A stretch of 64,000 nt of DNA, from NCBI RefSeq assembly GCF_900129685.1, contig NZ_FQWM01000001.1, forward strand, positions 434,001-498,000, written 5' to 3'. This DNA comes from Cognatishimia maritima (lineage in GTDB: Bacteria; Pseudomonadota; Alphaproteobacteria; Rhodobacterales; Rhodobacteraceae). How positions within the stretch are numbered: the first letter of the stretch is position 1; every line of letters begins with the position of its first letter. The notes beneath the pieces are model-generated. The model saw nothing but the letters and a program-made list of their open reading frames with translations. It searched no databases and was not told where the DNA came from. Below, piece by piece: positions 1 to 64,000 of the stretch. Position numbers and translations under genes: made by a program.

Positions 1-321
1 TTCAAAACACAGATAGGCGCCGCCCAACATAAGCAGCGGTGGGATCATCCACGGGGCGAAATTCGCCAGCAAAAGCCCAATGGGCAGCAAGATCAGCAGC
101 TTGTTTTTGAACGAACCCTTCGCAATGCGCCAGATGACTGGCAACTCCCGGCTCGCTTCAAACCCGTGCAGATATTTCGGAGTAACCGCCGCATCATCAA
201 TCACGGCACCGGCGGCCTTGGCCCCGGCTTTGGCGGCATTGGCTGCGACATCGTCAATCGACGCGGCCGCCACTTTAGCGATCCCCGCGACATCGTCCAA
301 AAGCGCTAAAAGTCCACTCAT
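1..321 (-). CDS. DUF808 family inner-membrane protein (5' part)
   Basis: The minus strand encodes a protein that starts MSGLLALLDDVAGIAK at 321 and stays open to the window edge, so only the first 107 residues are present. The opening, the Ala/Asp-rich segment that follows (about residues 15-45) and the hydrophobic stretch from about residue 73 (LLILLPIGLLLANFAPW) match my memory of the DUF808/YedI family of polytopic membrane proteins. Their function is not established. The start is chosen at the ATG because it gives the typical family N-terminus. It lies 144 bp downstream of coaD on the same strand. Confidence 0.75.
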   Translation of the reverse strand, partial: MSGLLALLDDVAGIAKVAAASIDDVAANAAKAGAKAAGAVIDDAAVTPKYLHGFEASRELPVIWRIAKGSFKNKLLILLPIGLLLANFAPWMIPPLLMLGGAYLCFE

Positions 322-465
322 CACACACCCCTTTTTTGCCGCGCCGCGCGACTTCGCTCACTTTCTAAAGATAGCGGCTGTCAGTGCAATGCCAATGGCA
401 TTTACGGAACATATAAATGAAACGCTCCGCCAGCGCCCAAGGTTCCAAACGAACGCCTTGGGGCA

Positions 466-957
466 TTAGCCCAAGCGGTCGTCCAGCGCCTTTTTTACGT
501 CTGGGGTTACAAATTTGCTGACGTCGCCGCCGAGGCGCGCGATTTCTTTTACCAGCTTGCTGGCAATTGCTTGATGTTCCAATTCAGCCATCAGAAAGAC
601 TGTTTCAATGCTGTCATCCAGTGCACGGTTCATGCCAACCATCTGATATTCATATTCAAAATCGGTGACAGCACGCAGGCCGCGAATGATGATCTGCGCC
701 CCGACATCCTTGGCGCAGTCAATCAGCAGGTTTTCGAATGGGTGTACGACAATTTCGACCCCGGTTTCTTTGGCCAGCTCGCCGCATTCCGCCTCGATCA
801 TGGCGACGCGTTCCTCAAGCGAGAACATGGGGCCTTTGTCGCGGTTGATGGCGACGCCAATCACCAGACGATCGACCAGAACGGTCGCGCGGCGGATGAT
901 GTCGATGTGCCCCAAGGTGATGGGGTCAAATGTCCCGGGATACAGACCGATGCGCAT
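466..957 (-). CDS. coaD: Phosphopantetheine adenylyltransferase
   Basis: This enzyme transfers an adenylyl group from ATP to 4'-phosphopantetheine, the penultimate step of coenzyme A synthesis in the cytosol. The 163-residue length is normal for CoaD. The N-terminal nucleotidyltransferase signature is present: GTFDPITLGHIDII at residues 8-21, including the TxGH motif. IIRGLRAVTDFEYE (about 90-103) is the usual substrate-binding stretch. The ATG at 957 follows a purine-rich GGGAGAG. The adjacent upstream gene encodes a CBS-pair protein; the two are 93 bp apart and may be cotranscribed. Confidence 0.96.
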   Translation of the reverse strand: MRIGLYPGTFDPITLGHIDIIRRATVLVDRLVIGVAINRDKGPMFSLEERVAMIEAECGELAKETGVEIVVHPFENLLIDCAKDVGAQIIIRGLRAVTDFEYEYQMVGMNRALDDSIETVFLMAELEHQAIASKLVKEIARLGGDVSKFVTPDVKKALDDRLG

Positions 958-1050
958 TTATTCTCTCCCACTGTCCCTTTGGCCCGAGCACGCAACAATA
1001 TTGCGCCCGATATTGCAAGCGGTCTTTGACATTACCGGGTTCTTACGGGG

Positions 1051-1485
1051 TCAGTGTCCCATGATCATGCCCTCAAGGGCATCCTTCTCCATGGAGAGTT
1101 CTGAGAGCCGTGCCTTGACCACATCCCCCAGCGTGATCAAGCCAACCAGTTTGCCGCCCTCTACCACGGGCATGTGGCGGAAGCGCCCTTCGGTCATTTT
1201 TTCCAGCACGCCTACGGCGTCGTCTTTCAACTGGCAGGTCACCAATTCCTTGGTCATCAGGTCATCGACGCTATCGCTCATGCAGCTTGGCCCCCGAGAG
1301 CCAATTTCGCGCACGATGTCGCGTTCTGACAGAATGCCATCTGCCGTGGTTCCATCCGCCGAAACAACCACCGTCCCGATCCGGCGTTCAGCCAGAATCT
1401 TGGCTGCATCCTGTACCAAAGAGCCGGGCTTGACGGTAACAACCTCTGCGTCGCCCTTTTCCTTCAGAATTTGCTGCACCATCAT
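1051..1485 (-). CDS. Tandem CBS-domain protein
   Basis: A 144-residue cytosolic protein made almost entirely of two CBS domains (about residues 10-65 and 75-130). The repeats show the usual pattern: IGTVVVSADG...GILSERDIV in the first and FRHMPVVEGGKLVGLITLGDVV in the second. CBS pairs bind adenine nucleotides and act as sensors, but no partner domain is fused here, so the target is unknown. I chose the first of two adjacent ATGs at 1485/1482 because GGAGG sits 10 nt upstream. A longer frame exists upstream but lacks a ribosome site and homologous-looking sequence. Confidence 0.85.
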   Translation of the reverse strand: MMVQQILKEKGDAEVVTVKPGSLVQDAAKILAERRIGTVVVSADGTTADGILSERDIVREIGSRGPSCMSDSVDDLMTKELVTCQLKDDAVGVLEKMTEGRFRHMPVVEGGKLVGLITLGDVVKARLSELSMEKDALEGMIMGH

Positions 1486-1560
1486 GTCGCGGGTACCTCC
1501 GAACGTTTCTTTCGTTTTAATCAGCGTCACCGCAAGAATCGATAAAGTCAAGCGATCACG

Positions 1561-2457
1561 TCAACTAAGTGCCTCTAGCCGCTGGACTTCTTTACGCATG
1601 CCTTCGGTCAGCGCTGCCGCAAAGCGATTGTGCCGCTCCAGGCGTTTGTCGTCTTCGTGGCGCAGCAGGTAAAACGACCGCAGCAAAGAAAACCGCTTGG
1701 GCAAAACGCGTGAAACGCCGGGCAAGGCGGGCAGCGAAAAGTCGTGCACAATGCCGATGCCCGCCCCCTGTCTGATCCAATGCGCCTGCACCGAGACCGA
1801 ATTTGACGCGAGTTGCGGTGCTTCGATCCCGATTTCGCCAAGGTAGTCGACCTCTTTGGAATAGATCATGTCGGGGATATAGCCGATGATGCGGTGGGGG
1901 CGCAGTTGCTCGACCGTTGTGATAGGGTCGTGGCGCGCCAGATAGCTATCGGCGGCGGCGATGCTTAGGCGATAGTCAGTGATCTTTTGCACCATCAAAC
2001 GCCCGGTTTGCGGAGGGCTGACCGCGACCGCAAAATCCGCTTCTCTTTTGGACAGGCTAAACAGACGCGGCAGCGCGACGATCTGGATTTCCAAATCCGG
2101 GTTCGCACGCGCAATTTCGGCGCAGACCTGCGGCAGCACAAAGTTGGCGGCCCCATCCGGGGCACCAATACGTATCTGGCCCCGCAGCCCCTCCTCTTGC
2201 CCGCTCATGGCTTCTTCGGCCAGCTGCATGCTTTGTTCCGCGCGCTCTGCATGTTGCAAAAGCCGCTCGCCCATCTCGGTCAGCGCGTAGCCGGTGGGCG
2301 ACTTCACAAACAATGACGCCCCATAGCTCGTCTCCAGCCGCGCGATCCGGCGTCCAACCGTCGCCGGGTCCAGCCGCAGCTGTTTGCCAGCGCGCGACAG
2401 GCTGTCATTGCGCGCCAATGTCAGAAACACACGCAGATCGTCCCAATTTGGTTGCAC
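1561..2457 (-). CDS. LysR-family regulator, probably of mmsA
   Basis: The N-terminal winged helix-turn-helix (about residues 5-65, with WDDLRVFLTLARNDSLSRAG and GRRIARLETSYGASLF) is followed by a periplasmic-binding-protein-like co-inducer domain. It is transcribed divergently from mmsA, about 100 bp away, so it most likely controls valine/methylmalonate-semialdehyde metabolism; this is inferred from position. Two start codons are possible: ATG at 2472 has no ribosome site, while GTG at 2457 has AAAGG six bases upstream and gives a typical LysR N-terminus. I prefer GTG. One of two palindromic boxes overlaps this translation start region, which suggests autoregulation. Confidence 0.88.
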   Translation of the reverse strand: MQPNWDDLRVFLTLARNDSLSRAGKQLRLDPATVGRRIARLETSYGASLFVKSPTGYALTEMGERLLQHAERAEQSMQLAEEAMSGQEEGLRGQIRIGAPDGAANFVLPQVCAEIARANPDLEIQIVALPRLFSLSKREADFAVAVSPPQTGRLMVQKITDYRLSIAAADSYLARHDPITTVEQLRPHRIIGYIPDMIYSKEVDYLGEIGIEAPQLASNSVSVQAHWIRQGAGIGIVHDFSLPALPGVSRVLPKRFSLLRSFYLLRHEDDKRLERHNRFAAALTEGMRKEVQRLEALS

Positions 2458-2466
2458 AGGCCACCT

Positions 2467-2522
2467 TTGCATTTTTGCAATATTGATTTGGGATACTGCG
2501 TCTTTTGCATTGCATTTTGCAA
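2467..2522. promoter_or_regulatory. Twin palindromic boxes between the LysR gene and mmsA
   Basis: Two near-identical inverted repeats lie in the divergent intergenic region: TTGCA-TTTT-TGCAA at 2467-2480 and TTGCA-TTT-TGCAA at 2510-2522. A related TTTTGCAT lies at 2503-2510. The centres are about 43 bp apart, roughly four helical turns, which fits two regulator tetramer contacts on one face of DNA. The left box overlaps the LysR gene's start region and the right box lies 36 bp before the mmsA start codon. Assignment to the adjacent LysR protein is inference. Confidence 0.6.
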
Positions 2523-2557
2523 GACTAAACTCTGCACAAAGATGAGGAGAGTCTCCA

Positions 2558-4057
2558 ATGCAAGAATTGACCCATTTCGTAAACGGCACCCATGAAAAAG
2601 GCACATCAGGCCGGTTTGCCGATGTCTACAACCCTGCAACAGGCGAAGTGCAGGCCAAAACGCCTTTGGCCACCAAGGACGAGGTCGACGCCATTGTCGC
2701 CAAGGCCGCCGAAGCCCAAGTGGCATGGGCAAAAGTGAATCCGCAGCGCCGCGCGCGCGTGATCATGAAGTTCGCCGCCCTGATCAATGACAATATGGAC
2801 AAGCTGGCCGAATTGGTTTCGCGCGAGCATGGCAAGACCCTGCCCGACGCACGCGGCGATGTGCAGCGCGGACTAGAGGTTGTCGAGGTCTGCATGGGCG
2901 CGCCCAATATGCTGAAGGGCGAATATACCGACAGCGCAGGCCCCGGTATTGATCTTTATTCCATGCGCCAGCCACTGGGTGTTGTTGCCGGGATCACGCC
3001 GTTCAACTTCCCTGCCATGATCCCACTGTGGAAAATGGCCCCTGCGATTGCGGCGGGCAACGCCATGGTTCTGAAACCATCCGAACGTGTGCCATCTACA
3101 TCGCTGGCGCTGGCGGAGCTCTTTAAAGAAGCCGGCCTGCCAGATGGTGTTTTGCAGGTTGTGAATGGCGACAAAGAGGCCGTGGATGCGCTTTTGGACA
3201 ACGAAACCATTCAGGCTGTGGGCTTTGTAGGCTCTACGCCCATCGCGCAATACATCTATGGCCGCGCCGCCAATAACGGCAAACGCGCGCAATGTTTTGG
3301 TGGCGCGAAGAACCACATGGTGATCATGCCGGATGCCGATCTCGACAAGGCGGCGGACGCGCTGGTTGGCGCAGGATTTGGCGCCGCGGGCGAACGGTGC
3401 ATGGCGATTTCCGTGGCTGTGCCTGTGGGCGAAGAAACTGCCGACCGCCTGATTGAAAAGCTGATCCCTCGGGTCGAGTCACTGAAAGTTGGCCCCTATA
3501 CTGCCGAAGAAGAAGTCGACTTTGGCCCAGTGATCACAGCAGCCGCTAAGGACCGGATCAACGGGCTTGTGAATTCCGGTGTCGATCAAGGCGCAAAGCT
3601 AGTGGTCGATGGGCGCGACTTCTCACTTCAGGGCTATGAGGATGGCTTTTTTGTAGGACCATCGCTGTTTGACCACGTCACACCAGAGATGGATATCTAC
3701 AAAGAAGAAATCTTTGGCCCGGTTCTGTCCACCGTGCGCGCTGGCACCTATGACGAGGCGCTTGATCTGGTGATGAACAGCCCCTACGGCAACGGCACTG
3801 CGATTTTCACAGCAGACGGCGACACCGCGCGCGACTATGCAAGCCGCGTGAATGTTGGCATGGTTGGCATCAACTTCCCGATCCCTGTGCCACTGTCCTA
3901 TTATACCTTTGGCGGCTGGAAAAAATCGGCCTTTGGCGATCTAAACCAATACGGACCAGACGCCTTCCGCTTCTATACCAAGACAAAAACCGTCACCTCG
4001 CGCTGGTTCTCTGGCATCAAAGACGGCGGCGAGTTTAACTTTAAAGCGATGGATTGA
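2558..4057 (+). CDS. mmsA: CoA-acylating methylmalonate-semialdehyde dehydrogenase
   Basis: It oxidises methylmalonate semialdehyde to propionyl-CoA with NAD+ and CoA, the last step of valine degradation (and of some inositol and beta-alanine routes). The 499-residue protein is a full-length aldehyde dehydrogenase fold: GITPFNFPAMIP at 145-156, the NAD-binding FVGSTPIA near 223-230, and the catalytic cysteine C281 in GERCMAIS. The stretch FGGAKNHM near 247-254 replaces the general-base glutamate of hydrolytic ALDHs, the hallmark of the CoA-acylating subfamily. GAGGAGA precedes the ATG. A strong terminator follows, so it is monocistronic and split from the other valine genes at 6.1-9.2 kb. Confidence 0.96.
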   Translation: MQELTHFVNGTHEKGTSGRFADVYNPATGEVQAKTPLATKDEVDAIVAKAAEAQVAWAKVNPQRRARVIMKFAALINDNMDKLAELVSREHGKTLPDARGDVQRGLEVVEVCMGAPNMLKGEYTDSAGPGIDLYSMRQPLGVVAGITPFNFPAMIPLWKMAPAIAAGNAMVLKPSERVPSTSLALAELFKEAGLPDGVLQVVNGDKEAVDALLDNETIQAVGFVGSTPIAQYIYGRAANNGKRAQCFGGAKNHMVIMPDADLDKAADALVGAGFGAAGERCMAISVAVPVGEETADRLIEKLIPRVESLKVGPYTAEEEVDFGPVITAAAKDRINGLVNSGVDQGAKLVVDGRDFSLQGYEDGFFVGPSLFDHVTPEMDIYKEEIFGPVLSTVRAGTYDEALDLVMNSPYGNGTAIFTADGDTARDYASRVNVGMVGINFPIPVPLSYYTFGGWKKSAFGDLNQYGPDAFRFYTKTKTVTSRWFSGIKDGGEFNFKAMD

Positions 4058-4088
4058 CGCAGTCCGAGCTACAACCAAAAGCCCAATG

Positions 4089-4114
4089 AAAACCCGCCCT
4101 TGAGGCGGGTTTTT
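4089..4114 (+). terminator. Rho-independent terminator of mmsA
   Basis: A 10-bp perfect stem, AAAACCCGCC / GGCGGGTTTT, with the loop CTTGA and an extended T run begins 32 bp after the mmsA stop codon. Confidence 0.9.
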
Positions 4115-4259
4115 CCGCGTGGGCTGGAGAAACTTGGAAACAATCCCCTATAGGTTGTATTTTTACTTTCCCTTCTCGAAATAAAATGCTTAGATTTCAG
4201 ATAATTCCAGTACGACGCCGGAGAGACCCTCGGCTATTATCTCGCAAAGGTTGTTTTTC

Positions 4260-4727
4260 ATGCCTTCTGCCACCTACCCGCTACCGGACCAGAACATCCT
4301 GTTTGTGCACTGCAGCGGGTTCATGGAGCCAAAGGATGTGATCGGCTGGCAAGTCGAAGACCAAATCGGCGTATCCGGTGCCCTTGGGTTTGTGACCCTC
4401 GTGGATCTGTCGGACGTCACTGGCACGGACATGACCTTTGACGACCTGAACGCGGTCTACGGGCAATTGGTACGGCACTATCAGCCACGTAAACAAAGGC
4501 TGACCTTGCTGCTTTATGCGCCAGATGACCTGACCTTTGGCATGACTCGGATTATGCAATCGCTTTCTGGCATGACGGATCACGTGACAGTCCAAGTGTT
4601 TCGCAAAGCCGAGCGCATTGGCGATCATTTGCCGGATCTGACATTGGGCTTTTTTGATCTACGCGCCAAGGCGCTTTCATCGCGGGGCTGCGAACGCTCC
4701 CCCTGCTCTGCTGGTGCCTGCCCATAG
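4260..4727 (+). CDS. Hypothetical protein, 155 residues
   Basis: I do not recognise this protein. It is soluble in appearance, with no signal peptide or membrane segment. Alternating hydrophobic strands (ILFVHCSGFM, FVTLVDLSDV, RLTLLLYAPDD, VTVQVFRKAE) and helices spaced between them loosely recall STAS/SpoIIAA-like alpha-beta folds; this is only an impression. The last 20 residues, rich in Ser, Cys and Arg, look unlike the rest. I start it at ATG 4260 with AAAGG nine bases upstream; a TTG nine bases earlier is possible. It stands alone between the mmsA terminator and the YbdK gene. Confidence 0.6.
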   Translation: MPSATYPLPDQNILFVHCSGFMEPKDVIGWQVEDQIGVSGALGFVTLVDLSDVTGTDMTFDDLNAVYGQLVRHYQPRKQRLTLLLYAPDDLTFGMTRIMQSLSGMTDHVTVQVFRKAERIGDHLPDLTLGFFDLRAKALSSRGCERSPCSAGACP

Positions 4728-4820
4728 GCTCGGATCGGACCTATCTGCTTGCACCTCCTGATATTCCCTGTCTAACTGATTCAAAAAAGAACAATGCGCG
4801 CATAGGACAGTGGAGGATGC

Positions 4821-5954
4821 ATGCCCGTAAAAGCCCCTGATTTCACAATCGGAATCGAAGAGGAATACCTGCTGGTCGACAAGGACAGCTTTGACCTTGC
4901 CCCGGCCCCAGAGGCGCTGATGGAGGAATGCAAATCCGAGTTGCAGGACCAGGTCAGCCCCGAGTTTCTGGATTGCCAAATAGAGATCGGCACACGTGTT
5001 TGCCAAAACGTTGGGGAAGCACGCGAAGATCTGAAACGTCTGCGCAGCACGGTAGCCCGAGTCGCCGGACGCTATAATCTCGCCCCGATTGCCAGTTCTT
5101 GCCACCCGTTCAGCGATTGGCGTGATCAGAGACACACCGACAAAGACCGCTACAACGCGCTCTCTGATGTATTGGGCGGCGTCGCGCGGCGCATGTTGAT
5201 CTGCGGGATGCACGTGCACGTTGGGATCGAAAACCGCGAAATGCGGATCGATATTATGAACCAACTCAGCTATTTCCTACCGCATCTGCTGGCACTGTCT
5301 GGGTCATCGCCGTTTTGGCAAGGGGATGACACCGGGCTGTCCTGCTATCGCCTAACCGTCTTTGACAACCTTCCCCGCACCGGACTGCCGCAGGTGATGG
5401 ACAGTTGGGGGCAATGGGAACGCTCGGTCGAGGCCCTGCGTATGTTGGGCGTGATCGAAGACAGTTCCAAAATCTGGTGGGATCTGCGCCCGTCCAGCAA
5501 GTTCCCGACACTGGAAACCCGCATCTGCGATGTGTCCCCGCGTCTGGAAACCACGCTGTCGCTGGCCGCCATGAACCAGGCCTTGGCGCGCATGCTGTAT
5601 CGTTTGCAAACCAAGAACCAGCGCTGGCGGCTTTATGACAACTTCCTGATCAAGGAAAACCGCTGGCGGGCACAGCGTTATGGCACCACCGAAGGGCTGA
5701 TTGATTTTGGTCGTCGCGAGATCGTGCCCCTGGCCGACCTGATGCGAGAGCTGCAAGAGTTGATTGCCGAAGACATGGTTGTCTTCAAAAGCACGGAAGC
5801 GGTTGAGAACGCAGTCGCCATCGCTGAAAATGGTAACGCGGCGCAGGATCAACGCAAGGTACTGCAGGCCTCTCTTGATGCTGGCAAGGACCAGAAAGAG
5901 GCAATGCGCGATGTTGTGAAGTTCCTGACCGAGGAATTCCACGCCGACCTGTAA
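4821..5954 (+). CDS. YbdK-type carboxylate-amine ligase (GCS2 family)
   Basis: A 377-residue member of the glutamate-cysteine ligase 2 family (YbdK). These ATP-dependent enzymes join an amino acid carboxylate to an amine; weak gamma-glutamylcysteine synthesis has been shown for the E. coli member, and the true substrate is open. The family signature [13 protein letters not shown] at residues 8-20 supplies metal-binding glutamates, and [12 protein letters not shown] (about 133-144) holds the conserved histidines. [17 protein letters not shown] near 220-236 is the conserved arginine region. The ATG has GGAGG upstream. No neighbour hints at its substrate. Confidence 0.88.
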
Positions 5955-6047
5955 CTTACGCAGGATGCAAGGCACAGAACGCCCCTGCATTCAAAGGACG
6001 CGACGTCGCAAAGGAAACTGACGCGACGGCGCTAACCTATTTAAGTC

Positions 6048-6076
6048 CTGACACATTCTGGAAAGAAAGCTATTAT
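6048..6076 (+). promoter_or_regulatory. Sigma-70-like promoter of the valine operon
   Basis: CTGACA at 6048-6053 and TATTAT at 6071-6076 are separated by exactly 17 bp, in the 170-bp gap before the isobutyryl-CoA dehydrogenase gene. The predicted transcript would start near 6083, giving a leader of about 40 nt. Confidence 0.6.
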
Positions 6077-6124
6077 AAGAACAACCGTTCAATAACCAAC
6101 AAACGCACTTTCCCGGAGACGCCC

Positions 6125-7264
6125 ATGGACTTCGCGCTGACCGAAGAGCAAACCCTGATTTTCGACATGGCCAAAAGCTTTGGCGAAGAACATATCGCCC
6201 CATTCGCCCAACAATGGGAGCGCGACGGGTCGATCCCCAAGGACCTTTGGCCGAAACTGGCAGAACTTGGGTTCGGCGGGCTTTATGTGTCGGAGGAATA
6301 CGGCGGCTCTGGCCTGTCGCGGCTTGATGCGACGCTGGTGTTCGAAGCGCTCGCCATGGCCTGCCCGGCCGTTGGTTCATTCCTGTCGATCCACAATATG
6401 TGCGGCGGCATGATCGACAAATTCGGCTCTGAGGCGTTGAAGCAGCGCGTGCTACCCGGCCTCTGCAGCATGGAGAAATTCTATTCCTACTGTCTGACCG
6501 AACCGGGCAGCGGATCGGACGCGGCAGCGCTGAAAACTCGCGCTGAGAAACAAAACGACGGTTATGTGCTGAACGGCACCAAAGCCTTTATCTCTGGTGG
6601 CTCCTATTCCGACGCTTATGTCGTCATGTGCCGCACCGGCGAAGATGGCCCGAAAGGGATTTCAACCGTGATCGTCGATGACGGCGCGGCGGGCCTGTCC
6701 TTTGGGGCGTTGGAACAGAAAATGGGCTGGAAGGCGCAGCCGACATCGCAGGTTCAGTTTGACGACTGCAAGATTCCGCTAGAGAACCTTGTCGGCGAAG
6801 AAGGTCGTGGCTTTTCCTACGCGATGGCCGGACTGGACGGCGGGCGTTTGAACATCTCTGCCGGAGCATTGGGCGGCGCGCAGCAGGCGCTAGATCAAAC
6901 CGTGCAATATATGTCGGAGCGCAAGGCCTTCGGCCGGTCCATCGATCAATTTCAAGCGCTGCAATTCCGCCTCGCGGAATATGAGACCAAACTGCAGGCC
7001 GCGCGCACTTTCCTGCGACAGGCGGCGTGGAAACTGGACAACAAAGATCACGACGCCACCAAATTTTGCGCCATGGCAAAGCTGATGGTGACAGACGTCG
7101 CCTTTGAGGTTGCAAATGGCTGTCTACAACTGCATGGCGGCTACGGCTACCTTGCCGACTATGGGATCGAAAAGATCGTGCGCGACCTACGCGTGCACCA
7201 GATCCTAGAAGGCACAAACGAGATCATGCGCCTGATCGTGTCCCGCCAAGTCATTGCCTCTTAA
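6125..7264 (+). CDS. Acyl-CoA dehydrogenase, probably isobutyryl-CoA dehydrogenase
   Basis: An FAD-dependent acyl-CoA dehydrogenase of 379 residues. Signatures present: YCLTEPGSGSDAAALKT near 123-139 (flavin/substrate loop), GGRLNISAGALGGAQQALD, and the C-terminal LQLHGGYGYL and ILEGTNEIMR, the latter holding the glutamate that acts as catalytic base in short-chain members. Family alone does not give the substrate. The two following genes handle the next valine-pathway steps, so conversion of isobutyryl-CoA to methacrylyl-CoA is the likely role. It is the first gene of a three-gene operon, 21 bp from the next. Confidence 0.9.
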   Translation: MDFALTEEQTLIFDMAKSFGEEHIAPFAQQWERDGSIPKDLWPKLAELGFGGLYVSEEYGGSGLSRLDATLVFEALAMACPAVGSFLSIHNMCGGMIDKFGSEALKQRVLPGLCSMEKFYSYCLTEPGSGSDAAALKTRAEKQNDGYVLNGTKAFISGGSYSDAYVVMCRTGEDGPKGISTVIVDDGAAGLSFGALEQKMGWKAQPTSQVQFDDCKIPLENLVGEEGRGFSYAMAGLDGGRLNISAGALGGAQQALDQTVQYMSERKAFGRSIDQFQALQFRLAEYETKLQAARTFLRQAAWKLDNKDHDATKFCAMAKLMVTDVAFEVANGCLQLHGGYGYLADYGIEKIVRDLRVHQILEGTNEIMRLIVSRQVIAS

Positions 7265-7285
7265 CCCATTCAAAAGGCTGACAGA

Positions 7286-8326
7286 ATGAGCGATATCCTA
7301 CTCCGCAAGGTCGGTCGCACGGGTCGCGTGACTTTCAATCGCCCCAAGGCGCTGAATGCGTTGAACTATCAAATGTGCCTCGCCCTTGAAGAGGCGCTGG
7401 ATGCTTGGGCCACGGACGAGGACGTGCAGATGCTTGTCATTGACGCCTCTGGCGACCGTGCCTTTTGCGCGGGGGGCGACATTGGTGAAATCTACGCGAC
7501 CGGCACCAAAGGGGATTTCGCCTATGGGCAGAAATTCTGGGCTGATGAATACCGTATGAACGCCAAGATGTTCGAGTTCCCAAAACCAGTTGCGGCCTTC
7601 ATGCAGGGATTCACCATGGGCGGCGGCGTCGGTGTTGGTGGTCATGCGTCTCATCGCGTGGTTGGCGACAGCAGCCAGATTTCGATGCCCGAATGCGGGA
7701 TTGGCTTGGTGCCCGATGTTGGTGGCAGTTACCTTTTGGCACATGCACCAGGCAGGCTTGGCGAATACCTTGGGCTGACCGCTACCCGCATGAAGGCGGC
7801 TGACGCGATTTACGCGGGGTTTGCCGACTACTACATTCCTGAAAGCGACTGGCCAGACTTGATTACAGCGCTCGAACAAACGGGCGATCACAGCCTGATC
7901 GACGCCGCCGCGCAGCCTGCGGGCCAAAGCGATCTTGCCCAAATGCAACCGCAGATCGACGCCTGTTTTGGCGGGGCGACCCTGCGCGATATCCTGAACG
8001 CCTTGCAGGCGGACGACAGCGATTTTGCAAAGCAGACGTTGAAGACCATGTCGCGCAATTCGCCGCTTGCCATGGCTTGCACCGTTGAGCTGCTGCACCG
8101 CAATCGCGCCTACGACACGCTGCGCCCGGCATTGCAGCAAGAATACCGCTATACCTATCGCGCGCTGGAGCATTCGGATTTCCTTGAAGGCATTCGTGCC
8201 GCGATTATTGACAAAGACCGGTCGCCGCGCTGGCGCCATCAACCGGAGGACCTGCCGCCGCTTGCGGTGACGCAGATGTTGATGCCGCTTGGAGACGCGC
8301 AGCTGACTTTTGAAAAGGGAGAGTAG
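7286..8326 (+). CDS. 3-hydroxyisobutyryl-CoA hydrolase (crotonase fold)
   Basis: A 346-residue crotonase-superfamily protein, the length of 3-hydroxyisobutyryl-CoA hydrolases rather than the roughly 260 residues of plain enoyl-CoA hydratases. The oxyanion-hole segments FCAGGDIGEIY (about 64-74) and MGGGVGVGGHASHRV (about 111-125) are clear. MPECGIGLVPDVGGSYLLA follows, with the glutamate and aspartate typical of the hydrolase group. It releases 3-hydroxyisobutyrate and CoA, keeping reactive methacrylyl-CoA low. It lies between the acyl-CoA dehydrogenase and mmsB, with only 3 bp before mmsB, so the three are surely cotranscribed. Confidence 0.92.
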   Translation: MSDILLRKVGRTGRVTFNRPKALNALNYQMCLALEEALDAWATDEDVQMLVIDASGDRAFCAGGDIGEIYATGTKGDFAYGQKFWADEYRMNAKMFEFPKPVAAFMQGFTMGGGVGVGGHASHRVVGDSSQISMPECGIGLVPDVGGSYLLAHAPGRLGEYLGLTATRMKAADAIYAGFADYYIPESDWPDLITALEQTGDHSLIDAAAQPAGQSDLAQMQPQIDACFGGATLRDILNALQADDSDFAKQTLKTMSRNSPLAMACTVELLHRNRAYDTLRPALQQEYRYTYRALEHSDFLEGIRAAIIDKDRSPRWRHQPEDLPPLAVTQMLMPLGDAQLTFEKGE

Positions 8327-8329
8327 AGC

Positions 8330-9202
8330 ATGAAAATTGGCTTTATCGGTTTGGGAAACATGGGTGGTCCAATGGCCGCGAATTTGGCCAAGGCGGGTCA
8401 CGAGGTTATCGGTTTTGATATGGCCTCGGTCGAGATTGACGGCGTCTCCCTTGCGTCGTCTGCTGCAGAGGCGGCCAAAGACGCAGAGGTCGTGATCACC
8501 ATGCTGCCCAACGGCCAAATCCTGCGCGCTGTTGCCAATGACATTCTCCCAGCCATGACCAAAGGCGCGGCCTTTGTGGATTGTTCGACTGTTGATGTCG
8601 ACAGCGCCAAAGCCGTGGCCGCGCAGGCCGAGGCGGCAGGCCTATTGGCCGTGGATGCGCCTGTTTCGGGCGGCGTTGGCGGCGCTGCGGCCGGCACGCT
8701 GACCTTCATGGCGGGCGGCAGTGCCGCGGCCTTTGCGAAGGCTGAGCCGCTTTTTGACATCATGGGCCAGAAGGCCGTGCATTGCGGCGACGCGGGTGCG
8801 GGACAGGCCGCCAAGATCTGCAACAATATGATCCTTGGCGTCACGATGATCGCCACCTGCGAGGCTTTTGCCTTGGCCGACAAACTGGGTCTGGACCGTC
8901 AAAAGATGTTTGACGTGGTCAGCACCTCCTCGGGCTATAGCTGGTCGATGAACGCCTACTGCCCTGCCCCCGGTGTCGGGCCGCAAAGCCCGGCGGACAA
9001 CAACTATCAACCTGGCTTTGCGGCGGAACTTATGCTGAAAGACCTGCGGCTGTCGCAACAGGCCGCCGATTCAGCAGATGCGGATACGCCGATGGGCCAA
9101 CTTGCCAGCGCGCTTTACGAACAGTTCGTTGAAAACGAAAATGGCTTGGGCATGGATTTCTCTGCCATGTTGCCCCGGTTTGAAAAGCGTGGGCGGAGTT
9201 GA
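8330..9202 (+). CDS. mmsB: 3-hydroxyisobutyrate dehydrogenase
   Basis: It oxidises 3-hydroxyisobutyrate to methylmalonate semialdehyde, the substrate of MmsA encoded 5 kb away. Of 290 residues, the first 25 form the Rossmann nucleotide loop GFIGLGNMGGPMAANLAKAG. DAPVSGGVGGAAAGTL (about 110-125) is the substrate-binding loop, and GAGQAAKICNNMILG near 161-175 contains the catalytic lysine. These are the beta-hydroxyacid dehydrogenase family signatures in the usual order. GGGAGAG precedes the ATG and overlaps the end of the previous gene. Confidence 0.95.
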   Translation: MKIGFIGLGNMGGPMAANLAKAGHEVIGFDMASVEIDGVSLASSAAEAAKDAEVVITMLPNGQILRAVANDILPAMTKGAAFVDCSTVDVDSAKAVAAQAEAAGLLAVDAPVSGGVGGAAAGTLTFMAGGSAAAFAKAEPLFDIMGQKAVHCGDAGAGQAAKICNNMILGVTMIATCEAFALADKLGLDRQKMFDVVSTSSGYSWSMNAYCPAPGVGPQSPADNNYQPGFAAELMLKDLRLSQQAADSADADTPMGQLASALYEQFVENENGLGMDFSAMLPRFEKRGRS

Positions 9203-9265
9203 TTTAGATCATATTCCACTAAAAGAATGTAATGTAGAAAACATCATCAACCGTAGAAGGAACAG

Positions 9266-9463
9266 ATGATGTTTTCCACAAATGTTGGCAATCTGGATCG
9301 TACCATTCGCATCGTCTTGGGGGCCCTGCTGGTCCTTGGCGCGCTGTTGGGGTACGGGCTTTGGATGTGGATCGGCGTGATCCCTCTGATCACCGGCCTT
9401 ATGAAAACCTGCCCAATATATTCACTGTTAGGCATGTCGACCTGTCCGCGTAAACAGGGGTGA
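9266..9463 (+). CDS. DUF2892 (YgaP-type) small membrane protein
   Basis: A 65-residue protein beginning NVGNLDRTIRIVLGALL, followed by two hydrophobic helices (about 13-30 and 33-45) and CPIYSLLGMSTCP near the C-terminus. This matches the DUF2892 transmembrane domain found alone or attached to rhodanese domains, where it sits in the inner membrane; its function is unknown. Two adjacent ATGs at 9266 and 9269 could start it; AAGGA lies just upstream. The two C-terminal cysteines are typical of the family. Confidence 0.85.
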   Translation: MMFSTNVGNLDRTIRIVLGALLVLGALLGYGLWMWIGVIPLITGLMKTCPIYSLLGMSTCPRKQG

Positions 9464-9471
9464 TCCCCAGA

Positions 9472-10245
9472 TTATTGCGACAAATTCTGAAGCGTGACGC
9501 GCGTGGCTTCGTCTGCGGGGAAGAACAATTCGATCCGCAGATCAGCCAAGGCGATGTCCTCTGTCGCGCCGAATTGGCTGATCGTTGAAAACAGCGACAA
9601 GTCTTGGCCGCCGACCCGATAGTGGGTCGGCATCATGGCGGGCAAGGCATAGACGTCGTGCGCGTCCTCAGGGGTGTTTGTGACCCGCTGCTCAAGCGCT
9701 GAAATCGCGGCCTCAAGAACAGAATCGCGCCCGAAATGTGCAAGCTCAGTCCGCAAACGGGCCAAAGCAAGCTGTTCGACGTCATCCAGGTTCAGGATAG
9801 CAGACCGCAGTGCCTCGTTAGACAGAAACGCATCCAGCAAGCTGTCCCCGCTTTGCAGCCCAGCGGCTCCGAACATGATTTCCGCAATCGGGTTCAGCGC
9901 CGCCAGCCGCCAATGCCGATCAAGCGCGATCGCCGGATAAGGCGCGTGACGGGTCAGCATCCAGTCCACGGCGGCCTTCATCGGGGCCATTTCTTCGGCA
10001 CTTAAAGCGCGTGCCTCATAGGCTGGCGCCAGCCCAGCAGAGGTCAACATCAAGTTGCGCGCCCCGCGCGGTACATCCAACTCTTCGCAAAGAGACTGCA
10101 CCATTGCCCGGCTAGGACGCGCGCGCCCGGTTTCTAGGAATGAGATATGGCGCGCGGAAACCCCAGCCGCCAAAGCGAGATCGAGCTGGCTGCGCCTACG
10201 CATACCGCGCCATGACTTGAGCGTTTCACCAAATTTCTGCGGCAT
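9472..10245 (-). CDS. XRE-type regulator with MmyB-like ligand domain
   Basis: A 257-residue transcription factor. Residues 1-65 form a Cro/C1 helix-turn-helix (FGETLKSWRGMRRRSQLDLALAAGVSARHISFLETGRARPS). The rest (about 80-245) matches the MmyB-like PAS-related ligand-binding domain, with LTRHAPYPAIALDRHWRLAALN as the usual opening. The start at ATG 10245 gives the canonical N-terminus; a longer frame to 10299 lacks a better ribosome site. It is divergent from a membrane-protein gene, and a perfect palindrome lies between them, so it probably regulates that gene and itself. Related actinobacterial proteins bind fatty acyl-CoA-like ligands; that is family knowledge only. Confidence 0.88.
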   Translation of the reverse strand: MPQKFGETLKSWRGMRRRSQLDLALAAGVSARHISFLETGRARPSRAMVQSLCEELDVPRGARNLMLTSAGLAPAYEARALSAEEMAPMKAAVDWMLTRHAPYPAIALDRHWRLAALNPIAEIMFGAAGLQSGDSLLDAFLSNEALRSAILNLDDVEQLALARLRTELAHFGRDSVLEAAISALEQRVTNTPEDAHDVYALPAMMPTHYRVGGQDLSLFSTISQFGATEDIALADLRIELFFPADEATRVTLQNLSQ

Positions 10246-10307
10246 GCGACATCCGATTCCTTCAAACGGCTTCTGCCCAAGCATAGCGAACATTTGCATG
10301 AGTTCAC

Positions 10308-10322
10308 TTACCTCTGAGGTAA
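10308..10322. promoter_or_regulatory. Perfect palindrome, likely operator of the MmyB-like regulator
   Basis: TTACCTC-T-GAGGTAA is a perfect 7+1+7 inverted repeat. It lies in the 141-bp divergent gap, 63 bp upstream of the regulator start and 65 bp upstream of the membrane-protein start. Its near-central position suits joint control. Confidence 0.6.
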
Positions 10323-10386
10323 TTGAGCCGTCTCGATAAAGGCCTCTACTTGGTCCGTGACACGCAGATCAACGAAAGGAATGTTC

Positions 10387-10833
10387 ATGACACACACCAC
10401 AGCAACCCGCGCCCTCCTTATCGCAAATGGATCAGGAATCGTTTTCGGAGCGATTATGGTCCTGTCCGTACTACTCGGTTCGCCCGCCCCGATGAATTTT
10501 GCTTTGGATCTGATTTATTTGCCGCTGGACGGCGCACAGCACCTTTCGGACGGACCAACCAGTCTTTTGACCGCAGTGTCTGGCGGCATCATGTTGGGCT
10601 TTTGCGTGATGGGCTGGTTGGTCACCCACCATATCTACCGCCGGGACCCAAGCTTAGGTGGCCGCATCATCGGGGTTAGTTTCTTTACGTGGTACGTCAG
10701 CGACAGCGCGGGGTCCATCGCTGCGGGCGCTTGGTTCAATGTCCCATTCAACAGCCTATTCTTGGCGCTCTTCCTCGTGCCTCTCGCGATGAACCGCTCC
10801 ACCCGGCAACAAACCGCTACCACAAAGGCATAA
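10387..10833 (+). CDS. Hypothetical four-helix membrane protein
   Basis: A 148-residue protein with four predicted membrane helices (about residues 8-30, 58-82, 92-110 and 115-135), a polar C-terminal tail and no recognised family. The start is set at ATG 10387 because AAAGGA lies at the right distance; frames beginning at 10357 or 10381 are less likely. It is divergent from the MmyB-like regulator and probably its target. A role in sensing or transport cannot be decided from the sequence. Confidence 0.7.
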   Translation: MTHTTATRALLIANGSGIVFGAIMVLSVLLGSPAPMNFALDLIYLPLDGAQHLSDGPTSLLTAVSGGIMLGFCVMGWLVTHHIYRRDPSLGGRIIGVSFFTWYVSDSAGSIAAGAWFNVPFNSLFLALFLVPLAMNRSTRQQTATTKA

Positions 10834-10897
10834 GGGAACTCCTGCTGCCCCTGATCGTTATTGCCATGTAGATGAAAGAAAACATCAGGAGGCGATG

Positions 10898-11293
10898 ATG
10901 AAATCGACAGCCCTAATTCTAAGCGCTGCCTTGGCGGCCACCCTACCCCTTGCAGGCTTTGCTGATCCGGGCAAAGGCAAGGGGAATGGCAAACACCATG
11001 TCAAACAATCGGTCGGAGACACCGCGCAGTTTTGCCCGCCGGGTTTGGCCAAAAAAGACCCGGCCTGCATTCCACCCGGTCAAGCGAAGAAGCACGTCGA
11101 CGAAGGGGAGGCCCCCTATTCCGAAGGTGACGTGATCGTCGTTGAGAACTACACGATCCTTGAGAACCCGGAACAGTATGATCTGGACCCAAATGAGGTC
11201 TACTATCGCGTCGGCGACTATATCTATCGCGTGGACCGCGACAGTGCAGAGGTTCTGGACCTGATTGGTGCAGTCACGGCCATCCTGAACTAA
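10898..11293 (+). CDS. RcnB-like small periplasmic protein
   Basis: A 131-residue protein with a clear signal peptide (KSTALILSAALAATLPLAGFA, cleavage near residue 22). The mature part starts Gly/Lys-rich (DPGKGKGNGKHH), then carries two similar segments, FCPPGLAKK and CIPPGQAKK. It ends with YYRVGDYIYRVDRDSAEVLDLIGAV, which resembles the C-terminal module of RcnB-type periplasmic proteins. The two cysteines could form a disulfide or bind metal; this is inference. I start at the second of two ATGs because AGGAGG is five bases upstream. A strong terminator follows. Confidence 0.75.
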   Translation: MKSTALILSAALAATLPLAGFADPGKGKGNGKHHVKQSVGDTAQFCPPGLAKKDPACIPPGQAKKHVDEGEAPYSEGDVIVVENYTILENPEQYDLDPNEVYYRVGDYIYRVDRDSAEVLDLIGAVTAILN

Positions 11294-11312
11294 CAGCGCA
11301 TATACGAACGAA

Positions 11313-11342
11313 AAAACGCGCCGAGACCCCTCGGCGCGTTTT
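11313..11342. terminator. Bidirectional terminator between the RcnB-like gene and uvrA
   Basis: A 13-bp perfect stem, AAAACGCGCCGAG / CTCGGCGCGTTTT, with a 4-base loop. It has A-runs and T-runs on both sides, so it can stop transcripts from the plus-strand gene and from uvrA on the minus strand. Confidence 0.9.
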
Positions 11343-11366
11343 ATACTTTCTGCTCAGGCGGATAGT

Positions 11367-14225
11367 CTATTCGGCGGCCACGCGTCTGGTATTCAGCATT
11401 TCTTTCAAATAGCGGCCTGTATGGCTGCGCGGCTCTTGGGCGACGTCCTCTGGCGTGCCCACAGCCACGATCTCGCCACCACCATCGCCGCCTTCAGGAC
11501 CGATGTCGATGATATGATCGGCGGTTTTCACCACGTCCAGGTTGTGTTCAATGACCACAACCGTATTGCCTTGGTCGACCAATTCATGCAGCACCTCAAG
11601 CAGCTTACGCACATCTTCGAAATGCAGACCGGTGGTTGGTTCGTCCAGAATATACAATGTACGCCCGGTAGAGCGTTTCGCGAGTTCCTTTGACAGTTTC
11701 ACGCGCTGCGCTTCGCCACCCGACAGCGTCGTTGCTTGCTGTCCGACCTTGATGTAGTCCAATCCAACGCGACTGAGCGCTTCCATCTTGTCGCGGATCG
11801 ACGGCACCGCTTTGAAAAACTCACGCGCATCTTCGACGGTCATGTCCAGCACATCCGCAATGGATTTGCCTTTGAACTTAATCTCTAGAGTCTCGCGGTT
11901 ATAGCGCGCGCCCTGGCAGGTCTCGCAGGTGACATAGACGTCGGGTAAGAAGTGCATTTCGATCTTAATGACGCCGTCGCCCTGACAGGCCTCACACCTT
12001 CCACCCTTGACGTTAAAGCTGAACCGCCCTGGCTTGTAGCCGCGCGTTTTCGCCTCTGGCAGACCCGCAAACCAATCTCGGATGGGCGTGAAGGCCCCGG
12101 TGTAGGTCGCTGGGTTTGACCGAGGAGTCCGGCCAATAGGGCGTTGGTCAATATCGATCACTTTGTCGAGGTGTTCGAGGCCCTTGATCGTCTCACAAGG
12201 CGCAGGCGTCTGCCGCGCGCCGTTCAAGCGCATTGAGGCTGTCTTGAACAGGGTTTCAATCGTCAGGGTGGACTTGCCACCGCCCGACACCCCAGTCACG
12301 CAGACAAACTTGCCCAGCGGGAAATCCGCCGTGACCTCTTTGAGGTTGTTGCCCGTCGCTTTGACGACGCTCAGCGTCTTACCGTTGCCCTCACGTCGTT
12401 CTCCCGGCACGCTGATTTCACGCGCACCCGACAGGTATTGGCCTGTGATCGACCCGGCATCGGCCTGAATTTCCGCAGGTGTGCCTTTGGACACCACCTG
12501 CCCGCCATGCACCCCGGCCCCCGGCCCGATGTCAAAGACATAGTCCGCCTCGCGGATCGCTTCCTCGTCGTGTTCCACCACGATCACGGTATTGCCCTGA
12601 TCGCGCAGGTTTTTCAGCGTGCCAAGCAGGCGGTCATTGTCGCGTTGATGCAGCCCAATCGAAGGCTCGTCCAGCACATACAGCACACCGGTTAGGCCCG
12701 ACCCAATTTGACTCGCCAAACGAATACGCTGGCTTTCACCACCAGACAGCGTGCCACTTGAACGTGACAGCGTAAGGTATTCTAATCCCACGTTATTCAG
12801 AAACCCAAGCCGCTCTTTGATCTCTTTGATGATCGCGCGGGCGATTTCGTTTTTCTGATTGGTCAGGCTGGCGGGAACCTCTTCCATCCAGTTTGCCGCC
12901 TCGCGGATCGACATTTGAACCACGTGACCCACGTGATTGCCCGCGATCTTAACGGCCAATGCCTCATCGCGCAGACGGTGGCCCCGACACGCCCCACAGG
13001 GACGGTTGTTCTGATAGCGCTCAAATTCTTCGCGAATCCAGTTGGAATCCGTCTCGCGATAGCGGCGTTCCATATTCGGAATGACCCCTTCGAAAACGCG
13101 TGTCACTTCGTAGACCCGCCCGCCTTCGTCATAGCGGAACTTGATCTCTTCCTCGCCAGATCCATAGAGGAACACCTGCTGCACATGGGCAGGCAGGTCT
13201 TTCCACGAGGTATTCTTGTCAAACTCGTAATGTTTGGCGATGGCTTCGATGGTCTGCAGGAAATAAGGCGACTTGCCTTTCCGCCATGGGGCCAGCGCGC
13301 CGTCATAGATTTTCAGCGTCGCGTCGGGCACCACCAGACGTTCGTCAAAGTAAAGTTCTTTGCCAAGGCCGTCACATTCCGGGCAGGCCCCGAAAGGCGC
13401 GTTGAACGAAAACAGGCGCGGCTCGATCTCGGGAATCGTAAAGCCGCTGACCGGGCAAGCGAAGTTCTCCGAAAACGTTAGGCGTTCCGGGTCGCCCTCT
13501 TTCGGCGCGGTCTCTAGAATGGCGATGCCGTCCGCCAGATCAAGCGCGGTGCGCAGGCTGTCAGCCAACCGAGTTTCTAGGCCCTCTCGGACAACGATCC
13601 GATCCACAACAACGTCGATGTCGTGACGGTATTTCTTGTCCAATGTGGGCGGCGTGTCGAGGTCGTGGAACTCTCCATCCACCTTTACGCGCTGAAATCC
13701 CTGCTTCCGCAGTTCGAGGAATTCTTTTTTGTATTCACCTTTGCGGTCCCGCACGATGGGGGCCAGCAGATAGCCGCGCGTGCCCTCTTCTAAGTGCATG
13801 ATCCGGTCAACCATGTCCTGCACCTGTTGCGCCTCAATCGGAAGGCCCGTGGCTGGCGAATAGGGCGTCCCCACCCGCGCGAAAAGCAGGCGCATGTAAT
13901 CGTAAATTTCCGTCACGGTCCCCACGGTCGAACGTGGATTTTTGGACGTGGTTTTCTGTTCGATCGAAATCGCCGGGCTTAGGCCGCTGATGTGATCCAC
14001 ATCGGGCTTTTCCATCATATCAAGGAACTGCCGCGCATAGGCCGATAGGCTTTCAACATAACGGCGCTGACCCTCGGCATAGATCGTGTCAAAGGCCAAA
14101 GAGGATTTCCCCGACCCCGAAAGACCCGTGATCACCACCAACTGGTCGCGCGGAATATCGACGTCAATGGACTTAAGATTATGCTCGCGCGCGCCGCGCA
14201 CTTCGATGTTTTTCAGTTCAGGCAT
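11367..14225 (-). CDS. uvrA: Excinuclease ABC subunit A
   Basis: UvrA recognises bulky DNA lesions and loads UvrB in nucleotide excision repair. The 952-residue protein has two ABC ATPase modules: Walker [10 protein letters not shown] near residue 33 and GVSGGGKST near 640, with signature motifs LSGGESQR and LSGGEAQR. The zinc-binding CxxC pairs are visible (CPECDGLG near 283; CEACQGDG and CETCQGAR near 740-767). The ATG at 14225 gives the canonical [18 protein letters not shown] start; a longer frame upstream runs through the SOS box and is not used. It is regulated by LexA judging from the box at 14291. Confidence 0.98.
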
Positions 14226-14290
14226 AAAGGCCCCCAAATGCAGCCCGTTACAGATAGGTCGCCGGGCCCGACTCTCCAATAGCAAAAAGT

Positions 14291-14305
14291 GAACAAAATA
14301 TGAAC
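14291..14305. promoter_or_regulatory. LexA (SOS) box upstream of uvrA
   Basis: GAAC-AAAATAT-GAAC is an exact match to the direct-repeat GAAC-N7-GAAC operator known for LexA in alphaproteobacteria. It lies 66 bp upstream of the uvrA start codon, where it would overlap the promoter. Confidence 0.88.
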
Positions 14306-14452
14306 ACCCAATCACTTATTTATGGAGTCGTCCCCTGAACTAAAGTGAAATGCAAGGCGCGAAGCTTCAAAACCGCGATACCACTCTTGCCGCTGCCGAA
14401 ATCTGTCAACAGGTTTAGCATTCTCCGAAGGAATGAGTGTTCCCATTGACCT

Positions 14453-14509
14453 GCGCCCGAACCGAGGGGCGGGAGCAAAGCGCCCGCCCCGTGGGGGTGG
14501 TTCGGGCGC
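14453..14509. repeat. Nested GC-rich inverted repeat
   Basis: The outer arms GCGCCCGAACC (14453-14463) and GGTTCGGGCGC (14499-14509) are perfect complements. They enclose an inner pair, GGGGCGGG (14466-14473) and CCCGCCCC (14483-14490). It lies in the 322-bp gap between the methyltransferase and uvrA, which otherwise holds only the LexA box and the next hairpin. It may be a terminator element or a dispersed intergenic repeat. Confidence 0.7.
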
Positions 14510-14510
14510 T

Positions 14511-14531
14511 GCCAAAGCTTTTTGCTTTGGC
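14511..14531 (-). terminator. Hairpin after the methyltransferase gene
   Basis: GCCAAAGC-TTTTT-GCTTTGGC forms an 8-bp perfect stem, 17 bp downstream of the methyltransferase stop on the minus strand. There is no clean U tract after it, so termination strength is uncertain; the nested GC-rich stem next to it may help. Confidence 0.6.
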
Positions 14532-14547
14532 AATTGGCAACTATGCA

Positions 14548-15108
14548 CTATGCCTTCCGCGCTAATCCCCAAGTCACGATCGGAAAGGCCTTATCGTTCT
14601 CCAACGGGTCTGTATCTGCATCATATTCCGGCGGCCAGCTTTCTTCGAGATTGCGCGCCGCTGCGTGACGGTTGCCCCAAGCTGCCGTCCGAATGTCGTC
14701 TTCCGGGAAACCCACTTCGATCAAGAAGTTCCTCAATCCCCGTGCCGACCAGCGCGTGCAGTCATGCGGGGCTGCGTGGTACGGCACGTGAAATGGTACG
14801 GCCAGCCAGAAATACCCGCCGGGGCGCAGCATCTCCATCACGTGTTTGGTGGCCGCGTAGGGACGATCCAGATGCTCCCAGACTTGGTTGGCAAGAATCA
14901 GGTCATATTTCAAAACCTCACCGTCGGCGTAGCGCACAGGCCCCTTGCAAATGTCATGGGCGGGGAATTTGTACTGCACATAGGACTTGGTCTTAAGGTT
15001 CATCCCCCATTGGCCGGAAATCTCGGCCACGTCCATGTCTTCGGCGCCGATTTCTTCCATCAAACGACGGCTGCGGCGGTTCATAATCACCCGGTTCAGG
15101 CTTGGCAT
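14548..15108 (-). CDS. SAM-dependent methyltransferase, class I
   Basis: A 186-residue protein with a Methyltransf_11-like core. YDLILANQVWEHLDRPYAATKHVMEMLRPGGYFWLAVP (about 68-105) covers the post-motif I aspartate and the strand 4-5 region. The first SAM loop is degenerate (EDMDVAEISGQWG) instead of a GxGxG. The C-terminal HDCTRWSARGLRNFLIEVGF is typical of methyltransferases acting on glycans or small molecules. The start at 15108 lies 20 bp after the lpd stop, so the two genes are likely cotranscribed. The substrate is unknown. Confidence 0.8.
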   Translation of the reverse strand: MPSLNRVIMNRRSRRLMEEIGAEDMDVAEISGQWGMNLKTKSYVQYKFPAHDICKGPVRYADGEVLKYDLILANQVWEHLDRPYAATKHVMEMLRPGGYFWLAVPFHVPYHAAPHDCTRWSARGLRNFLIEVGFPEDDIRTAAWGNRHAAARNLEESWPPEYDADTDPLENDKAFPIVTWGLARKA

Positions 15109-15127
15109 TCGGTCAATCCGTTCCGTG

Positions 15128-16522
15128 TCAGATGTGAATGGCGCGCCCATAAGCGTCCAGAACACTTTCGTGCATCATCTCGCTAAGGGTCGGATGCGGG
15201 AAAACCGTTTCCATCAACTCAGCTTCGGTGGTTTCCAGCGTGCGACCCACCACATAGCCCTGGATCATCTCTGTCACCTCAGCCCCGACCATATGTGCAC
15301 CAAGCAATTCGCCCGTTTTGGCGTCAAAGACGGTTTTCACCATGCCTTCGGGCTCACCCAAGGCGATGGCCTTGCCGTTGCCAATGAAGGGGAAGCGGCC
15401 GACCTTGATGTCATAGCCCGCGTCCTTTGCTTTGGCTTCCGTCATCCCGACCGAGGCGACCTGCGGGTGGCAATAGGTGCAGCCAGCGATGCTTTCGGGT
15501 TTGACGGGATGCGGTTTGCCGCCCGCAATCAATTCGGCAATCATCACGCCTTCGTGGCTGGCCTTATGCGCCAGCCAAGGCGCGCCGGCGACGTCCCCAA
15601 TGGCATAAAGGCCATCAACTCCTGTGCGGCAGTATTCATCTGTCACGATATGCGTGCGGTCGACCTTGACGCCTAGCCCGTCAAGCCCAAGCCCTTCGAC
15701 ATTGCCGACGATGCCCACGGCGGAAATCACGCTGTCAAAGTCGTGTTTCTCGACCTTGCCGCCGACCTCGATATGCGCCGTCACCTTGCCCTTGCCGCGA
15801 TCCAATTGTTTGACCGCCGCCTTTTCCATGATTTTCATGCCCTGCTTTTGGAAGGACTTTTTGGCAAAGGCGGAAATCTCTGCATCTTCGACGGGCAGGA
15901 TACGATCCATGACTTCAACGACCGTCGTTTCTGCACCCAAGGTATTGTAGAAGCTTGCAAATTCGATCCCGATGGCGCCTGAGCCAATCACCAGCAGCTT
16001 CTTGGGCATCCGCGGCGGCTGCAGCGCGTGTTTGTATGTCCAGACCAGATCGCCGTCTGCTTCCAAGCCCGGCAACTCCCGCGCCCGCGCGCCGGTGGCA
16101 ATCACGATGTGTTTTGACGTCAGCTCTTCGGTGCCTTTGTCGGTTTTGACCGAAACCTTGCCTTTCGCGGGTAAGGTCGCCTCTCCCATAAAGGTCGTGA
16201 CTTTGTTTTTCTTCATCAGATGGCCGATGCCGGAATTCAATTGTTTGGCCACACCACGCGAACGTTTTACCACCGCGTCGAGGTCGTAAGAGACATTCTC
16301 GGCGCTTAGCCCGTAGTCCTTCGCGTGGTTCATCAAGTGAAACACTTCTGAGGACCGCAGCAACGCTTTGGTCGGGATACAACCCCAGTTCAGGCAGATG
16401 CCGCCCATATGCTCGCGTTCGACAATTGCGACCTTCAGACCAAGTTGCGCCCCCCGGATTGCCGCCACATAGCCCCCGGGCCCCGCACCGATTACGATCA
16501 TGTCAAAGGATTTTGCGGCCAT
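15128..16522 (-). CDS. lpd: Dihydrolipoyl dehydrogenase (E3)
   Basis: The flavoprotein that reoxidises lipoyl groups of 2-oxoacid dehydrogenase complexes with NAD+. Its 464 residues show the FAD loop VIGAGPGGYVAAIRG near 10-24, the redox-active pair C43/C48 in GGICLNWGCIPTKALL, the NAD loop VIGSGAIGIEFASF, and the C-terminal HPTLSEMMHE with the catalytic His-Glu pair. It lies 21 kb from the pdhABC operon in this window; the usual neighbours of such E3 genes are missing. A GGGAGGAC ribosome site precedes the ATG. Confidence 0.96.
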   Translation of the reverse strand: MAAKSFDMIVIGAGPGGYVAAIRGAQLGLKVAIVEREHMGGICLNWGCIPTKALLRSSEVFHLMNHAKDYGLSAENVSYDLDAVVKRSRGVAKQLNSGIGHLMKKNKVTTFMGEATLPAKGKVSVKTDKGTEELTSKHIVIATGARARELPGLEADGDLVWTYKHALQPPRMPKKLLVIGSGAIGIEFASFYNTLGAETTVVEVMDRILPVEDAEISAFAKKSFQKQGMKIMEKAAVKQLDRGKGKVTAHIEVGGKVEKHDFDSVISAVGIVGNVEGLGLDGLGVKVDRTHIVTDEYCRTGVDGLYAIGDVAGAPWLAHKASHEGVMIAELIAGGKPHPVKPESIAGCTYCHPQVASVGMTEAKAKDAGYDIKVGRFPFIGNGKAIALGEPEGMVKTVFDAKTGELLGAHMVGAEVTEMIQGYVVGRTLETTEAELMETVFPHPTLSEMMHESVLDAYGRAIHI

Positions 16523-16577
16523 GTGGTCCTCCCGTTAAGTGTTTCAAGAACCTTACGAAGGTGGTCGCGAAGTGCAA

Positions 16578-17153
16578 TCAGGTTTTTTGCTGATCAACCT
16601 GATCGCTTTGTGGCACGAAGTCCGAATTGTCACACTTCATCAAAACTGCAGGCCCCCAATCGGTGGCCACCACATCCCCATAGGCGCGAAACCCGAGGGC
16701 TACATAAAGGCCCACGGCATGCGTGTTGTTGGGGTCAGGATCGGTAGCGATGACGGGTGCCCCTTCGGCAAAAAGCGTCGCCATATGTTGCGCAATAAAG
16801 CGCTTGCCATGCCCTTGCCCCAGCATATTGGGATCGGCAAGATAAAGATCGATCCCGCGCGCACCCTTGGGCAGATCGGCGAAGTGGTGATCAAAGTCCC
16901 AGCCATGAACGCTATAGTCTTGGATATAGGCAAACGGGTGCTGGTCGAGGGAAACGATCCAGCTTCGGACCAAAGGACGCGCAAGTTCGGCGTCAGTCAA
17001 CGGCTCATCATCGCCCCACCATTCCCGCACATGTGGGTGTTTGCGCCATGCCTCGATCATCGGCAAATCCGAACGCGCGACGCGGCGAAACTGATATGTC
17101 TGAGGATGTGATATTGAACACCCCCCCCCTGTCTCGTCAGTAAAACTGCGCAA
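16578..17153 (-). CDS. GNAT acetyltransferase (AAC(6')-like), start uncertain
   Basis: A GNAT-fold protein resembling the aminoglycoside 6'-N-acetyltransferase / Acetyltransf_8 group. It has YQFRRVARSDLPMIEAWRKHPHVREWWGD near the start, acetyl-CoA loop LGQGHGKRFIAQHM, and DPNNTHAVGLYVALGFR at motif B. The natural substrate cannot be told. No ATG lies between the upstream terminator and the domain. The only in-frame start is TTG at 17153 with no ribosome site, and a run of nine G at 17121-17129 sits between it and the domain. A GTG just after the run is out of frame. It may be phase-variable, mis-sequenced, or start at a rare codon. Confidence 0.72.
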   Translation of the reverse strand: MRSFTDETGGGCSISHPQTYQFRRVARSDLPMIEAWRKHPHVREWWGDDEPLTDAELARPLVRSWIVSLDQHPFAYIQDYSVHGWDFDHHFADLPKGARGIDLYLADPNMLGQGHGKRFIAQHMATLFAEGAPVIATDPDPNNTHAVGLYVALGFRAYGDVVATDWGPAVLMKCDNSDFVPQSDQVDQQKT

Positions 17154-17173
17154 TGTTTGCGGTGCGAGGCAAC

Positions 17174-17201
17174 AAAAAACCCGCGCGAAAAGGCGCGGGT
17201 T
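17174..17201 (-). terminator. Terminator of the DUF924 gene
   Basis: Read on the minus strand, AACCCGCGC and GCGCGGGTT form a 9-bp stem with a short loop, followed by a T run. It starts 25 bp after the DUF924 stop codon and separates that gene from the GNAT gene. Confidence 0.88.
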
Positions 17202-17225
17202 CAAAGCATTCCATCGGCGACCCGA

Positions 17226-17798
17226 TCAGGCTGCTTGCAGTTCCTGAACAGTTGCGCCGTAGCCACCTTTGTCCAAAAAAGCTTTCTCAGCTTCGGTGCA
17301 GCGTCGATCCAGATCTGCGTTGCGGTGCGGGAAGCGACCAAACATGCGGATCACCTCGCGGTGGGCGCGGGCGTGCAACAAGTTGTTTTCTGCATTCTCC
17401 AGCCGATCTTTGATCAGACGCACACAGCGATCCTGATCACACAGGTTTTCTGAATGCATTAGCGGCATGTAAAAGAACATGCGTGCAGGTTGATCGATCT
17501 TAAGATCCCACCCTTTTTTTATCGCTGATTTCGCCACGGCTAAGGCGCGCCGGTCCGAGGCAAACGACCGACCGTCGCCGCGGAACATATTGCGCGAAAA
17601 CTGGTCCATCAGAATGATGTAGGCCAGACACCCGCTTGGGTAGGTCATCCACTGCCCCAAGCCGCCTTTCATGGCTTTTTCCCAATCGGGCAAAAAGCGT
17701 TCTTTAATGGTTTCGTCCAGTGCGTCGGACGCTACGTACCAGTCTTTTGGCTCTACCTCATCAAGCCAAAAACTCAGTATCTCTTCAGGCCCTGCCAT
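17226..17798 (-). CDS. DUF924 family protein
   Basis: A 190-residue soluble, helical protein that matches DUF924: EEILSFWLDEVEPKDWY at 5-21, the hallmark LIxMDQFSRNMFRG pattern (ILMDQFSRNMFRG, about 73-85), FFYMPLMHSENL near 120 and HREVIRMFGRFPHRN near 157. The fold resembles TPR-like helical proteins; function is not established. AAGGAG seven bases before ATG 17798 fixes the start, rejecting an eight-residue longer frame. It has its own terminator. Confidence 0.9.
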   Translation of the reverse strand: MAGPEEILSFWLDEVEPKDWYVASDALDETIKERFLPDWEKAMKGGLGQWMTYPSGCLAYIILMDQFSRNMFRGDGRSFASDRRALAVAKSAIKKGWDLKIDQPARMFFYMPLMHSENLCDQDRCVRLIKDRLENAENNLLHARAHREVIRMFGRFPHRNADLDRRCTEAEKAFLDKGGYGATVQELQAA

Positions 17799-17893
17799 AG
17801 CCCTACTCCTTTTCAGAGACATTGATCTATTACAAAAATGTTACACACGTTCTTAACGGACAGAAAAGTCATTTTTTGCTTCAAAACCGACAT

Positions 17894-19147
17894 TTACCTC
17901 TCATTGTCGCTTTCCATCGACTCATCGGCGGCAATTTGGGCAACTTCCAGCGCTATTGGCGAGGAGGTTGGCGAAAGTGCGGCGAAACTTGATGTGTCTT
18001 CGATGGATTTTGCAGGGCGCTTAACCATCCGGTAGGCGGCGTAGGCGGCAAGAACGGCCATCAAGGCCGTCATATAGCCGAAATAGGCAACTGCGCCAAA
18101 TCTGTTCATCAACCAACCGATGGCGATTGGGCCAATGATGGCGCCAAGCCCATTCACAAAAAGCAAACTGCCAGAGGTCCCCGCCATTTCATCGTGCTCG
18201 ACAAAGTCATGGGTGTGGGCCAGCAACAGCGAATAGAGCGGGTTCACCGTGCCGCCTAATACAAAGGCCGAAACTAAAAGTGCGGTGAAATTTTCGATAT
18301 AGATTGACCCGGCAAATCCGCCGAACACGCTGGCGCAGGACACCAGCATGATCAAAACGCGCCGGTCCATGCGATCTGACAGCCAGCCGATTGGGAACTG
18401 CGTCACCAGGGCACCCACGTAAAAGGCAGCCACAAACATCGAGATTTCACGCACGGACATCCCAACTTCTGTGCCAAAAACCGCCGCCATACCGAACTGC
18501 GCCGCGAACATACCCCCCAGCAGGAAAATCCCGACAAACCCCAAAGGCGAAAGCGACCAAAGGTTGCGGAAACTCATGCTTTTGGATTGATCAAAGGCCG
18601 GCGTGGGCACGACGGAAAGCAAGATGGGCGCGAAGGAAATCGAAACCAGAACCGAGGGGATCACGAACAGCGCAAAGCCAGAAGGATCACCCAAAAGCAA
18701 CAGCCCCTGCGCCGCAATGATGCCCAGCATCTGAACGATCATGTAAAACGACAGCGCCTGCCCACGGGTCTCATTGCTCGCGGCGTTGTTCAGCCAACCC
18801 TCGGCGGTCACATACACACCTGAGAAGCAGAACCCGATCACAACGCGGATCGCGACCCATGCCCAAGGGTTGGACACCACCGGAAAGAGGATCAAACAGG
18901 CTGAAATGAACGACGCTAGCGCTGCGAAGACTCGCACATGGCCAACCCTGCGGATCATCTCTGGCGTCAGCTTGGAGCCGCCCAGAAACCCGACGAAATA
19001 GGCGGACATCACATAGGACATCTCTGTGGTGGAAAATCCTTCGATTTCCCCGCGCACGCCCAACAAGGTCCCGTGCATGCCATTGCCCAGCATCAAGAGC
19101 AATATCCCAAGCAACAAGGCCCAGGCACCCGCTAGAAACTGCACCAT
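17894..19147 (-). CDS. MFS permease
   Basis: A 417-residue, twelve-helix major facilitator superfamily protein of the inner membrane. The loop between helices 2 and 3 is GGSKLTPEMIRRVGHVRVF, and a second copy of the pattern, GWLSDRMDRRVLIM, is found mid-protein. The C-terminal tail is short, acidic and Ser-rich. Relatives in this group are often annotated as sugar or drug efflux; the substrate cannot be assigned. ATG 19147 has GGGAG at a good distance. It follows queA on the same strand after a 100-bp gap. Confidence 0.88.
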   Translation of the reverse strand: MVQFLAGAWALLLGILLLMLGNGMHGTLLGVRGEIEGFSTTEMSYVMSAYFVGFLGGSKLTPEMIRRVGHVRVFAALASFISACLILFPVVSNPWAWVAIRVVIGFCFSGVYVTAEGWLNNAASNETRGQALSFYMIVQMLGIIAAQGLLLLGDPSGFALFVIPSVLVSISFAPILLSVVPTPAFDQSKSMSFRNLWSLSPLGFVGIFLLGGMFAAQFGMAAVFGTEVGMSVREISMFVAAFYVGALVTQFPIGWLSDRMDRRVLIMLVSCASVFGGFAGSIYIENFTALLVSAFVLGGTVNPLYSLLLAHTHDFVEHDEMAGTSGSLLFVNGLGAIIGPIAIGWLMNRFGAVAYFGYMTALMAVLAAYAAYRMVKRPAKSIEDTSSFAALSPTSSPIALEVAQIAADESMESDNER

Positions 19148-19247
19148 TATCAAATCTCCCGCGCCGCGCGGACTTGCGTCGACTCACAAATTCGCGCCTA
19201 ACACACTTGCCGCTTCCGCCACAATGTCTGTGAACGCCTTGGCTGAT

Positions 19248-20294
19248 TTAGGGCAAAAGAAGCGAGGAATCGCCGTAAGAGAAGAACCGATACTCTTGAT
19301 CGATGGCGTGGCGATAAATCTCGCGCACCCTGTCCTGCCCCATCAATGCTGAAACGAGCATCATCAAGGTTGATTTCGGCAGGTGGAAGTTCGTCATCAG
19401 TGCATCAGTGACCTGAAACTGAAAACCGGGATAGATGAAGATATCCGTTTCGCCCTCCCACGGGGCAATCTCTCCGCCACGTGCGGCGCTTTCGATCAGA
19501 CGTAGGGCGGTTGTGCCCACCGGGATAACCCGACCACCCTGCGCTTTGGTCTCAGCGATTTCAGCTGCGGCCTTTTCGCTGACGCGCCCCCATTCGGCGT
19601 GCATCTTGTGGGTGGTGACATCATCGACCTTGACCGGCAGGAACGTCCCTGCTCCGACGTGCAGTGTGACATGTGAAAACTGGACACCCAAGGCGTTTAG
19701 TTTGGCCAGCAGTTCTTCATCAAAATGCAAAGATGCGGTCGGCGCGGCGACCGCGCCGGAATGACGTGCAAAGACCGTTTGATAGTCTGTCCTATCCTGT
19801 TCATCCGCAGGGCGTTTCGCAGCGATGTAAGGCGGCAAAGGCATGGCACCCGAAGATTGCAGCGCGGCTTCAAAGGCTTCGCCTTCGGCATCAAACCGCA
19901 ACACTGCCTGCCCATCCTCTTTGCGCAGCAGTTCTGCCGAAAAATCTTCGGCGAAATGGATCAGCTCACCTTCTTTGATTTTCTTCAACGGCTTCAGCAA
20001 CGCGCTCCATTGGCCTTCACCTTTGGGGTCAAGCAAAGTGACTTCGATCTTGGCCTCAACAGGGCCTTGCGCGCTTTCACGTCGCCGCACGCCGGTCAGA
20101 CGCGCCGGGATCACCTTTGTGTCGTTCAAAACCAACCGGTCGCCGGGGCGGAAGAATTGCGCGATATCATGCACATGGGCATCAGTGATGGTGTCAGCTG
20201 TTGCCACCAACAGCTTCGCAGAAGTGCGCGGTTTGGCGGGCCGGGTCGCGATCAGGCGCTCTGGCAGGTCAAAGTCAAAATCAGATAGCTGCAT
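19248..20294 (-). CDS. queA: tRNA preQ1(34) S-adenosylmethionine ribosyltransferase-isomerase
   Basis: QueA transfers and isomerises the ribosyl moiety of SAM to preQ1 in tRNA, giving epoxyqueuosine at the wobble position. The 348-residue protein shows family landmarks: [18 protein letters not shown] near the start, [18 protein letters not shown] near 48-65, and [15 protein letters not shown] and [19 protein letters not shown] in the C-terminal half. It lies 17 bp downstream of the large AsmA-like gene, so both are probably on one transcript. No other queuosine genes are in the window. Confidence 0.97.
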
Positions 20295-20311
20295 CGTGTC
20301 CTAGTCCGGCG

Positions 20312-23300
20312 TTACTCTGCCCCGATGGAGGTATCCTGCGATGGCTCAGCATCCGGCACCTGCGTCGGGCGGCGGAAAATCTCGCGAAGGAAGCCCGGCG
20401 TCAAGACCGAAAGCGGATTGACGGAAACGGAGGGCGACTCCGAGGTGCCCCGAAGGCTGTAGTTGAACCCAAACAGCCCCTCTCCGCGTTTTGAGACGGG
20501 CCGCCCAATGGCGTTGAGCATATAGATCGGCGACACGACGCCCTGCATGTCTAACTGTCCGGTGCCAAGGTGATAGATGCCATCCATAGAAATGCCCATA
20601 GACGGGCCAACCGCACTGCCCTCGGTCAAGTGCACATATGTCGGGTTCAATTCAAACGCAGCATTGATATCAGCAAAGGCAATGCCCGTGCCACCCAACT
20701 GATCCAGCAGACCCACCACGCTGATCGCATTCAGAAGTTCTGCCATCGCCGGAGCATCTTTGATCCGCACCGACGACGCGTTCAGCCGACCAGCAAAATG
20801 CCCATCGGGCCCATTGGGCTGCAACGTCACGTCAAGTTGCCCGCCTTGGGCCTGTTTCAGAATGCCGGCAGAGCGCATGGTGCCGCCCGCGTCTTCTGAT
20901 TGAATGCGCACGGCAGAGCGCCCATTGCTCGGGACAACGGCACCTGAAATCGCGGCGCCGCCGTTGACCTGCGAGGTGAATTGCCCGCTGAACCCGCCCG
21001 ATGTGGAGAACAAACCTTTCAAGCCGGTCAGCGCAATGCCTTCGGAAATCGTGACCCGATCAAGGGTCGCGTCGATCCTGATCCCGGCACCTGCCGCAGC
21101 CGCTTCCCCGCGTGCAACGGACGGCGCATTGCGCAGATCAAGCCGCCCGCTGCGCAACACCACATCCGGCGCGCGGCCTGTGCGCCCCACGAGATCAGCA
21201 CTGCCCGAGAGCCAATTGCCAACCTGCACATCACTCAGCGCGACGCGGTCCAATCCGCCTTCGGGCTTTAACGTGATCCCGCCCTGCGCCTTCAGTCCCG
21301 GCGCGTCCAATGTCAAAAGGTCGACCGTCATTGGGCTGCTGAGCGTGCCTTCAACACTCAGGCTCGCGACTTGGTCTGCCGGTTTGAACCAACCCAAGGA
21401 GGCCACGCCCATCGTCAACCCGCGCGTATCTGTTGTGACCGAAAACCGGCCTGGCTCGCCCTTTTGAAACGCCAGTTCAAAGGCACCCTTTCCGCGGCCA
21501 GACACCAGGTCACTGGTCAGACCGATGTTGAATTCATCGATGAATTGCTCGCTCAGGTCCACTGTGCCCGAAACGCGGCTTTCCCCGCTGTTGTCGGGCC
21601 CTAAGCCAGTTACAAAGGTCGCATCAAAGGGCACGGCCCCAATCCGCCCCGGACCTGAAATGGTCAGGCTGTCATTGGTCGCACGCACATCTAAGATTTG
21701 GGCGGCGATCACCTTGTCCTTCACGAAATGGTCGCTGCGCACATCGGTCAGGCTGGCCGCGACATCAAACACAACATCGCCTGCTGGCAGCTTTGCTTTC
21801 AGAGGCAAGCTCAGTTTACCAACGGTTTGAGCACGGCCTTGCGCCAGATCGACAGGCAAATTGGCTTTGCTCAGGAACGACAGCGGCGCGTGATCCAACA
21901 GCGCCAATGTCGCGGTAATCGTGCCGTCGGTGCGCAGATCAACCACTGCCGGTGGTGGCTTCATCTTCGTGTCCGGGATGACAAATGTCGTCCCCGCAAT
22001 TTCAATACCGCCGCCCTGCCCGGGGGACACGGTTCCGCCATGGGCCATGACGGCAAACCTATCTTCATGAAACACGGCCTGCCCGCGCCCATTTGTGACG
22101 ATCGGCAGCGTCTTTGCGTAGCGGACCGAAGCCTCCTCGAAATGAAAGTCAACATAGGGCTGCAGCCCGCCCCTTGGCGCGGATCGCAGGGCGAGATTGA
22201 TGTCCGTCAGGCGGCCGTCGTGAATGTTTTCGTCGATCCATTCACGGGTTTTGGGAACGGATTGTTCTGGCCACCAGGTCAACACGCGGCGTGCATCCAG
22301 CGCATCCATATGGCCGTTGACGGCAATCTGCCAGTCGTCATCCAGCGCCCGAATATCGGCATCAAGCACCAAAGAATGCCCCTGATCTTGAACCAGCATC
22401 TCCCCAATTTGTAGCGAAAACGGTTCAAGCTGCAGGTGTAGGTCCGCACGTGCGCGATCAATGGAAACCGGTGTTTCAAATAGGTCTGCGGGGTTCCCTG
22501 ACAGTTCCGTCAAACGAATTTGCGCAATCAGCGCATTAGGCAAACCGCTGTCCACCTGCTCAAGATGGGCCTTGCCTTCGGCCCGAGCTGTGATCCACGA
22601 GCTTTCCACAAAAAGTTCATCAAAACGGATCGTATTGCTGCCCGGCAGATAGGTCAGATAGCTGCGCGCTGCGCGAAACGGAATGCCGGTCAGGTCGCGG
22701 TCTGGCTGGATGATGCCTTCGCCCACCTGCAAAGCCGCGCTGAGGGGGCCGAGCGCACCTGTTTCATCAATTTCGACCCGCATCGCGCCAGAAATTGGAG
22801 CGCGCAAGATATCAAGCCATGCCAAAGCAGGGGATTGCGTCGCGATATCTTCCGAAGCGACATCATCGACGATGATCCCGATCCCGGCAGAGGTTTCACC
22901 AATCGCGCTTTCGTAGTTGAATTCCAAAGTCGAAACATAATCTCGCCCGCCCAAAAGCGCCAAGTTTGCCGAGATACGCAGTTGGTCCTCAGCACGGCGC
23001 ATCTGCAATTGACCGCCATCAATCGTCCACGCCCGTTTGGCGCGCAGGTCGTCAAACTGAACCGTCAACGCATCAACGGTGACATTCGTTAGCCGTTCAA
23101 ATTGCGAAAAGGAAAGCCAACTGTCGATTTGCTCAATCAGATCAGGCAAGGTGATATCGGCGGCAACTCCTGCGTTTGCTCGCTCTTCGGCACCCGACAG
23201 GCTGTCTTGGGCCTCTCCAAAAGAAACCACCATTTGCCCGGTTTCAGCGCGACGCGCCTTTAGAAAAACGCCTGACAAACGAATATCTCGCGGCGCGACC

Positions 23301-23692
23301 TGACGTTGCAGCAAGCGCCGATAGGATAGCGAAGTCTCAGCCTCGGAAAACTCAAGCGCGGGTCCGCCATTTATCGGTCTGATCACAACCCGTTCGAGCA
23401 GAATGCGCGGGTGCCAATCTGCCTGGACTTCAACTGTCAGATTATCAAACCGCACCGAGGCTCCGGGCAGCGCCTTGGAAAATTCCGTGATCGCCCGGTC
23501 GCGCACCCAATCCGGTGCGGTGATTGTGCGGCCATTGATGTAAAGCAAACTGCCCGCAATCGCGACACAGGTCACAAGCACCAGAACGATGCTGCCCAGC
23601 ACCATCCACCAGCTCCAATGCCGCCTACGCCGATCGGCACCTGCCTTTAGCGGCTGGGCCTCACGGCTTTCTGTCGAAGGGGTTTCGCTCAT
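20312..23692 (-). CDS. Large AsmA/DUF3971 family envelope protein
   Basis: A 1126-residue protein anchored by one N-terminal membrane helix (about residues 28-52) after a short polar segment, with the rest in the periplasm. The long beta-rich body, with RDIRLSGVFLKARR and repeated strand patterns, and a C-terminal region with IRIDATLDRVTISEGIALTGLKG and SPSVSVNPLSVLTPGFLREIF, match the YhdP/DUF3971 branch of AsmA-like proteins. That branch is thought to form lipid-conducting bridges between membranes. The final 25 residues are polar. It shares a transcript with queA and is divergent from bcp. Confidence 0.85.
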   Translation of the reverse strand: MSETPSTESREAQPLKAGADRRRRHWSWWMVLGSIVLVLVTCVAIAGSLLYINGRTITAPDWVRDRAITEFSKALPGASVRFDNLTVEVQADWHPRILLERVVIRPINGGPALEFSEAETSLSYRRLLQRQVAPRDIRLSGVFLKARRAETGQMVVSFGEAQDSLSGAEERANAGVAADITLPDLIEQIDSWLSFSQFERLTNVTVDALTVQFDDLRAKRAWTIDGGQLQMRRAEDQLRISANLALLGGRDYVSTLEFNYESAIGETSAGIGIIVDDVASEDIATQSPALAWLDILRAPISGAMRVEIDETGALGPLSAALQVGEGIIQPDRDLTGIPFRAARSYLTYLPGSNTIRFDELFVESSWITARAEGKAHLEQVDSGLPNALIAQIRLTELSGNPADLFETPVSIDRARADLHLQLEPFSLQIGEMLVQDQGHSLVLDADIRALDDDWQIAVNGHMDALDARRVLTWWPEQSVPKTREWIDENIHDGRLTDINLALRSAPRGGLQPYVDFHFEEASVRYAKTLPIVTNGRGQAVFHEDRFAVMAHGGTVSPGQGGGIEIAGTTFVIPDTKMKPPPAVVDLRTDGTITATLALLDHAPLSFLSKANLPVDLAQGRAQTVGKLSLPLKAKLPAGDVVFDVAASLTDVRSDHFVKDKVIAAQILDVRATNDSLTISGPGRIGAVPFDATFVTGLGPDNSGESRVSGTVDLSEQFIDEFNIGLTSDLVSGRGKGAFELAFQKGEPGRFSVTTDTRGLTMGVASLGWFKPADQVASLSVEGTLSSPMTVDLLTLDAPGLKAQGGITLKPEGGLDRVALSDVQVGNWLSGSADLVGRTGRAPDVVLRSGRLDLRNAPSVARGEAAAAGAGIRIDATLDRVTISEGIALTGLKGLFSTSGGFSGQFTSQVNGGAAISGAVVPSNGRSAVRIQSEDAGGTMRSAGILKQAQGGQLDVTLQPNGPDGHFAGRLNASSVRIKDAPAMAELLNAISVVGLLDQLGGTGIAFADINAAFELNPTYVHLTEGSAVGPSMGISMDGIYHLGTGQLDMQGVVSPIYMLNAIGRPVSKRGEGLFGFNYSLRGTSESPSVSVNPLSVLTPGFLREIFRRPTQVPDAEPSQDTSIGAE

Positions 23693-23778
23693 CTGCGCCG
23701 CAAAAGGCCCGTTTCAGTTGCTTGTCGTGATCTCTGCCCTAGCATATAGCCAATGGAAAATATCCCCAAGGAGCTGAC

Positions 23779-24246
23779 ATGCTGAACATCGGCGATATCG
23801 CGCCCGACTTTACGCTGCCGGACACAGACGGCGCACTGGTAACGCTTTCGGCGCAAAAACCAAGCCCTGTTGTGCTGTTTTTCTACCCACGCGACAATAC
23901 CAAGGGCTGCACTGTCGAAGCGATTGACTTTAGCCAAGCACAGGAAGCGTTTGAAAAGACGGGCGTAAAGGTCTTTGGCCTATCCAAGGACAACCTCGCC
24001 AGCCACGCGAAGTTCCGCGATAAACAGGGGCTGACCGTGCCCTTGCTGTCAGACGAAGAAAGCACCGTCTGCGAAGACTACGGCGTCTGGGCCGAGAAAA
24101 AGATGTATGGCAAGACCTTTTACGGCATCGTGCGGACAACTTTCCTGATCGATAGCGATGGGAAGATTGCGAAAGTCTGGAAGAAGGTCAAAGTGCCCGG
24201 TCATGTCGACGACGTGCTCTCTGCCGCGCAGGAGCTGGCCAAGTGA
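23779..24246 (+). CDS. bcp: Thioredoxin-dependent peroxiredoxin, Bcp/PrxQ type
   Basis: It reduces hydroperoxides in the cytosol. The 155-residue protein has the peroxidatic cysteine C44 in DNTKGCTVEAIDF. Many PrxQ proteins have a resolving cysteine five residues later; here that position is I49, so a 1-Cys mechanism or another partner is likely. C98 in STVCEDYGVW is common in the family. AAGGAG five bases before the ATG fixes the start. The stop overlaps the start of the next gene by four bases. Confidence 0.93.
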   Translation: MLNIGDIAPDFTLPDTDGALVTLSAQKPSPVVLFFYPRDNTKGCTVEAIDFSQAQEAFEKTGVKVFGLSKDNLASHAKFRDKQGLTVPLLSDEESTVCEDYGVWAEKKMYGKTFYGIVRTTFLIDSDGKIAKVWKKVKVPGHVDDVLSAAQELAK

Positions 24247-25067
24247 AGCCCTTGGCAGAAATGGCGGTCGAGGTTCTGACCACGGCGGACGGGCGCGCAA
24301 AGACTGAAATCTCTCGCCGCCACGCAGCCTCATGGTTCGCAGCGCGCAAAGCAGGGGAAGCGGTTGAAATCGGGACGGCCTCACCTCCCTTGCGTCCCGC
24401 CCGTCCGAAAAAACCAGAGCTGCTGTCGCCTCGTGATGTGCCCCGCCGCCGCGCCGGATCGCGCCCTGGTCAGATTGCATTGCTGCACGCGGTCGCGCAT
24501 ATCGAACTCAATGCCGTTGATCTGCATTGGGATATCATTGCGCGTTTCACCGACACCAAATTTCCACTGGGCTTTTACGACGATTGGGTCAAAGCCGCAG
24601 ATGAGGAAAGCAATCACTTCAACCTTGTTTGTGATTGCCTCGAACAGCTTGGCAGCTTTTACGGAGACCTGCCGGCCCACGCTGGCATGTGGCGCGCCGC
24701 CGAAGACACGGTTGACGATCTGATGGGGCGACTGGCAGTTGTGCCCATGGTGCTTGAGGCACGCGGGCTTGATGTGACCCCCGGCATGATTGAAATTTTC
24801 CAGAAAGCGAAACTCGACCAAGTGGTTGACGCGCTGAACGTGATCTACGCCGAGGAAGTTGGACATGTGGCCTATGGCTCCAAATGGTTCCACTTCCTCT
24901 GTGGCCGCCATGACCTCGACCCCAAAGAGACATTCCACGGCTTGGTACGTACCTATTTTCACGGCGCGTTAAAGCCGCCCTTCAATGAAGAGAAACGCGC
25001 AGAGGCCGGACTGCCGCCGGACTTCTACTGGCCCCTAGCTGACGAAATTCCCGCCAAGTCGCGCTGA
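24243..25067 (+). CDS. DUF455 ferritin-like protein
   Basis: A 274-residue protein of the DUF455 family, a ferritin-like four-helix fold. HAVAHIELNAVDLHWDII (about 81-98) and ADEESNHFNLVCDCLEQLG (about 119-137) carry the spaced Glu/His residues expected to bind a di-metal centre, as does YAEEVGHVAYG near 201-211. The reaction is unknown. The GTG start overlaps the bcp stop (GTGA), so the two are translationally coupled, which hints at a role in oxidative-stress or metal handling. Confidence 0.88.
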   Translation: MKPLAEMAVEVLTTADGRAKTEISRRHAASWFAARKAGEAVEIGTASPPLRPARPKKPELLSPRDVPRRRAGSRPGQIALLHAVAHIELNAVDLHWDIIARFTDTKFPLGFYDDWVKAADEESNHFNLVCDCLEQLGSFYGDLPAHAGMWRAAEDTVDDLMGRLAVVPMVLEARGLDVTPGMIEIFQKAKLDQVVDALNVIYAEEVGHVAYGSKWFHFLCGRHDLDPKETFHGLVRTYFHGALKPPFNEEKRAEAGLPPDFYWPLADEIPAKSR

Positions 25068-25222
25068 TTTTGGCAATTCCCTGCCGATAAAGTCGCGAAA
25101 ATCTGCCCTAAGTTGTGCGCCACCGCAAATTCCTTGCGGCGCTGGACTCGTCCCGTTAATGGATTTCCAGCGCTGCTGGGGACAAAAGTACGCGCGTAAC
25201 AGGGACTTAAAAGGGACGGGAT

Positions 25223-26530
25223 GTGAGAACACGTCTGGCTATCCATACGCATGCGTTTCTGGAACGCTTCTTTCCAGAACGCCGACTATTTCTGCGCTCT
25301 GACACAGACACGCGGTTTATCCGCCTGAAGCCAAGCACGCAGCTGGTCGCGTTTTCAGGCATGGCACTGCTGGTGGCCTGGAGCATTATCGCGACCGCCA
25401 TCCTTGTGATGGACAGCATCGGGTCGGGCAACTTCCGTGAACAGGCGCGCCGTGATCAGGAAACCTATCAGCTGCGCCTGAACGAAATTTCCAGCGAACG
25501 TGACATGCGCTCTGCCGAAGCGGTGGCCGCGCAGGAACGCTTTACCACAGCGCTTGAGCAGATTTCGGTGATGCAGTCTCAGCTGCTGCAATCGGAAACG
25601 CGCCGCAAAGAACTGGAAACCGGGATCGAGGTCATTCAAGCCACGTTGCGGCGCACCATGAAAGAACGCGAGGCCGCGCGCGAAGAAGTTGCGCAATTGC
25701 AAAATGAAGACAACGCCGACACAACCGTTGCGTCCAACGACCTGAACGCAGAGGGCGTTGGCGCCTTGGCCACTGCCCTATCCGAAACCGCCCGTGAACG
25801 CGACGCAGTCTTTGCCGAAGCGCAAAAAGCCATTGCGCTGGCGGATGACATGCGGCTGGAACTCAAACTGCTGGAAGAAAAGAACGATCAGATCTTCCGC
25901 CAGCTTGAAGACGCGATGACCGTCTCTGTTGAACCGCTGGAAAAGATGTTCACCCAAGCGGGACTGTCGACGAAGTCCCTGTTGGAGGAAGTCCGCCGTG
26001 GCTACACCGGACAAGGTGGTCCGCTGACGCCTCTGTCTGTGTCGACTTCCGGCGGCGAGATGGATGCCAACGCGCTGCGGATGAACCAAATCCTGAACGA
26101 TCTGGACCGCTTGAACATGTACCGGATCGCAGCGGAAACCGTCCCCTTCGCCAATCCAGTGAAATCTGCCGTGCGCTACACCAGCGGCTTTGGCATGCGC
26201 TGGGGGCGCATGCACAAAGGGTCTGATTTCGCAGGTCCACACGGTACACCGATCTACAGCACCGCCGATGGCGTTGTGGTGCATGCCGGTTGGCTTTCGG
26301 GATACGGGCGGCTGATCAAGATTAAACATGCCCATGGAATCGAAACCCGCTACGCCCATCTGGCGAAAATCCGCGTAAATGTGGGCCAAAGGGTCTCGCG
26401 CGGGGAACTGATTGGTGATATGGGCAATTCTGGGCGGTCTACCGGCACGCATTTGCACTATGAGGTGCGCGTCAATGGCAAGGCCGTCAATCCGATGACT
26501 TTTATTAAGGCTGCACGAGATGTTTTCTAA
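25223..26530 (+). CDS. M23 family metallopeptidase with coiled coil
   Basis: A 435-residue envelope protein. A cytoplasmic N-terminus is followed by one membrane helix (about 41-63), a long coiled coil (about 70-215) and a C-terminal LytM/M23 domain (about 310-425). Zinc-site motifs are visible: MHKGSDFAGPHGTPIY (the HxxxD pair) and THLHYEVRVNG (HxH). It should cut peptidoglycan cross-links or activate amidases. The GTG start at 25223 has AAGGGACGGG upstream. It overlaps the bactofilin gene by 11 bp; M23-bactofilin pairs shape cells in other alphaproteobacteria. Confidence 0.92.
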   Translation: MRTRLAIHTHAFLERFFPERRLFLRSDTDTRFIRLKPSTQLVAFSGMALLVAWSIIATAILVMDSIGSGNFREQARRDQETYQLRLNEISSERDMRSAEAVAAQERFTTALEQISVMQSQLLQSETRRKELETGIEVIQATLRRTMKEREAAREEVAQLQNEDNADTTVASNDLNAEGVGALATALSETARERDAVFAEAQKAIALADDMRLELKLLEEKNDQIFRQLEDAMTVSVEPLEKMFTQAGLSTKSLLEEVRRGYTGQGGPLTPLSVSTSGGEMDANALRMNQILNDLDRLNMYRIAAETVPFANPVKSAVRYTSGFGMRWGRMHKGSDFAGPHGTPIYSTADGVVVHAGWLSGYGRLIKIKHAHGIETRYAHLAKIRVNVGQRVSRGELIGDMGNSGRSTGTHLHYEVRVNGKAVNPMTFIKAARDVF

Positions 26531-27026
26531 AAGCAAAATCAATGAGCCCGGCCCAAAGGCCGCAGACACCGCGAAACCGGCTGCACCCGAAGCCAAAGCC
26601 CCGGCAGCCCCCAAGGGAGCAGACATGACATCCACCGCGCCAAAGGCGAAACCACCAGCCTCCGTGCTTTCCTCTGACCTGCACATTCAGGGCAACCTGA
26701 AAACATCAGGTGACATCCAAGTGGAAGGCAGCGTCGAAGGCGACATCCGCGCGCACCTGCTAACAATTGGCGAGACCGCCACCATCAAGGGCGAAGTGGT
26801 CGCCGATGACGTTGTGATCAATGGCCGCATCGTGGGTCGCGTGCGCGGACTGAAGGTTCGCCTGACATCGACCGCGCGGGTTGAGGGGGACATCATTCAC
26901 AAGACCATCGCCATTGAAAGCGGTGCACATTTTGAAGGCTCTGTTCAGCGTCAGGACGATCCTTTGGCGGGCAAAGCCAAAAACCCGGCGCCCGCTCCTG
27001 CCCCAGCAGCGGCTCAGAAAGTCTAA
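26520..27026 (+). CDS. Bactofilin
   Basis: A 168-residue polymer-forming cytoskeletal protein. Low-complexity Ala/Pro/Lys tails (1-45 and about 145-168) flank the conserved beta-helical core, with repeats such as IQGNLKTSGDIQVEGSVEGD and TIKGEVVADDVVINGRIVGR. The core length is usual for the family. It likely positions the M23 peptidase encoded just upstream; its start lies inside the end of that gene, in another frame, so translation is coupled. A terminator follows 29 bp later. Confidence 0.94.
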   Translation: MFSKSKINEPGPKAADTAKPAAPEAKAPAAPKGADMTSTAPKAKPPASVLSSDLHIQGNLKTSGDIQVEGSVEGDIRAHLLTIGETATIKGEVVADDVVINGRIVGRVRGLKVRLTSTARVEGDIIHKTIAIESGAHFEGSVQRQDDPLAGKAKNPAPAPAPAAAQKV

Positions 27027-27055
27027 GCTGATCGCGACATCGCGACTTTGAAAGA

Positions 27056-27078
27056 GGCACCCACGCGGTGCCTTTTTT
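27056..27078 (+). terminator. Terminator of the M23-bactofilin operon
   Basis: GGCACC-CACGC-GGTGCC followed by six T, located 29 bp after the bactofilin stop. Confidence 0.88.
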
Positions 27079-27121
27079 GTGCCTGCCTTTTGTTTAAACA
27101 GATTGTCCCGGTGATTTCCCA

Positions 27122-27997
27122 ATGACCACACAAAGCAGCAACGCGAACCTCACAGGAAGCCTTTGGATGGTGGCCGCGATGCTGGGCTTTGCAATCGAAG
27201 ACAGTTTCTTCAAGGCCAGCACCGCGACGCTGCCGATCAGTCAAGCCATCGTTCTTATGGGCGGCATTGGCGCGCTGATCTTCTCGCTCTTGGCAAGACG
27301 CACAGATCAATCGCTGTTTGTGCCTGAAATCACCTCGCGCCCCATGTTGATCCGCGCGGTTTTCGAAATCACCGGGCGCCTTTTCTTCTTTCTGGCGATT
27401 GCACTTGCGCCGCTGTCTTCCGCCACGGTCATCCTGCAAGCCACTCCGATTGTCGTTGTCGCAGGGGCGGCGCTGTTTCTGGGCGACAAGGTCGGTTGGC
27501 GGCGATGGGCCGCCATCGCCTTGGGACTGACCGGCGTTCTAATTGTGCTGAACCCAAGCGGGCAAAGTTTCACTTGGTATTCGGGATTTGCCGTCCTTGG
27601 CATGTTGGGCTTTGCCGGGCGCGACCTTGCCAGCCGCGCGGCTCCCGCCACTTTGACCACAAGCGTCCTTGGGTTTTACGGCTTCCTCGCCATTATTGTC
27701 GCCGGGCTGTTCTACCGTGTCTGGAGCGGCGTCCCCTTCGAAACCGTCACTTTCGAAAACGGCAGCCAAATTGCTTTGGCCGCTGTTTTTGGGGTCTTTG
27801 GCTACTCATCTTTGATGAAGGCCATGCGCACCGGCGAAATATCCGCCGTCGCGCCGTTTCGTTATTCTCGCCTATTGATTGGCCTCGCCATCGGTGTGTT
27901 GTGGTTCGGCGAAGACCTGACGCTCCGCATGCTGACCGGCAGTGCAATCATCATTCTGGCGGGCTTGTTCCTGTTGTGGCGTGGCCGGTCAAAATAG
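27122..27997 (+). CDS. DMT superfamily permease (EamA)
   Basis: A 291-residue inner-membrane protein with ten predicted helices arranged as two EamA repeats. The first repeat ends around LSSATVILQATPIVVVAGAALFLGDKVGWRRWAAIALGLTGVLIV, and the second ends with FGEDLTLRMLTGSAIIILAGLFLLWRG. The acidic residue and Gly patterns are typical of the drug/metabolite transporter group. The exported substrate is unknown. It converges on the methyltransferase gene with only 10 bp between the stops. Confidence 0.9.
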   Translation: MTTQSSNANLTGSLWMVAAMLGFAIEDSFFKASTATLPISQAIVLMGGIGALIFSLLARRTDQSLFVPEITSRPMLIRAVFEITGRLFFFLAIALAPLSSATVILQATPIVVVAGAALFLGDKVGWRRWAAIALGLTGVLIVLNPSGQSFTWYSGFAVLGMLGFAGRDLASRAAPATLTTSVLGFYGFLAIIVAGLFYRVWSGVPFETVTFENGSQIALAAVFGVFGYSSLMKAMRTGEISAVAPFRYSRLLIGLAIGVLWFGEDLTLRMLTGSAIIILAGLFLLWRGRSK

Positions 27998-28007
27998 CCA
28001 CGCCGGA

Positions 28008-28640
28008 TTACCCAACCCGGCGCGCAATCGCAAAAAGGCTGGGCGTTCCGTCTGGCACCCACCGGTGTTCAATCTCAAACCCATGCGCTTTCATCAGGTC
28101 AAGCAGGTCCGCCGCTTTGAACATCCGCAGCTTCGGCAAAATCCCAATCGCGCTGAGGGGTGGCAGAAAAAACCTCTCTAGCCCCTGGCCGTCGCCAAGA
28201 CAGACGGTTGACGTAAAAAACAATCCGCTAGGTTTGAGCGACCGATGCACCTTGTCCAAAACAGCCTCTGCATCATTGACCAGATGCAAGATCGACATGC
28301 CCAGTATGGCGTCATAGCCCTGCCCTGCGACCGGCACTGGCCAATCTTCGAAAGAGGACACTTCGAAACTGACATTGTCCGCCGGCTTGTCCCAAAGTTT
28401 CTCGCGGGCGATGGCAATCATTTCGGTTGAAAAATCGATTGCGTCGATTTGCGCAACACGCGGGGCGTGGATCAATGCTGTGGTTCCCGTACCGCAGCCA
28501 AATTCCAGCACCCTATCGGTGGGCTTCAAGTAGTCGGCGGTTTTGTCGAGTTTGACCTGATAGGCATCCGGATTGCCCACCGGGCTTTTGGCATAGCGAC
28601 GGGCCATTTTATTCCAGAAAAACGTTGGACGTAGCAGCAT
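28008..28640 (-). CDS. Class I SAM-dependent methyltransferase
   Basis: A 210-residue methyltransferase. Motif I is canonical, VLEFGCGTGTTALIHAP (about 44-60); the acidic ribose-binding residue is in IDAIDFSTEMI; and YDAILGMSILHLV marks motif IV. The opening FWNKMARRYAKSPVGNPDAYQ is typical of UbiE-like small-molecule methyltransferases. AAAGGAGG five bases before ATG is a strong ribosome site. It follows the XRE gene after 27 bp and may belong to that operon. The substrate is unknown. Confidence 0.88.
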   Translation of the reverse strand: MLLRPTFFWNKMARRYAKSPVGNPDAYQVKLDKTADYLKPTDRVLEFGCGTGTTALIHAPRVAQIDAIDFSTEMIAIAREKLWDKPADNVSFEVSSFEDWPVPVAGQGYDAILGMSILHLVNDAEAVLDKVHRSLKPSGLFFTSTVCLGDGQGLERFFLPPLSAIGILPKLRMFKAADLLDLMKAHGFEIEHRWVPDGTPSLFAIARRVG

Positions 28641-28667
28641 GGCTGCCTCCTTTAAGACTGTGTTGTG

Positions 28668-28892
28668 TTATTGTGCGTCGATGATGTCAAAAACCTCTTC
28701 CAGAGGCTTTTCAAAGACTCGCGAAATCAGGATTGCGAGCTCTAGCGTGGGTGAATATTTCGCGTTCTCAATTGCAACGATGGTCTGGCGCGTGACGCCC
28801 ACCTGTTCTGCCAACTCCTTTTGCGTCATTTCATCGGCATCAAATCGCAGACGGCGAATATTGTTTGTGATTTTCAGTTTGGTTTTGCCCAC
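28668..28892 (-). CDS. Small XRE-family regulator (YozG-like)
   Basis: A 74-residue protein that is nearly all helix-turn-helix: TQKELAEQVGVTRQTIVAIE (about 23-42) is the recognition unit and SPTLELAILISRVFEKPLEEVF the usual C-terminal part. It starts at GTG 28892, three bases after the stop of the preceding membrane-protein gene. Such XRE/membrane-protein pairs are common; the regulator usually represses its own operon. An inverted repeat upstream of the pair is a candidate operator. Confidence 0.9.
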   Translation of the reverse strand: MGKTKLKITNNIRRLRFDADEMTQKELAEQVGVTRQTIVAIENAKYSPTLELAILISRVFEKPLEEVFDIIDAQ

Positions 28893-28895
28893 GGA

Positions 28896-29345
28896 TCAAT
28901 ACCCCCGGCGATAGCTGGCAAAACGCACGAGGTCAGAACCAAGCGCCCCGGCGGCCATGCCGAAATACATGATGTTCAGACCGACCAGTGCCGAATAATC
29001 CATCGCCAATGCAACAATCCCACTGACAAACCCAATGCCAGCCCCGGCGATGACTGCAAAGCTGCCACGACGTTCAAAATGCTTGTCGCGCTCATCAACA
29101 ACAAAGCTGGGTTTTTGCTGGCCTGTCGCAACAGCAAAGAAGATATTGAACAGGATCGTACCTGCGATGGTTGCTGCAATGGAAAGGGGGATCACCCAGA
29201 CCACCATTCGCGCCCAGACATTCACTGCGTCAGGGCCATCAAACGCGCCAGCCGCCTGCATCGTGATCAATCGAGAGATCACATAGGTCAGCATCGTAAG
29301 GTTCACCACGATCGATACAATGGTGTTGCGGTCTTGGAATGTCAT
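28896..29345 (-). CDS. Hypothetical membrane protein paired with the XRE regulator
   Basis: A 149-residue protein with four predicted membrane helices (about residues 10-30, 45-68, 95-120 and 122-140). A polar loop carries FVVDERDKHFERRGSF, the pattern DERDxxxxRR seen in DUF2178-type membrane partners of small XRE regulators. The start ATG 29345 has AGGAG eight bases upstream; the frame extends upstream without another good ribosome site. It is the first gene of a likely three-gene unit with the regulator and methyltransferase. Function unknown. Confidence 0.82.
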   Translation of the reverse strand: MTFQDRNTIVSIVVNLTMLTYVISRLITMQAAGAFDGPDAVNVWARMVVWVIPLSIAATIAGTILFNIFFAVATGQQKPSFVVDERDKHFERRGSFAVIAGAGIGFVSGIVALAMDYSALVGLNIMYFGMAAGALGSDLVRFASYRRGY

Positions 29346-29430
29346 CTTCGGATCTCCTATTCGTTCCAGACCTTTTTTGAGGCCTTCGTAGTCTAGTATT
29401 TCTAACTTAGTGTCCGAAATACAATACACC

Positions 29431-29450
29431 ATGTAAAGTATTTTTTACAT
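29431..29450. promoter_or_regulatory. Inverted repeat upstream of the membrane/XRE pair
   Basis: ATGTAAA-GTATTT-TTTACAT is a perfect 7-bp inverted repeat. It lies 86 bp upstream of the membrane-protein start, within an AT-rich 216-bp divergent gap that otherwise shows nothing I can name. The TTTACA arm can also serve as a -35 element. Binding by the XRE regulator is inferred. Confidence 0.5.
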
Positions 29451-29561
29451 ATCAAACGTTTTCAAAGGCTTAGAGCCCAACAAAGTAGCCGAGAGGCACG
29501 CGGAACATGCAATCAGGCCAGTGTCAGCCTATGATCCGAGTCGGTTTTGGGAGGGAAAGTT

Positions 29562-29954
29562 ATGCTAAATGGGTCTTGCCACTGCGGGACATTGCGTTGG
29601 TACTATGCGGCCGCACCAGAAGCCGCGACGGCCTGCAACTGCACGATCTGTCGCCGCTATGGGGCGCTTTGGATCTACGGTTTTGATGGCAAAGAGGTGA
29701 CCACAGAGGGCGACAGCGCCGCCTATATTCGCGGCAACCATATCGCCTTTCACTTCTGTCCCAACTGTGGCTGCGCCTGCTTTATGCAGGGCCTGCGCAA
29801 AGAACCCGATGGCAGCCGACGCATGGCCGTCAATCTGCGCATGGCTGGCGACCCAGACGCTGTGCAATCCATCCCACTGCGCGGCTTTGATGGCCTTAAT
29901 CGCTTTGAACCACTTCCTGACGAAGGTCGCTGTGTTGCGGACATTTGGGCCTAG
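29562..29954 (+). CDS. GFA family protein (CENP-V/GFA zinc fold)
   Basis: A 130-residue protein of the glutathione-dependent formaldehyde-activating enzyme family fold. Zinc ligands are visible as GSCHCGTLRW near 4-13, CNCTICRRYGALW near 26-38 and FHFCPNCGCACFMQ near 64-77. The family name is historical; most members have no proven formaldehyde activity, so the function is open. The ATG at 29562 has GGGAGG seven bases upstream; a TTG at 29547 is rejected. Confidence 0.9.
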   Translation: MLNGSCHCGTLRWYYAAAPEAATACNCTICRRYGALWIYGFDGKEVTTEGDSAAYIRGNHIAFHFCPNCGCACFMQGLRKEPDGSRRMAVNLRMAGDPDAVQSIPLRGFDGLNRFEPLPDEGRCVADIWA

Positions 29955-30038
29955 CGCACTTTCAGTAGCCACTTGAAGCTTTCGGAATTGAAATGTTTGC
30001 GCTATCAGGTTTTCCAAACTTGGCTCTCAGGCGCGAGA

Positions 30039-30548
30039 ATGCAGTACAAAACTATTATTGTCATGGGCGTTAGTGGCGTCGGAAAAACCTCTGTCGCGCG
30101 CGGGCTCGCGGCAAAACTCGACGGCGTCTACTTGGAGGCCGACGATTTGCACCCTCCCGCCAACGTTGCCGCCATGTCGCAAGGCAAACCGTTAACCGAC
30201 GAAATGCGCGCGCCATGGCTGAAAGCGGTCGCGACGGCTATCGCAGCTCAAAAAGCAACGACACCCGAACAACCCGCCGTCACGGCCTGCTCCGCACTAA
30301 AGCGAAATTACCGCGATGTCATCCGCGGCGCTCTGCCCGACGCAGTATTCGTGCATCTGATTGGAGACAAAGACCTGATTGCGCAACGCATGGTCGCTCG
30401 AACCAATCATTTCATGCCAGTGACGCTGCTTCAATCGCAGCTCTCAATCCTAGAACCGCTTGCGCAGGATGAAGCACATTTTTGCGTGGACGTCGCAGGA
30501 TCACATGCAGAGGTTTTGGACGCTGCCGTTGCTTCGCTGACGTCGTAG
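30039..30548 (+). CDS. gntK: Gluconokinase
   Basis: It phosphorylates gluconate to 6-phosphogluconate with ATP for the pentose phosphate or Entner-Doudoroff route. The 169-residue length is right for the small GntK family. The P-loop is VMGVSGVGKTSVARGLA near 8-24, DDLHPPANVAAMSQGKPLTDEMRAPWL is the gluconate-binding region, and CSALKRNYRDVIRG is also family-typical. The start is set at ATG 30039 in front of the nucleotide loop. No gluconate transporter lies nearby. Confidence 0.93.
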   Translation: MQYKTIIVMGVSGVGKTSVARGLAAKLDGVYLEADDLHPPANVAAMSQGKPLTDEMRAPWLKAVATAIAAQKATTPEQPAVTACSALKRNYRDVIRGALPDAVFVHLIGDKDLIAQRMVARTNHFMPVTLLQSQLSILEPLAQDEAHFCVDVAGSHAEVLDAAVASLTS

Positions 30549-30580
30549 AGGCTTGTCCGGGCAGTGCTATGACTCGCCCT

Positions 30581-31549
30581 TCAGCCACCCAGCATCCATT
30601 CTCCGTTGGGCCAAAAGGCGTGATAGGCAAAGGCGAACATCACGTCATGCGCCACGTCGCGCCCTGCGCTGTCCTTGACGCGGATCGACCCAACATCTTT
30701 GCCCTGCCCGATCCGGCCCGTATCCAGCGCAGATGCTTGCCCTTCGACCCAAGAGATTTGCACCCCGGCTTCTTCAATGACCGGCGTTTCGCGCAATCGG
30801 CTTAGCGGCCATGCCCGGTCGCCGACGCGCACCACACGTTCCAGCGGGCCTATGTCATGGGGCGGCATTTCACCGTTGTACAGGAACGGCTTGCGCGAGC
30901 TGTCATAGCCGCGATAGGGATTTAGACCATAGCTGCGGTTATAACCCGGTTCATCCATCACCAGCCCATCTGGGTTGCGCGTGGAAAACTGCTCCCAGCT
31001 TTCCATCCATGTCGGCAGAGTTGTCAGTTCGACGCCATTCATTTGCCCAACGATGCCCTGCCCGATGGCCTGCTGCCACCAGCTTTGGGTTTCGCGGTCA
31101 TACATCACCATGTCGGAATTGCGCAGCTTGCCGGAAACCCCAAAGGTCAAAACCCCCGCAGGTGTGCGTCGATCAAAGGTGATGCCGGAATTGCAAAGCG
31201 GACAAAAGGTGACCGCGACCGGAACGCCACCAACGGTGTCATTCACAATCTCATGCCAGGTCAGGTAGCGGATCGGATAGGCGCGCGGCTTCGCGCCTTC
31301 CAATTCGACGGTGATCACAGGCTCTAGTGGGTCAATGCGGCTTTCTTCGGCGACCGAGATAAAGCTCGGGTCGCTCAGCGCTGGGATGCCATCTTTGGGC
31401 GGTCCGCCTGACAGGATTTCAGACCATGCAACACTGGTGTTGGTAAAGTCGGTGTCAGGCCATTCCCGCTCCCATCGGGAGGGATTGGCAGATGCTGCGC
31501 TCATAGCCAACGTCAGACCCGCAGCGACTAGTAAGGTTCGAAAACTCAT
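30581..31549 (-). CDS. DUF3179 family secreted protein
   Basis: A 322-residue protein with a signal peptide (SFRTLLVAAGLTLAMSAASA, cleavage near residue 21). The rest matches DUF3179: YLTWHEIVNDTVGGVPVAVTFCPLCNSGITFDRR near 98-131 holds the CPLC pair seen in the family, and SWWQQAIGQGIVG follows. The function is unknown, although the paired cysteines suggest metal or redox work in the periplasm. A second DUF3179 protein is at 60.1 kb. It is convergent with gntK and downstream of two cyclophilin genes on the same strand. Confidence 0.88.
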   Translation of the reverse strand: MSFRTLLVAAGLTLAMSAASANPSRWEREWPDTDFTNTSVAWSEILSGGPPKDGIPALSDPSFISVAEESRIDPLEPVITVELEGAKPRAYPIRYLTWHEIVNDTVGGVPVAVTFCPLCNSGITFDRRTPAGVLTFGVSGKLRNSDMVMYDRETQSWWQQAIGQGIVGQMNGVELTTLPTWMESWEQFSTRNPDGLVMDEPGYNRSYGLNPYRGYDSSRKPFLYNGEMPPHDIGPLERVVRVGDRAWPLSRLRETPVIEEAGVQISWVEGQASALDTGRIGQGKDVGSIRVKDSAGRDVAHDVMFAFAYHAFWPNGEWMLGG

Positions 31550-31587
31550 ATGCGCGCTCCAGTTTGATACTGGAAAGTCTGCGCATA

Positions 31588-31612
31588 TGTGGGGCCAAAT
31601 GATAGCCCCACA
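31588..31612 (-). terminator. Stem-loop after the secreted cyclophilin gene
   Basis: TGTGGGGC (31588-31595) and GCCCCACA (31605-31612) form an 8-bp perfect stem in the 83-bp gap between the cyclophilin stop and the DUF3179 start. There is no U tract, so it may be a weak terminator or a leader structure. Confidence 0.45.
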
Positions 31613-31632
31613 CACGGGCTTGTGAGCAGAAA

Positions 31633-32181
31633 TTACTCTGTCACGGCAACCTTTGTCATCACATCGGGGCGACCTGTGACGGCTCCAGACCGAGGGTGGC
31701 CACGTTTGATCATGTCCAGCACATCCAAGCCTTCGGTCACACGCCCGACAACGGTGTATTGCCCGTTCAGGAAGTGGCCCGGCTCAAACATGATAAAGAA
31801 CTGGCTGTTCGCGGAATCCGGGTTCTGGCTGCGCGCCATACCAACAACGCCGCGCTCATAGGGCACATCAGAGAATTCGGCAGGCAGGTCTGGGAATGCA
31901 GAGCCACCAGTACCCGCGCGCCGCATGTCGCTGCCCATGGTGCCAAATTCCACATCGCCGGTCTGCGCCATAAAGCCGTCAATCACGCGGTGAAAGACAA
32001 CGTTGTCGTATTTTCCCTGTTCGGCCAGCGTCGTGATACGTTCCACGTGTTGTGGAGCGACATCCTCCAGCAGGTCAATCTTGATCACGCCGTTGGCTTC
32101 GCCTTCCACCGTGATCTCAATCCCTGCCGCAAACGCTGGACCAGATGCCAGCGCAGCGATGATGGCAAGCTTACGCAACAT
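31633..32181 (-). CDS. Secreted cyclophilin-type peptidyl-prolyl isomerase
   Basis: A 182-residue cyclophilin with a signal peptide (LRKLAIIAALASGPAFAA, cleavage near 19), so it should work in the periplasm. The active-site signature is VVFHRVIDGFMAQTGDVEFG, with ARSQNPDSANSQFFIMF following. Its start lies 11 bp inside the end of the neighbouring cytosolic cyclophilin gene, so both are translated together. The pair looks like a tandem duplication with one copy gaining an export signal. Confidence 0.94.
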   Translation of the reverse strand: MLRKLAIIAALASGPAFAAGIEITVEGEANGVIKIDLLEDVAPQHVERITTLAEQGKYDNVVFHRVIDGFMAQTGDVEFGTMGSDMRRAGTGGSAFPDLPAEFSDVPYERGVVGMARSQNPDSANSQFFIMFEPGHFLNGQYTVVGRVTEGLDVLDMIKRGHPRSGAVTGRPDVMTKVAVTE

Positions 32182-32680
32182 CGGCTGCCACCTTGACGGA
32201 AATCATGCGGTCCGGGTTCGCTGGCGGCTCACCACGGGTGATCGCGTCAACATGTTCCATGCCAGAAATCACACGGCCATAAACGGTGTACTGACCGTTC
32301 AGGAAGTGGTTGTCTTTGAAGTTGATAAAGAACTGGCTGTTTGCGGAATCAGGCATCTGAGAGCGCGCCGCGCCCAATGTGCCGCGATCATGTGGCAGGC
32401 TGGAAAATTCCGCCTTCAGGTTCGGCAGATCAGAGCCACCGGTGCCCGCTGCGCGGATGTTAAAATCATTTTCCATGTTGCCGTTGGCCACATCGCCAGT
32501 CTGCGCCATGAAGCCGTCAATTACGCGGTGGAAGCAGACGTTGTCATACTGCCCAGAACGCGCCAGTTCTTTCATGCGCTCGGCATGGCCCGGAGCGACT
32601 TCTGGCAGCAGTTCAATCACAACGGTGCCGTCTTTCAGTTCCATCAGGATTGTGTTTTCGGGGTCTTTGATGTCGGCCAT
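32171..32680 (-). CDS. ppiB: Cytosolic cyclophilin-type peptidyl-prolyl isomerase
   Basis: A 169-residue cyclophilin without a signal peptide, catalysing proline isomerisation in the cytosol. The family signature VCFHRVIDGFMAQTGDVANG (about 47-66) includes the catalytic Arg; the second block AARSQMPDSANSQFFINF is intact. GGAGCGCC precedes the ATG. It is the first gene of the cyclophilin pair and is divergent from pgk. Confidence 0.95.
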   Translation of the reverse strand: MADIKDPENTILMELKDGTVVIELLPEVAPGHAERMKELARSGQYDNVCFHRVIDGFMAQTGDVANGNMENDFNIRAAGTGGSDLPNLKAEFSSLPHDRGTLGAARSQMPDSANSQFFINFKDNHFLNGQYTVYGRVISGMEHVDAITRGEPPANPDRMISVKVAADVA

Positions 32681-32746
32681 CTGGCGCTCCTATTGACTAA
32701 TTTGGGGGCAAAGTAGTCATCAAATGCAGGAATGCCAAGGCTGCCA

Positions 32747-32774
32747 TTGACCTAGGCCCCTCATACGTTATGCA
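32747..32774 (+). promoter_or_regulatory. Putative pgk promoter
   Basis: TTGACC at 32747-32752 and TATGCA at 32769-32774 with a 16-bp spacer, 34 bp before the pgk start codon. The -10 element is a weak match. Confidence 0.45.
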
Positions 32775-32807
32775 GCTAGGGAAAGACGACCCTGAGGAGG
32801 CCCCGAA

Positions 32808-33989
32808 ATGGCTTGGAAAACCCTGGACGACATGGATCTGAACGGCAAACGTGTGCTGACCCGTGTGGACATCAACGTGCCGATGGAAGACGGCAAAGTC
32901 ACCGACGCAACCCGGATTGAACGGATTGTCCCCACCATCAAAGACATCCTTGCCAAAGGCGGTTCCCCGATCCTGCTGGCGCACTTCGGGCGGCCAAAAG
33001 GGAAACATGTGCCAGAGATGTCTTTGGCGCCATTGGTGCCTGCGCTGTCAGAGGCTTTTGGCACCGAGGTCACCTTTATCGAACGCCCAAGCCATGACGA
33101 GATTTTTGCACTGCCGTCTGACGCAGTGGTGCTGATTGAAAACACCCGTTTCAGTGCGATGGAAGAAGCCAATGATCCGCAGATGGCGGGCTTCTTGTCC
33201 ACGTTGGGTGATGTTTACTGCAATGACGCCTTCTCTGCTGCCCACCGCGCGCATGCCTCGACCGAAGGGGTTGCCCGGCTGATGCCAAATTGCGCCGGTC
33301 GTTTGATGCAGGCGGAATTGTCGGCGCTGGAAAGCGCGCTGTCGAAACCAGAGCGCCCTGTTGTGGCCGTGGTTGGCGGTGCGAAGGTGTCGACCAAGCT
33401 CGACCTTCTGGGCAATCTCGTTGCCAAGGTCGATTATCTGGTTATCGGCGGCGGCATGGCGAACACGTTCCTTGCGGCGCAGGGGATTTCCGTCGGCAAA
33501 TCGCTGTGCGAACACGATCTGGCAGACACCGCGCGGGACATCATGGAGAAAGCCAAGGCCGCAGGTTGTGAAATCGTGCTGCCCGCCGATCTGGTGGTGG
33601 CGCGTGAATTCAAAGCCGGTGCCGCTAATGAAGTGGTCGCCATGGACGCCTGCCCCGAGGACGCCATGATCTTGGACGCAGGCCCTGCGTCGGTCGCGCG
33701 CATTGCAGAGATTTTCGAAAGCGCCAAAACCCTGATCTGGAACGGCCCGCTGGGTGCGTTTGAGATCGAACCGTTCAATGCGGCCACCGACGCAGCAGCG
33801 GCGAAGGCAGCGGAACTTTCCAAGGCTGGCAAACTGATCTCTGTCGCAGGCGGTGGTGACACGGTCGCGGCGCTGAATGGTGCGGGCGCGGCAGACTCGT
33901 TCACCTATATCTCTACGGCAGGCGGTGCATTTCTGGAATGGATGGAAGGCAAGACGCTTCCCGGTGTGGCAGCCCTGGAAGACGATTAA
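32808..33989 (+). CDS. pgk: Phosphoglycerate kinase
   Basis: It interconverts 1,3-bisphosphoglycerate and 3-phosphoglycerate in glycolysis and gluconeogenesis. The 393-residue length is normal. N-terminal signature [17 protein letters not shown] (18-34), substrate-binding [11 protein letters not shown], hinge region [18 protein letters not shown] and C-terminal [16 protein letters not shown] are all present. TGAGGAGG precedes the ATG. It has its own terminator before the aldolase gene. Confidence 0.98.
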
Positions 33990-34020
33990 TAGGTCGCTGA
34001 ATTTTCCAGCAAACGAACAT

Positions 34021-34052
34021 GGAAAAGAGCAGGTCAAAGCCTGCTCTTTTCC
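34021..34052 (+). terminator. Terminator of pgk
   Basis: GGAAAAGAGCAGG and CCTGCTCTTTTCC form a 13-bp perfect stem with a 6-base loop, 31 bp after the pgk stop. Confidence 0.88.
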
Positions 34053-34106
34053 CGTTCGAGGTAAATCAATTTGAGCAACGACCAAAACCTTGCCCAAAAC
34101 CGAAAT

Positions 34107-34120
34107 TGTTAGCGTTACCG
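34107..34120. promoter_or_regulatory. LacI-type operator-like sequence upstream of the aldolase gene
   Basis: TGTTAGCGTTACCG is an imperfect palindrome around a central CG, the layout of LacI-family sites. It recalls the TGTTA-centred motif I remember for the carbon-metabolism regulator CceR in Rhodobacter. Several positions do not match, so the call is tentative. Confidence 0.3.
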
Positions 34121-34206
34121 ACGTTGCAATACCATTGCGCTCTCGCATAGAAGCGTCACAAAGCCCCCATCCGGCAGAACTTCCTTATTTTCAAGGCGGA
34201 ACATAT

Positions 34207-35100
34207 ATGTCCAAATCTTCTCAAACCGATCTCATCAAAGCTGGCCAAGGTTTCATTGCGGCGCTTGACCAATCCGGCGGCTCCACCCCAAAGGCCCTGC
34301 GCCTTTATGGCGTGAATGAAGACGCCTATAGCAATGACGATGAGATGTTCGGCCTGATCCACCAGATGCGCGCACGGATTGCCCAAGCGCCTGCATTCAC
34401 GGGCGAAAAAGTGGTCGGCGCGATCCTGTTTGAAAAAACCATGGACGGCGAAATCGGCGGCAAGCCCTCTGCGACCTACATGTGGGAAGACCGTGGTGTT
34501 GTGCCGTTCCTGAAGGTCGACAAAGGTCTGGCGGATGAAGAAAACGGTGCACAGGTGATGAAACCGATGCCCGATCTGGATGCCCTTTTGGACAAGGCAA
34601 ACGGCAAGGGCATTTTCGGCACCAAGATGCGCTCTGTGATCCATGCCGCGAATGCCGAAGGCATCAAGGCCGTTGTCGGGCAACAGTTTGACGTTGCCAA
34701 GCAGATCATTGCCAAGGGTCTGATGCCGATCGTGGAACCAGAAGTCACGATTTCGATCGCCGACAAATCCGAAGCCGAAGACATGCTGCGCAACGCGATC
34801 CTCGCAGAGTTGAATGCTCTGAACGACGATCAGAACGTCATGCTGAAATTGACCCTGCCCAACACGCCGAACCTTTATCAGGCGCTGGTGGATCACCCTC
34901 GCGTGCTACGTGTTGTTGCGCTGTCTGGTGGGTACTCACGTCAGCAGGCCAATGACATGCTGTCACAGAACAAAGGCGTGATCGCCTCCTTCTCCCGCGC
35001 TCTGACCGAAGGTCTTTCTGCGCAGCAGGACGATGCAGCGTTCAATGGCACCATTGAAGCCACGATCAACGAGATCTACGCGGCCTCCGTTGCGGGCTAA
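34207..35100 (+). CDS. fda: Class I fructose-bisphosphate aldolase
   Basis: It splits fructose 1,6-bisphosphate into two triose phosphates through a Schiff-base lysine, without metal. The 297-residue protein starts MSKSSQTDLIKAGQGFIAAL, the opening of the short bacterial class I aldolases. ALDQSGGSTPKALRLYGV (about 19-36) and FEKTMDGEIGGKP are the typical phosphate-binding and active-site segments, and LSGGYSRQQANDML is near the C-terminus. A longer frame from 34090 runs through the leader and lacks similarity. It forms its own transcription unit ended by a terminator. Confidence 0.95.
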   Translation: MSKSSQTDLIKAGQGFIAALDQSGGSTPKALRLYGVNEDAYSNDDEMFGLIHQMRARIAQAPAFTGEKVVGAILFEKTMDGEIGGKPSATYMWEDRGVVPFLKVDKGLADEENGAQVMKPMPDLDALLDKANGKGIFGTKMRSVIHAANAEGIKAVVGQQFDVAKQIIAKGLMPIVEPEVTISIADKSEAEDMLRNAILAELNALNDDQNVMLKLTLPNTPNLYQALVDHPRVLRVVALSGGYSRQQANDMLSQNKGVIASFSRALTEGLSAQQDDAAFNGTIEATINEIYAASVAG

Positions 35101-35122
35101 GCTTCGCTAGACATGATTTGGA

Positions 35123-35150
35123 CCCCATCGGCTCCGCCGGTGGGGTTTTT
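35123..35150 (+). terminator. Terminator of the aldolase gene
   Basis: CCCCATCGG and CCGGTGGGG form a 9-bp stem (one G-T pair) around CTCCG, followed by five T, 22 bp after the stop. Confidence 0.88.
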
Positions 35151-35172
35151 GTTTGTCCGCTGTAGACCTGCG

Positions 35173-35589
35173 TCAGTTGCCCGGATAAGGCACCACATCA
35201 AAGGCGCCAAATTGGCTTGGCCACTCCCAGTCCGCGCTGAAAACCCCATTGGCCAACGTGCCCGTGTAGCTTTCCAATCCCGGTCCGGGGATCACATGCA
35301 CATCGCCGCCGTCTTTGCCTGTGGCCCCGGCATGCAATGCGACCATGCAGATATTGCTGATCCCATCATATGGCCCGCTGCCATAGGCATAGCCTCCCCG
35401 CAGGTTGCGCGCCTCGGCGGTGCAATGGCAGTCAAAGGGTTCGGTGGAAAACGGTTCGGCATCTCCACGCGCCGCAAATTGGATCGGGCAATCAGGCAGG
35501 TCTGACGCCAAAGCATCCCCTGAGGTTGCGATGCTCAGAACACCCAAGCAGAGCCCCGTTGCCAGCCAACTTTTTGTTGTTTGTTGCAA
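35173..35589 (-). CDS. Secreted LCCL-domain protein
   Basis: A 138-residue protein with a signal peptide (WLATGLCLGVLSIATSGDALA, cleavage near 28). The mature part is a single LCCL-like module: cysteines in DCPIQF and FDCHCTAE, then YGSGPYDGISNICMVALHAGA, which matches the core LCCL pattern, and GLESYTGTLANGVFSADW. LCCL domains are known from limulus factor C and vertebrate extracellular proteins, where they bind lipid-like ligands; short bacterial forms are little studied. No ATG exists; TTG at 35589 with GGGAGGG upstream is the likely start. Confidence 0.78.
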   Translation of the reverse strand: MQQTTKSWLATGLCLGVLSIATSGDALASDLPDCPIQFAARGDAEPFSTEPFDCHCTAEARNLRGGYAYGSGPYDGISNICMVALHAGATGKDGGDVHVIPGPGLESYTGTLANGVFSADWEWPSQFGAFDVVPYPGN

Positions 35590-35681
35590 TGTTATGTCAC
35601 CCTCCCAATGTCATCTATCCTCAATCATAGCACAGCGCGCGCGGATTTTCAGAACCGCCGCAGAGGCGTGGGTTTGCGCGC

Positions 35682-37304
35682 CTAAGCGGCCTCTCCACAC
35701 GCACGGCGCAATATCCCCTCTTTCTGATAAAGTGCGACAGCCCCTGCAAAACTGCCCCGGTGTTCGCTCAGACGCGACCGGACATAGGCGTCAGATATCT
35801 CTTCCGGTGCGGCCTCAAGCAGCGCAACAGCCGACAGCAACAGCCCAAGATTTTCGCAGAACCAACGCGCCTCGCCTTCCTCAACTCCGCTCGGCCAGCG
35901 GGTGCGATGCACTGCCAGCGCCGTGTCATAGTGCACGTTCTGTCCCTTGACCGCATCCAACCGCGCCTGCAGTGCGTCGTTGATGCGCGGGTCTTGCAGA
36001 CTGCGCAGAATATCAAGGCAAATCACATTGCCCGACCCTTCCCAGATGCCATTCAGCGGGGCCTCGCGGTAAAGCATCGGCAGTGGCGTTTCCTCGACAT
36101 AGCCCATGCCACCCAGCACCTCCATGCACTCGGCAATAACGGTTGGTGCGCGTTTGTTGTTGATGTACTTTGCCAGCGCCACGGCAACCCGCGCAAAGGC
36201 TCGGTCGTCTTCGCTTTGACCGTCAAAGCTCTGTGCGACAAGGAATGATAGCGCTGTCGCGGCCTCAACATCCAAGGCCAAATCTGCCAGCACGCTTTGC
36301 ATCAAAGGCAAATCCACCAGCCGCGCGCCAAAGGCACGGCGATGCAACGTCCATCGCAGTGCCTCTCGCAACGCGGCCCGCATCAGCCCTGCAGGCGCAA
36401 TCGCCGTATCCAGCCGCGTGTAGTGCACCATTTGAATGATCGTGCGCACGCCATCGCCTTCTTCTCCGATCCGGTAGGCCAAGGCCCCATCATATTCGAT
36501 TTCCGCACTGGCATTTGCGTGATTGCCAAGCTTGGATTTCAGTCGCATCAGGTTGACCCCATTGCGTTCACCATCAAGCCAACGCGGCACCAGAAAACAG
36601 GTCAGCCCCCGATCCGTCTGCGCGGTGGTCAGAAAGCCATCTGACATCGGAGCAGAGCAGAACCATTTGTGCCCCCGCAGCCGATAGTGCTCCCCATCCT
36701 GTTCGGCCACCGTCGCGTTGCTGCGCAAATCGCTGCCGCCTTGCTTTTCGGTCAGCGCCATTCCCAAGGTCACGCCCGTCTTCTGATCAACCGGCGCAAT
36801 AGAGGCGTCATAACGCCCGCTCAGAAGTTTCGCGGCCCAGCTTTCGCGCAGATCGGATTGGCCGACCACCGGAACTGCCGCGTAACTCATCGTCAAGGGG
36901 CAGCAGGCCCCCGGCTCGATCTGACTGAGCAAATAGACATGCGCTGCATGCTGCACGTGGCCCCCGCCACCGTTGGCCCAAGCCGAAGAAACATAGCCCG
37001 CCTGTTGGCTTGTGCGCAGAATGCCATGATAGCCAACATGATACCGCACTTCATCCAAGCGCTGCCCATAGCGATCATGGGTCACCAGCCTTGGCGGCAT
37101 ATCCCGCGCGTCCTGCGCCGCCTGCGCCATGGCAGGCTGGCCATAGGTTTGACACAGCATTTGCAACGCGTCTTCAGCAGCGCCCCGATGGGCCGCATGA
37201 CTGCGCAGATAGGCGTCACCTTCCCAATACTGGATCGCAGCGTCCCCCGCCGGCTGGTTTTGCACATCGTGTGTGCCCAAGGCGTCTCTTGGTGGCAATG
37301 CCAT
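35682..37304 (-). CDS. AidB-like acyl-CoA dehydrogenase family protein
   Basis: A 540-residue flavoprotein with the length and architecture of E. coli AidB. It has an N-terminal extension, then MALTEKQGGSDLRSNATVAEQ near 182-202, RIGEEGDGVRTIIQMVHYTRLD, VIAECMEVLGGMGYVEETPLPMLYREAPLNGIWEGSGNV, and a long helical tail. E. coli AidB belongs to the adaptive alkylation response and binds DNA; whether this copy does so or dehydrogenates an acyl-CoA is open. It is divergent from ftsB and not near ada or alkB here. Confidence 0.88.
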   Translation of the reverse strand: MALPPRDALGTHDVQNQPAGDAAIQYWEGDAYLRSHAAHRGAAEDALQMLCQTYGQPAMAQAAQDARDMPPRLVTHDRYGQRLDEVRYHVGYHGILRTSQQAGYVSSAWANGGGGHVQHAAHVYLLSQIEPGACCPLTMSYAAVPVVGQSDLRESWAAKLLSGRYDASIAPVDQKTGVTLGMALTEKQGGSDLRSNATVAEQDGEHYRLRGHKWFCSAPMSDGFLTTAQTDRGLTCFLVPRWLDGERNGVNLMRLKSKLGNHANASAEIEYDGALAYRIGEEGDGVRTIIQMVHYTRLDTAIAPAGLMRAALREALRWTLHRRAFGARLVDLPLMQSVLADLALDVEAATALSFLVAQSFDGQSEDDRAFARVAVALAKYINNKRAPTVIAECMEVLGGMGYVEETPLPMLYREAPLNGIWEGSGNVICLDILRSLQDPRINDALQARLDAVKGQNVHYDTALAVHRTRWPSGVEEGEARWFCENLGLLLSAVALLEAAPEEISDAYVRSRLSEHRGSFAGAVALYQKEGILRRACGEAA

Positions 37305-37456
37305 CTGTCCCTCCCCAATCTGGCGGTGCTCCGCTAACGCGATGACTCTAATCGAAAAAAATCGAATCGCAGAGCATTTTTGGGATTCACATGACGAATC
37401 ACCTATGCCATACTGTGTTCAGAGGGTCGAAAAGGCCCCACTTTACTGAGGCAGAC

Positions 37457-37771
37457 GTGGCAACATCCATGGCAGTATCCAAATCCCGCCCGGCCGTTGG
37501 CGATGCCCTTTTCTATGGGGTGGCGTTCATCATGGCAGTCTATTTCACCTTTGCGGCTGTGCAAGGGGACTATGGGCTGTTTCGCCGGGCGGAGATTTCG
37601 GCCCAAAGCCACTTGCTGAAGCAGGAATTGACCAGCATGCAGCAAGAAGTGGCCCGGATGGAAAACCTGACGCACCGCCTTTCGGATGATTATCTGGACC
37701 TTGATTTGGTCGATCAGCAGGCGCGTTCAATCCTCGGCATGATCCGCGCAGACGAAATGGTCATTCGTTAA
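37457..37771 (+). CDS. ftsB: FtsB/DivIC-type septum formation initiator
   Basis: A 104-residue single-pass membrane protein: one helix (about residues 17-36, LFYGVAFIMAVYFTFAAVQG) and then a periplasmic coiled coil (about 45-85). The DYGLFRRAEI motif after the helix is typical of alphaproteobacterial FtsB-like proteins, which join FtsL and FtsQ in the divisome. GTG at 37457 has GAGG five bases upstream; ATG at 37469 would shorten it by four residues. It sits directly before the pdh operon, a common neighbourhood in alphaproteobacteria. Confidence 0.88.
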   Translation: MATSMAVSKSRPAVGDALFYGVAFIMAVYFTFAAVQGDYGLFRRAEISAQSHLLKQELTSMQQEVARMENLTHRLSDDYLDLDLVDQQARSILGMIRADEMVIR

Positions 37772-37841
37772 CGCAATCCTTCGCGCAACAAAATTTTAGG
37801 GCTGGCGTGTCAGCCAAAGCCGTGGTTTCATGGCCTCGCCT

Positions 37842-37861
37842 ATAGTTTAAGGCTAAACTAT
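37842..37861. promoter_or_regulatory. Perfect palindrome upstream of pdhA
   Basis: ATAGTTTA (37842-37849) and TAAACTAT (37854-37861) are perfect inverted repeats around AGGC, ending 24 bp before the pdhA start codon. The position suits an operator overlapping the transcript start of the pdh operon. The regulator is not encoded in this window. Confidence 0.6.
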
Positions 37862-37885
37862 TTGTTGCGGGAGGATACGCACCCT

Positions 37886-38875
37886 ATGGCTGCCAAAAAA
37901 GCGACCCCAAAGCCAAACGTCAGCGGCGACACGCTGAAAAACTATTACCGCGAAATGTTATTGATCCGCCGCTTCGAAGAAAAAGCGGGCCAGCTGTATG
38001 GCATGGGTCTGATCGGGGGCTTTTGCCACCTTTATATCGGCCAGGAAGCCGTGGTTGTTGGGCTTGAGGCCGCAGCCGACGAAGGCGACAAGCGCCTGAC
38101 CTCTTATCGCGATCACGGACATATGCTGGCCTGTGGCATGGACCCAAACGGGGTGATGGCCGAACTGACCGGGCGCGAAGGCGGCTATTCCAAGGGCAAA
38201 GGCGGCTCGATGCACATGTTCTCGAAAGAGAAGCATTTCTATGGCGGCCACGGCATCGTCGGCGCGCAGGTGCCAATTGGGGCGGGCCTCGCATTTTCTG
38301 ACAAATACAAAGGCAACAACAACGTCACCTTCACCTATTTCGGCGATGGCGCGGCCAACCAAGGCCAAGTCTATGAAACCTTCAACATGGCCGCAATTTG
38401 GCAACTGCCAGTGATTTTTGTCATTGAAAACAATCAATACGCCATGGGCACGTCACAGCAACGCTCTACCTCTACACCCGATATTTACACCCGCGGGGCG
38501 GCCTTTGGCATCCCCGGAGAGGTGGTCGACGGCATGGATGTTCTGGCCGTCAAAGAAGCTGGTGAAAAGGCCGTCATGCACTGCCGCGCGGGCAAAGGGC
38601 CGTATATCCTCGAAGTCAAAACCTACCGCTATCGCGGCCACTCGATGTCGGACCCGGCCAAGTACCGTACCCGCGAAGAGGTCCAGCGCGTCCGCGAAGA
38701 ACGTGATCCAATTGAACGCGTGCGCGAAATGCTTTTGACCGGCAAACATGCGTCCGAAGATGATCTGAAAGCCATCGACAAAGAGATCAAGGCCATCGTA
38801 AACGAAAGCGCCGAATTCGCCAAATCCAGCCCACTCCCAGCTGAATCAGAGCTGTGGACCGACATCGTCGCGTAA
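37886..38875 (+). CDS. pdhA: Pyruvate dehydrogenase E1 component, alpha subunit
   Basis: With PdhB it decarboxylates pyruvate and acetylates the lipoyl groups of E2. The 329-residue protein has the thiamine diphosphate motif GDGAANQGQVYETFN...IENN (about 153-185). It also has YYREMLLIRRFEEKAGQLYG near the start, KGGSMHMFSKEKHFYGGHGIVGAQ, and the active-site loop YRYRGHSMSDPAKYRTREEV. The ATG at 37886 follows GGGAGG; a TTG eight codons upstream is rejected. The 3' end is 9 bp from the VOC gene. Confidence 0.97.
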   Translation: MAAKKATPKPNVSGDTLKNYYREMLLIRRFEEKAGQLYGMGLIGGFCHLYIGQEAVVVGLEAAADEGDKRLTSYRDHGHMLACGMDPNGVMAELTGREGGYSKGKGGSMHMFSKEKHFYGGHGIVGAQVPIGAGLAFSDKYKGNNNVTFTYFGDGAANQGQVYETFNMAAIWQLPVIFVIENNQYAMGTSQQRSTSTPDIYTRGAAFGIPGEVVDGMDVLAVKEAGEKAVMHCRAGKGPYILEVKTYRYRGHSMSDPAKYRTREEVQRVREERDPIERVREMLLTGKHASEDDLKAIDKEIKAIVNESAEFAKSSPLPAESELWTDIVA

Positions 38876-38884
38876 GGGGGATTC

Positions 38885-39274
38885 ATGGCACATTTTGAAA
38901 TTCACCTGACAGATGTCGCGCGCGGTATGGCGTTTTACAAAGGTCTTTTTGGCTGGTCATTTACGGCAATGCCTGGCGGGGAAGACATGGACTATCACTT
39001 AATCGACGGCGATCAGATCGGCATGGACAAAGACCTGACCGGCGGCGTCATGCGCCGCATGGGCGATGCTCCGGCAGCAGGCGCGCCTGTGCGCGGCGGT
39101 ACGATGACCTTTGAAGTTACAGATTGCGACGCCAGCTACGCTTGGGCGCTTGAAAACGGCGGCGCAGAAGCTTTGCCGCCGATGGATTATCCCGGCATCG
39201 GGCGCTGCGCCTATGTCGAAGACGGCGAAGGCAATATTGTTGGCATGATTACCCCAGCGGAAGGAGCTGCATAA
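38885..39274 (+). CDS. VOC/glyoxalase-fold protein within the pdh operon
   Basis: A 129-residue protein of the vicinal-oxygen-chelate fold. The N-terminal half reads [24 protein letters not shown] and the C-terminal half has [21 protein letters not shown] with [12 protein letters not shown], as in CFP-30/HSP-like and glyoxalase-related proteins. Possible metal ligands are H7 and late Glu residues, but function is unknown. It sits between pdhA and pdhB, overlapping the pdhB start by one base, so it is translated with the complex. A link to PDH or to detoxifying an alpha-oxoaldehyde is inference. Confidence 0.88.
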
Positions 39275-40650
39275 TGGCGATTGAAATTTTGATGCCTGCC
39301 CTGTCTCCGACGATGGAAGAAGGCACATTGGCCAAGTGGCTGGTGAAAGAGGGCGACACAGTCAGTTCCGGCGACATCATCGCCGAGATTGAAACAGACA
39401 AGGCGACCATGGAATTTGAAGCGGTCGACGAAGGTGTGATTGGCCACATCTTGGTGGCTGAAGGCACCGAGAACGTGAAGGTCAACACCGCAATCGCGAC
39501 CCTTCTGGAAGATGGCGAAGAAGCGGGCGAGGCCCCTGCCCCGTCCTCGGAACCTGCCGCCGCTGACAGCACTCCGGCCCCCGCCCAAGCCAAGGCCCCA
39601 GAGGCAAGCACCCCGGCTGAGGACGCGCCCAAGATGAACTTGGAACCGGACTGGCCCGAAGGCACCGAAGTCAAACAGCAAACCGTGCGCGAAGCGCTGC
39701 GCGATGCGATGGCCGAGGAAATGCGCGCCACCGAAGAGGTCTTCCTGATGGGCGAAGAGGTCGCCGAATATCAGGGGGCCTATAAGATCAGCCAAGGCAT
39801 GCTGGATGAATTCGGCAGCAAACGCGTGATCGACACGCCAATCACCGAACATGGGTTTACCGGCATTGCTGTCGGCGCGGCCTTTGGTGGGCTTAAACCA
39901 ATTGTCGAGTTCATGACTTTCAACTTCGCCATGCAAGCCATTGACCAGATTGTGAATTCAGCGGCCAAAACGCTTTACATGTCTGGCGGTCAGATGGGCT
40001 GCCCGATTGTGTTCCGTGGCCCCAACGGCGCCGCTGCACGCGTGGGCGCGCAGCACAGCCAAGACTACGCCGCATGGTATGCGCAAATTCCCGGCCTGCG
40101 CGTTGTGATGCCCTATTCGGCCAGCGACGCCAAAGGTCTGCTGAAATCCGCGATCCGCGATCCAAACCCGGTGATCTTCTTGGAAAATGAAATCCTTTAT
40201 GGTCGCACCTTTGACGTGCCGGTCATGGATGATTTCACCGTCCCCATCGGCAAGGCCCGTGTCTGGCGCGAGGGCGATGACGTGACCATCGTCAGCTTTG
40301 GCATTGGGATGCAATACGCGCTTGAGGCCGCGGATAAACTTGCCGAAGACGGCATTTCTGCCGAGGTGATCGACCTGCGCTCCCTTCGCCCGATTGACTA
40401 TGACACAGTGCTGGCCTCAGTGATGAAAACCAACCGCTGTGTGACCGTCGAAGAAGGCTTCCCCGTGGGGTCCATCGGCAACCACCTTTCGGCGACGATC
40501 ATGGAAAAGGCGTTTGATTACCTCGACGCGCCGGTCATCAACTGCACCGGCAAGGACGTGCCCATGCCCTACGCCGCCAACCTCGAAAAGCTCGCGCTGG
40601 TGACAACGGATGAGGTCATCGCCGCCGTGAAACAGGTGACCTACAGGTAG
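39274..40650 (+). CDS. pdhB: Pyruvate dehydrogenase E1 beta subunit with N-terminal lipoyl domain
   Basis: A 458-residue fusion. Residues 1-80 are a lipoyl domain with the modified lysine K43 in [11 protein letters not shown]. An Ala/Pro/Glu linker (about 85-120) follows, then the E1-beta transketolase fold (about 135-458), with [24 protein letters not shown] and [21 protein letters not shown]. This fusion is characteristic of alphaproteobacterial PDH. The lipoyl domain is strikingly close to that of PdhC. The next small gene begins 4 bp after the stop. Confidence 0.97.
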
Positions 40651-40654
40651 CAGC

Positions 40655-40915
40655 ATGGACATTCTGGGCCGCGACAGAGAGACCGAATGCTACCACGTCA
40701 AAATTGACGTGGATGGGCGCGCGGTCTCTGCCTTGGTCCCTGAACGTCTGGGTGCAGGGCATCGGTTTATAGGTGCCCGCCCCACTCATCAATCCGCCTA
40801 CACCTGGATTGCTGAGAACCAAACAAAGATAGAGGCCGCCATCGCTATCCTGGCGCGCGGCTCGGGGCGCCCCAAGGCGCCTTTTGACCAAATTACTCTG
40901 ATCAAGGAGCGCTGA
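40655..40915 (+). CDS. Hypothetical 86-residue protein in the pdh operon
   Basis: I do not recognise this small soluble protein. It has a two-part look: [22 protein letters not shown], resembling beta strands, then [22 protein letters not shown], a helix. There is no signal peptide. It fits exactly between pdhB (4 bp) and pdhC (1 bp), so it is certainly cotranscribed and its frame is preserved, which argues for a real gene. An accessory role in the complex is possible, but unsupported. Confidence 0.75.
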
Positions 40916-40916
40916 C

Positions 40917-42215
40917 ATGCCCATTGAAATCCTGATGCCGGCCCTTTCGCCGACGATGGAAGAAGGCACTTTGGCCAAATGGCTGGTCAAGGAAGGCGAT
41001 GAAGTGAACTCTGGCGACATCATCGCCGAGATTGAAACCGACAAAGCCACCATGGAATTCGAAGCCGTGGACGAAGGCACCATGGGGCCGATCCTTGTGG
41101 CCGAGGGCACGGAGGGTGTGAAGGTGAACACCCCTATCGCCATGCTGCTGGAAGAAGGCGAAGACGCCTCTGACGTCAAAGCCCCAGCAAAGGCTGAGGC
41201 TGCGCCTGCCGCCAAGGATGACACCCCCGCCCAAGCTGCGAAACCGTCAGACACCCCAACGCCAGCCGCGCCAGCTGCTGCTGATGGCTCTCGGATTTTT
41301 GCGTCGCCTTTGGCACGCCGGATTGCAGCTGATAAGGGCGTTGATCTCTCGACCATCAAAGGCTCTGGCCCCAAAGGCCGCATCGTCAAAGCCGACGTGC
41401 TGAACGCCAAGCCGGGTGCCGCCCCTGCCGCCAAGGCAGAAGCCCCCGCAGCCGCACCTGCCGCTGCAACAGCGATGCCCGCCAGCCCATCGGCAGACAT
41501 GGTGGCGCGCGCCTACGAAGGGCGCGTCTATGAGGAAATTAAACTCGACGGCATGCGCAAAACCATCGCCGCGCGCCTGACCGAAGCCAAGCAGACCGTG
41601 CCGCATTTCTATCTGCGGCGCGACATCAAACTGGACGCGCTGTTGAAATTCCGCAGTGAAATCAACGCACAACTGGCAGATCGCGGCGTGAAACTTTCGG
41701 TCAATGACTTCATCATCAAAGCCGTCGCGCTGGCGCTGCAATCCGTGCCCGCCGCCAATGCCGTCTGGGCCGGAGACCGCGTGTTGCAGATGAAAGCCAG
41801 CGATGTCGCCGTGGCTGTCGCCATCGAGGGCGGGTTGTTCACGCCGGTCTTGCAAGATGCCGAGATGAAATCTCTGTCGGCCTTGTCGACGGAAATGAAA
41901 GACCTCGCCACCCGCGCCCGCGACCGTAAATTGGCCCCGCATGAATACCAAGGCGGCAGCTTTGCGATCTCAAACCTTGGCATGTTCGGCATCGACAATT
42001 TCGACGCCATCGTGAACCCACCCCACGCCGGTATCCTCGCCGTGGGCGCGGGCGTGAAAAAACCGGTGGTTGATACCGAGGGCAACGTCACCGTCGCCAC
42101 GGTGATGAGCGTCACCATGTCCGTCGACCACCGCGTGATTGATGGGGCTGTGGGGGCAGACTTGTTGAAAGCCATCGTGAGCAATTTGGAAAATCCGATG
42201 GCGATGCTGGCTTAG
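40917..42215 (+). CDS. pdhC: Dihydrolipoamide acetyltransferase (E2) of PDH
   Basis: It transfers acetyl from lipoyl to CoA and forms the core of the complex. The 432 residues hold a lipoyl domain (1-80, lysine K43), an Ala/Pro linker, a subunit-binding domain (about 125-162, [19 protein letters not shown]...GRIVKADV), a second linker, and the catalytic domain with the conserved [14 protein letters not shown] near residue 400. The start is one base after the stop of the preceding gene. A strong terminator follows. Confidence 0.97.
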
Positions 42216-42233
42216 GGGTGCTGCGAGAGAAAG

Positions 42234-42264
42234 AAAAAGGGCCGCTCGTTGAGCGGCCTTTTTT
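42234..42264 (+). terminator. Terminator of the pdh operon
   Basis: GGCCGCTC-GTT-GAGCGGCC, an 8-bp stem with an A run before and six T after, starting 18 bp after the pdhC stop. Confidence 0.92.
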
Positions 42265-42336
42265 GGCTTATAGAGTTATCGCGATGCGAACCGATCAATC
42301 GTTCCAGTTTTCGTTTTGAACGAGCGAAACAAGGGA

Positions 42337-43386
42337 CTACGTGTGCAACATCTCGGCAATATCTGACAAGTTACCAATTTCCACAAAGAATGGTTGGAGA
42401 TTGGTGTAGTGTCCAATTCCGTTGGGTCTCAATATAATTCTGTGTTCGGCTTGGTAAGCGAACTTGAACTCCTTGTAGAATTCTTGGTCTTGATCTGAAG
42501 GAATGTCCTTATACCGATCATAGTATTTCACCGGCCCTTCCATGAACTGCCAAGTCGGCTGTGCGTTCTGCAGGGCAACTTTAATACGTCTGACGAACTC
42601 TCTGGGGCGATGTATCAGTAGTGCTGCATTCGACTGGAAATCAGTTGGCATACGTCTTTCAGGCAAGCCGCAAGTCGAGAACAGGTAATAGTCTGGGAGA
42701 GGAAAGTCGACTGGAAGATACCCTTGTGAAACGGGTATTCTGTTTCCTTTCACTTCGATGAAATCTTCTCCATCCATGTACTCTGAAATTAAAGAAACAC
42801 GGTACCTCCGTTCGACTTCGACATCGGCCATTGCAACGTTGTATGCAGGGTTGTTGTAAGACGATGCGGGTGAAATTCTAAACCTACCGATGTTTAACAT
42901 GTCCTGCACGTAGTCGCGCCGCGAGAACTTCAACAGCTTTTTAAAGGGCGCGAAACTGACGCCTTTCAGCAACCTTAACCCAACCGGTTCACCATCATGG
43001 AAGTATTGAGCAAACTTATCTCTATCTCCGATTATTTCCCGGGGATGAATTCCTCGGCGCGCCATTTCCTCCATTGTTTCCTGAAACGTCTGCCAAACTC
43101 TAAACCAGTAGTCATTATCTACAGGACGTGCTTCAATTTTGCCTTCTTCACCCAAGTATTGGATATTATTAGCTGCATCGTATGCGAGTTGCGTGATTTC
43201 TTCATCGGTGTCGAAGTACAAAAAAGGCTTCTTGCAATAGCTCAACCGCATATGCTCATAGAGAGGCAATCGTCCACCTTTCGACTTGGCCTTAGCCTCA
43301 AGAGAGCCTGTGACGTTTCGGTAGTATTGAAGTCCGTCTCTGGTCATTGCGCTCACGGTGGAAGGTCTTGCTGCGTTATGCAGCAT
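42337..43386 (-). CDS. Unknown protein, AT-richer accessory gene
   Basis: I do not recognise this 349-residue protein. It looks soluble, rich in Arg, Tyr and Phe, without signal peptide or membrane helix. The central segment DMLNIGRFRISPASSYNNPAYN (split here by the adjacent acidic MADVEVERR) loosely recalls the RFSSPxxFNDP motif of DUF2971-type proteins. A later strand-rich part includes LPDYYLFSTCGLPERRMP. Two 60-nt stretches I counted are 25/60 and 28/60 G+C, against 35/60 in pdhC. It is isolated between the pdh and cysK terminators. The ATG at 43386 lacks a good ribosome site. Confidence 0.8.
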   Translation of the reverse strand: MLHNAARPSTVSAMTRDGLQYYRNVTGSLEAKAKSKGGRLPLYEHMRLSYCKKPFLYFDTDEEITQLAYDAANNIQYLGEEGKIEARPVDNDYWFRVWQTFQETMEEMARRGIHPREIIGDRDKFAQYFHDGEPVGLRLLKGVSFAPFKKLLKFSRRDYVQDMLNIGRFRISPASSYNNPAYNVAMADVEVERRYRVSLISEYMDGEDFIEVKGNRIPVSQGYLPVDFPLPDYYLFSTCGLPERRMPTDFQSNAALLIHRPREFVRRIKVALQNAQPTWQFMEGPVKYYDRYKDIPSDQDQEFYKEFKFAYQAEHRIILRPNGIGHYTNLQPFFVEIGNLSDIAEMLHT

Positions 43387-43450
43387 GTACAACTTGGACT
43401 CAAAGTTGAAAATAACTACACAGCCACAACCATATCCTCCACATTAACCC

Positions 43451-43481
43451 AAAAAAAAGGCCACCCAATCAGGTGGCCTTT
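43451..43481 (-). terminator. Terminator of cysK
   Basis: On the minus strand AAAGGCCACC and GGTGGCCTTT form a perfect stem with a 6-base loop, followed by a T run; it begins 20 bp after the cysK stop. Confidence 0.9.
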
Positions 43482-43500
43482 CCTAACTAGTCGCTAGAAA

Positions 43501-44568
43501 TCAATCCAACTGGAATCCCGGCGTCGATTTACTCAACGCGACCTCTTCCTCGTCCATTTCCTCGGCAATCCCGTCAAACAGAGGTGTCGACAGGTACCGT
43601 TCGCCCGTGTCGGGCAGCATGCAGAGGATATTCGCCCCGTCCGGTGCCGAGGCGGCAACCTTCAGCGCCACGGCAAAGGTCGAGCCGCCAGAGATGCCGG
43701 TAAAGATACCCTCTTTCTGGGCTAGGTCCTTCGCCGCCGCGATACCCTCTGGGCCGGGTACTGGGATCAGGTCGTCATAGCCGCCATTGTCCAGCGCCTC
43801 TTGCAGGACCAGCGGGATAAAATCCGGGGTCCAGCCTTGGATTGGGTGCGGCTCAAACGACGGGTGGCTGGCGGCAGGCTGGCCGTCGCTGTTGCGCTCC
43901 TGCGCGGTGCCGCTGCTGATCAAGGCCGCATTGGCGGGTTCGGTCAGGATGATTTTGGTCTCAGGGCTTTCCTTGCGCAACACGCGCGCGACGCCGGTCA
44001 CTGTGCCACCAGTGCCGTAGCCGCTGACAAAATAGTCGAGCTTGCGGTCGCCAAAATCCGCCATGATCTCACGCGCGGTGGTGCTTTCATGAATATCGGC
44101 GTTGGCAGGCGTTTCAAACTGCGAGGCAAGGAACCAGCCATTGGCCTCTGCCAGTTCGACCGCCTTTTGATACATGCCAAAGCCCTTTTGAGCCTTCGGG
44201 GTCAGTACAACCTTCGCCCCCAACATGCGCATCAGACGGCGACGTTCCACCGAGAAGCTGTCAGCCATGGTGACAACCAACGGATAGCCCTTGGCCGCAC
44301 AGACCATCGCAAGGCCGATCCCCGTGTTGCCAGAGGTCGCTTCAACCACGGTCTGACCGGGTTTCAGGGCACCGCTTTCCTCCGCCGCTTCGATGATGCT
44401 CAGCGCCAGCCGGTCCTTGACCGAGGCCGCCGGGTTGAATGCTTCGGCTTTCACAAAGACATTCACGTTCTTTGGCGCCAAACGGTTGATGCGGATCACC
44501 GGCGTATTGCCAACGGTGTCCACGATGCTGTCATAAATCCGGCCTTGGCCTTTGGTTGTGCGTCCCAT
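43501..44568 (-). CDS. cysK: Cysteine synthase A (O-acetylserine sulfhydrylase)
   Basis: A PLP enzyme that makes cysteine from O-acetylserine and sulfide. The 355-residue protein has the PLP lysine in NPAASVKDRLALSI (about 44-57), the substrate loop EATSGNTGIGLAM, and the phosphate-binding GYGTGGTVTGVARV. It is longer than the usual roughly 310 residues through an insert around ERNSDGQPAASHPSFEPH and a C-terminal tail. ATG 44568 follows GGGAGAG. It lies downstream of cysE, the enzyme supplying O-acetylserine, with a hairpin between them. Confidence 0.95.
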   Translation of the reverse strand: MGRTTKGQGRIYDSIVDTVGNTPVIRINRLAPKNVNVFVKAEAFNPAASVKDRLALSIIEAAEESGALKPGQTVVEATSGNTGIGLAMVCAAKGYPLVVTMADSFSVERRRLMRMLGAKVVLTPKAQKGFGMYQKAVELAEANGWFLASQFETPANADIHESTTAREIMADFGDRKLDYFVSGYGTGGTVTGVARVLRKESPETKIILTEPANAALISSGTAQERNSDGQPAASHPSFEPHPIQGWTPDFIPLVLQEALDNGGYDDLIPVPGPEGIAAAKDLAQKEGIFTGISGGSTFAVALKVAASAPDGANILCMLPDTGERYLSTPLFDGIAEEMDEEEVALSKSTPGFQLD

Positions 44569-44589
44569 CTCTCTCCCTCTCAAATGCAA

Positions 44590-44612
44590 ACGCCCGTGAA
44601 AATCACGGGCGT
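44590..44612 (-). terminator. Hairpin between cysE and cysK
   Basis: ACGCCCGTGA and TCACGGGCGT form a 10-bp perfect stem around AAA, 23 bp after the cysE stop. The downstream T run on the minus strand is short (TTTG), so it may attenuate rather than fully stop read-through into cysK. Confidence 0.75.
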
Positions 44613-44635
44613 GGTTTCAATGTCACTCTTTACGA

Positions 44636-45439
44636 TCAGCCTTCTAGTCGCTGGTCCATACTGACCGCAGGCTGCGAACACCCGGCGTCGCCGACAATTC
44701 GGGCCGGTACGCCGGCCACCGTTTTGCAGGGCGGCACCTCTTCTAGCACCACAGAGCCAGCCGCGACTCGAGAGCAATTGCCAACCTTGATATTGCCCAA
44801 CACCTTGGCCCCGGCCCCAATCAAGACGCCATCCCCAATCTTGGGATGACGATCCTCTTCTTCTTTGCCGGTCCCGCCCAAAGTGACGGAATGTAGCATC
44901 GAGACATTGTCCCCGACCACGGCGGTTTCGCCGATAACGATGGAATGGGCATGGTCGATCATGATCCCCTGCCCAATGCGGGCATTGGGGTGAATGTCGA
45001 TACCAAACACCTCTGAACAGCGCATCTGAAAGAAATACGCCATATCCTTGCGGCCCTGGTTCCACAGCCAATGCGCCACGCGATAGGCCTGGATGGCCTG
45101 GAAGCCTTTGAAAAACAGCATGGGCTGGATCAGCCGATGGCAGGCCGGGTCACGTTCGAAAACCGCCGTCAGGTCGGCACGCGCCGCCATAGCCAACTGC
45201 GGGTCGGCGGCATAGGCCTCATCCGCGATCTCCCGCAGGATCTGTTCAGACATCTCGGCAGAGGCCAGCTTCAGCGAAGTGCGATAGCTAAGCGCGTGTC
45301 TGATCGACCTGTGGTGCAGAATCGACGAATGGATTAGCCCGCCCAATAGCGGCTCTGACTTTACGGCCTCCTCGCCCTCGCGCAGGATACGCTCCCAGAC
45401 GGGGTCAAGTTCTTTGATGATGGGGTTGCGTTCAGCCAT
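44636..45439 (-). CDS. cysE: Serine O-acetyltransferase
   Basis: It acetylates serine with acetyl-CoA, the first step of cysteine synthesis, and is usually feedback-inhibited by cysteine. The 267-residue protein has the helical N-terminal domain (about 1-140, with DPVWERILREGEEAVKSEPLL). The left-handed beta-helix of hexapeptide repeats follows (GIDIHPNARIGQGIMIDHAH and VIGETAVVGDNVSMLHSVTLGG), with the catalytic histidines. The C-terminal tail is typical in length. It is followed by cysK. Confidence 0.96.
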   Translation of the reverse strand: MAERNPIIKELDPVWERILREGEEAVKSEPLLGGLIHSSILHHRSIRHALSYRTSLKLASAEMSEQILREIADEAYAADPQLAMAARADLTAVFERDPACHRLIQPMLFFKGFQAIQAYRVAHWLWNQGRKDMAYFFQMRCSEVFGIDIHPNARIGQGIMIDHAHSIVIGETAVVGDNVSMLHSVTLGGTGKEEEDRHPKIGDGVLIGAGAKVLGNIKVGNCSRVAAGSVVLEEVPPCKTVAGVPARIVGDAGCSQPAVSMDQRLEG

Positions 45440-45514
45440 GTCACCGATCCTCTTTCACCTCACTCTATACCACTTAGGGAATTCAGAGCAAATTCAAGGT
45501 TGTTATGGACAGGA

Positions 45515-45919
45515 TCATGCCTCGGAATGCAATGCAAACCTGCGTTCGGACGCTAAAGATGGTGTGAAGTTCTTGTGACTTTTGGCATTCTTGACGCTGT
45601 TTGTTGCGCGGTTTCCAGCGTGGTCCTGTTTGGCTGCACGCCATTTTGTCATTTCTGCAAGTGCGATTTGCAGGCAGTGGCAATAGTTTGGCGACTGCAA
45701 ATCTGGAAAAACGACAGGCCGCCGCGCCTCGCATCCAATGCGCGCCAAAAGGCTGCCATCGCCCCAACAGCGATGTCGCCTCAGATACCGTTTGCGGTAT
45801 TTGTCTGCGCATTCCGCTTCACTAAAAAGGCGCTGACAGGCATTTGCCCGGCGCGCTGGCGGAAGCTCTGCCAAATAGGCCGCCAGTGCAAACAAATCCC
45901 CCGCCATGACCCGCCGCAT
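45515..45919 (-). CDS. GTA-linked small protein (DUF7742-like)
   Basis: A 134-residue protein whose first 90 residues resemble the short protein often found after the host-specificity gene in Rhodobacterales GTA clusters. Landmarks are RVMAGDLFALAAYLAELPPARR, SEAECADKYRKRYLRRHRCWGDGSLLARI and SPNYCHCLQIAL. The start overlaps the gp15 stop by one base (TGATG), so it is translated with the cluster. The last 40 residues, rich in Lys, Asn and Ser, look like an unrelated extension that could come from loss of an earlier stop. Its role is unknown. Confidence 0.72.
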   Translation of the reverse strand: MRRVMAGDLFALAAYLAELPPARRANACQRLFSEAECADKYRKRYLRRHRCWGDGSLLARIGCEARRPVVFPDLQSPNYCHCLQIALAEMTKWRAAKQDHAGNRATNSVKNAKSHKNFTPSLASERRFALHSEA

Positions 45920-48900
45920 CAGCCCAGATTGACCTGCGTGACCGCCTCGGGCCCTGCCCCATAGCTGGTCGACAATTGCTCAACGCGCACTTCAACCACC
46001 CCGGCCATACCCACCGACAACTGCGTCTCCGCCTCCAACTGTACGTTGGAACTGCTCGTGAGGATTTCATAGACTATGTCCCCCGCCTGCCAGATCGTCA
46101 GCCGATAGTCTTCGCTTTCCTCACCCAAGGGCACCTCGGCAACCTCCCAATTGTCGCCCCCGACGCGGGTCTGGCGAATCCATCGGATGTCCAATGTGCC
46201 CGCCGCGTCTACCGTCGCCCGCAGATGCACCGGCGCATAGGGCCGCAGACCGTTGCCTCGGAAGGCATGCGTTGCCTCGGCGTAAAGCGGATCACTGACA
46301 GGCCGCGAGGCAGGCCCAACGCAGTAGCTGCGCGACAGACCAATTTCCGACGATGCCATGTCCAGCTGTTCGGCAGCCCCTGTCCAGGCCACAAGCCACG
46401 ACCCAGCAGGCCAGCCCCCTGCCCCCGCCACGCCGCTGCCGCGTTGCCCGCGCAACAGGGTCGAAAGGGTGTATTCATCCGTACCGGTCAGTTCCGCGCC
46501 TGCAAACTGCACGACTTCCCAGTTGTCGGGTGTACCATCGCCAATCACAGCAACATTCGCGCCTTCCAGCACTGCCGCAGCGGCGCGGCTTTGCAGGTGG
46601 CCCCGGATCATCTGAACCGGCACCTCTGTACAGCGGTCCCAAACGCCCAGCGCACCTGCCGGGAGAGCCTCTTGTAAGATGCCCACCACAGGTGGCTGTG
46701 TCAGCAGCACGTACAAGGAATAATCATGGTCCGTCAGCGCCCGATAGACCGCCGCTGCGCCGGGCCAAGGGTCCGCCACTGCCATGACATGCGGCGCATG
46801 TGGCACCTCATCGCCAGTCAGCAATGGCAAGTCCATAAAGAGCGGCGTTAAAGGCGACAGTGCTGCGAACCCTGCCAAGCCTCCCTCGTCCAAATCAAGG
46901 TCCCGCGTCTCATAACTCTCTTCTGACACGCGCACCGCTTCACACCTCAGGGCCTCCGCCCGTTCAATGCGATCAATCCGGTAGTCCTCGCCCGCGCCAG
47001 TATCAGACGGCAAAGTCACCACATCCCCAACCTGCACATCCATCTGTGACAGCGGCAAAGCAAACTGGGCCCGGTCCTGCGCCAGTCGCGCCTCAGAAAG
47101 CCACCTTTCAGCGACCTCCCGGGCCTCGCCGCGCTGCAGGCTCAGCGCCATTTCGGTGCGCGAGACAACGTCGCTTTCGTCATCCGCAAAATGCGCATCT
47201 TCCAGCAGGCTGTCATAGTCGCCATAGGCCGTCACAGCGGCGACCTGCACCCTACCAATGGTCTCGGCATCTGATTGCCGAGTTCTGATCAACGGCCCGT
47301 CTAGGTCCGGCAAGACCGCCAGTTGTTCTTCGACCAACGCGCGCTTGGATGGTGCGCCACGCATCAGAAAATGCAGCATGCCATCCCGCTCCACCGCGTC
47401 AAACCCATAGCGCAACATCAAAGGCTGCAGGCTCTGCCTCGCGGTGGACACCTCATCCACCACATAGCCGCGCACAACGCCTTCTAGGCCCGAAACGTCG
47501 ATGCGCGTCAGTCCCGATGCTTCGCAAATTTCCCTCACAACAGACGCTAGGGACCGGTGTGTGGACCGACCAGATATCCAATGCCCGCGCCGGAAATTCG
47601 CGCCATCGCTCCAGAGGTCGGTATTGCGTGGAAACCATGGGAAAGGCCGTGTGTCATAGGCCCAGACAAAGGCACGGGACATATCAACCATCGGTCCCTC
47701 ATAAACCTCCGAGGTCGGGTTGTTCGCCCCATCAGACCAGAACCGATACTGCGCCCTGAGGTATTGCATCTGAATGTATTCATCAGGTTGCCCATCCGAG
47801 AAATATGGCAACTGGCTTTCAGACGACTTGGGGTCGAGAAACTTGTTGGGTTGATTGGTGCCCTTATCAACAGCCGCACAGCCGAGTTCCGTGAACCAGA
47901 TCGGCTTGGATTGCGGCACCCAAGCGGTTGGCGTTTCTTGCCGCACGCCACCGATCCGATCATGGTGCGCCTGAGACCACCAATTGCGAATGTCCTTGTA
48001 GCGATAGATCCACGCTTCGCCGTAAGCCCAATCCGTGATGGCCGCACGCTTCTGCGTGTTGCGCGCATTCTCAGTTGGGTAAAACCAATCATACCCTTCT
48101 CCGCCGGCAATATTGTCCATTAGGTAGTCCAGATCGTAGATCGACCCATAAGGGGCATCCAAGTGATCGTGCCCATCCCGCCAATCCGAAAGCGGCATGT
48201 AGTTGTCGATACCGACAAAATCCAACTCCTCCTGCGCCCAGAGCGGATCAAGGTGAAACAGTCGGTCATCACTGCCAACTTCGGGCTGATAACCAAAATA
48301 CTCACTCCAATCCGCCGCATAACTGAGTTTGACATCTGGCCCCAAAATCGCGCGCACCTCTGACAAGAGGTCAATCAGTTCAGCAACCGCAGGAAAGTCC
48401 CCCTGATCATCCCGCACCCAGGTCAGCCCCCGCATTTCAGAGCCGATGCAAAAGGCATCAACCCCTCCTGCGGCCTGACACAGCGCCGCCTGATGCAAGA
48501 TAAACCGGCGATAGCGCCACTCATCGGGGCCAGAGTAACTCACTGCGCCGTCTGCTACCGTGAAGTCCGATGCCGACGCCGTGCCAAAAAACGCCGCAAC
48601 TTCGTCCGCGGCTGCCTGCATGCCATCCACGCCAGCCAACCCCGGAGCCACCGAACAAGTAATACGTCCCCGCCACGGAAACGCGGGCTGGTCCTCTGCG
48701 CCAGTCCAAGGATCAGGCAGGCCATTCCCCTCCATCTGATCCATCAGAATGAAAGGATAATACAACACCGCCTTCCCCGTCGCCTTCAGATGCGCAATTG
48801 CGTCAATCACTGAAGCATCCGCAGGCGTGCCGCCATAGACAGGTCGCCCCTCCACCTGCGGCACCGCCTGCGCCGATGAACGCGGAACCCCCGCGACAAC

Positions 48901-49839
48901 CCAAGGGACCGAGCCATCAAAATCCGTCTCTTCAATCTTGGGTCTGATCTCACACGCATCGCAGCGCAGATCATTGCCAAACCAACTCACCACCAAAGAC
49001 GTCGCCCTGCAGGCGGGCAGGTCATTGTCCAGAACTTCAATGGCGGTTTTGAAATCCGCCTCCCCCGAAGGTGAATTCACATTTGCAGGCCACGACTTCC
49101 CAGGGCCGTTCTCGTAATAGACAGGTGTGCTGGACAAGGCGTATTCCCCAGACCCAGGGATCAAAGCCACTGCCTCCGTCCGCCTGACCAGATCAAACGC
49201 CGCGTCCTCTTGTGTGGCCGGAGCCGGTCGGCTGACTTCAAATGAGAACTGCGGCACCCGATTGCCAAAGGGCGTCAGGTCCAGGTCTTCAAACACCACA
49301 TAAGCTGTCCCGCGATAGGCAGGCACTGCGCCCACACCCTCAACCGCTTCGATCTTCGGGTCTGGCAGTTGCGTCTCTCTGCCCGGATAAACCCGCATCG
49401 TCACATCAGCCATGGAAATCTCGCGCCCATCAGCCCAGAGCCGCGTCACGCCAGTGATCTCCCCCTCACAAAGCCCTAAGGCGAGCGACACCGAATAGCT
49501 GTAAGTGGTCTCCTTGGGCTGCGGAGGTCGGCCTTTACCGCCGCCTGTCGTCGTGACGGTTTCCTTAAATCGCGTCGCCCAAATGACATGCCCGGCAATG
49601 CGCATCCGCCCATAGACCTGCGGGATCGCGCGCCCTTCTGCGGCCCCTGACAGGCGATAACGATCGATTCGCCCGGTTTCGATGGCCCGTCCGCCACCGC
49701 CCAGAATGCGTTGATCAATTGCGTTGCCGATCACACCCCCAGCAAAACGTCCAATCGCCACCGACGACAGCCCCAAGACCGATCCGCCCACGGCTCCGCC
49801 AATCGCCGCACCTGCGGCGGATAACACCATCGTTGTCAT
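45919..49839 (-). CDS. GTA host-specificity / baseplate hub protein (g15)
   Basis: The largest GTA protein, 1306 residues, at the tail tip. It begins with a Gly/Ala-rich stretch (about 1-40) like a glycine zipper. A phage-tail domain follows, then a TIM-barrel, glycoside-hydrolase-like domain (about 430-750, with DFVGIDNYMPLSDWRDGHDHLDAP and FTELGCAAVDKGTNQPNKF), a phage tail 3-type domain, and a C-terminal beta-rich region. The gene is full length for the RcGTA family and ends the canonical cluster. The start has GGAGCAG upstream and is 12 bp after the NlpC/P60 gene. Confidence 0.95.
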   Translation of the reverse strand: MTTMVLSAAGAAIGGAVGGSVLGLSSVAIGRFAGGVIGNAIDQRILGGGGRAIETGRIDRYRLSGAAEGRAIPQVYGRMRIAGHVIWATRFKETVTTTGGGKGRPPQPKETTYSYSVSLALGLCEGEITGVTRLWADGREISMADVTMRVYPGRETQLPDPKIEAVEGVGAVPAYRGTAYVVFEDLDLTPFGNRVPQFSFEVSRPAPATQEDAAFDLVRRTEAVALIPGSGEYALSSTPVYYENGPGKSWPANVNSPSGEADFKTAIEVLDNDLPACRATSLVVSWFGNDLRCDACEIRPKIEETDFDGSVPWVVAGVPRSSAQAVPQVEGRPVYGGTPADASVIDAIAHLKATGKAVLYYPFILMDQMEGNGLPDPWTGAEDQPAFPWRGRITCSVAPGLAGVDGMQAAADEVAAFFGTASASDFTVADGAVSYSGPDEWRYRRFILHQAALCQAAGGVDAFCIGSEMRGLTWVRDDQGDFPAVAELIDLLSEVRAILGPDVKLSYAADWSEYFGYQPEVGSDDRLFHLDPLWAQEELDFVGIDNYMPLSDWRDGHDHLDAPYGSIYDLDYLMDNIAGGEGYDWFYPTENARNTQKRAAITDWAYGEAWIYRYKDIRNWWSQAHHDRIGGVRQETPTAWVPQSKPIWFTELGCAAVDKGTNQPNKFLDPKSSESQLPYFSDGQPDEYIQMQYLRAQYRFWSDGANNPTSEVYEGPMVDMSRAFVWAYDTRPFPWFPRNTDLWSDGANFRRGHWISGRSTHRSLASVVREICEASGLTRIDVSGLEGVVRGYVVDEVSTARQSLQPLMLRYGFDAVERDGMLHFLMRGAPSKRALVEEQLAVLPDLDGPLIRTRQSDAETIGRVQVAAVTAYGDYDSLLEDAHFADDESDVVSRTEMALSLQRGEAREVAERWLSEARLAQDRAQFALPLSQMDVQVGDVVTLPSDTGAGEDYRIDRIERAEALRCEAVRVSEESYETRDLDLDEGGLAGFAALSPLTPLFMDLPLLTGDEVPHAPHVMAVADPWPGAAAVYRALTDHDYSLYVLLTQPPVVGILQEALPAGALGVWDRCTEVPVQMIRGHLQSRAAAAVLEGANVAVIGDGTPDNWEVVQFAGAELTGTDEYTLSTLLRGQRGSGVAGAGGWPAGSWLVAWTGAAEQLDMASSEIGLSRSYCVGPASRPVSDPLYAEATHAFRGNGLRPYAPVHLRATVDAAGTLDIRWIRQTRVGGDNWEVAEVPLGEESEDYRLTIWQAGDIVYEILTSSSNVQLEAETQLSVGMAGVVEVRVEQLSTSYGAGPEAVTQVNLG

Positions 49840-49851
49840 AAGAGCTGCTCC

Positions 49852-50316
49852 TTACTGAGGATCTTCTGAGGGCGCTTGGGCTGTCATGGGTTCAGGAAAG
49901 GCAAAACGCGCCACTATTCGCCGCGCCCAAGGGGCCGACAAAGGGCTTTCCACCACCGTATGCCCCGCAAAAGCGTGAATGAATCGAGGTTGACCCCCAA
50001 CCAAGGATTGAACACCCAGATGTTTGGCAACCGCCCGGTCACACATTCGAAACAACAGAACATCACCCGGCGCTGCCGCTGCGAGATCCTTTGGCACCAA
50101 ATGACGGAGCGCCGCCCGCCAAAGCACCTCGTCCTGCGCCGTCTCAGACCAATCTGCCGAATAGGCCGGGGCCACCTCTGGCTCTGCGCCCAACACGCCG
50201 CGCCAGACACCTCGTATCAACCCCAGGCAATCGGTCCCGGCCCCCAACCGAGACGCCTGATGCACATAAGGCGTCCCAATCCATCGGCGCGCCTCGTCAA
50301 CAATATCCTGCCTCAT
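49852..50316 (-). CDS. GTA NlpC/P60 peptidase (g14)
   Basis: A 154-residue cell-wall peptidase at the tail tip. The catalytic Cys lies in GAGTDCLGLIRGVWRG (about residue 30) and the His in RFIHAFAGHTVVESPL (about 115-125), as in the NlpC/P60 fold. It should open the recipient's peptidoglycan during DNA delivery. The start overlaps the g13 stop by four bases (ATGA). Confidence 0.94.
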   Translation of the reverse strand: MRQDIVDEARRWIGTPYVHQASRLGAGTDCLGLIRGVWRGVLGAEPEVAPAYSADWSETAQDEVLWRAALRHLVPKDLAAAAPGDVLLFRMCDRAVAKHLGVQSLVGGQPRFIHAFAGHTVVESPLSAPWARRIVARFAFPEPMTAQAPSEDPQ

Positions 50317-51182
50317 CGCAGGCTCCCGCCGTCATTCACGCCATCCCTGCGCGGCAGAGTTGTGATCCAGTCGTCATTGGGAATGTCAGGAAAGCCCCGG
50401 AAATTCAGCGCATCGTTAAACTTAAACCGGCTGGTCGCAAACGACCGGTCATGCCCCGCGATCAACCGCACGGGCTGCCCAACGTCCAGAGACTGTGGCA
50501 GCGGCTCCCAAAGTGTGATCTGCCGTCCGCCCGCAATCACCTCATCCGATTTGATCACGACATTCAGTGACAGATCATCAATGATGAACAGGCCATGCGT
50601 GAACCATCCCGTGTCACAGCCCTCTGCGCCAATCACTTCAAAAGTATGCGGATCGAGCTGATCCACCACCTCGACCTCTGCCGAATAGGCCGGTGCCGTC
50701 AGATCAACCTCTAATGCGGCAACACCCATCGGGCAGCTTTTCTGAAACACCCGCCCGCGCGGCTGGTTCAGCACCTCGCTCAATCCGCGCACTTCGGCCT
50801 GAAAGGCCTGCCCGACACGCGTGATCTCTCCGATCTGACCGGCAAAGATCACCGTGCGCTGCGTCGGCGCCGCCCAATTGACCAGCCAGCACTGCACGTC
50901 GGCCCCATCATAGCGCCCGGCGGCGATGTCTTCTTCGGTGATGGCATCCGCACTCAAGGCCCCGAGTGTCTCGGTATTATCAACCGCCAGCCCCGTCGCC
51001 TGATCCAGCGCCATGGCCGTCAGCCCGCTGTCCGCGCGAAAATCGACACCGTCAAATGACAGCGCGCAGTCATGGTCAGTAAACCCAAGCACCACACCAT
51101 CCCTGCGCGTGACCTGCCAGCACCGCGCCAATGTGGTCAGTCCGCTCTCAAGATGCGCTTTGAGCTCTGCTGAAATCCCCAT
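50313..51182 (-). CDS. GTA DUF2163 / BR0599-family tail protein (g13)
   Basis: A 289-residue baseplate-associated protein of the DUF2163 family: WQVTRRDGVVLGFTDHDCALSFDGVDF near 21-47, FQAEVRGLSEVLNQPRGRVFQKSCP near 135-160, and HDRSFATSRFKFNDALNFRGFP near the end. It has the usual length and gene position between the distal tail protein and the peptidase. Its start shares one base with the g12 stop. Confidence 0.93.
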   Translation of the reverse strand: MGISAELKAHLESGLTTLARCWQVTRRDGVVLGFTDHDCALSFDGVDFRADSGLTAMALDQATGLAVDNTETLGALSADAITEEDIAAGRYDGADVQCWLVNWAAPTQRTVIFAGQIGEITRVGQAFQAEVRGLSEVLNQPRGRVFQKSCPMGVAALEVDLTAPAYSAEVEVVDQLDPHTFEVIGAEGCDTGWFTHGLFIIDDLSLNVVIKSDEVIAGGRQITLWEPLPQSLDVGQPVRLIAGHDRSFATSRFKFNDALNFRGFPDIPNDDWITTLPRRDGVNDGGSLR

Positions 51183-51814
51183 CAGACACGCACCTCCACC
51201 ACGGGCACATTGGGCATGTCGCCCGCCTGAAAACTCGCCACGCTGGTCTGAATGCGATCCGTGTCAAAGCGCACCGGCACGTCAAATTCAAACCCAGCGG
51301 TCACTGGCTCTCCCGGCGCGGGGGCCTGCACCAAAGTGATCTCACCCCGCGCTGTATCCAACGTAAAATCAACGGCTTCCAGCTGTTCAGTATCCGCCAC
51401 ACCAACCCGGACAGTGCCTGCGACGGGCTTGCAAATCGGGCGCTGATACCGCGCCTCTCCGCTTTGATAGGTCTTGTGAAGCTGGAACACGTGGGTTTGC
51501 CCATCCCCCTCACCAATCACCTGATCGCGAAAATCAATTTCGGCACTCGGGAGGGCGGATTTGAAATCCGACCAATCCTTCCAACGAAACCCGTAAAGCT
51601 GACCGCGCCGCGCTTCGAAGAAGGCAATCAGCGTCTCGATATCATCCAAAGACCGCACGCCAACGCCTGCATCATAGCGACGGCGCGCATGCGCCCAGGG
51701 CGTATTGCGTTCCTCAAACCCATTGGTCAGCGTCACGATATCCGTCCGCCGCTCTGGCCCACCGATCGAGCCGAAACTCAGGTTGGTCGGAAATCTTACC
51801 TCGTGAAAACTCAT
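51182..51814 (-). CDS. GTA distal tail protein, DUF2460 (g12)
   Basis: A 210-residue protein of the DUF2460 family, with VRFPTNLSFGSIGGPERRTDIV near 6-27 and FFEARRGQLYGFRWKDWSDFKSALP near 67-91, both hallmarks of this baseplate hub component. Length and gene order match RcGTA g12. GAGTGTCG lies before the ATG. Confidence 0.93.
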   Translation of the reverse strand: MSFHEVRFPTNLSFGSIGGPERRTDIVTLTNGFEERNTPWAHARRRYDAGVGVRSLDDIETLIAFFEARRGQLYGFRWKDWSDFKSALPSAEIDFRDQVIGEGDGQTHVFQLHKTYQSGEARYQRPICKPVAGTVRVGVADTEQLEAVDFTLDTARGEITLVQAPAPGEPVTAGFEFDVPVRFDTDRIQTSVASFQAGDMPNVPVVEVRV

Positions 51815-51824
51815 GCGACACTCC

Positions 51825-52484
51825 TCACATATTCCGCTGCCCGCGCGCGATGGCGCGGGTCATTTGTGTGGCGATCTGGCCCTGAGAGCGGCGAAATCCT
51901 TCGACATCCGAGGTCTGGATATTCATCACAACCTGTACAGGGCGGCCACCACCACCGCGCACGCCCAATTTGCCATCCGCCCCGCGTGCCAAGGGCATGA
52001 TCGCCTCTGGCCCCGCTTCACCCATCACACCAAGCCCGCCGCGCATCGTGAAAGCTGTGGCCTGACTGACAATGCCTCCGTTTGCAAAGGGCATGACCCG
52101 CCCCTGCGTAAAAGCCGCCCCATCGGCAAAGGGCATCAGCCCCCCGACCAGACCGCCAATACCGCGCGCAATCAGCGCGCCAAAGTGATCCGTCACCGGC
52201 GTTACCGCCGCCTCATAGGCGCTGTCCATCACGCTTTTGAAAACATTGCGCAGCGCATCACCAAGGCTATCGCCGTCTTGCACCAACCCATCGACGGCCT
52301 TCTTCAGCCCTTTGGACATACCCTTTTCAAAGGTCTCAAAATCGCCGCCCGCGCTTTGCAAACTGCGCCGCACCCGGTGCAATTCTGTGTCAAACGCCGC
52401 CAGCATCTCTCCGGTCGCGGCAGCACTGTCACCAATGTCACCAAGGTGATCCCGAAACGCGTCCATGCCCTCATAATCCGTCAT
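51825..52484 (-). CDS. GTA tail tape measure protein (g11)
   Basis: A 219-residue tape-measure protein. A helical N-terminal part (about 1-100, with DYEGMDAFRDHLGDIGDSAAATGEML) is followed by GALIARGIGGLVGGLMPFADGAAF and GVMGEAGPEAIMPLARGADG, the typical phage tail tape C-terminus. The short length reflects the short GTA tail. It overlaps the g10.1 gene by 14 bp. Confidence 0.93.
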   Translation of the reverse strand: MTDYEGMDAFRDHLGDIGDSAAATGEMLAAFDTELHRVRRSLQSAGGDFETFEKGMSKGLKKAVDGLVQDGDSLGDALRNVFKSVMDSAYEAAVTPVTDHFGALIARGIGGLVGGLMPFADGAAFTQGRVMPFANGGIVSQATAFTMRGGLGVMGEAGPEAIMPLARGADGKLGVRGGGGRPVQVVMNIQTSDVEGFRRSQGQIATQMTRAIARGQRNM

Positions 52485-52677
52485 GTTCCTGTCCTCTCTG
52501 ATCTGGATAGGCCGTCAAAAGCGCCTCCAATTGCGGGCGGCTCATCGGGGTCACGCCTTGAGGCTGACCAAGCATCACCGCAAGTTCGGCAGGCGTCAGC
52601 GCCCAGAATGCCTTTGGGTCCAGGCGCAAGTCATGCAGCCCCGCACGCATAAGGCTGCGCCAGTCAAAGCCCGTCAT
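52471..52677 (-). CDS. GTA tail assembly chaperone (g10.1)
   Basis: A 68-residue protein with GLHDLRLDPKAFWALTPAEL, the pattern of the small tail-assembly chaperone family that follows the g10 gene in RcGTA clusters. The start, MTGFDWRSLM, overlaps the end of g10 by 14 bp and its stop overlaps g11. A longer frame upstream is antisense to nothing useful and lacks similarity. Confidence 0.88.
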   Translation of the reverse strand: MTGFDWRSLMRAGLHDLRLDPKAFWALTPAELAVMLGQPQGVTPMSRPQLEALLTAYPDQRGQEHDGL

Positions 52678-52996
52678 CGCCCTCTCCCGGCACCACAAAA
52701 GCCACCGCCAGCAATTGCGCCGCCACCCGCGCCGCCTGCAAAGGGCCACCGGCAATATCGGCCTTGGCCAGATCGCCTTCTGACCCGTCCCAATCACAGG
52801 CCGTTAGCCCTGCATGCAGCAATGCAATCACATCCCCTGCACCAAACGCCCCGCTTTCAAAGCGCTCAACCAACGCCATCAAGGATCCACTCGCCAAACG
52901 CGCTTCCAAAGCTGCCAAGGCTCCAAGCGTCAGCTTGGCCACGCAGCGCTTTCCGTTGACCGTCAGCGCTACTTCTCCCGCATAGGGATTGGCCAT
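52664..52996 (-). CDS. GTA family protein gp10
   Basis: A 110-residue protein with NPYAGEVALTVNGKRCVAKLTLGALAALEARLASGS, the N-terminal signature of GTA gp10. It is likely a tail tube chaperone or connector; its exact function is not proven. Three bases separate it from the major tail protein gene. Confidence 0.92.
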   Translation of the reverse strand: MANPYAGEVALTVNGKRCVAKLTLGALAALEARLASGSLMALVERFESGAFGAGDVIALLHAGLTACDWDGSEGDLAKADIAGGPLQAARVAAQLLAVAFVVPGEGDDGL

Positions 52997-52999
52997 GGC

Positions 53000-53413
53000 T
53001 TAAGCCGCCACAAAGGTCAGTGCGCCAGCCGACGCCAAAGCCAATTCATAGGTCGCCTCGCCATTATGCGTGCCCGCATAATCCAGCGCCGTGACCTGAA
53101 ACGGGCCCTCAACCGTGCCAAAATCAGGGATAATTACCTGAAACGCCGGGACTTCGCCGTCAAAAAACAACTGCCGTGCCCGCTCATCCGTATCGGCATC
53201 TTTAAAGATGCCCGACCCGGAAATGGACGCCGACTTTACGCCCGCCCCACCCAAAAGTTCTCGCCAACCACCCTGGCTTTCCAAAGACGTCACATCGACG
53301 CTTTCGGCATTAAAACTGATCCGCGTCGCGCGCAGCCCTGCCAGCGTGACAAAACTGCCGTCCCCCAGAATATCCACCTTGATCAATAGATCCTTACCGT
53401 TCTGTGCCGCCAT
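53000..53413 (-). CDS. GTA major tail protein, TP901-1 type (g9)
   Basis: A 137-residue tail-tube subunit. KDLLIKVDILGDGSFVTLAGLRATRISFNAESVDVTS near 6-42 and GSGIFKDADTDERARQLFFDGE near 65-86 are the TP901-1 major tail protein hallmarks. The length is normal for RcGTA g9. It is expected to assemble into hexameric rings of the short tail. Confidence 0.94.
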   Translation of the reverse strand: MAAQNGKDLLIKVDILGDGSFVTLAGLRATRISFNAESVDVTSLESQGGWRELLGGAGVKSASISGSGIFKDADTDERARQLFFDGEVPAFQVIIPDFGTVEGPFQVTALDYAGTHNGEATYELALASAGALTFVAA

Positions 53414-53440
53414 CTGCCCGGCCCCCTTCGTTTGATGAAA

Positions 53441-53851
53441 TCAATTGTCCTGAACCCGCGCCGCAAACCGCAGGTCGATCCGCCGCAAATTCGCGGCTTC
53501 TTCCCGGCTTGCCACCGCGCGTTCAAACCGCATCGCCACAAGATGACCGCGCGCCAAAGCCAGATCGGCCTCGGTCAAAGCGTCACTTACAGCCACCGCG
53601 ACCGCCTTCGCCCCGGCAAAACCGCTGACGTCAGACACCACAGAGACCTCAATGCGATGCAAAGCCCCGCTGCCGTCGCCATCGGACCGATCCAGCACCA
53701 CTTCTGGCCCCAAGGTCACATAAGTCGACGGGATCGTGCCATTGGGCACCTCGTCGTAAATTGCGCTGCCAATCAGCCCTGCCAGCGCGCTGTCCGCCAG
53801 CAAATGCTGATAGACCGCCGCCTGCAACGCCACTGAAACCCCGTAGCTCAT
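53441..53851 (-). CDS. GTA tail terminator-like protein, DUF3168 (g8)
   Basis: A 136-residue DUF3168 protein, a tail completion / terminator family. It has SVALQAAVYQHLLADSALAGLIGSAIYDEVP near 6-36 and LVAMRFERAVASREEAANLRRIDLRFAARV near the C-terminus. The start overlaps the stop of the g7 gene by four bases (ATGA). Confidence 0.92.
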   Translation of the reverse strand: MSYGVSVALQAAVYQHLLADSALAGLIGSAIYDEVPNGTIPSTYVTLGPEVVLDRSDGDGSGALHRIEVSVVSDVSGFAGAKAVAVAVSDALTEADLALARGHLVAMRFERAVASREEAANLRRIDLRFAARVQDN

Positions 53852-54186
53852 GCTGCCACCTCTTCACGTGCAAGACAGGTCAGATAGCGCCCCGAGATAT
53901 CGGGTTCGGTCACCGCCATAATCCGGTAAATCCGCGACCCTTCGCGAAACCGTTGCCCCGCATTTGGCCGCTGCGATGACCCGACAGGCGCCGCCCGTAC
54001 TGTGACCTTCACATCCAACCGAGACACGCCCACATCTTCGCGATCCCGCTCACCCCCAGACCGAGGTTTCACCTCCGCCCAAACATGGCCAAGCGCGACC
54101 CAGCTTTCCACAAAGCCCCCCGCGCCATCCGAATTGCGGGTGACGCTTTCCAGCAGCATCCGACGGTTGAGTTGCGGCTGTCTCAT
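53848..54186 (-). CDS. GTA head closure / head-tail adaptor (g7)
   Basis: A 112-residue protein of the phage head-tail joining family: NRRMLLESVTRNSDGAGGFVESWVALGHVWAEVKPRSGGERD and RFREGSRIYRIMAVTEPDISGRYLTC. It lies in the usual position between the head-tail connector and the DUF3168 protein, overlapping both neighbours by four bases. Confidence 0.92.
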   Translation of the reverse strand: MRQPQLNRRMLLESVTRNSDGAGGFVESWVALGHVWAEVKPRSGGERDREDVGVSRLDVKVTVRAAPVGSSQRPNAGQRFREGSRIYRIMAVTEPDISGRYLTCLAREEVAA

Positions 54187-54782
54187 TGCGCGCCCTCCAA
54201 CCCGATCCGTACCGGGCGGTACCGCGCAATCAGACTGGTAACGCCAAAGGGCATACAGCCCCCCGCCAATGCCGTTTCATTGCGGTATTCGTAAAAGTGC
54301 GCCGCCAGCAGCAGTACCGCCTGCTGCAAATCCGCAGGCACGCCCGACCAGGTCGCGGCAAAGCCGACAGACGCCACAATCTCGATCTGCCCACCGCCCA
54401 CCGGCGATGGCAAACTGGCCCCGGTGCTGCGCAGTCTTGGCGCATGCGCGTCCATCTCAAGCACATAGGCAGAGGCCGCAACTTCGGTGATCTCCTGCTC
54501 TGCATCCAGAAGACGCACCGCATCCACGGCACTGACCGGAGCCAAGGGAAAAACCTGGACCGACCCATCGCGCCAATCGGGCAAACGCCACGTCACAATG
54601 CGCGACAGCAACAGTTTGCCACAGCGCGCTTCAACCGCCGCCAATGCCGCCCGCAGAAAGCCTTCCAGAACGCTGTCCTGCAACGTGTCCTCAGCAAACC
54701 CGGTGCCAAGCCGCAACTGCGCGCGGAACTCTGCCATGGGCAAGACCGATAGCGGCAGCTCTGTTTCATCCATCAGATACAT
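54183..54782 (-). CDS. GTA head-tail connector (g6)
   Basis: A 199-residue connector of the phiE125 gp8 type. SVLPMAEFRAQLRLGTGFAEDTL near 12-34, FLRAALAAVEARCGKLLLSRIVTWRLPDWR, and PADLQQAVLLLAAHFYEYRNET near 155-176 are clear. ATG 54782 has GGAGG six bases upstream; an ATG two codons earlier directly abuts it and is less likely. Confidence 0.9.
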   Translation of the reverse strand: MYLMDETELPLSVLPMAEFRAQLRLGTGFAEDTLQDSVLEGFLRAALAAVEARCGKLLLSRIVTWRLPDWRDGSVQVFPLAPVSAVDAVRLLDAEQEITEVAASAYVLEMDAHAPRLRSTGASLPSPVGGGQIEIVASVGFAATWSGVPADLQQAVLLLAAHFYEYRNETALAGGCMPFGVTSLIARYRPVRIGLEGAQ

Positions 54783-54801
54783 GGACATCCTCCAAACCTC
54801 T

Positions 54802-54866
54802 TGCTCCCCTCACTCTCCCCATCCAGTTAGGGCGCGCACCACGCGTCACTCGGTGGGAGGGGAGCA
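54802..54866. repeat. Inverted repeat between the capsid and connector genes
   Basis: TGCTCCCCTC (54802-54811) and GAGGGGAGCA (54857-54866) are perfect complements, spaced by 45 nt, in the 155-bp gap after the capsid gene, the longest gap inside the GTA cluster. It may attenuate or process the transcript after the most abundant product. Confidence 0.65.
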
Positions 54867-54937
54867 GCCAGAAACGCGTCTCCGGCGCACGCCCCGGCAA
54901 GGCGACCCAACGCCGCCTTGCCCGTCGCGATGCACCC

Positions 54938-56122
54938 TTAGGACACCGCGAACCGCAGCAGCTTGATCGCCGCAAAGTCGCTCACATCACCGCCCACGCG
55001 TTTCGTCGCGTAAAACAGCACATGCGGCTTGGCAGAGAATGGATCACGCAGCACACGCAGATCAGGGCGTTCCGCAATCGTGTAACCGGCTGAAAAGTCA
55101 CCAAAAGCAATGGCGTCAGCCCCGCTTGCAATGTCGGGCATGTCCTCGGCAATCAGCACCGGATAGCCCAGCAGCCGCGCTGGTTCGCCCGCCGCCAGAC
55201 CGTCAGACCACAGGAAGCGTCCGTCCGCGTCCTTCAGCTTGCGCACCGCGCCCGCTGTCTTCGAATTCATCACAAAGGTGCCATTCGCCCGGTATTGCGC
55301 GCCCAAGGCATAGACCAGATCAATCAGCGCATCGCCGCCGTTGAACCCGGCATCCACGCCGGTGGCGATATACCCCAGATTGCCCCAAGCCCAGCTGGCA
55401 TCATCCACGATGTTGTGGGTCAAAATACCCGTCGGCTTATCCACACCATCCCCGGTGATAAAAGCCGCCGCCTCAGCCCGCGCAAATTTGTCCGCGATCC
55501 GGCCCGCAAGCCAGCCTTCGATGTCAAAGGCACTGTCATCCAGCAGGCGCTGCGACGCTTTGGGCAGCGCCGAAAGTTCGTGCAATGGAATAGAAATGCG
55601 CTCAATCGTCGGCGTTCCGGTTTCAGCCGACGCCGATGTCTCGTCCGCCCAGCCCGCGCCGACATCCGTGCTGTCCATCAGGACGTCATAAGAGGTCGCC
55701 TCGACCTGCACGACATTGGCAATCGCCCGGATCGACGCAGTTGACGCCAACACAGAATTGACCGTTTCAGAGGTCACCGGATCAACCAGATAGCCACCAT
55801 CTCCGTTCACCACGGTGGACAGCGCCTTGCCTTCCAACTCCAGCCCACGCAGCCCGTCATCATCGCCCGTGCGCAGATAGGCCGTCATCGCCTTTTGGTG
55901 CGGCGCGTCATAATCCGTGCGCTCCAAAACCGGGCGCGCGGCCATCATTGTTTTCTGATCCAACTTGTTCATTCGCTCGTCCTGCTGTTGCAATTTCTGT
56001 TCAACACTGGCCCGAAAGCCCTTGAATTCAGACGTAAATCCCGCCACCGCGGCCTTTACCCCCTCTACCGGAGACACATCTTCTCCATTCCGGGCCATCA
56101 GCCCGGTTCCCGATTTGGTCAT
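54938..56122 (-). CDS. GTA major capsid protein, HK97 fold (g5)
   Basis: A 394-residue capsid subunit. An N-terminal helical coiled part (about 20-75, scaffold-like, removed by the prohead protease in the RcGTA system) precedes the mature HK97-type core: GGYLVDPVTSETVNSVLASTASIRAIANVVQVEATSYDV and TGDGVDKPTGILTHN. The start has AAAGGG six bases before ATG. It is followed by the longest intergenic gap of the cluster. Confidence 0.96.
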   Translation of the reverse strand: MTKSGTGLMARNGEDVSPVEGVKAAVAGFTSEFKGFRASVEQKLQQQDERMNKLDQKTMMAARPVLERTDYDAPHQKAMTAYLRTGDDDGLRGLELEGKALSTVVNGDGGYLVDPVTSETVNSVLASTASIRAIANVVQVEATSYDVLMDSTDVGAGWADETSASAETGTPTIERISIPLHELSALPKASQRLLDDSAFDIEGWLAGRIADKFARAEAAAFITGDGVDKPTGILTHNIVDDASWAWGNLGYIATGVDAGFNGGDALIDLVYALGAQYRANGTFVMNSKTAGAVRKLKDADGRFLWSDGLAAGEPARLLGYPVLIAEDMPDIASGADAIAFGDFSAGYTIAERPDLRVLRDPFSAKPHVLFYATKRVGGDVSDFAAIKLLRFAVS

Positions 56123-56150
56123 CCTCAACCCTTTCGAAATTTAGTCGCGC

Positions 56151-56693
56151 TTAACCCTGCGCCATCTGCTGCCGGGCATCGTCAAAAATACCCGCCAAAA
56201 CCCGCATCATGTCAGCTTCAGGACTGTCTCCTTTCGCTGCCACACGAGCCGTTGGAAGCATTGGAAAGGTCACCAAAGACACCTCCCAAAGGTCCAATTC
56301 ATTCAAAAGCCTCTGGCCCTTGTCGTCTTTGGCTGCCCGCACGGTGCGATAGCCAATCGACAGCCCATCAATGGCCCCTGCGGCGATCAACGCTGCCGCC
56401 TCGCGCCCCTTTGCCACGCTGTCCAGCAAGCGCCCTTTGACATAAAGCCCCCGCGCGTCCTCGCGCACCTCGTCCCAAATACCAATCGGCTGGCTTGGAT
56501 CATGCTGCCACAGCATCTTCACCGACCGTCCCGCCGCCTTCAGCGCAATCAATGACGCCGCATAGGCCCCGGCCTGCACCACGTCCCCGCCTTGATCGGT
56601 CGCCCCAAACAGCGACGCATAGCCTTCAATCACGTTGCCAGCGTCAACCGTCAGACCCGCACCAAACCGCGCAAATTTTCGTTCCAATTCCAT
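56151..56693 (-). CDS. GTA prohead protease, HK97 family (g4)
   Basis: A 180-residue serine protease that trims the capsid protein. VIEGYASLFGATDQGGDVVQAGAY near 22-45, VKMLWQHDPSQPIGIWDEV (the catalytic His is in WQHD) and GAIDGLSIGYRTV (the catalytic Ser is in GLSIG) are the family signatures. ATG 56693 has AAAGGG upstream; an ATG two codons earlier abuts the ribosome site. Confidence 0.93.
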   Translation of the reverse strand: MELERKFARFGAGLTVDAGNVIEGYASLFGATDQGGDVVQAGAYAASLIALKAAGRSVKMLWQHDPSQPIGIWDEVREDARGLYVKGRLLDSVAKGREAAALIAAGAIDGLSIGYRTVRAAKDDKGQRLLNELDLWEVSLVTFPMLPTARVAAKGDSPEADMMRVLAGIFDDARQQMAQG

Positions 56694-56704
56694 ATCCATC
56701 CCTT

Positions 56705-56935
56705 TCACGGCCCCACCTGCATCAGCGACTGAAACGCCTGCGCCAGGATCACGCCCACAACGCCATAGACTGTCAGCCAAAGCCGTTTCTCTAACCGTTC
56801 AATCATTGTCTCAATGCGATCGAGCCGCTTGTTCAAGCTGTCAAATTGCAGCTTCGCCACCCGCTCATGCGCTTCCAACCGCAGCGCTGGCGCGCAATCA
56901 AAGGCCTCAAAGCCATAGCGTTCCCCATCAGCCAT
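56705..56935 (-). CDS. GTA small membrane-type protein (g3.5)
   Basis: A 76-residue protein between the portal and protease genes, the position of RcGTA g3.5. It has a coiled-coil-like middle (LQFDSLNKRLDRIETMIERLEKRLW, about 30-54) and a hydrophobic C-terminal helix (LTVYGVVGVILAQAFQSLM). GGAGG six bases before ATG 56935 fixes the start. Its function is unknown. Confidence 0.82.
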   Translation of the reverse strand: MADGERYGFEAFDCAPALRLEAHERVAKLQFDSLNKRLDRIETMIERLEKRLWLTVYGVVGVILAQAFQSLMQVGP

Positions 56936-58103
56936 CCGCACCCTCCATCATCGGCGGCAAGCCAAGCAGCTTCCGCTTTTCAGCCACCGTCAGGAAATCC
57001 GCCGCCTGAACGCGCTGCCACTGGCTTTCGCGTTCCGCACTCAGCGCAGGCACCTGATCCAGATCAGGCCGCAACTGCACAGCATCGCCAGAGAATCCGG
57101 TAAGCCAATCGCTCAATCGTCCGGCCACGCGACTTATTAGCGGCAAGACCGTCAGACGGAAAAACGCACGGTGCGCTTCTTGGTAATTGGCATAGGTCGG
57201 ATCGCCCGGAATGCCCAACAACATGGGCGGCACCCCAAAGGCCAAAGCAATCTCACGCGCGGCGGCTTCCTTGGTCTGCTGGAATTCCATATCCGAGGGC
57301 GAAAACCCCATGGGCTTCCAGTCCAACCCGCCTTCCAGCAACATTGGCCGCCTCGCATTGCGCGCGCCCTGATGATGGCTCTCCATCTCGGACACCAATC
57401 GCTCATACTGCTCAGGTGCCAAGCTGCCCTGCCCATCGGCGGACTTGTAGACAATGGCTCCCGATGGCCGCGCCGCATTGTCCAGCAACGCCTTTGACCA
57501 ACGCGACGCGCTATTATGCACATCAATCGCCATGGCCGCGGCCTGCATCGGCGACAGCCCATAATGATCATCCTGCGGATGGAAATTGCGCAGATGACAA
57601 ATCTGCGACTGGCCAGAAACCTCAAACCGATGTTTGCGCCCGCCGACCGCATACTCATAGGCAGCCGGCCAACCATCCGCGCCGGGCACAACCCGCATCC
57701 GGTCCGACCGCAAAACATGCAACTCCACCGGCAGACCAGCCTCGCCGACCGCTTCGACATATCCATCGCCCGACAGCATCAACTGCGCCACCAAAGCCTC
57801 AAGGAACTCTGCCCGCCCCTGTGCCAAATTCGGGTGGGCTAACAGAGACAACACCGGATGCACATCGTAGCGTTTGGTCTGATCCTCCAACACCAAGGGC
57901 ACCGCCGCCGCAGCCTCGGCGATCAGTTTGACGCAGCGAAAGCCCACCGGGTTCCCGGCATAGCCCGTCTTGGTCAAGGACACCGTATCGCGCGGCGACC
58001 AGGCAACCCGGCCCGAGGACTGATAAGCCACCACAGGCGCAACCGCGCTGGCCTTCTGCTCAGGCACCTTCGCCGCATCTCGCCTTAGAAACTCAAACAC
58101 CAT
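56928..58103 (-). CDS. GTA portal protein (g3)
   Basis: A 391-residue phage portal protein of the HK97 type. GYAGNPVGFRCVKLIAEAAAAVP near 46-68, GQSQICHLRNFHPQDDHYGLSPMQAA near 163-188, and ALAFGVPPMLLGIPGDPTYANYQEAHRAFF near 284-313 are typical. The start ATG 58103 follows GAGGG; earlier ATGs at 58124 or 58148 are possible. Eight bases overlap the g3.5 gene. Confidence 0.94.
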   Translation of the reverse strand: MVFEFLRRDAAKVPEQKASAVAPVVAYQSSGRVAWSPRDTVSLTKTGYAGNPVGFRCVKLIAEAAAAVPLVLEDQTKRYDVHPVLSLLAHPNLAQGRAEFLEALVAQLMLSGDGYVEAVGEAGLPVELHVLRSDRMRVVPGADGWPAAYEYAVGGRKHRFEVSGQSQICHLRNFHPQDDHYGLSPMQAAAMAIDVHNSASRWSKALLDNAARPSGAIVYKSADGQGSLAPEQYERLVSEMESHHQGARNARRPMLLEGGLDWKPMGFSPSDMEFQQTKEAAAREIALAFGVPPMLLGIPGDPTYANYQEAHRAFFRLTVLPLISRVAGRLSDWLTGFSGDAVQLRPDLDQVPALSAERESQWQRVQAADFLTVAEKRKLLGLPPMMEGADG

Positions 58104-58204
58104 CCGGCTTGCCCTCACTTGCATCTCTGTCGCTTCGTTGAAAATCAATCTGCCAGAAACCTGTTAAATCTCTGACACTTGTCCGACCGCTGCCTATGCA
58201 ACAG

Positions 58205-59575
58205 CTACAAGGGTCGCACCTTCGGCTGGGTCCATTTCTGCGCGGGCACCAGCATCAGATCGGTCAAAGCCCATACCAAGGCATCCACCCGGTCCGGCGA
58301 TCCGTCCCCCTCAAACCCCTGCGCCCCCATAAGACACATCTGATCCTCTAAATCGCCAAGTCCGCGCAGATGTTGGATGCGCCCTTGCTCATATAAGGCC
58401 GCCACAGGTTCTGCCCGAGCGACCTTGCCACGCGACGCCCGGACCGCCCGATAGGACATCAACGGGTCCACCTGCCGCAAAACGCTCTCCACTAGATCGC
58501 CCCCCTGGTTGACCTCCGCCACCAGCCGATCTGCCCCCCAACGATGCGCCGCCGCACAGGCCGCTTCTGCCCAGCCCTGCGGCGACAGCCCCGCAACCGA
58601 GGCATCCTCCAAGACAAAAGCACGCCAGTCCTGCGGTGGCCCCGCCATAGTCGCGCCAACCACAACAATCCCACAGGCATCCGACTGCGTCGTCCCGGTC
58701 ACCGGCGGGTCCACTGCCACCACCACCCTGTCCAGATCCGGCGCGGTCTCAACCTCCGCCCGATCCATCATCGCGCGCGTCCACAAAGCGCCCTCAATAT
58801 CGGCCATCAACAGGCCCTCAAGCTCCTGCCGCCCAAGCCGCGTCCCGGCATAGCGCCGTTCGACTTCTTCAAGGAAACTCTGCGCCAGATTGGCCCGGTT
58901 GGCCTCTGTCGGCGCATGGCTCTGCACCGTGCCTGCATCCGCCAGCAACTGCCGCAACACCGGCACATTGCGCGGCGTGGTCGTCACCACCTGCTGTGGA
59001 TGATCCCCCAACCGCAAGCCAAATTGCAGCATGTCCCACGTGGCCTCCGCGTTCTTCCACTTGGCCAATTCATCCACCCAGGCGGCATCAAACTGCGGCC
59101 CCCGCAAACGATCCGGGTCATGCGCCGAATAGGCCTGCGCCGCGGCTCCATTCGGCCACACCAGCCGCCGCCGTGTCTCCTGCCAAATGGGCCTGCGATC
59201 CGGCGGCGAACAGGCCAATATCCCGCTCTCGCCATGCACCATGACCTCGCGCACTTGCTCCAGTGTTTCACCCACCAGCGCCACCCGTGTCGCTTTCCCC
59301 GCGTCCAGCGGCATCGGCCCTTCCACCATGTTGCGCACCCATTCCGCCCCGGCCCGTGTTTTCCCAGCCCCGCGCCCGCCCAGAATGACCCAGGTCTTCC
59401 AGTCGCCTTCCGGCGGCAGCTGATGATCCATCGCCCAAAACTCAAACAAATAAGGGAGAGCCAGCAGCTCTCCCTCTTCCAATTCATCGAGAAATCTCTC
59501 CTGCACCGCAGCATCGGCGGAGGCGATCCAGGCGGCACCGGATCGTAGATCGGGCCCTAGCAAGGTTGACGGCAT
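58205..59575 (-). CDS. GTA large terminase (g2)
   Basis: The packaging motor of 456 residues. The Walker A region VILGGRGAGKTRAGAEWVRN (about 62-81) and the DEAD-box-like Walker B context FDAAWVDELAKWKN (about 162-175) mark the ATPase. A C-terminal nuclease part includes VVVAVDPPVTGTTQSDACGIVVVG with acidic metal-binding residues. It overlaps the small terminase gene by about 92 bp with the ATG at 59575; a TTG at 59617 would make that overlap longer. Confidence 0.95.
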   Translation of the reverse strand: MPSTLLGPDLRSGAAWIASADAAVQERFLDELEEGELLALPYLFEFWAMDHQLPPEGDWKTWVILGGRGAGKTRAGAEWVRNMVEGPMPLDAGKATRVALVGETLEQVREVMVHGESGILACSPPDRRPIWQETRRRLVWPNGAAAQAYSAHDPDRLRGPQFDAAWVDELAKWKNAEATWDMLQFGLRLGDHPQQVVTTTPRNVPVLRQLLADAGTVQSHAPTEANRANLAQSFLEEVERRYAGTRLGRQELEGLLMADIEGALWTRAMMDRAEVETAPDLDRVVVAVDPPVTGTTQSDACGIVVVGATMAGPPQDWRAFVLEDASVAGLSPQGWAEAACAAAHRWGADRLVAEVNQGGDLVESVLRQVDPLMSYRAVRASRGKVARAEPVAALYEQGRIQHLRGLGDLEDQMCLMGAQGFEGDGSPDRVDALVWALTDLMLVPAQKWTQPKVRPL

Positions 59576-59825
59576 GATCCGTCGCGATGCCTTCTTGCTG
59601 TTTTCGTCGTTCTTCAAATCGAACCTCCATATCGATCGCCAAGCGGCTCCAGGTGCGAATATCGGCCAGCAATTTGCTCGCCTCCCGCACAGCGGCGTCC
59701 TCCCCTGCGGCGACCTCTTTCTCGACCGCGCGCAAAGACCGCGTCAGATGCGCCAGGGTCTGGCGCACCGCATCAAACTCCTCTTCCAAAGAGGAGCCAT
59801 TTTCCGGCGTATTGTTTTTCTGCAT
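59484..59825 (-). CDS. GTA small terminase (g1)
   Basis: A 113-residue coiled-coil protein, the size and position of RcGTA g1, which selects DNA for the large terminase. EEEFDAVRQTLAHLTRSLRAVEKEVAAGED and REASKLLADIRTWSRLAIDMEVRFEERRKQQEG show the helical heptad pattern. The start at 59825 has GAGGCG seven bases before. A frame to 59921 covers the leader and is rejected. Its 3' part overlaps the large terminase gene in another frame. Confidence 0.9.
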   Translation of the reverse strand: MQKNNTPENGSSLEEEFDAVRQTLAHLTRSLRAVEKEVAAGEDAAVREASKLLADIRTWSRLAIDMEVRFEERRKQQEGIATDHAVNLARARSTIRCRLDRLRRCCGAGEISR

Positions 59826-59927
59826 TTGTGTTCGCCTCTCATGTAAAGTTGCCCCTCCACACGAGCGAAACGAAAACGACCCCAGGTAATCACCTAGGGC
59901 CGCGCCCATTCCTTCCAGCATGACAAA

Positions 59928-59956
59928 ACTGTAGCAAAGACCGTCACGTTTGTCAA
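59928..59956 (-). promoter_or_regulatory. Promoter of the GTA cluster
   Basis: On the minus strand TTGACA (59951-59956) and TACAGT (59928-59933) are separated by exactly 17 bp in an AT-rich patch, with a predicted transcript start near 59921 and about 95 nt of leader before the first gene. Confidence 0.72.
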
Positions 59957-59967
59957 TATTTTGTTTA

Positions 59968-59982
59968 TTTACAGATACTTAA
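59968..59982. promoter_or_regulatory. Candidate CtrA site upstream of the GTA promoter
   Basis: TTTA-CAGATAC-TTAA matches the CtrA consensus TTAA-N7-TTAA at seven of eight positions, 12 bp upstream of the -35 element. CtrA control of GTA is known in Rhodobacterales; whether it binds here is inference. Confidence 0.4.
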
Positions 59983-60096
59983 CGATGCGCTCAACTAAAA
60001 CGCAACGCCACTGATCCACCACTAACCCAATCGTGATTGGCTGTTGATCGGCTTTCAAGGAATGCTCATCCCGACCGTTTCAGAAAGGCCCACCTC

Positions 60097-61455
60097 ATGG
60101 CGCAGGTTACGCGTATAATTACAGCTTTTGCCGCCACGCTGGCCATCACGCTTGCGGCATTTCCCATGCCGTCCATAGCCCAGACCAATCACGCGATTAA
60201 GCAATTCGGGACGCCCCCAGCAAGCCCCACAGGTGCCTACCCAGACGCCGTCGAAACGGCCATCCAAACCGCCTTTATCGACAGCATGCAGGATGGCCGG
60301 TGGGGCGAGGAGCAGCAAACCGCCTTACAGGTCGTCGCCGCATCGGGCGACCCGCGCATCGCATGGATCATCAGCGACCTTCTGCGCTTTGTCACCACCC
60401 CGGCTCTTGCCCAAGACCTTAGCACCACCGCCGCACAACTGCTCAAGATCAAACCGCCCCGCCGCAACCATTGGGGCGTCATCACCGACCACCTCATCGC
60501 CTATGACATCCCCGCCCCACCCGACTACCTGAAAGCCAAACGCGCCATCTTCACAACGGTTGTCCCGGGCTGGGACAAGATCTTTGTGAAAGGCAACATC
60601 GATTGGCGGCATGTCTCTTGGGGCGGCGTCCTGATCGATGACCGACCTTTTGACACCACCGACGATCCCTGCAACTGCATCCCGGCAGCCGACAATCCCG
60701 AGGTCCAAACAGCCGAAGAAGCCACATGGCTTAAAGACAGCGACATCGTCTTTGGCGTGGAAGTGAACGGCGAATACCGCGCCTATCCCCGCCAGATCAT
60801 GGAAGTGCGCGAGATGGTCAACGACACCCTAGGTGGCCGCGACCTCGGCATCCCCTATTGCACCCTTTGCGGCGCGGCGCAGGCCTATTTCACCGACGTG
60901 AAAGGCACCAAACGCCCCGTCCTGCGCACCTCAGGCCTGCTGATCCGGTCCAACAAAGTCATGTATGACATCACCAGCGGCTCTGTCTTTGACACCTTCA
61001 AAGGCACCGCCGTCACTGGCCCACTGGCCCGCAAAGGCATTCGTTTGGAACAAGCCAACGTTATCACCACCGAATGGGGCGCATGGAAGAAAGCCCACCC
61101 GGAAACCACTGTTTTGGTTGAAGAATTGGCCTTGGGCCGCGACTTCGACTTCCGAAATAACCGAGATGCCAATGGCCCCATCTTCCCGGTCGGGGATGTC
61201 GACCCGCGCCTCCCGGTGCACGAAGACATCATCGGCGTCATCACCGCCTCCGGCAAACCCGTCGCCTTCCAGCGCAGCAAAGCCTTCTTGGCGCTAAAAC
61301 GCGGCGAAGAAATTAAGGTTGAAAACGTTAACCTCGTGATCGATGCAGGCGGCGTGAAGGCGGTTGATGTCAACGGAGCGCCATTAGGTAGCCATCAGGC
61401 GTTCTGGTTCGCCTGGTCGCAGTTTTATCCGGGGACAGTTTTGTGGGATGGTTAA
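60097..61455 (+). CDS. DUF3179 family secreted protein, second copy
   Basis: A 452-residue protein with a signal peptide (RIITAFAATLAITLAAFPMPSIAQ, cleavage near 29). The N-terminal half (about 30-190) is helical and distinct, and the C-terminal half is DUF3179: MEVREMVNDTLGGRDLGIPYCTLCGAAQAYF near 247-277 with the paired cysteines CTLC. It is divergent from the GTA promoter. A shorter DUF3179 protein is at 30.6 kb; the pair are about 30 kb apart and share only the domain. Function unknown. Confidence 0.86.
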   Translation: MAQVTRIITAFAATLAITLAAFPMPSIAQTNHAIKQFGTPPASPTGAYPDAVETAIQTAFIDSMQDGRWGEEQQTALQVVAASGDPRIAWIISDLLRFVTTPALAQDLSTTAAQLLKIKPPRRNHWGVITDHLIAYDIPAPPDYLKAKRAIFTTVVPGWDKIFVKGNIDWRHVSWGGVLIDDRPFDTTDDPCNCIPAADNPEVQTAEEATWLKDSDIVFGVEVNGEYRAYPRQIMEVREMVNDTLGGRDLGIPYCTLCGAAQAYFTDVKGTKRPVLRTSGLLIRSNKVMYDITSGSVFDTFKGTAVTGPLARKGIRLEQANVITTEWGAWKKAHPETTVLVEELALGRDFDFRNNRDANGPIFPVGDVDPRLPVHEDIIGVITASGKPVAFQRSKAFLALKRGEEIKVENVNLVIDAGGVKAVDVNGAPLGSHQAFWFAWSQFYPGTVLWDG

Positions 61456-61541
61456 CGTAAAGCTCCTGCTCTAGGCGAACTTCAGCATCGTGCGTGTCTG
61501 TTACTTGCTTGGCACAGACACTCCGGCCCATCTTCACCGAG

Positions 61542-62726
61542 CTACCCGCGTCTATCCTCTGCAACCGCTTGAAAGAACGGCAGTGCCGCCTCAATCATGT
61601 CATCCGTGGCAGTAAGACACACGCGAAAGTCCGTCGGTCGATCAAATATCGAACCGGGCATGACATAAACGCCGTGTTCTTGCAGGCGTTTGGCAAATGC
61701 GTCGCTATCACCGCCCGGCGCACGGCCCCAAAGATAAAACGTGCCCTCCGGTCTGGTCATGGCGTAGCCCCACTGACCCAACGCGCCAAGCAGCCGCTCT
61801 CTGCGGCGCGCAAGAGCGACGATGTCTATGCTGGTCGCATCAAGGTCTGGGATGGCATAGATAAGAGGTGCATCCGGCACGTTCCAACCGTCCGCCATTT
61901 GCACAGCAAACCGCAAAGCTTGGATCTCTTCACGCTCGGATTGGGGTAGTGTCGGAGAAATCGCCAAATAACCAAGGCGCAGCCCCGGAGCGAGAAGAAT
62001 TTTACCAAATGAGTAATCTATCAACGTGTGCGGATAAACCGCCGCCGGCGAAGTGAATCCGATCCCGTCAAACCGAATTCGCCGATAGGGTTCATCGGAC
62101 AATATCCAGATACGTCGCCCAATTTCTTTCGATTTGGCCTCCAGCATATCAGCGAGCGCCTGAAGTTCCGCGCGCGAATAGATCCGGCCGGTTGGATTGT
62201 GTGGCGTATTGACGACCACAATCCGTGTATTTGGGGTTATCGAATTGGAAATTGCTGACAGATCAAGATCAAAGTTACGTGCATCCAGCGGAACAGGCAC
62301 TTCTTTGGCTCCGGCGACGGCCAGCATTGATCCATAACAAAACCAACCCGGCAACGGTACAATACATTCATCGCCCGGTTCCAGCAGCATGGTAAAACAC
62401 ATTTTGATGGCGCCAAATGCACCTTTGGTCAAAGCGATATCTTCCTCTTCAAAAGGAAGACCCAATTCCTGTGTCAGCGAACCCGCCAGATAAGTGCAGG
62501 CCTCAGCTTCGTTGGTCTTATACGCAAACCAATCAACAGCCTGCGGTTCAGCGTGCGTTTTCAGGGCGGTGACCACGCTAGGCAGCGGCATTTCTTGTGG
62601 GTTGCCAAACGTGAAGTCTGCAACAGCCGGTGTCTCTCGAACAGCGGCGCTGTAAGCCGTGTAAAAGGTTTCCACTTTCTGAATAGATCGGGCAGCGTCC
62701 TGCGCCCTGCTAGCAACTGTTGACAT
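61542..62726 (-). CDS. Class I/II PLP-dependent aminotransferase
   Basis: A 394-residue fold-type I aminotransferase. ADFTFGNPQEMPLPSVV near 35-51, VNTPHNPTGRIYSRAEL, SDEPYRRIRF and DYSFGKILLAPGLRLGYLA with the PLP lysine are the usual signatures. The amino donor and acceptor are unknown. The start is the second of two ATGs at 62729/62726; GGGAG lies six bases before 62726. The frame continues upstream to 62870 but lacks similarity. Confidence 0.9.
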   Translation of the reverse strand: MSTVASRAQDAARSIQKVETFYTAYSAAVRETPAVADFTFGNPQEMPLPSVVTALKTHAEPQAVDWFAYKTNEAEACTYLAGSLTQELGLPFEEEDIALTKGAFGAIKMCFTMLLEPGDECIVPLPGWFCYGSMLAVAGAKEVPVPLDARNFDLDLSAISNSITPNTRIVVVNTPHNPTGRIYSRAELQALADMLEAKSKEIGRRIWILSDEPYRRIRFDGIGFTSPAAVYPHTLIDYSFGKILLAPGLRLGYLAISPTLPQSEREEIQALRFAVQMADGWNVPDAPLIYAIPDLDATSIDIVALARRRERLLGALGQWGYAMTRPEGTFYLWGRAPGGDSDAFAKRLQEHGVYVMPGSIFDRPTDFRVCLTATDDMIEAALPFFQAVAEDRRG

Positions 62727-62927
62727 CATCCTCTCCCATTGCATTTCATTTGCGTCGCCGAAAAAGCGTCGGGTATTTAGATCTCGAAGGGTGCCAGAAT
62801 TCTGTGCTTTTGTCTTTGTTTTTAAGGAATCAGCGGTTCCAGAGCACCAACTTACTTTGCAAACCAACAACCGTTGCCAGCTGCAAAGCTAGTAAAAAAG
62901 TATTCAACCAAGGTCAAAGGTCAGACC

Positions 62928-64000
62928 CTATTCCGCCCGCTCGGCCTCAATCTCACGCCATTTCGCGACATTCCGATTATGCTCGGCCAATGTCGCCGCA
63001 AACGCATGCCCACCGGTGCCATCCGCCACAAAGAACACAAAATCGGTTTCATCGGGGTTGGCAGCGGCCTCTAGGCTCGCGCGGCCCGGGTTGGCGATGG
63101 GCGTCACAGGCAAGCCGTCGATCACATAGGTGTTCCACGGCGTCTCGCGTTGCAATTCACTGCGGCGCAGGCCACGGCCCAGCGTGCCTTCGCCTTTGGT
63201 GATCCCATAAATCACCGTCGGGTCCGTCTGCAGCCGCATACCACGGTTCAGGCGGTTCACAAAGACGCTGGCCACCTGCCCGCGTTCTTCGGCAACGCCG
63301 GTCTCTTTTTCGATGATCGACGCAAGGATCAGCAATTCCAGCGGCGTGCTCAGCGGCACGTCTGGATTGCGCGTATCCCAAGCATTCGCAATCAGTTCCG
63401 CCTGATCCGCTTGCATCCGTTCAATGACAGACGCCCGCGTATCGCCTTCGCTGATCTCATAGGAATTCGGCGCCAAAGTGCCTTCGGTCGGCACCTCAAC
63501 CTCGCCCTGCAAGAGGTCGATTTTTTTCAAAACATCAACAACTTGCCAGCTTGTCACCCCTTCGGCCATCGCAATGCGATAGCGCGTGTCAGACTGCGTG
63601 CGCACGAGGTTGAAGACCTCTGGTTCTTCATCTGCTGCGGGATCGAATTTCACCACTTCGACAAAGCGATTGGTCGCCGGGTCCATTTCCCGCACCTGAA
63701 TTTCGGCGCTGGTGACACCGATCCGGTAAACCACCTCTGTGCCGCAGGTCGAGGCCCCGCCCCGCGTGACGATATCGGCGATTTCTTCCATCGAGGCTGC
63801 GGCGGGCACAAGGAACGACCCGGCTTTCAGGAGCTGCGATTTGTCGGTATAATCTGCGCCCATGCGAAAGAGCGTGGCGTTGGACACAGCCCCAGCCGCC
63901 TCCAACTGGCGCGACACCTTGCGCATATTGGTCCCGCGCTCAACTTCGACGCAGATCGCCTCACTCAGCGGGCCTTCGGCAACATATTCGCCCTTGCCCC
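62928..64000 (-). CDS. mltG: Endolytic transglycosylase MltG (3' part)
   Basis: It cuts nascent glycan strands in the periplasm and sets chain length during peptidoglycan synthesis. The window holds the last 357 codons; the frame is open to the edge, so the membrane anchor is missing. The YceG/MltG core is clear: SYEISEGDTRASVIERMQ, ILASIIEKETGVAEERGQVASVFVNRL with the catalytic Glu in EKET, LQTDPTVIYGI, TPWNTYVIDGLPVTPIANPG and DETDFVFFVADGTGGHAFA. A short polar tail ends the protein. Confidence 0.95.
   Translation of the reverse strand, partial: GKGEYVAEGPLSEAICVEVERGTNMRKVSRQLEAAGAVSNATLFRMGADYTDKSQLLKAGSFLVPAAASMEEIADIVTRGGASTCGTEVVYRIGVTSAEIQVREMDPATNRFVEVVKFDPAADEEPEVFNLVRTQSDTRYRIAMAEGVTSWQVVDVLKKIDLLQGEVEVPTEGTLAPNSYEISEGDTRASVIERMQADQAELIANAWDTRNPDVPLSTPLELLILASIIEKETGVAEERGQVASVFVNRLNRGMRLQTDPTVIYGITKGEGTLGRGLRRSELQRETPWNTYVIDGLPVTPIANPGRASLEAAANPDETDFVFFVADGTGGHAFAATLAEHNRNVAKWREIEAERAE

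Follow-up and report, generated by a model that had tools for sequence, protein, structure and literature searches.

The DNA analysed here, a window of 64 kb (G000:C3:434001-498000) from a 3.28 Mb genome assembled in 14 contigs and 99.4% complete, very probably carries the structural operon for the head and tail of an RcGTA-type gene transfer agent (GTA), a virus-like particle by which a bacterium passes its own DNA to other cells. The operon belongs to a Rhodobacterales bacterium, most likely a Cognatishimia species, and was in all likelihood inherited with the chromosome at its site beside cysE and kept by selection. Eighteen open genes on the minus strand run from position 59825 down to 45515, namely g1 to g15 including g3.5 and g10.1, followed by g16 (Table 1). 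As a cluster, this is an ordinary representative of a GTA system of a well-known kind. A complete cluster does not imply an active GTA, because such an agent is encoded at several loci and the tail-fibre gene of this genome is frameshifted as assembled. This gene lies at a locus away from the cluster, and with it apparently broken, the particle should not be presumed functional.

Pfam and NCBIfam models named the cluster genes in the order of RcGTA, with g1 as the only gene lacking a model. GTA-specific variants scored above their curated cut-offs for the short tape measure (NF058675), the TIM-barrel megatron (NF048004), the rcc01685 head protein (NF048001) and PF13547, and the GTA-specific models TIGR02216 to TIGR02219 also matched the cluster. 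Comparison with the PDB returned a solved RcGTA protein as first match for the capsid, portal, megatron, tail tube and hub, the megatron reaching 1465 bits against its RcGTA counterpart. Among the PDB matches of g11 there was no RcGTA chain and only a weak match to a lambda-type tape measure. The small terminase g1 had neither a Pfam or NCBIfam match nor a credible PDB match; it is 70% identical to g1 of the congener G003. The TerL model PF03354 gave no match because the terminase belongs to PF03237/PF17289. Within the window no Rfam match was found.

Table 1. Genes of the GTA cluster, its downstream neighbour and the predicted promoter core (window coordinates).
Feature	Product or family	Coordinates	Strand	Evidence
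g1	small terminase, 113 aa	59484..59825	-	place and homologues in 65/80 GTA loci
g2	large terminase, 470 aa from TTG 59617	58205..59617	-	PF03237 1.7e-28, PF17289 1.6e-19
g3	portal	56928..58103	-	PF04860 8.5e-90; RcGTA portal Rcc01684 3.7e-183
g3.5	GTA head formation protein, RCAP_rcc01685 family	56705..56935	-	NF048001 3.4e-36
g4	prohead protease	56151..56693	-	PF04586 2.1e-29
g5	major capsid protein	54938..56122	-	PF05065 1.6e-88; RcGTA Rcc01687 5.5e-178
g6	head-tail connector	54183..54788	-	TIGR02215 2e-47
g7	head closure	53848..54186	-	PF05521 6.7e-24
g8	tail terminator	53441..53851	-	PF11367 1.6e-27
g9	tail tube	53000..53413	-	PF06199 1.9e-50; RcGTA Rcc01691 7.7e-74
g10		52664..52996	-	PF11836 GTA-gp10 1.9e-23
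g10.1	rcc01693 family	52471..52677	-	TIGR02216 2.3e-21
g11	RcGTA-type tape measure, 219 aa	51825..52484	-	NF058675 1.8e-93
g12	distal tail protein, Rcc01695 family	51182..51814	-	TIGR02217 8e-84
g13	baseplate hub	50313..51182	-	TIGR02218 7.2e-73; RcGTA hub 9.7e-79
g14	NlpC/P60 cell-wall peptidase	49852..50316	-	TIGR02219 6.1e-51
g15	megatron / host-specificity protein, 1306 aa	45919..49839	-	NF048004 1783 bits, cut-off 800
g16	DUF7742	45515..45919	-	PF24891 6.1e-23, 81 bits; place as rcc01699
cysE	conserved downstream neighbour	44636..45439	-	TIGR01172 3.1e-69
promoter core (predicted)	TTGAC-N7-ACGGTC	59939..59956	-	begins 131 bases before g1 start

A preliminary description of the window had listed 17 genes from the small terminase to the host-specificity protein, in canonical order, all on the minus strand and each with a full-length frame. 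Every one of them was recovered in a single open frame, relatives aligned across most of each cluster gene, and the cluster showed no frameshift in the assembled sequence. The extent given, 45515-60036, needed adjustment: the count of 17 was right, an eighteenth gene inside this range (g16, DUF7742, 45515-45919) had been left out of it, and the genes end at 59825, positions 59826-60036 being an upstream region with a conserved promoter-like element. The statement that the genes mostly overlap by one to 14 bases was about half right. From g1 to g15 there are 16 junctions, and overlaps occur at eight of these: seven are 1-14 bases long, and g1 and g2 share about 134 bases when g2 is read from TTG 59617. 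Gaps of 3 to 149 bases separate the genes at the other eight. In these counts, seven genes start where the comparison with relatives placed them, and every other gene starts at its first ATG.

For the seven genes, the start was compared with the aligned codons of relatives. The starts of g3 and g10.1 were well supported, those of g1, g2, g3.5 and g4 fairly so, and that of g5 weakly. The open frame of g3 extends to 58148; position 58103, where 59 of 80 relatives have a start codon, was preferred, as was 52677 for g10.1 (62/77). A start codon aligned with position 59617 of g2 in 44 of 77 relatives, the TTG itself being present in 41 of the 77, and with the start of g3.5 in 42 of 72. The frame of g4 is open to 56780, and 56693 was preferred with a start codon there in 49/80 relatives. 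The start of g5 is uncertain, only 27 of 80 relatives having a start codon at 56122. At the other end of the cluster, g16 is probably the last gene of the operon. Its counterpart in R. capsulatus, g16/rcc01699, has been described as co-transcribed with the RcGTA cluster (PMC9552610). In the window, g16 is the least conserved cluster gene, matched in just 23 of 80 relatives.

A GTA cluster is reported to be present in almost all examined Rhodobacterales (PMC9836097). A capsid scan of named genomes yielded 313 relatives, the best 80 of which were kept; judged from their titles, these belong to the Rhodobacteraceae or to related genera, although a few titles go no further than Alphaproteobacteria. 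Among these best 80 loci, some of which are short, every gene from g1 to g15 found a match in at least 65 and at most 80. The nearest relative is Cognatishimia activa, with a capsid identity of 89%, a terminase identity of 83% over 46% of the protein (the C. activa contig ends there) and a megatron identity of 70% over 80% of the protein (split there). GTA clusters of Cognatishimia and Shimia, such as that of C. activa CECT 5113 (L001; capsid 89%, portal 87%), consist of the same operon at the same site. The C. activa cluster differs in having g15 in two frames, and in three further genomes of the genus much of the cluster is gone. A search of open PMC text found no paper pairing Cognatishimia with 'gene transfer agent'.

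Codon comparison with three congeners (Nei-Gojobori counts on aligned codons) gave pooled dN/dS values for the GTA genes of 0.135 against G003, 0.124 against G006 and 0.196 against G005, which are rough, the pooled dS being about 1.3 and several genes near synonymous saturation. Single genes from g1 to g15 ranged from 0.02 to 0.31 across the three comparisons. Values were looser for g16 (0.19 to 0.58), and cysE gave 0.05-0.06. Such low ratios show constraint across the divergence of the species and are not proof of present function.

The preliminary description had also called the region a complete structural cluster of RcGTA type and not a prophage, a view upheld by the GTA models, by the matches to RcGTA particle proteins and by the surroundings of the genes. 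That the cluster is instead a defective prophage or a phage head-tail module is very improbable. Phage homologues of the capsid, terminase and megatron do cover most of the protein length, as such an origin would have it, but all of the phage-record matches (597 for the capsid, 234 for the terminase and 149 for the megatron) stayed below 60% identity, against the 89%, 83% and 70% of the nearest GTA cluster (the latter two over part of the protein). The GTA-specific models exceeded their curated cut-offs. Moreover, cluster genes, whole or partial, lie beside cysE in seven of eight congeners. Gene order beside cysE is the same within the genus. In the regions fetched, cysE adjoins g16 in 7/8 other genomes of the genus, and it is present in 63 of the 80 relatives' loci. 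The chromosomal site is conserved and, in the regions scanned, free of integrase genes and att repeats, which points to vertical inheritance. No integrase was found among six neighbouring genes scanned, no direct repeats of at least 18 bases had copies on both flanks within 43400-62900, and the window contains no tRNA. The prophage reading was dropped on the strength of the phage identities, the lack of an integrase in the scanned neighbours and the lack of a two-flank repeat. The genome contains one PF05065 capsid gene; a second was looked for and none was found. The Rhodobacter phage RcKai possesses an RcGTA-like megatron homologue that is 42.8% identical over 97% of the length. It differs from the cluster in being a 41.6 kb phage record, and its megatron is far more distant than those of GTA clusters (up to 70%).

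As the head-tail operon of a GTA, the cluster closely resembles RcGTA of R. capsulatus (rcc01682-rcc01699, together with rcc00171, gafA and the rcc00555 lysis locus) in gene set, order and sizes, with a megatron of 1306 aa compared to 1304 aa in RcGTA. Both have g16 and cysE downstream, as far as RcGTA is described in PMC9552610, both have gafA and the lysis genes at separate loci, and the five cluster proteins named above have solved RcGTA proteins as their best PDB matches. Unlike in RcGTA, YceG does not adjoin g1, a DUF3179 gene and an aminotransferase gene lying between them in the window genome. A further difference from RcGTA is the tail-fibre gene, which is frameshifted as assembled.

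Separate loci had been predicted for gafA and the lysis genes, and both were found there with open frames. The activator is represented by one DUF6456 gene outside the window (8.0e-50) that encodes 358 aa in an open frame; helix-turn-helix matches of the GafA protein stayed under the cut-offs. A CtrA-type site, TTAAC-N6-GTAAC, has been reported for gafA promoters (PMC6363796). A pattern search located it exactly upstream of gafA in six of the nine genus genomes, and in a seventh, G008, the exact site was seen by eye in the alignment. The site of the window genome carries one mismatch in the first half-site, and none was seen in the alignment upstream of gafA in G004. The lysis cassette consists of a GH108 endolysin gene (203 aa) adjoining a gene for a GTA_holin_3TM protein (168 aa), both open, and lies approx. 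18 kb before the window start on the same contig. Open frames of gafA were found in all nine genus genomes, as were open frames of holin and endolysin (9/9).

The tail fibre of RcGTA, Rcc00171, is described as having DUF2793 for its N-terminal domain (PMC8265664, PMC10883770), and gene transfer by RcGTA is reported to depend on the fibres as an essential component (PMC7296036). The window genome has one DUF2793 gene, which is presumably the GTA fibre gene, judging from its family and from its being the only copy. As assembled it is frameshifted. Profile positions 1-75 are encoded in one frame and positions 69-352 in the other, so that both parts together span the whole family profile. DNA alignment with five congeners revealed one position missing at the break, which is located at a run of five G. 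The downstream frame is open over 286 codons and conserved (dN 0.22 against G006), and the break is therefore either very recent or an assembly error. The intact DUF2793/Rcc00171 tail fibre expected of a working GTA was not found in the assembly. The suggestion of the preliminary description that gene completeness allows activity is not supported in that form, the sole DUF2793 fibre gene being frameshifted as assembled and close relatives losing the system at several points.

DUF2793 was detected in 43 of 80 genomes searched. It is split in the window genome alone and occurs in a single frame in all 42 others, a comparison that covers the DUF2793 domain, inside which the break lies. Along the whole gene, the fibre is encoded in one frame in all seven congeners that have it; the copy of G006 contains a run of unknown bases, and G003 lacks the gene. 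A programmed frameshift was considered and is unlikely, because the seven other congener copies are unbroken and no classical slippery heptamer was recognised by eye. Some of the 43 DUF2793 copies lie beside a megatron TIM domain in prophage-looking loci. Six of 42 genomes with a megatron TIM domain have no DUF2793, among them G003 with its complete cluster. From this distribution, the DUF2793 protein may be replaceable, another protein doing its job in some lineages.

The state of the GTA genes was compared in nine genomes of the genus, the window genome included. Complete clusters with all of g1-g15 open are present in the window genome, G002, G003, G004 and G005; the sole stop within the g1-g15 alignments of these clusters falls in g14 of G004, at that gene's own end. 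The megatron of C. activa (G006) is divided between two frames, with the junction near residue 1035, and the contig stops short of g1 and the initial part of g2. In G001 the genes g1-g3 are retained, after which the cluster passes directly from g3.5 to the end of g15. G007 has lost what lies between the start of g2 and g12, with further damage in g13-g15, and in G008 only g15 from about residue 190 onward is retained. Downstream, g16 and cysE are still present in these three genomes. Since G001, G007 and G008 each keep a stretch that is missing from the other two, no deletion is descended from another. G001 and G007 group closely as sisters, with a bootstrap of 100. In G001, G006, G007 and G008 the gafA, holin, endolysin and fibre genes are all open. 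To judge from the gene content, GTA function seems to be disappearing step by step from the genus.

Two readings of the fibre break have to be weighed. The GTA may be fully functional and the frameshift an error of sequencing or assembly, a realistic possibility that we place somewhat below an even chance. It fits with the location of the break at a run of five G, with the open and conserved downstream frame, with two fibre parts that jointly span the family profile, and with gafA and lysis genes being in place. Against an error speaks the frame map of the 64 kb window, in which no other split gene was seen by eye (an inspection of frames, not a homology test), as would be expected of a sound assembly. 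The GTA may, on the other hand, be in early decay, its cluster being intact only because the loss, here via the fibre, is recent; this is a credible reading to which we would likewise give somewhat less than an even chance. Here the evidence is comparative: DUF2793 is unbroken in all 42 other genomes found to have it, and among the nine genomes of the genus the clusters of G001, G007 and G008 have each suffered a different deletion and G006 has a split g15, while all four keep their activator, lysis and fibre genes open (apart from the unknown bases in the G006 fibre). However, the low dN/dS of the window's cluster genes does not point to decay, the frameshift is read from the assembly, and the complete cluster of G003, which lacks a DUF2793 fibre, shows that the fibre may be dispensable or replaced.

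By analogy to R. capsulatus, GafA, under CtrA, would switch on the operon and the lysis cassette in few cells. The terminase would then fill small heads with host DNA pieces of approx. 4 kb, lysis would free the particles, and these would inject their DNA into relatives. The doubtful step would be receptor binding, with the only DUF2793 fibre gene frameshifted as assembled. If the frameshift is real, particles would be made and released with little or no DNA transfer, unless another fibre substitutes. It is possible, though we consider it rather unlikely, that the genus is abandoning gene transfer along several paths. Sister species would have deleted different parts of the cluster and kept its promoter, activator, lysis genes and fibre gene, and the window species would have kept a complete operon under selection and broken its receptor-binding fibre. 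If so, the window species may lyse and release particles that deliver nothing. Particle production with lysis would then be separable from gene transfer as a selected trait, providing a natural experiment on GTA upkeep. Where GTA systems are pseudogenised or lost, the lineages have been interpreted as possible cheaters (PMC10883770). With complete, deleted and broken clusters next to unlinked activator and lysis genes that are open, the genus would be a compact place to test this idea.

Upstream of the operon, a sigma-70-like TTGAC approx. 130 bases before g1 is common to the aligned upstream regions of the congeners. The pattern TTGAC-N7-ACGGTC, derived from the window and its congeners, has a single exact match in the window (0.04 expected). 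It was then compared with 77 upstream regions, one from the window and 76 from relatives: all 11 fixed bases are present in 21 of them and 10 in a further 17, so that 38 of the 77 reach at least 10 of 11 bases, compared to 0.26% of shuffles. Matches of at least nine bases occur in 49 regions, and in 45 of these they sit 290-400 bases before g2. The remaining 28 of the 77 score 7 or 8 and are no better than shuffles. GafA of R. capsulatus is reported to bind 76-125 bases before g1 (PMC6363796), and the conserved spacer of the promoter may be contacted by GafA. The promoters of gafA, the endolysin and the fibre were also searched for an operator in common, and the upstream alignments yielded no defensible element. 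The promoter core is retained in the three clusters with deletions (L135, L141 and L142).

The GTA cluster has undergone deletions in three other genomes of the genus (loci L135, L141 and L142), each deletion being different. All three deleted clusters retain the predicted promoter core, g16 and cysE, while gafA, holin, endolysin and fibre genes are open elsewhere in the same genomes. The promoter core (TTGAC-N7-ACGGTC) has a conserved spacer; of the related GTA clusters that were examined, roughly half carry it ahead of g1.

In R. capsulatus, YceG lies immediately before g1, whereas in the window DUF3179 and aminotransferase genes intervene. A DUF3179 gene is also located upstream of the GTA cluster in the congener G003; none of the 80 named loci, the best 80 of 313 relatives found with the capsid, contained a match to the DUF3179 gene.

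The DUF2793 tail-fibre gene of C. maritima is present as a single copy in the genome and changes frame within the domain. In all other genomes carrying this domain (42 of 42), it is encoded in one frame.

Coordinates of the features in the window and in fetched loci (L numbers; G000, C. maritima genome)
Feature	Position	Strand	Remark
Megatron gene (g15, host-specificity protein), Cognatishimia activa CECT 5113	L140:1799-5693		two reading frames, junction near residue 1035
DUF3179 and aminotransferase genes	window 60037-63926		separate g1 from YceG
Predicted promoter core TTGAC-N7-ACGGTC	window 59939-59956		before g1
Split DUF2793 tail-fibre gene	L083:671-1728 = G000:C6 about 130141-131198	minus	frame change inside domain, as assembled
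351-codon open frame	window 42337-43392		low G+C, third position 0.51

The 351-codon low-G+C frame, for which no Pfam matches were obtained, adjoins a gene of the PALP family (PF00291).
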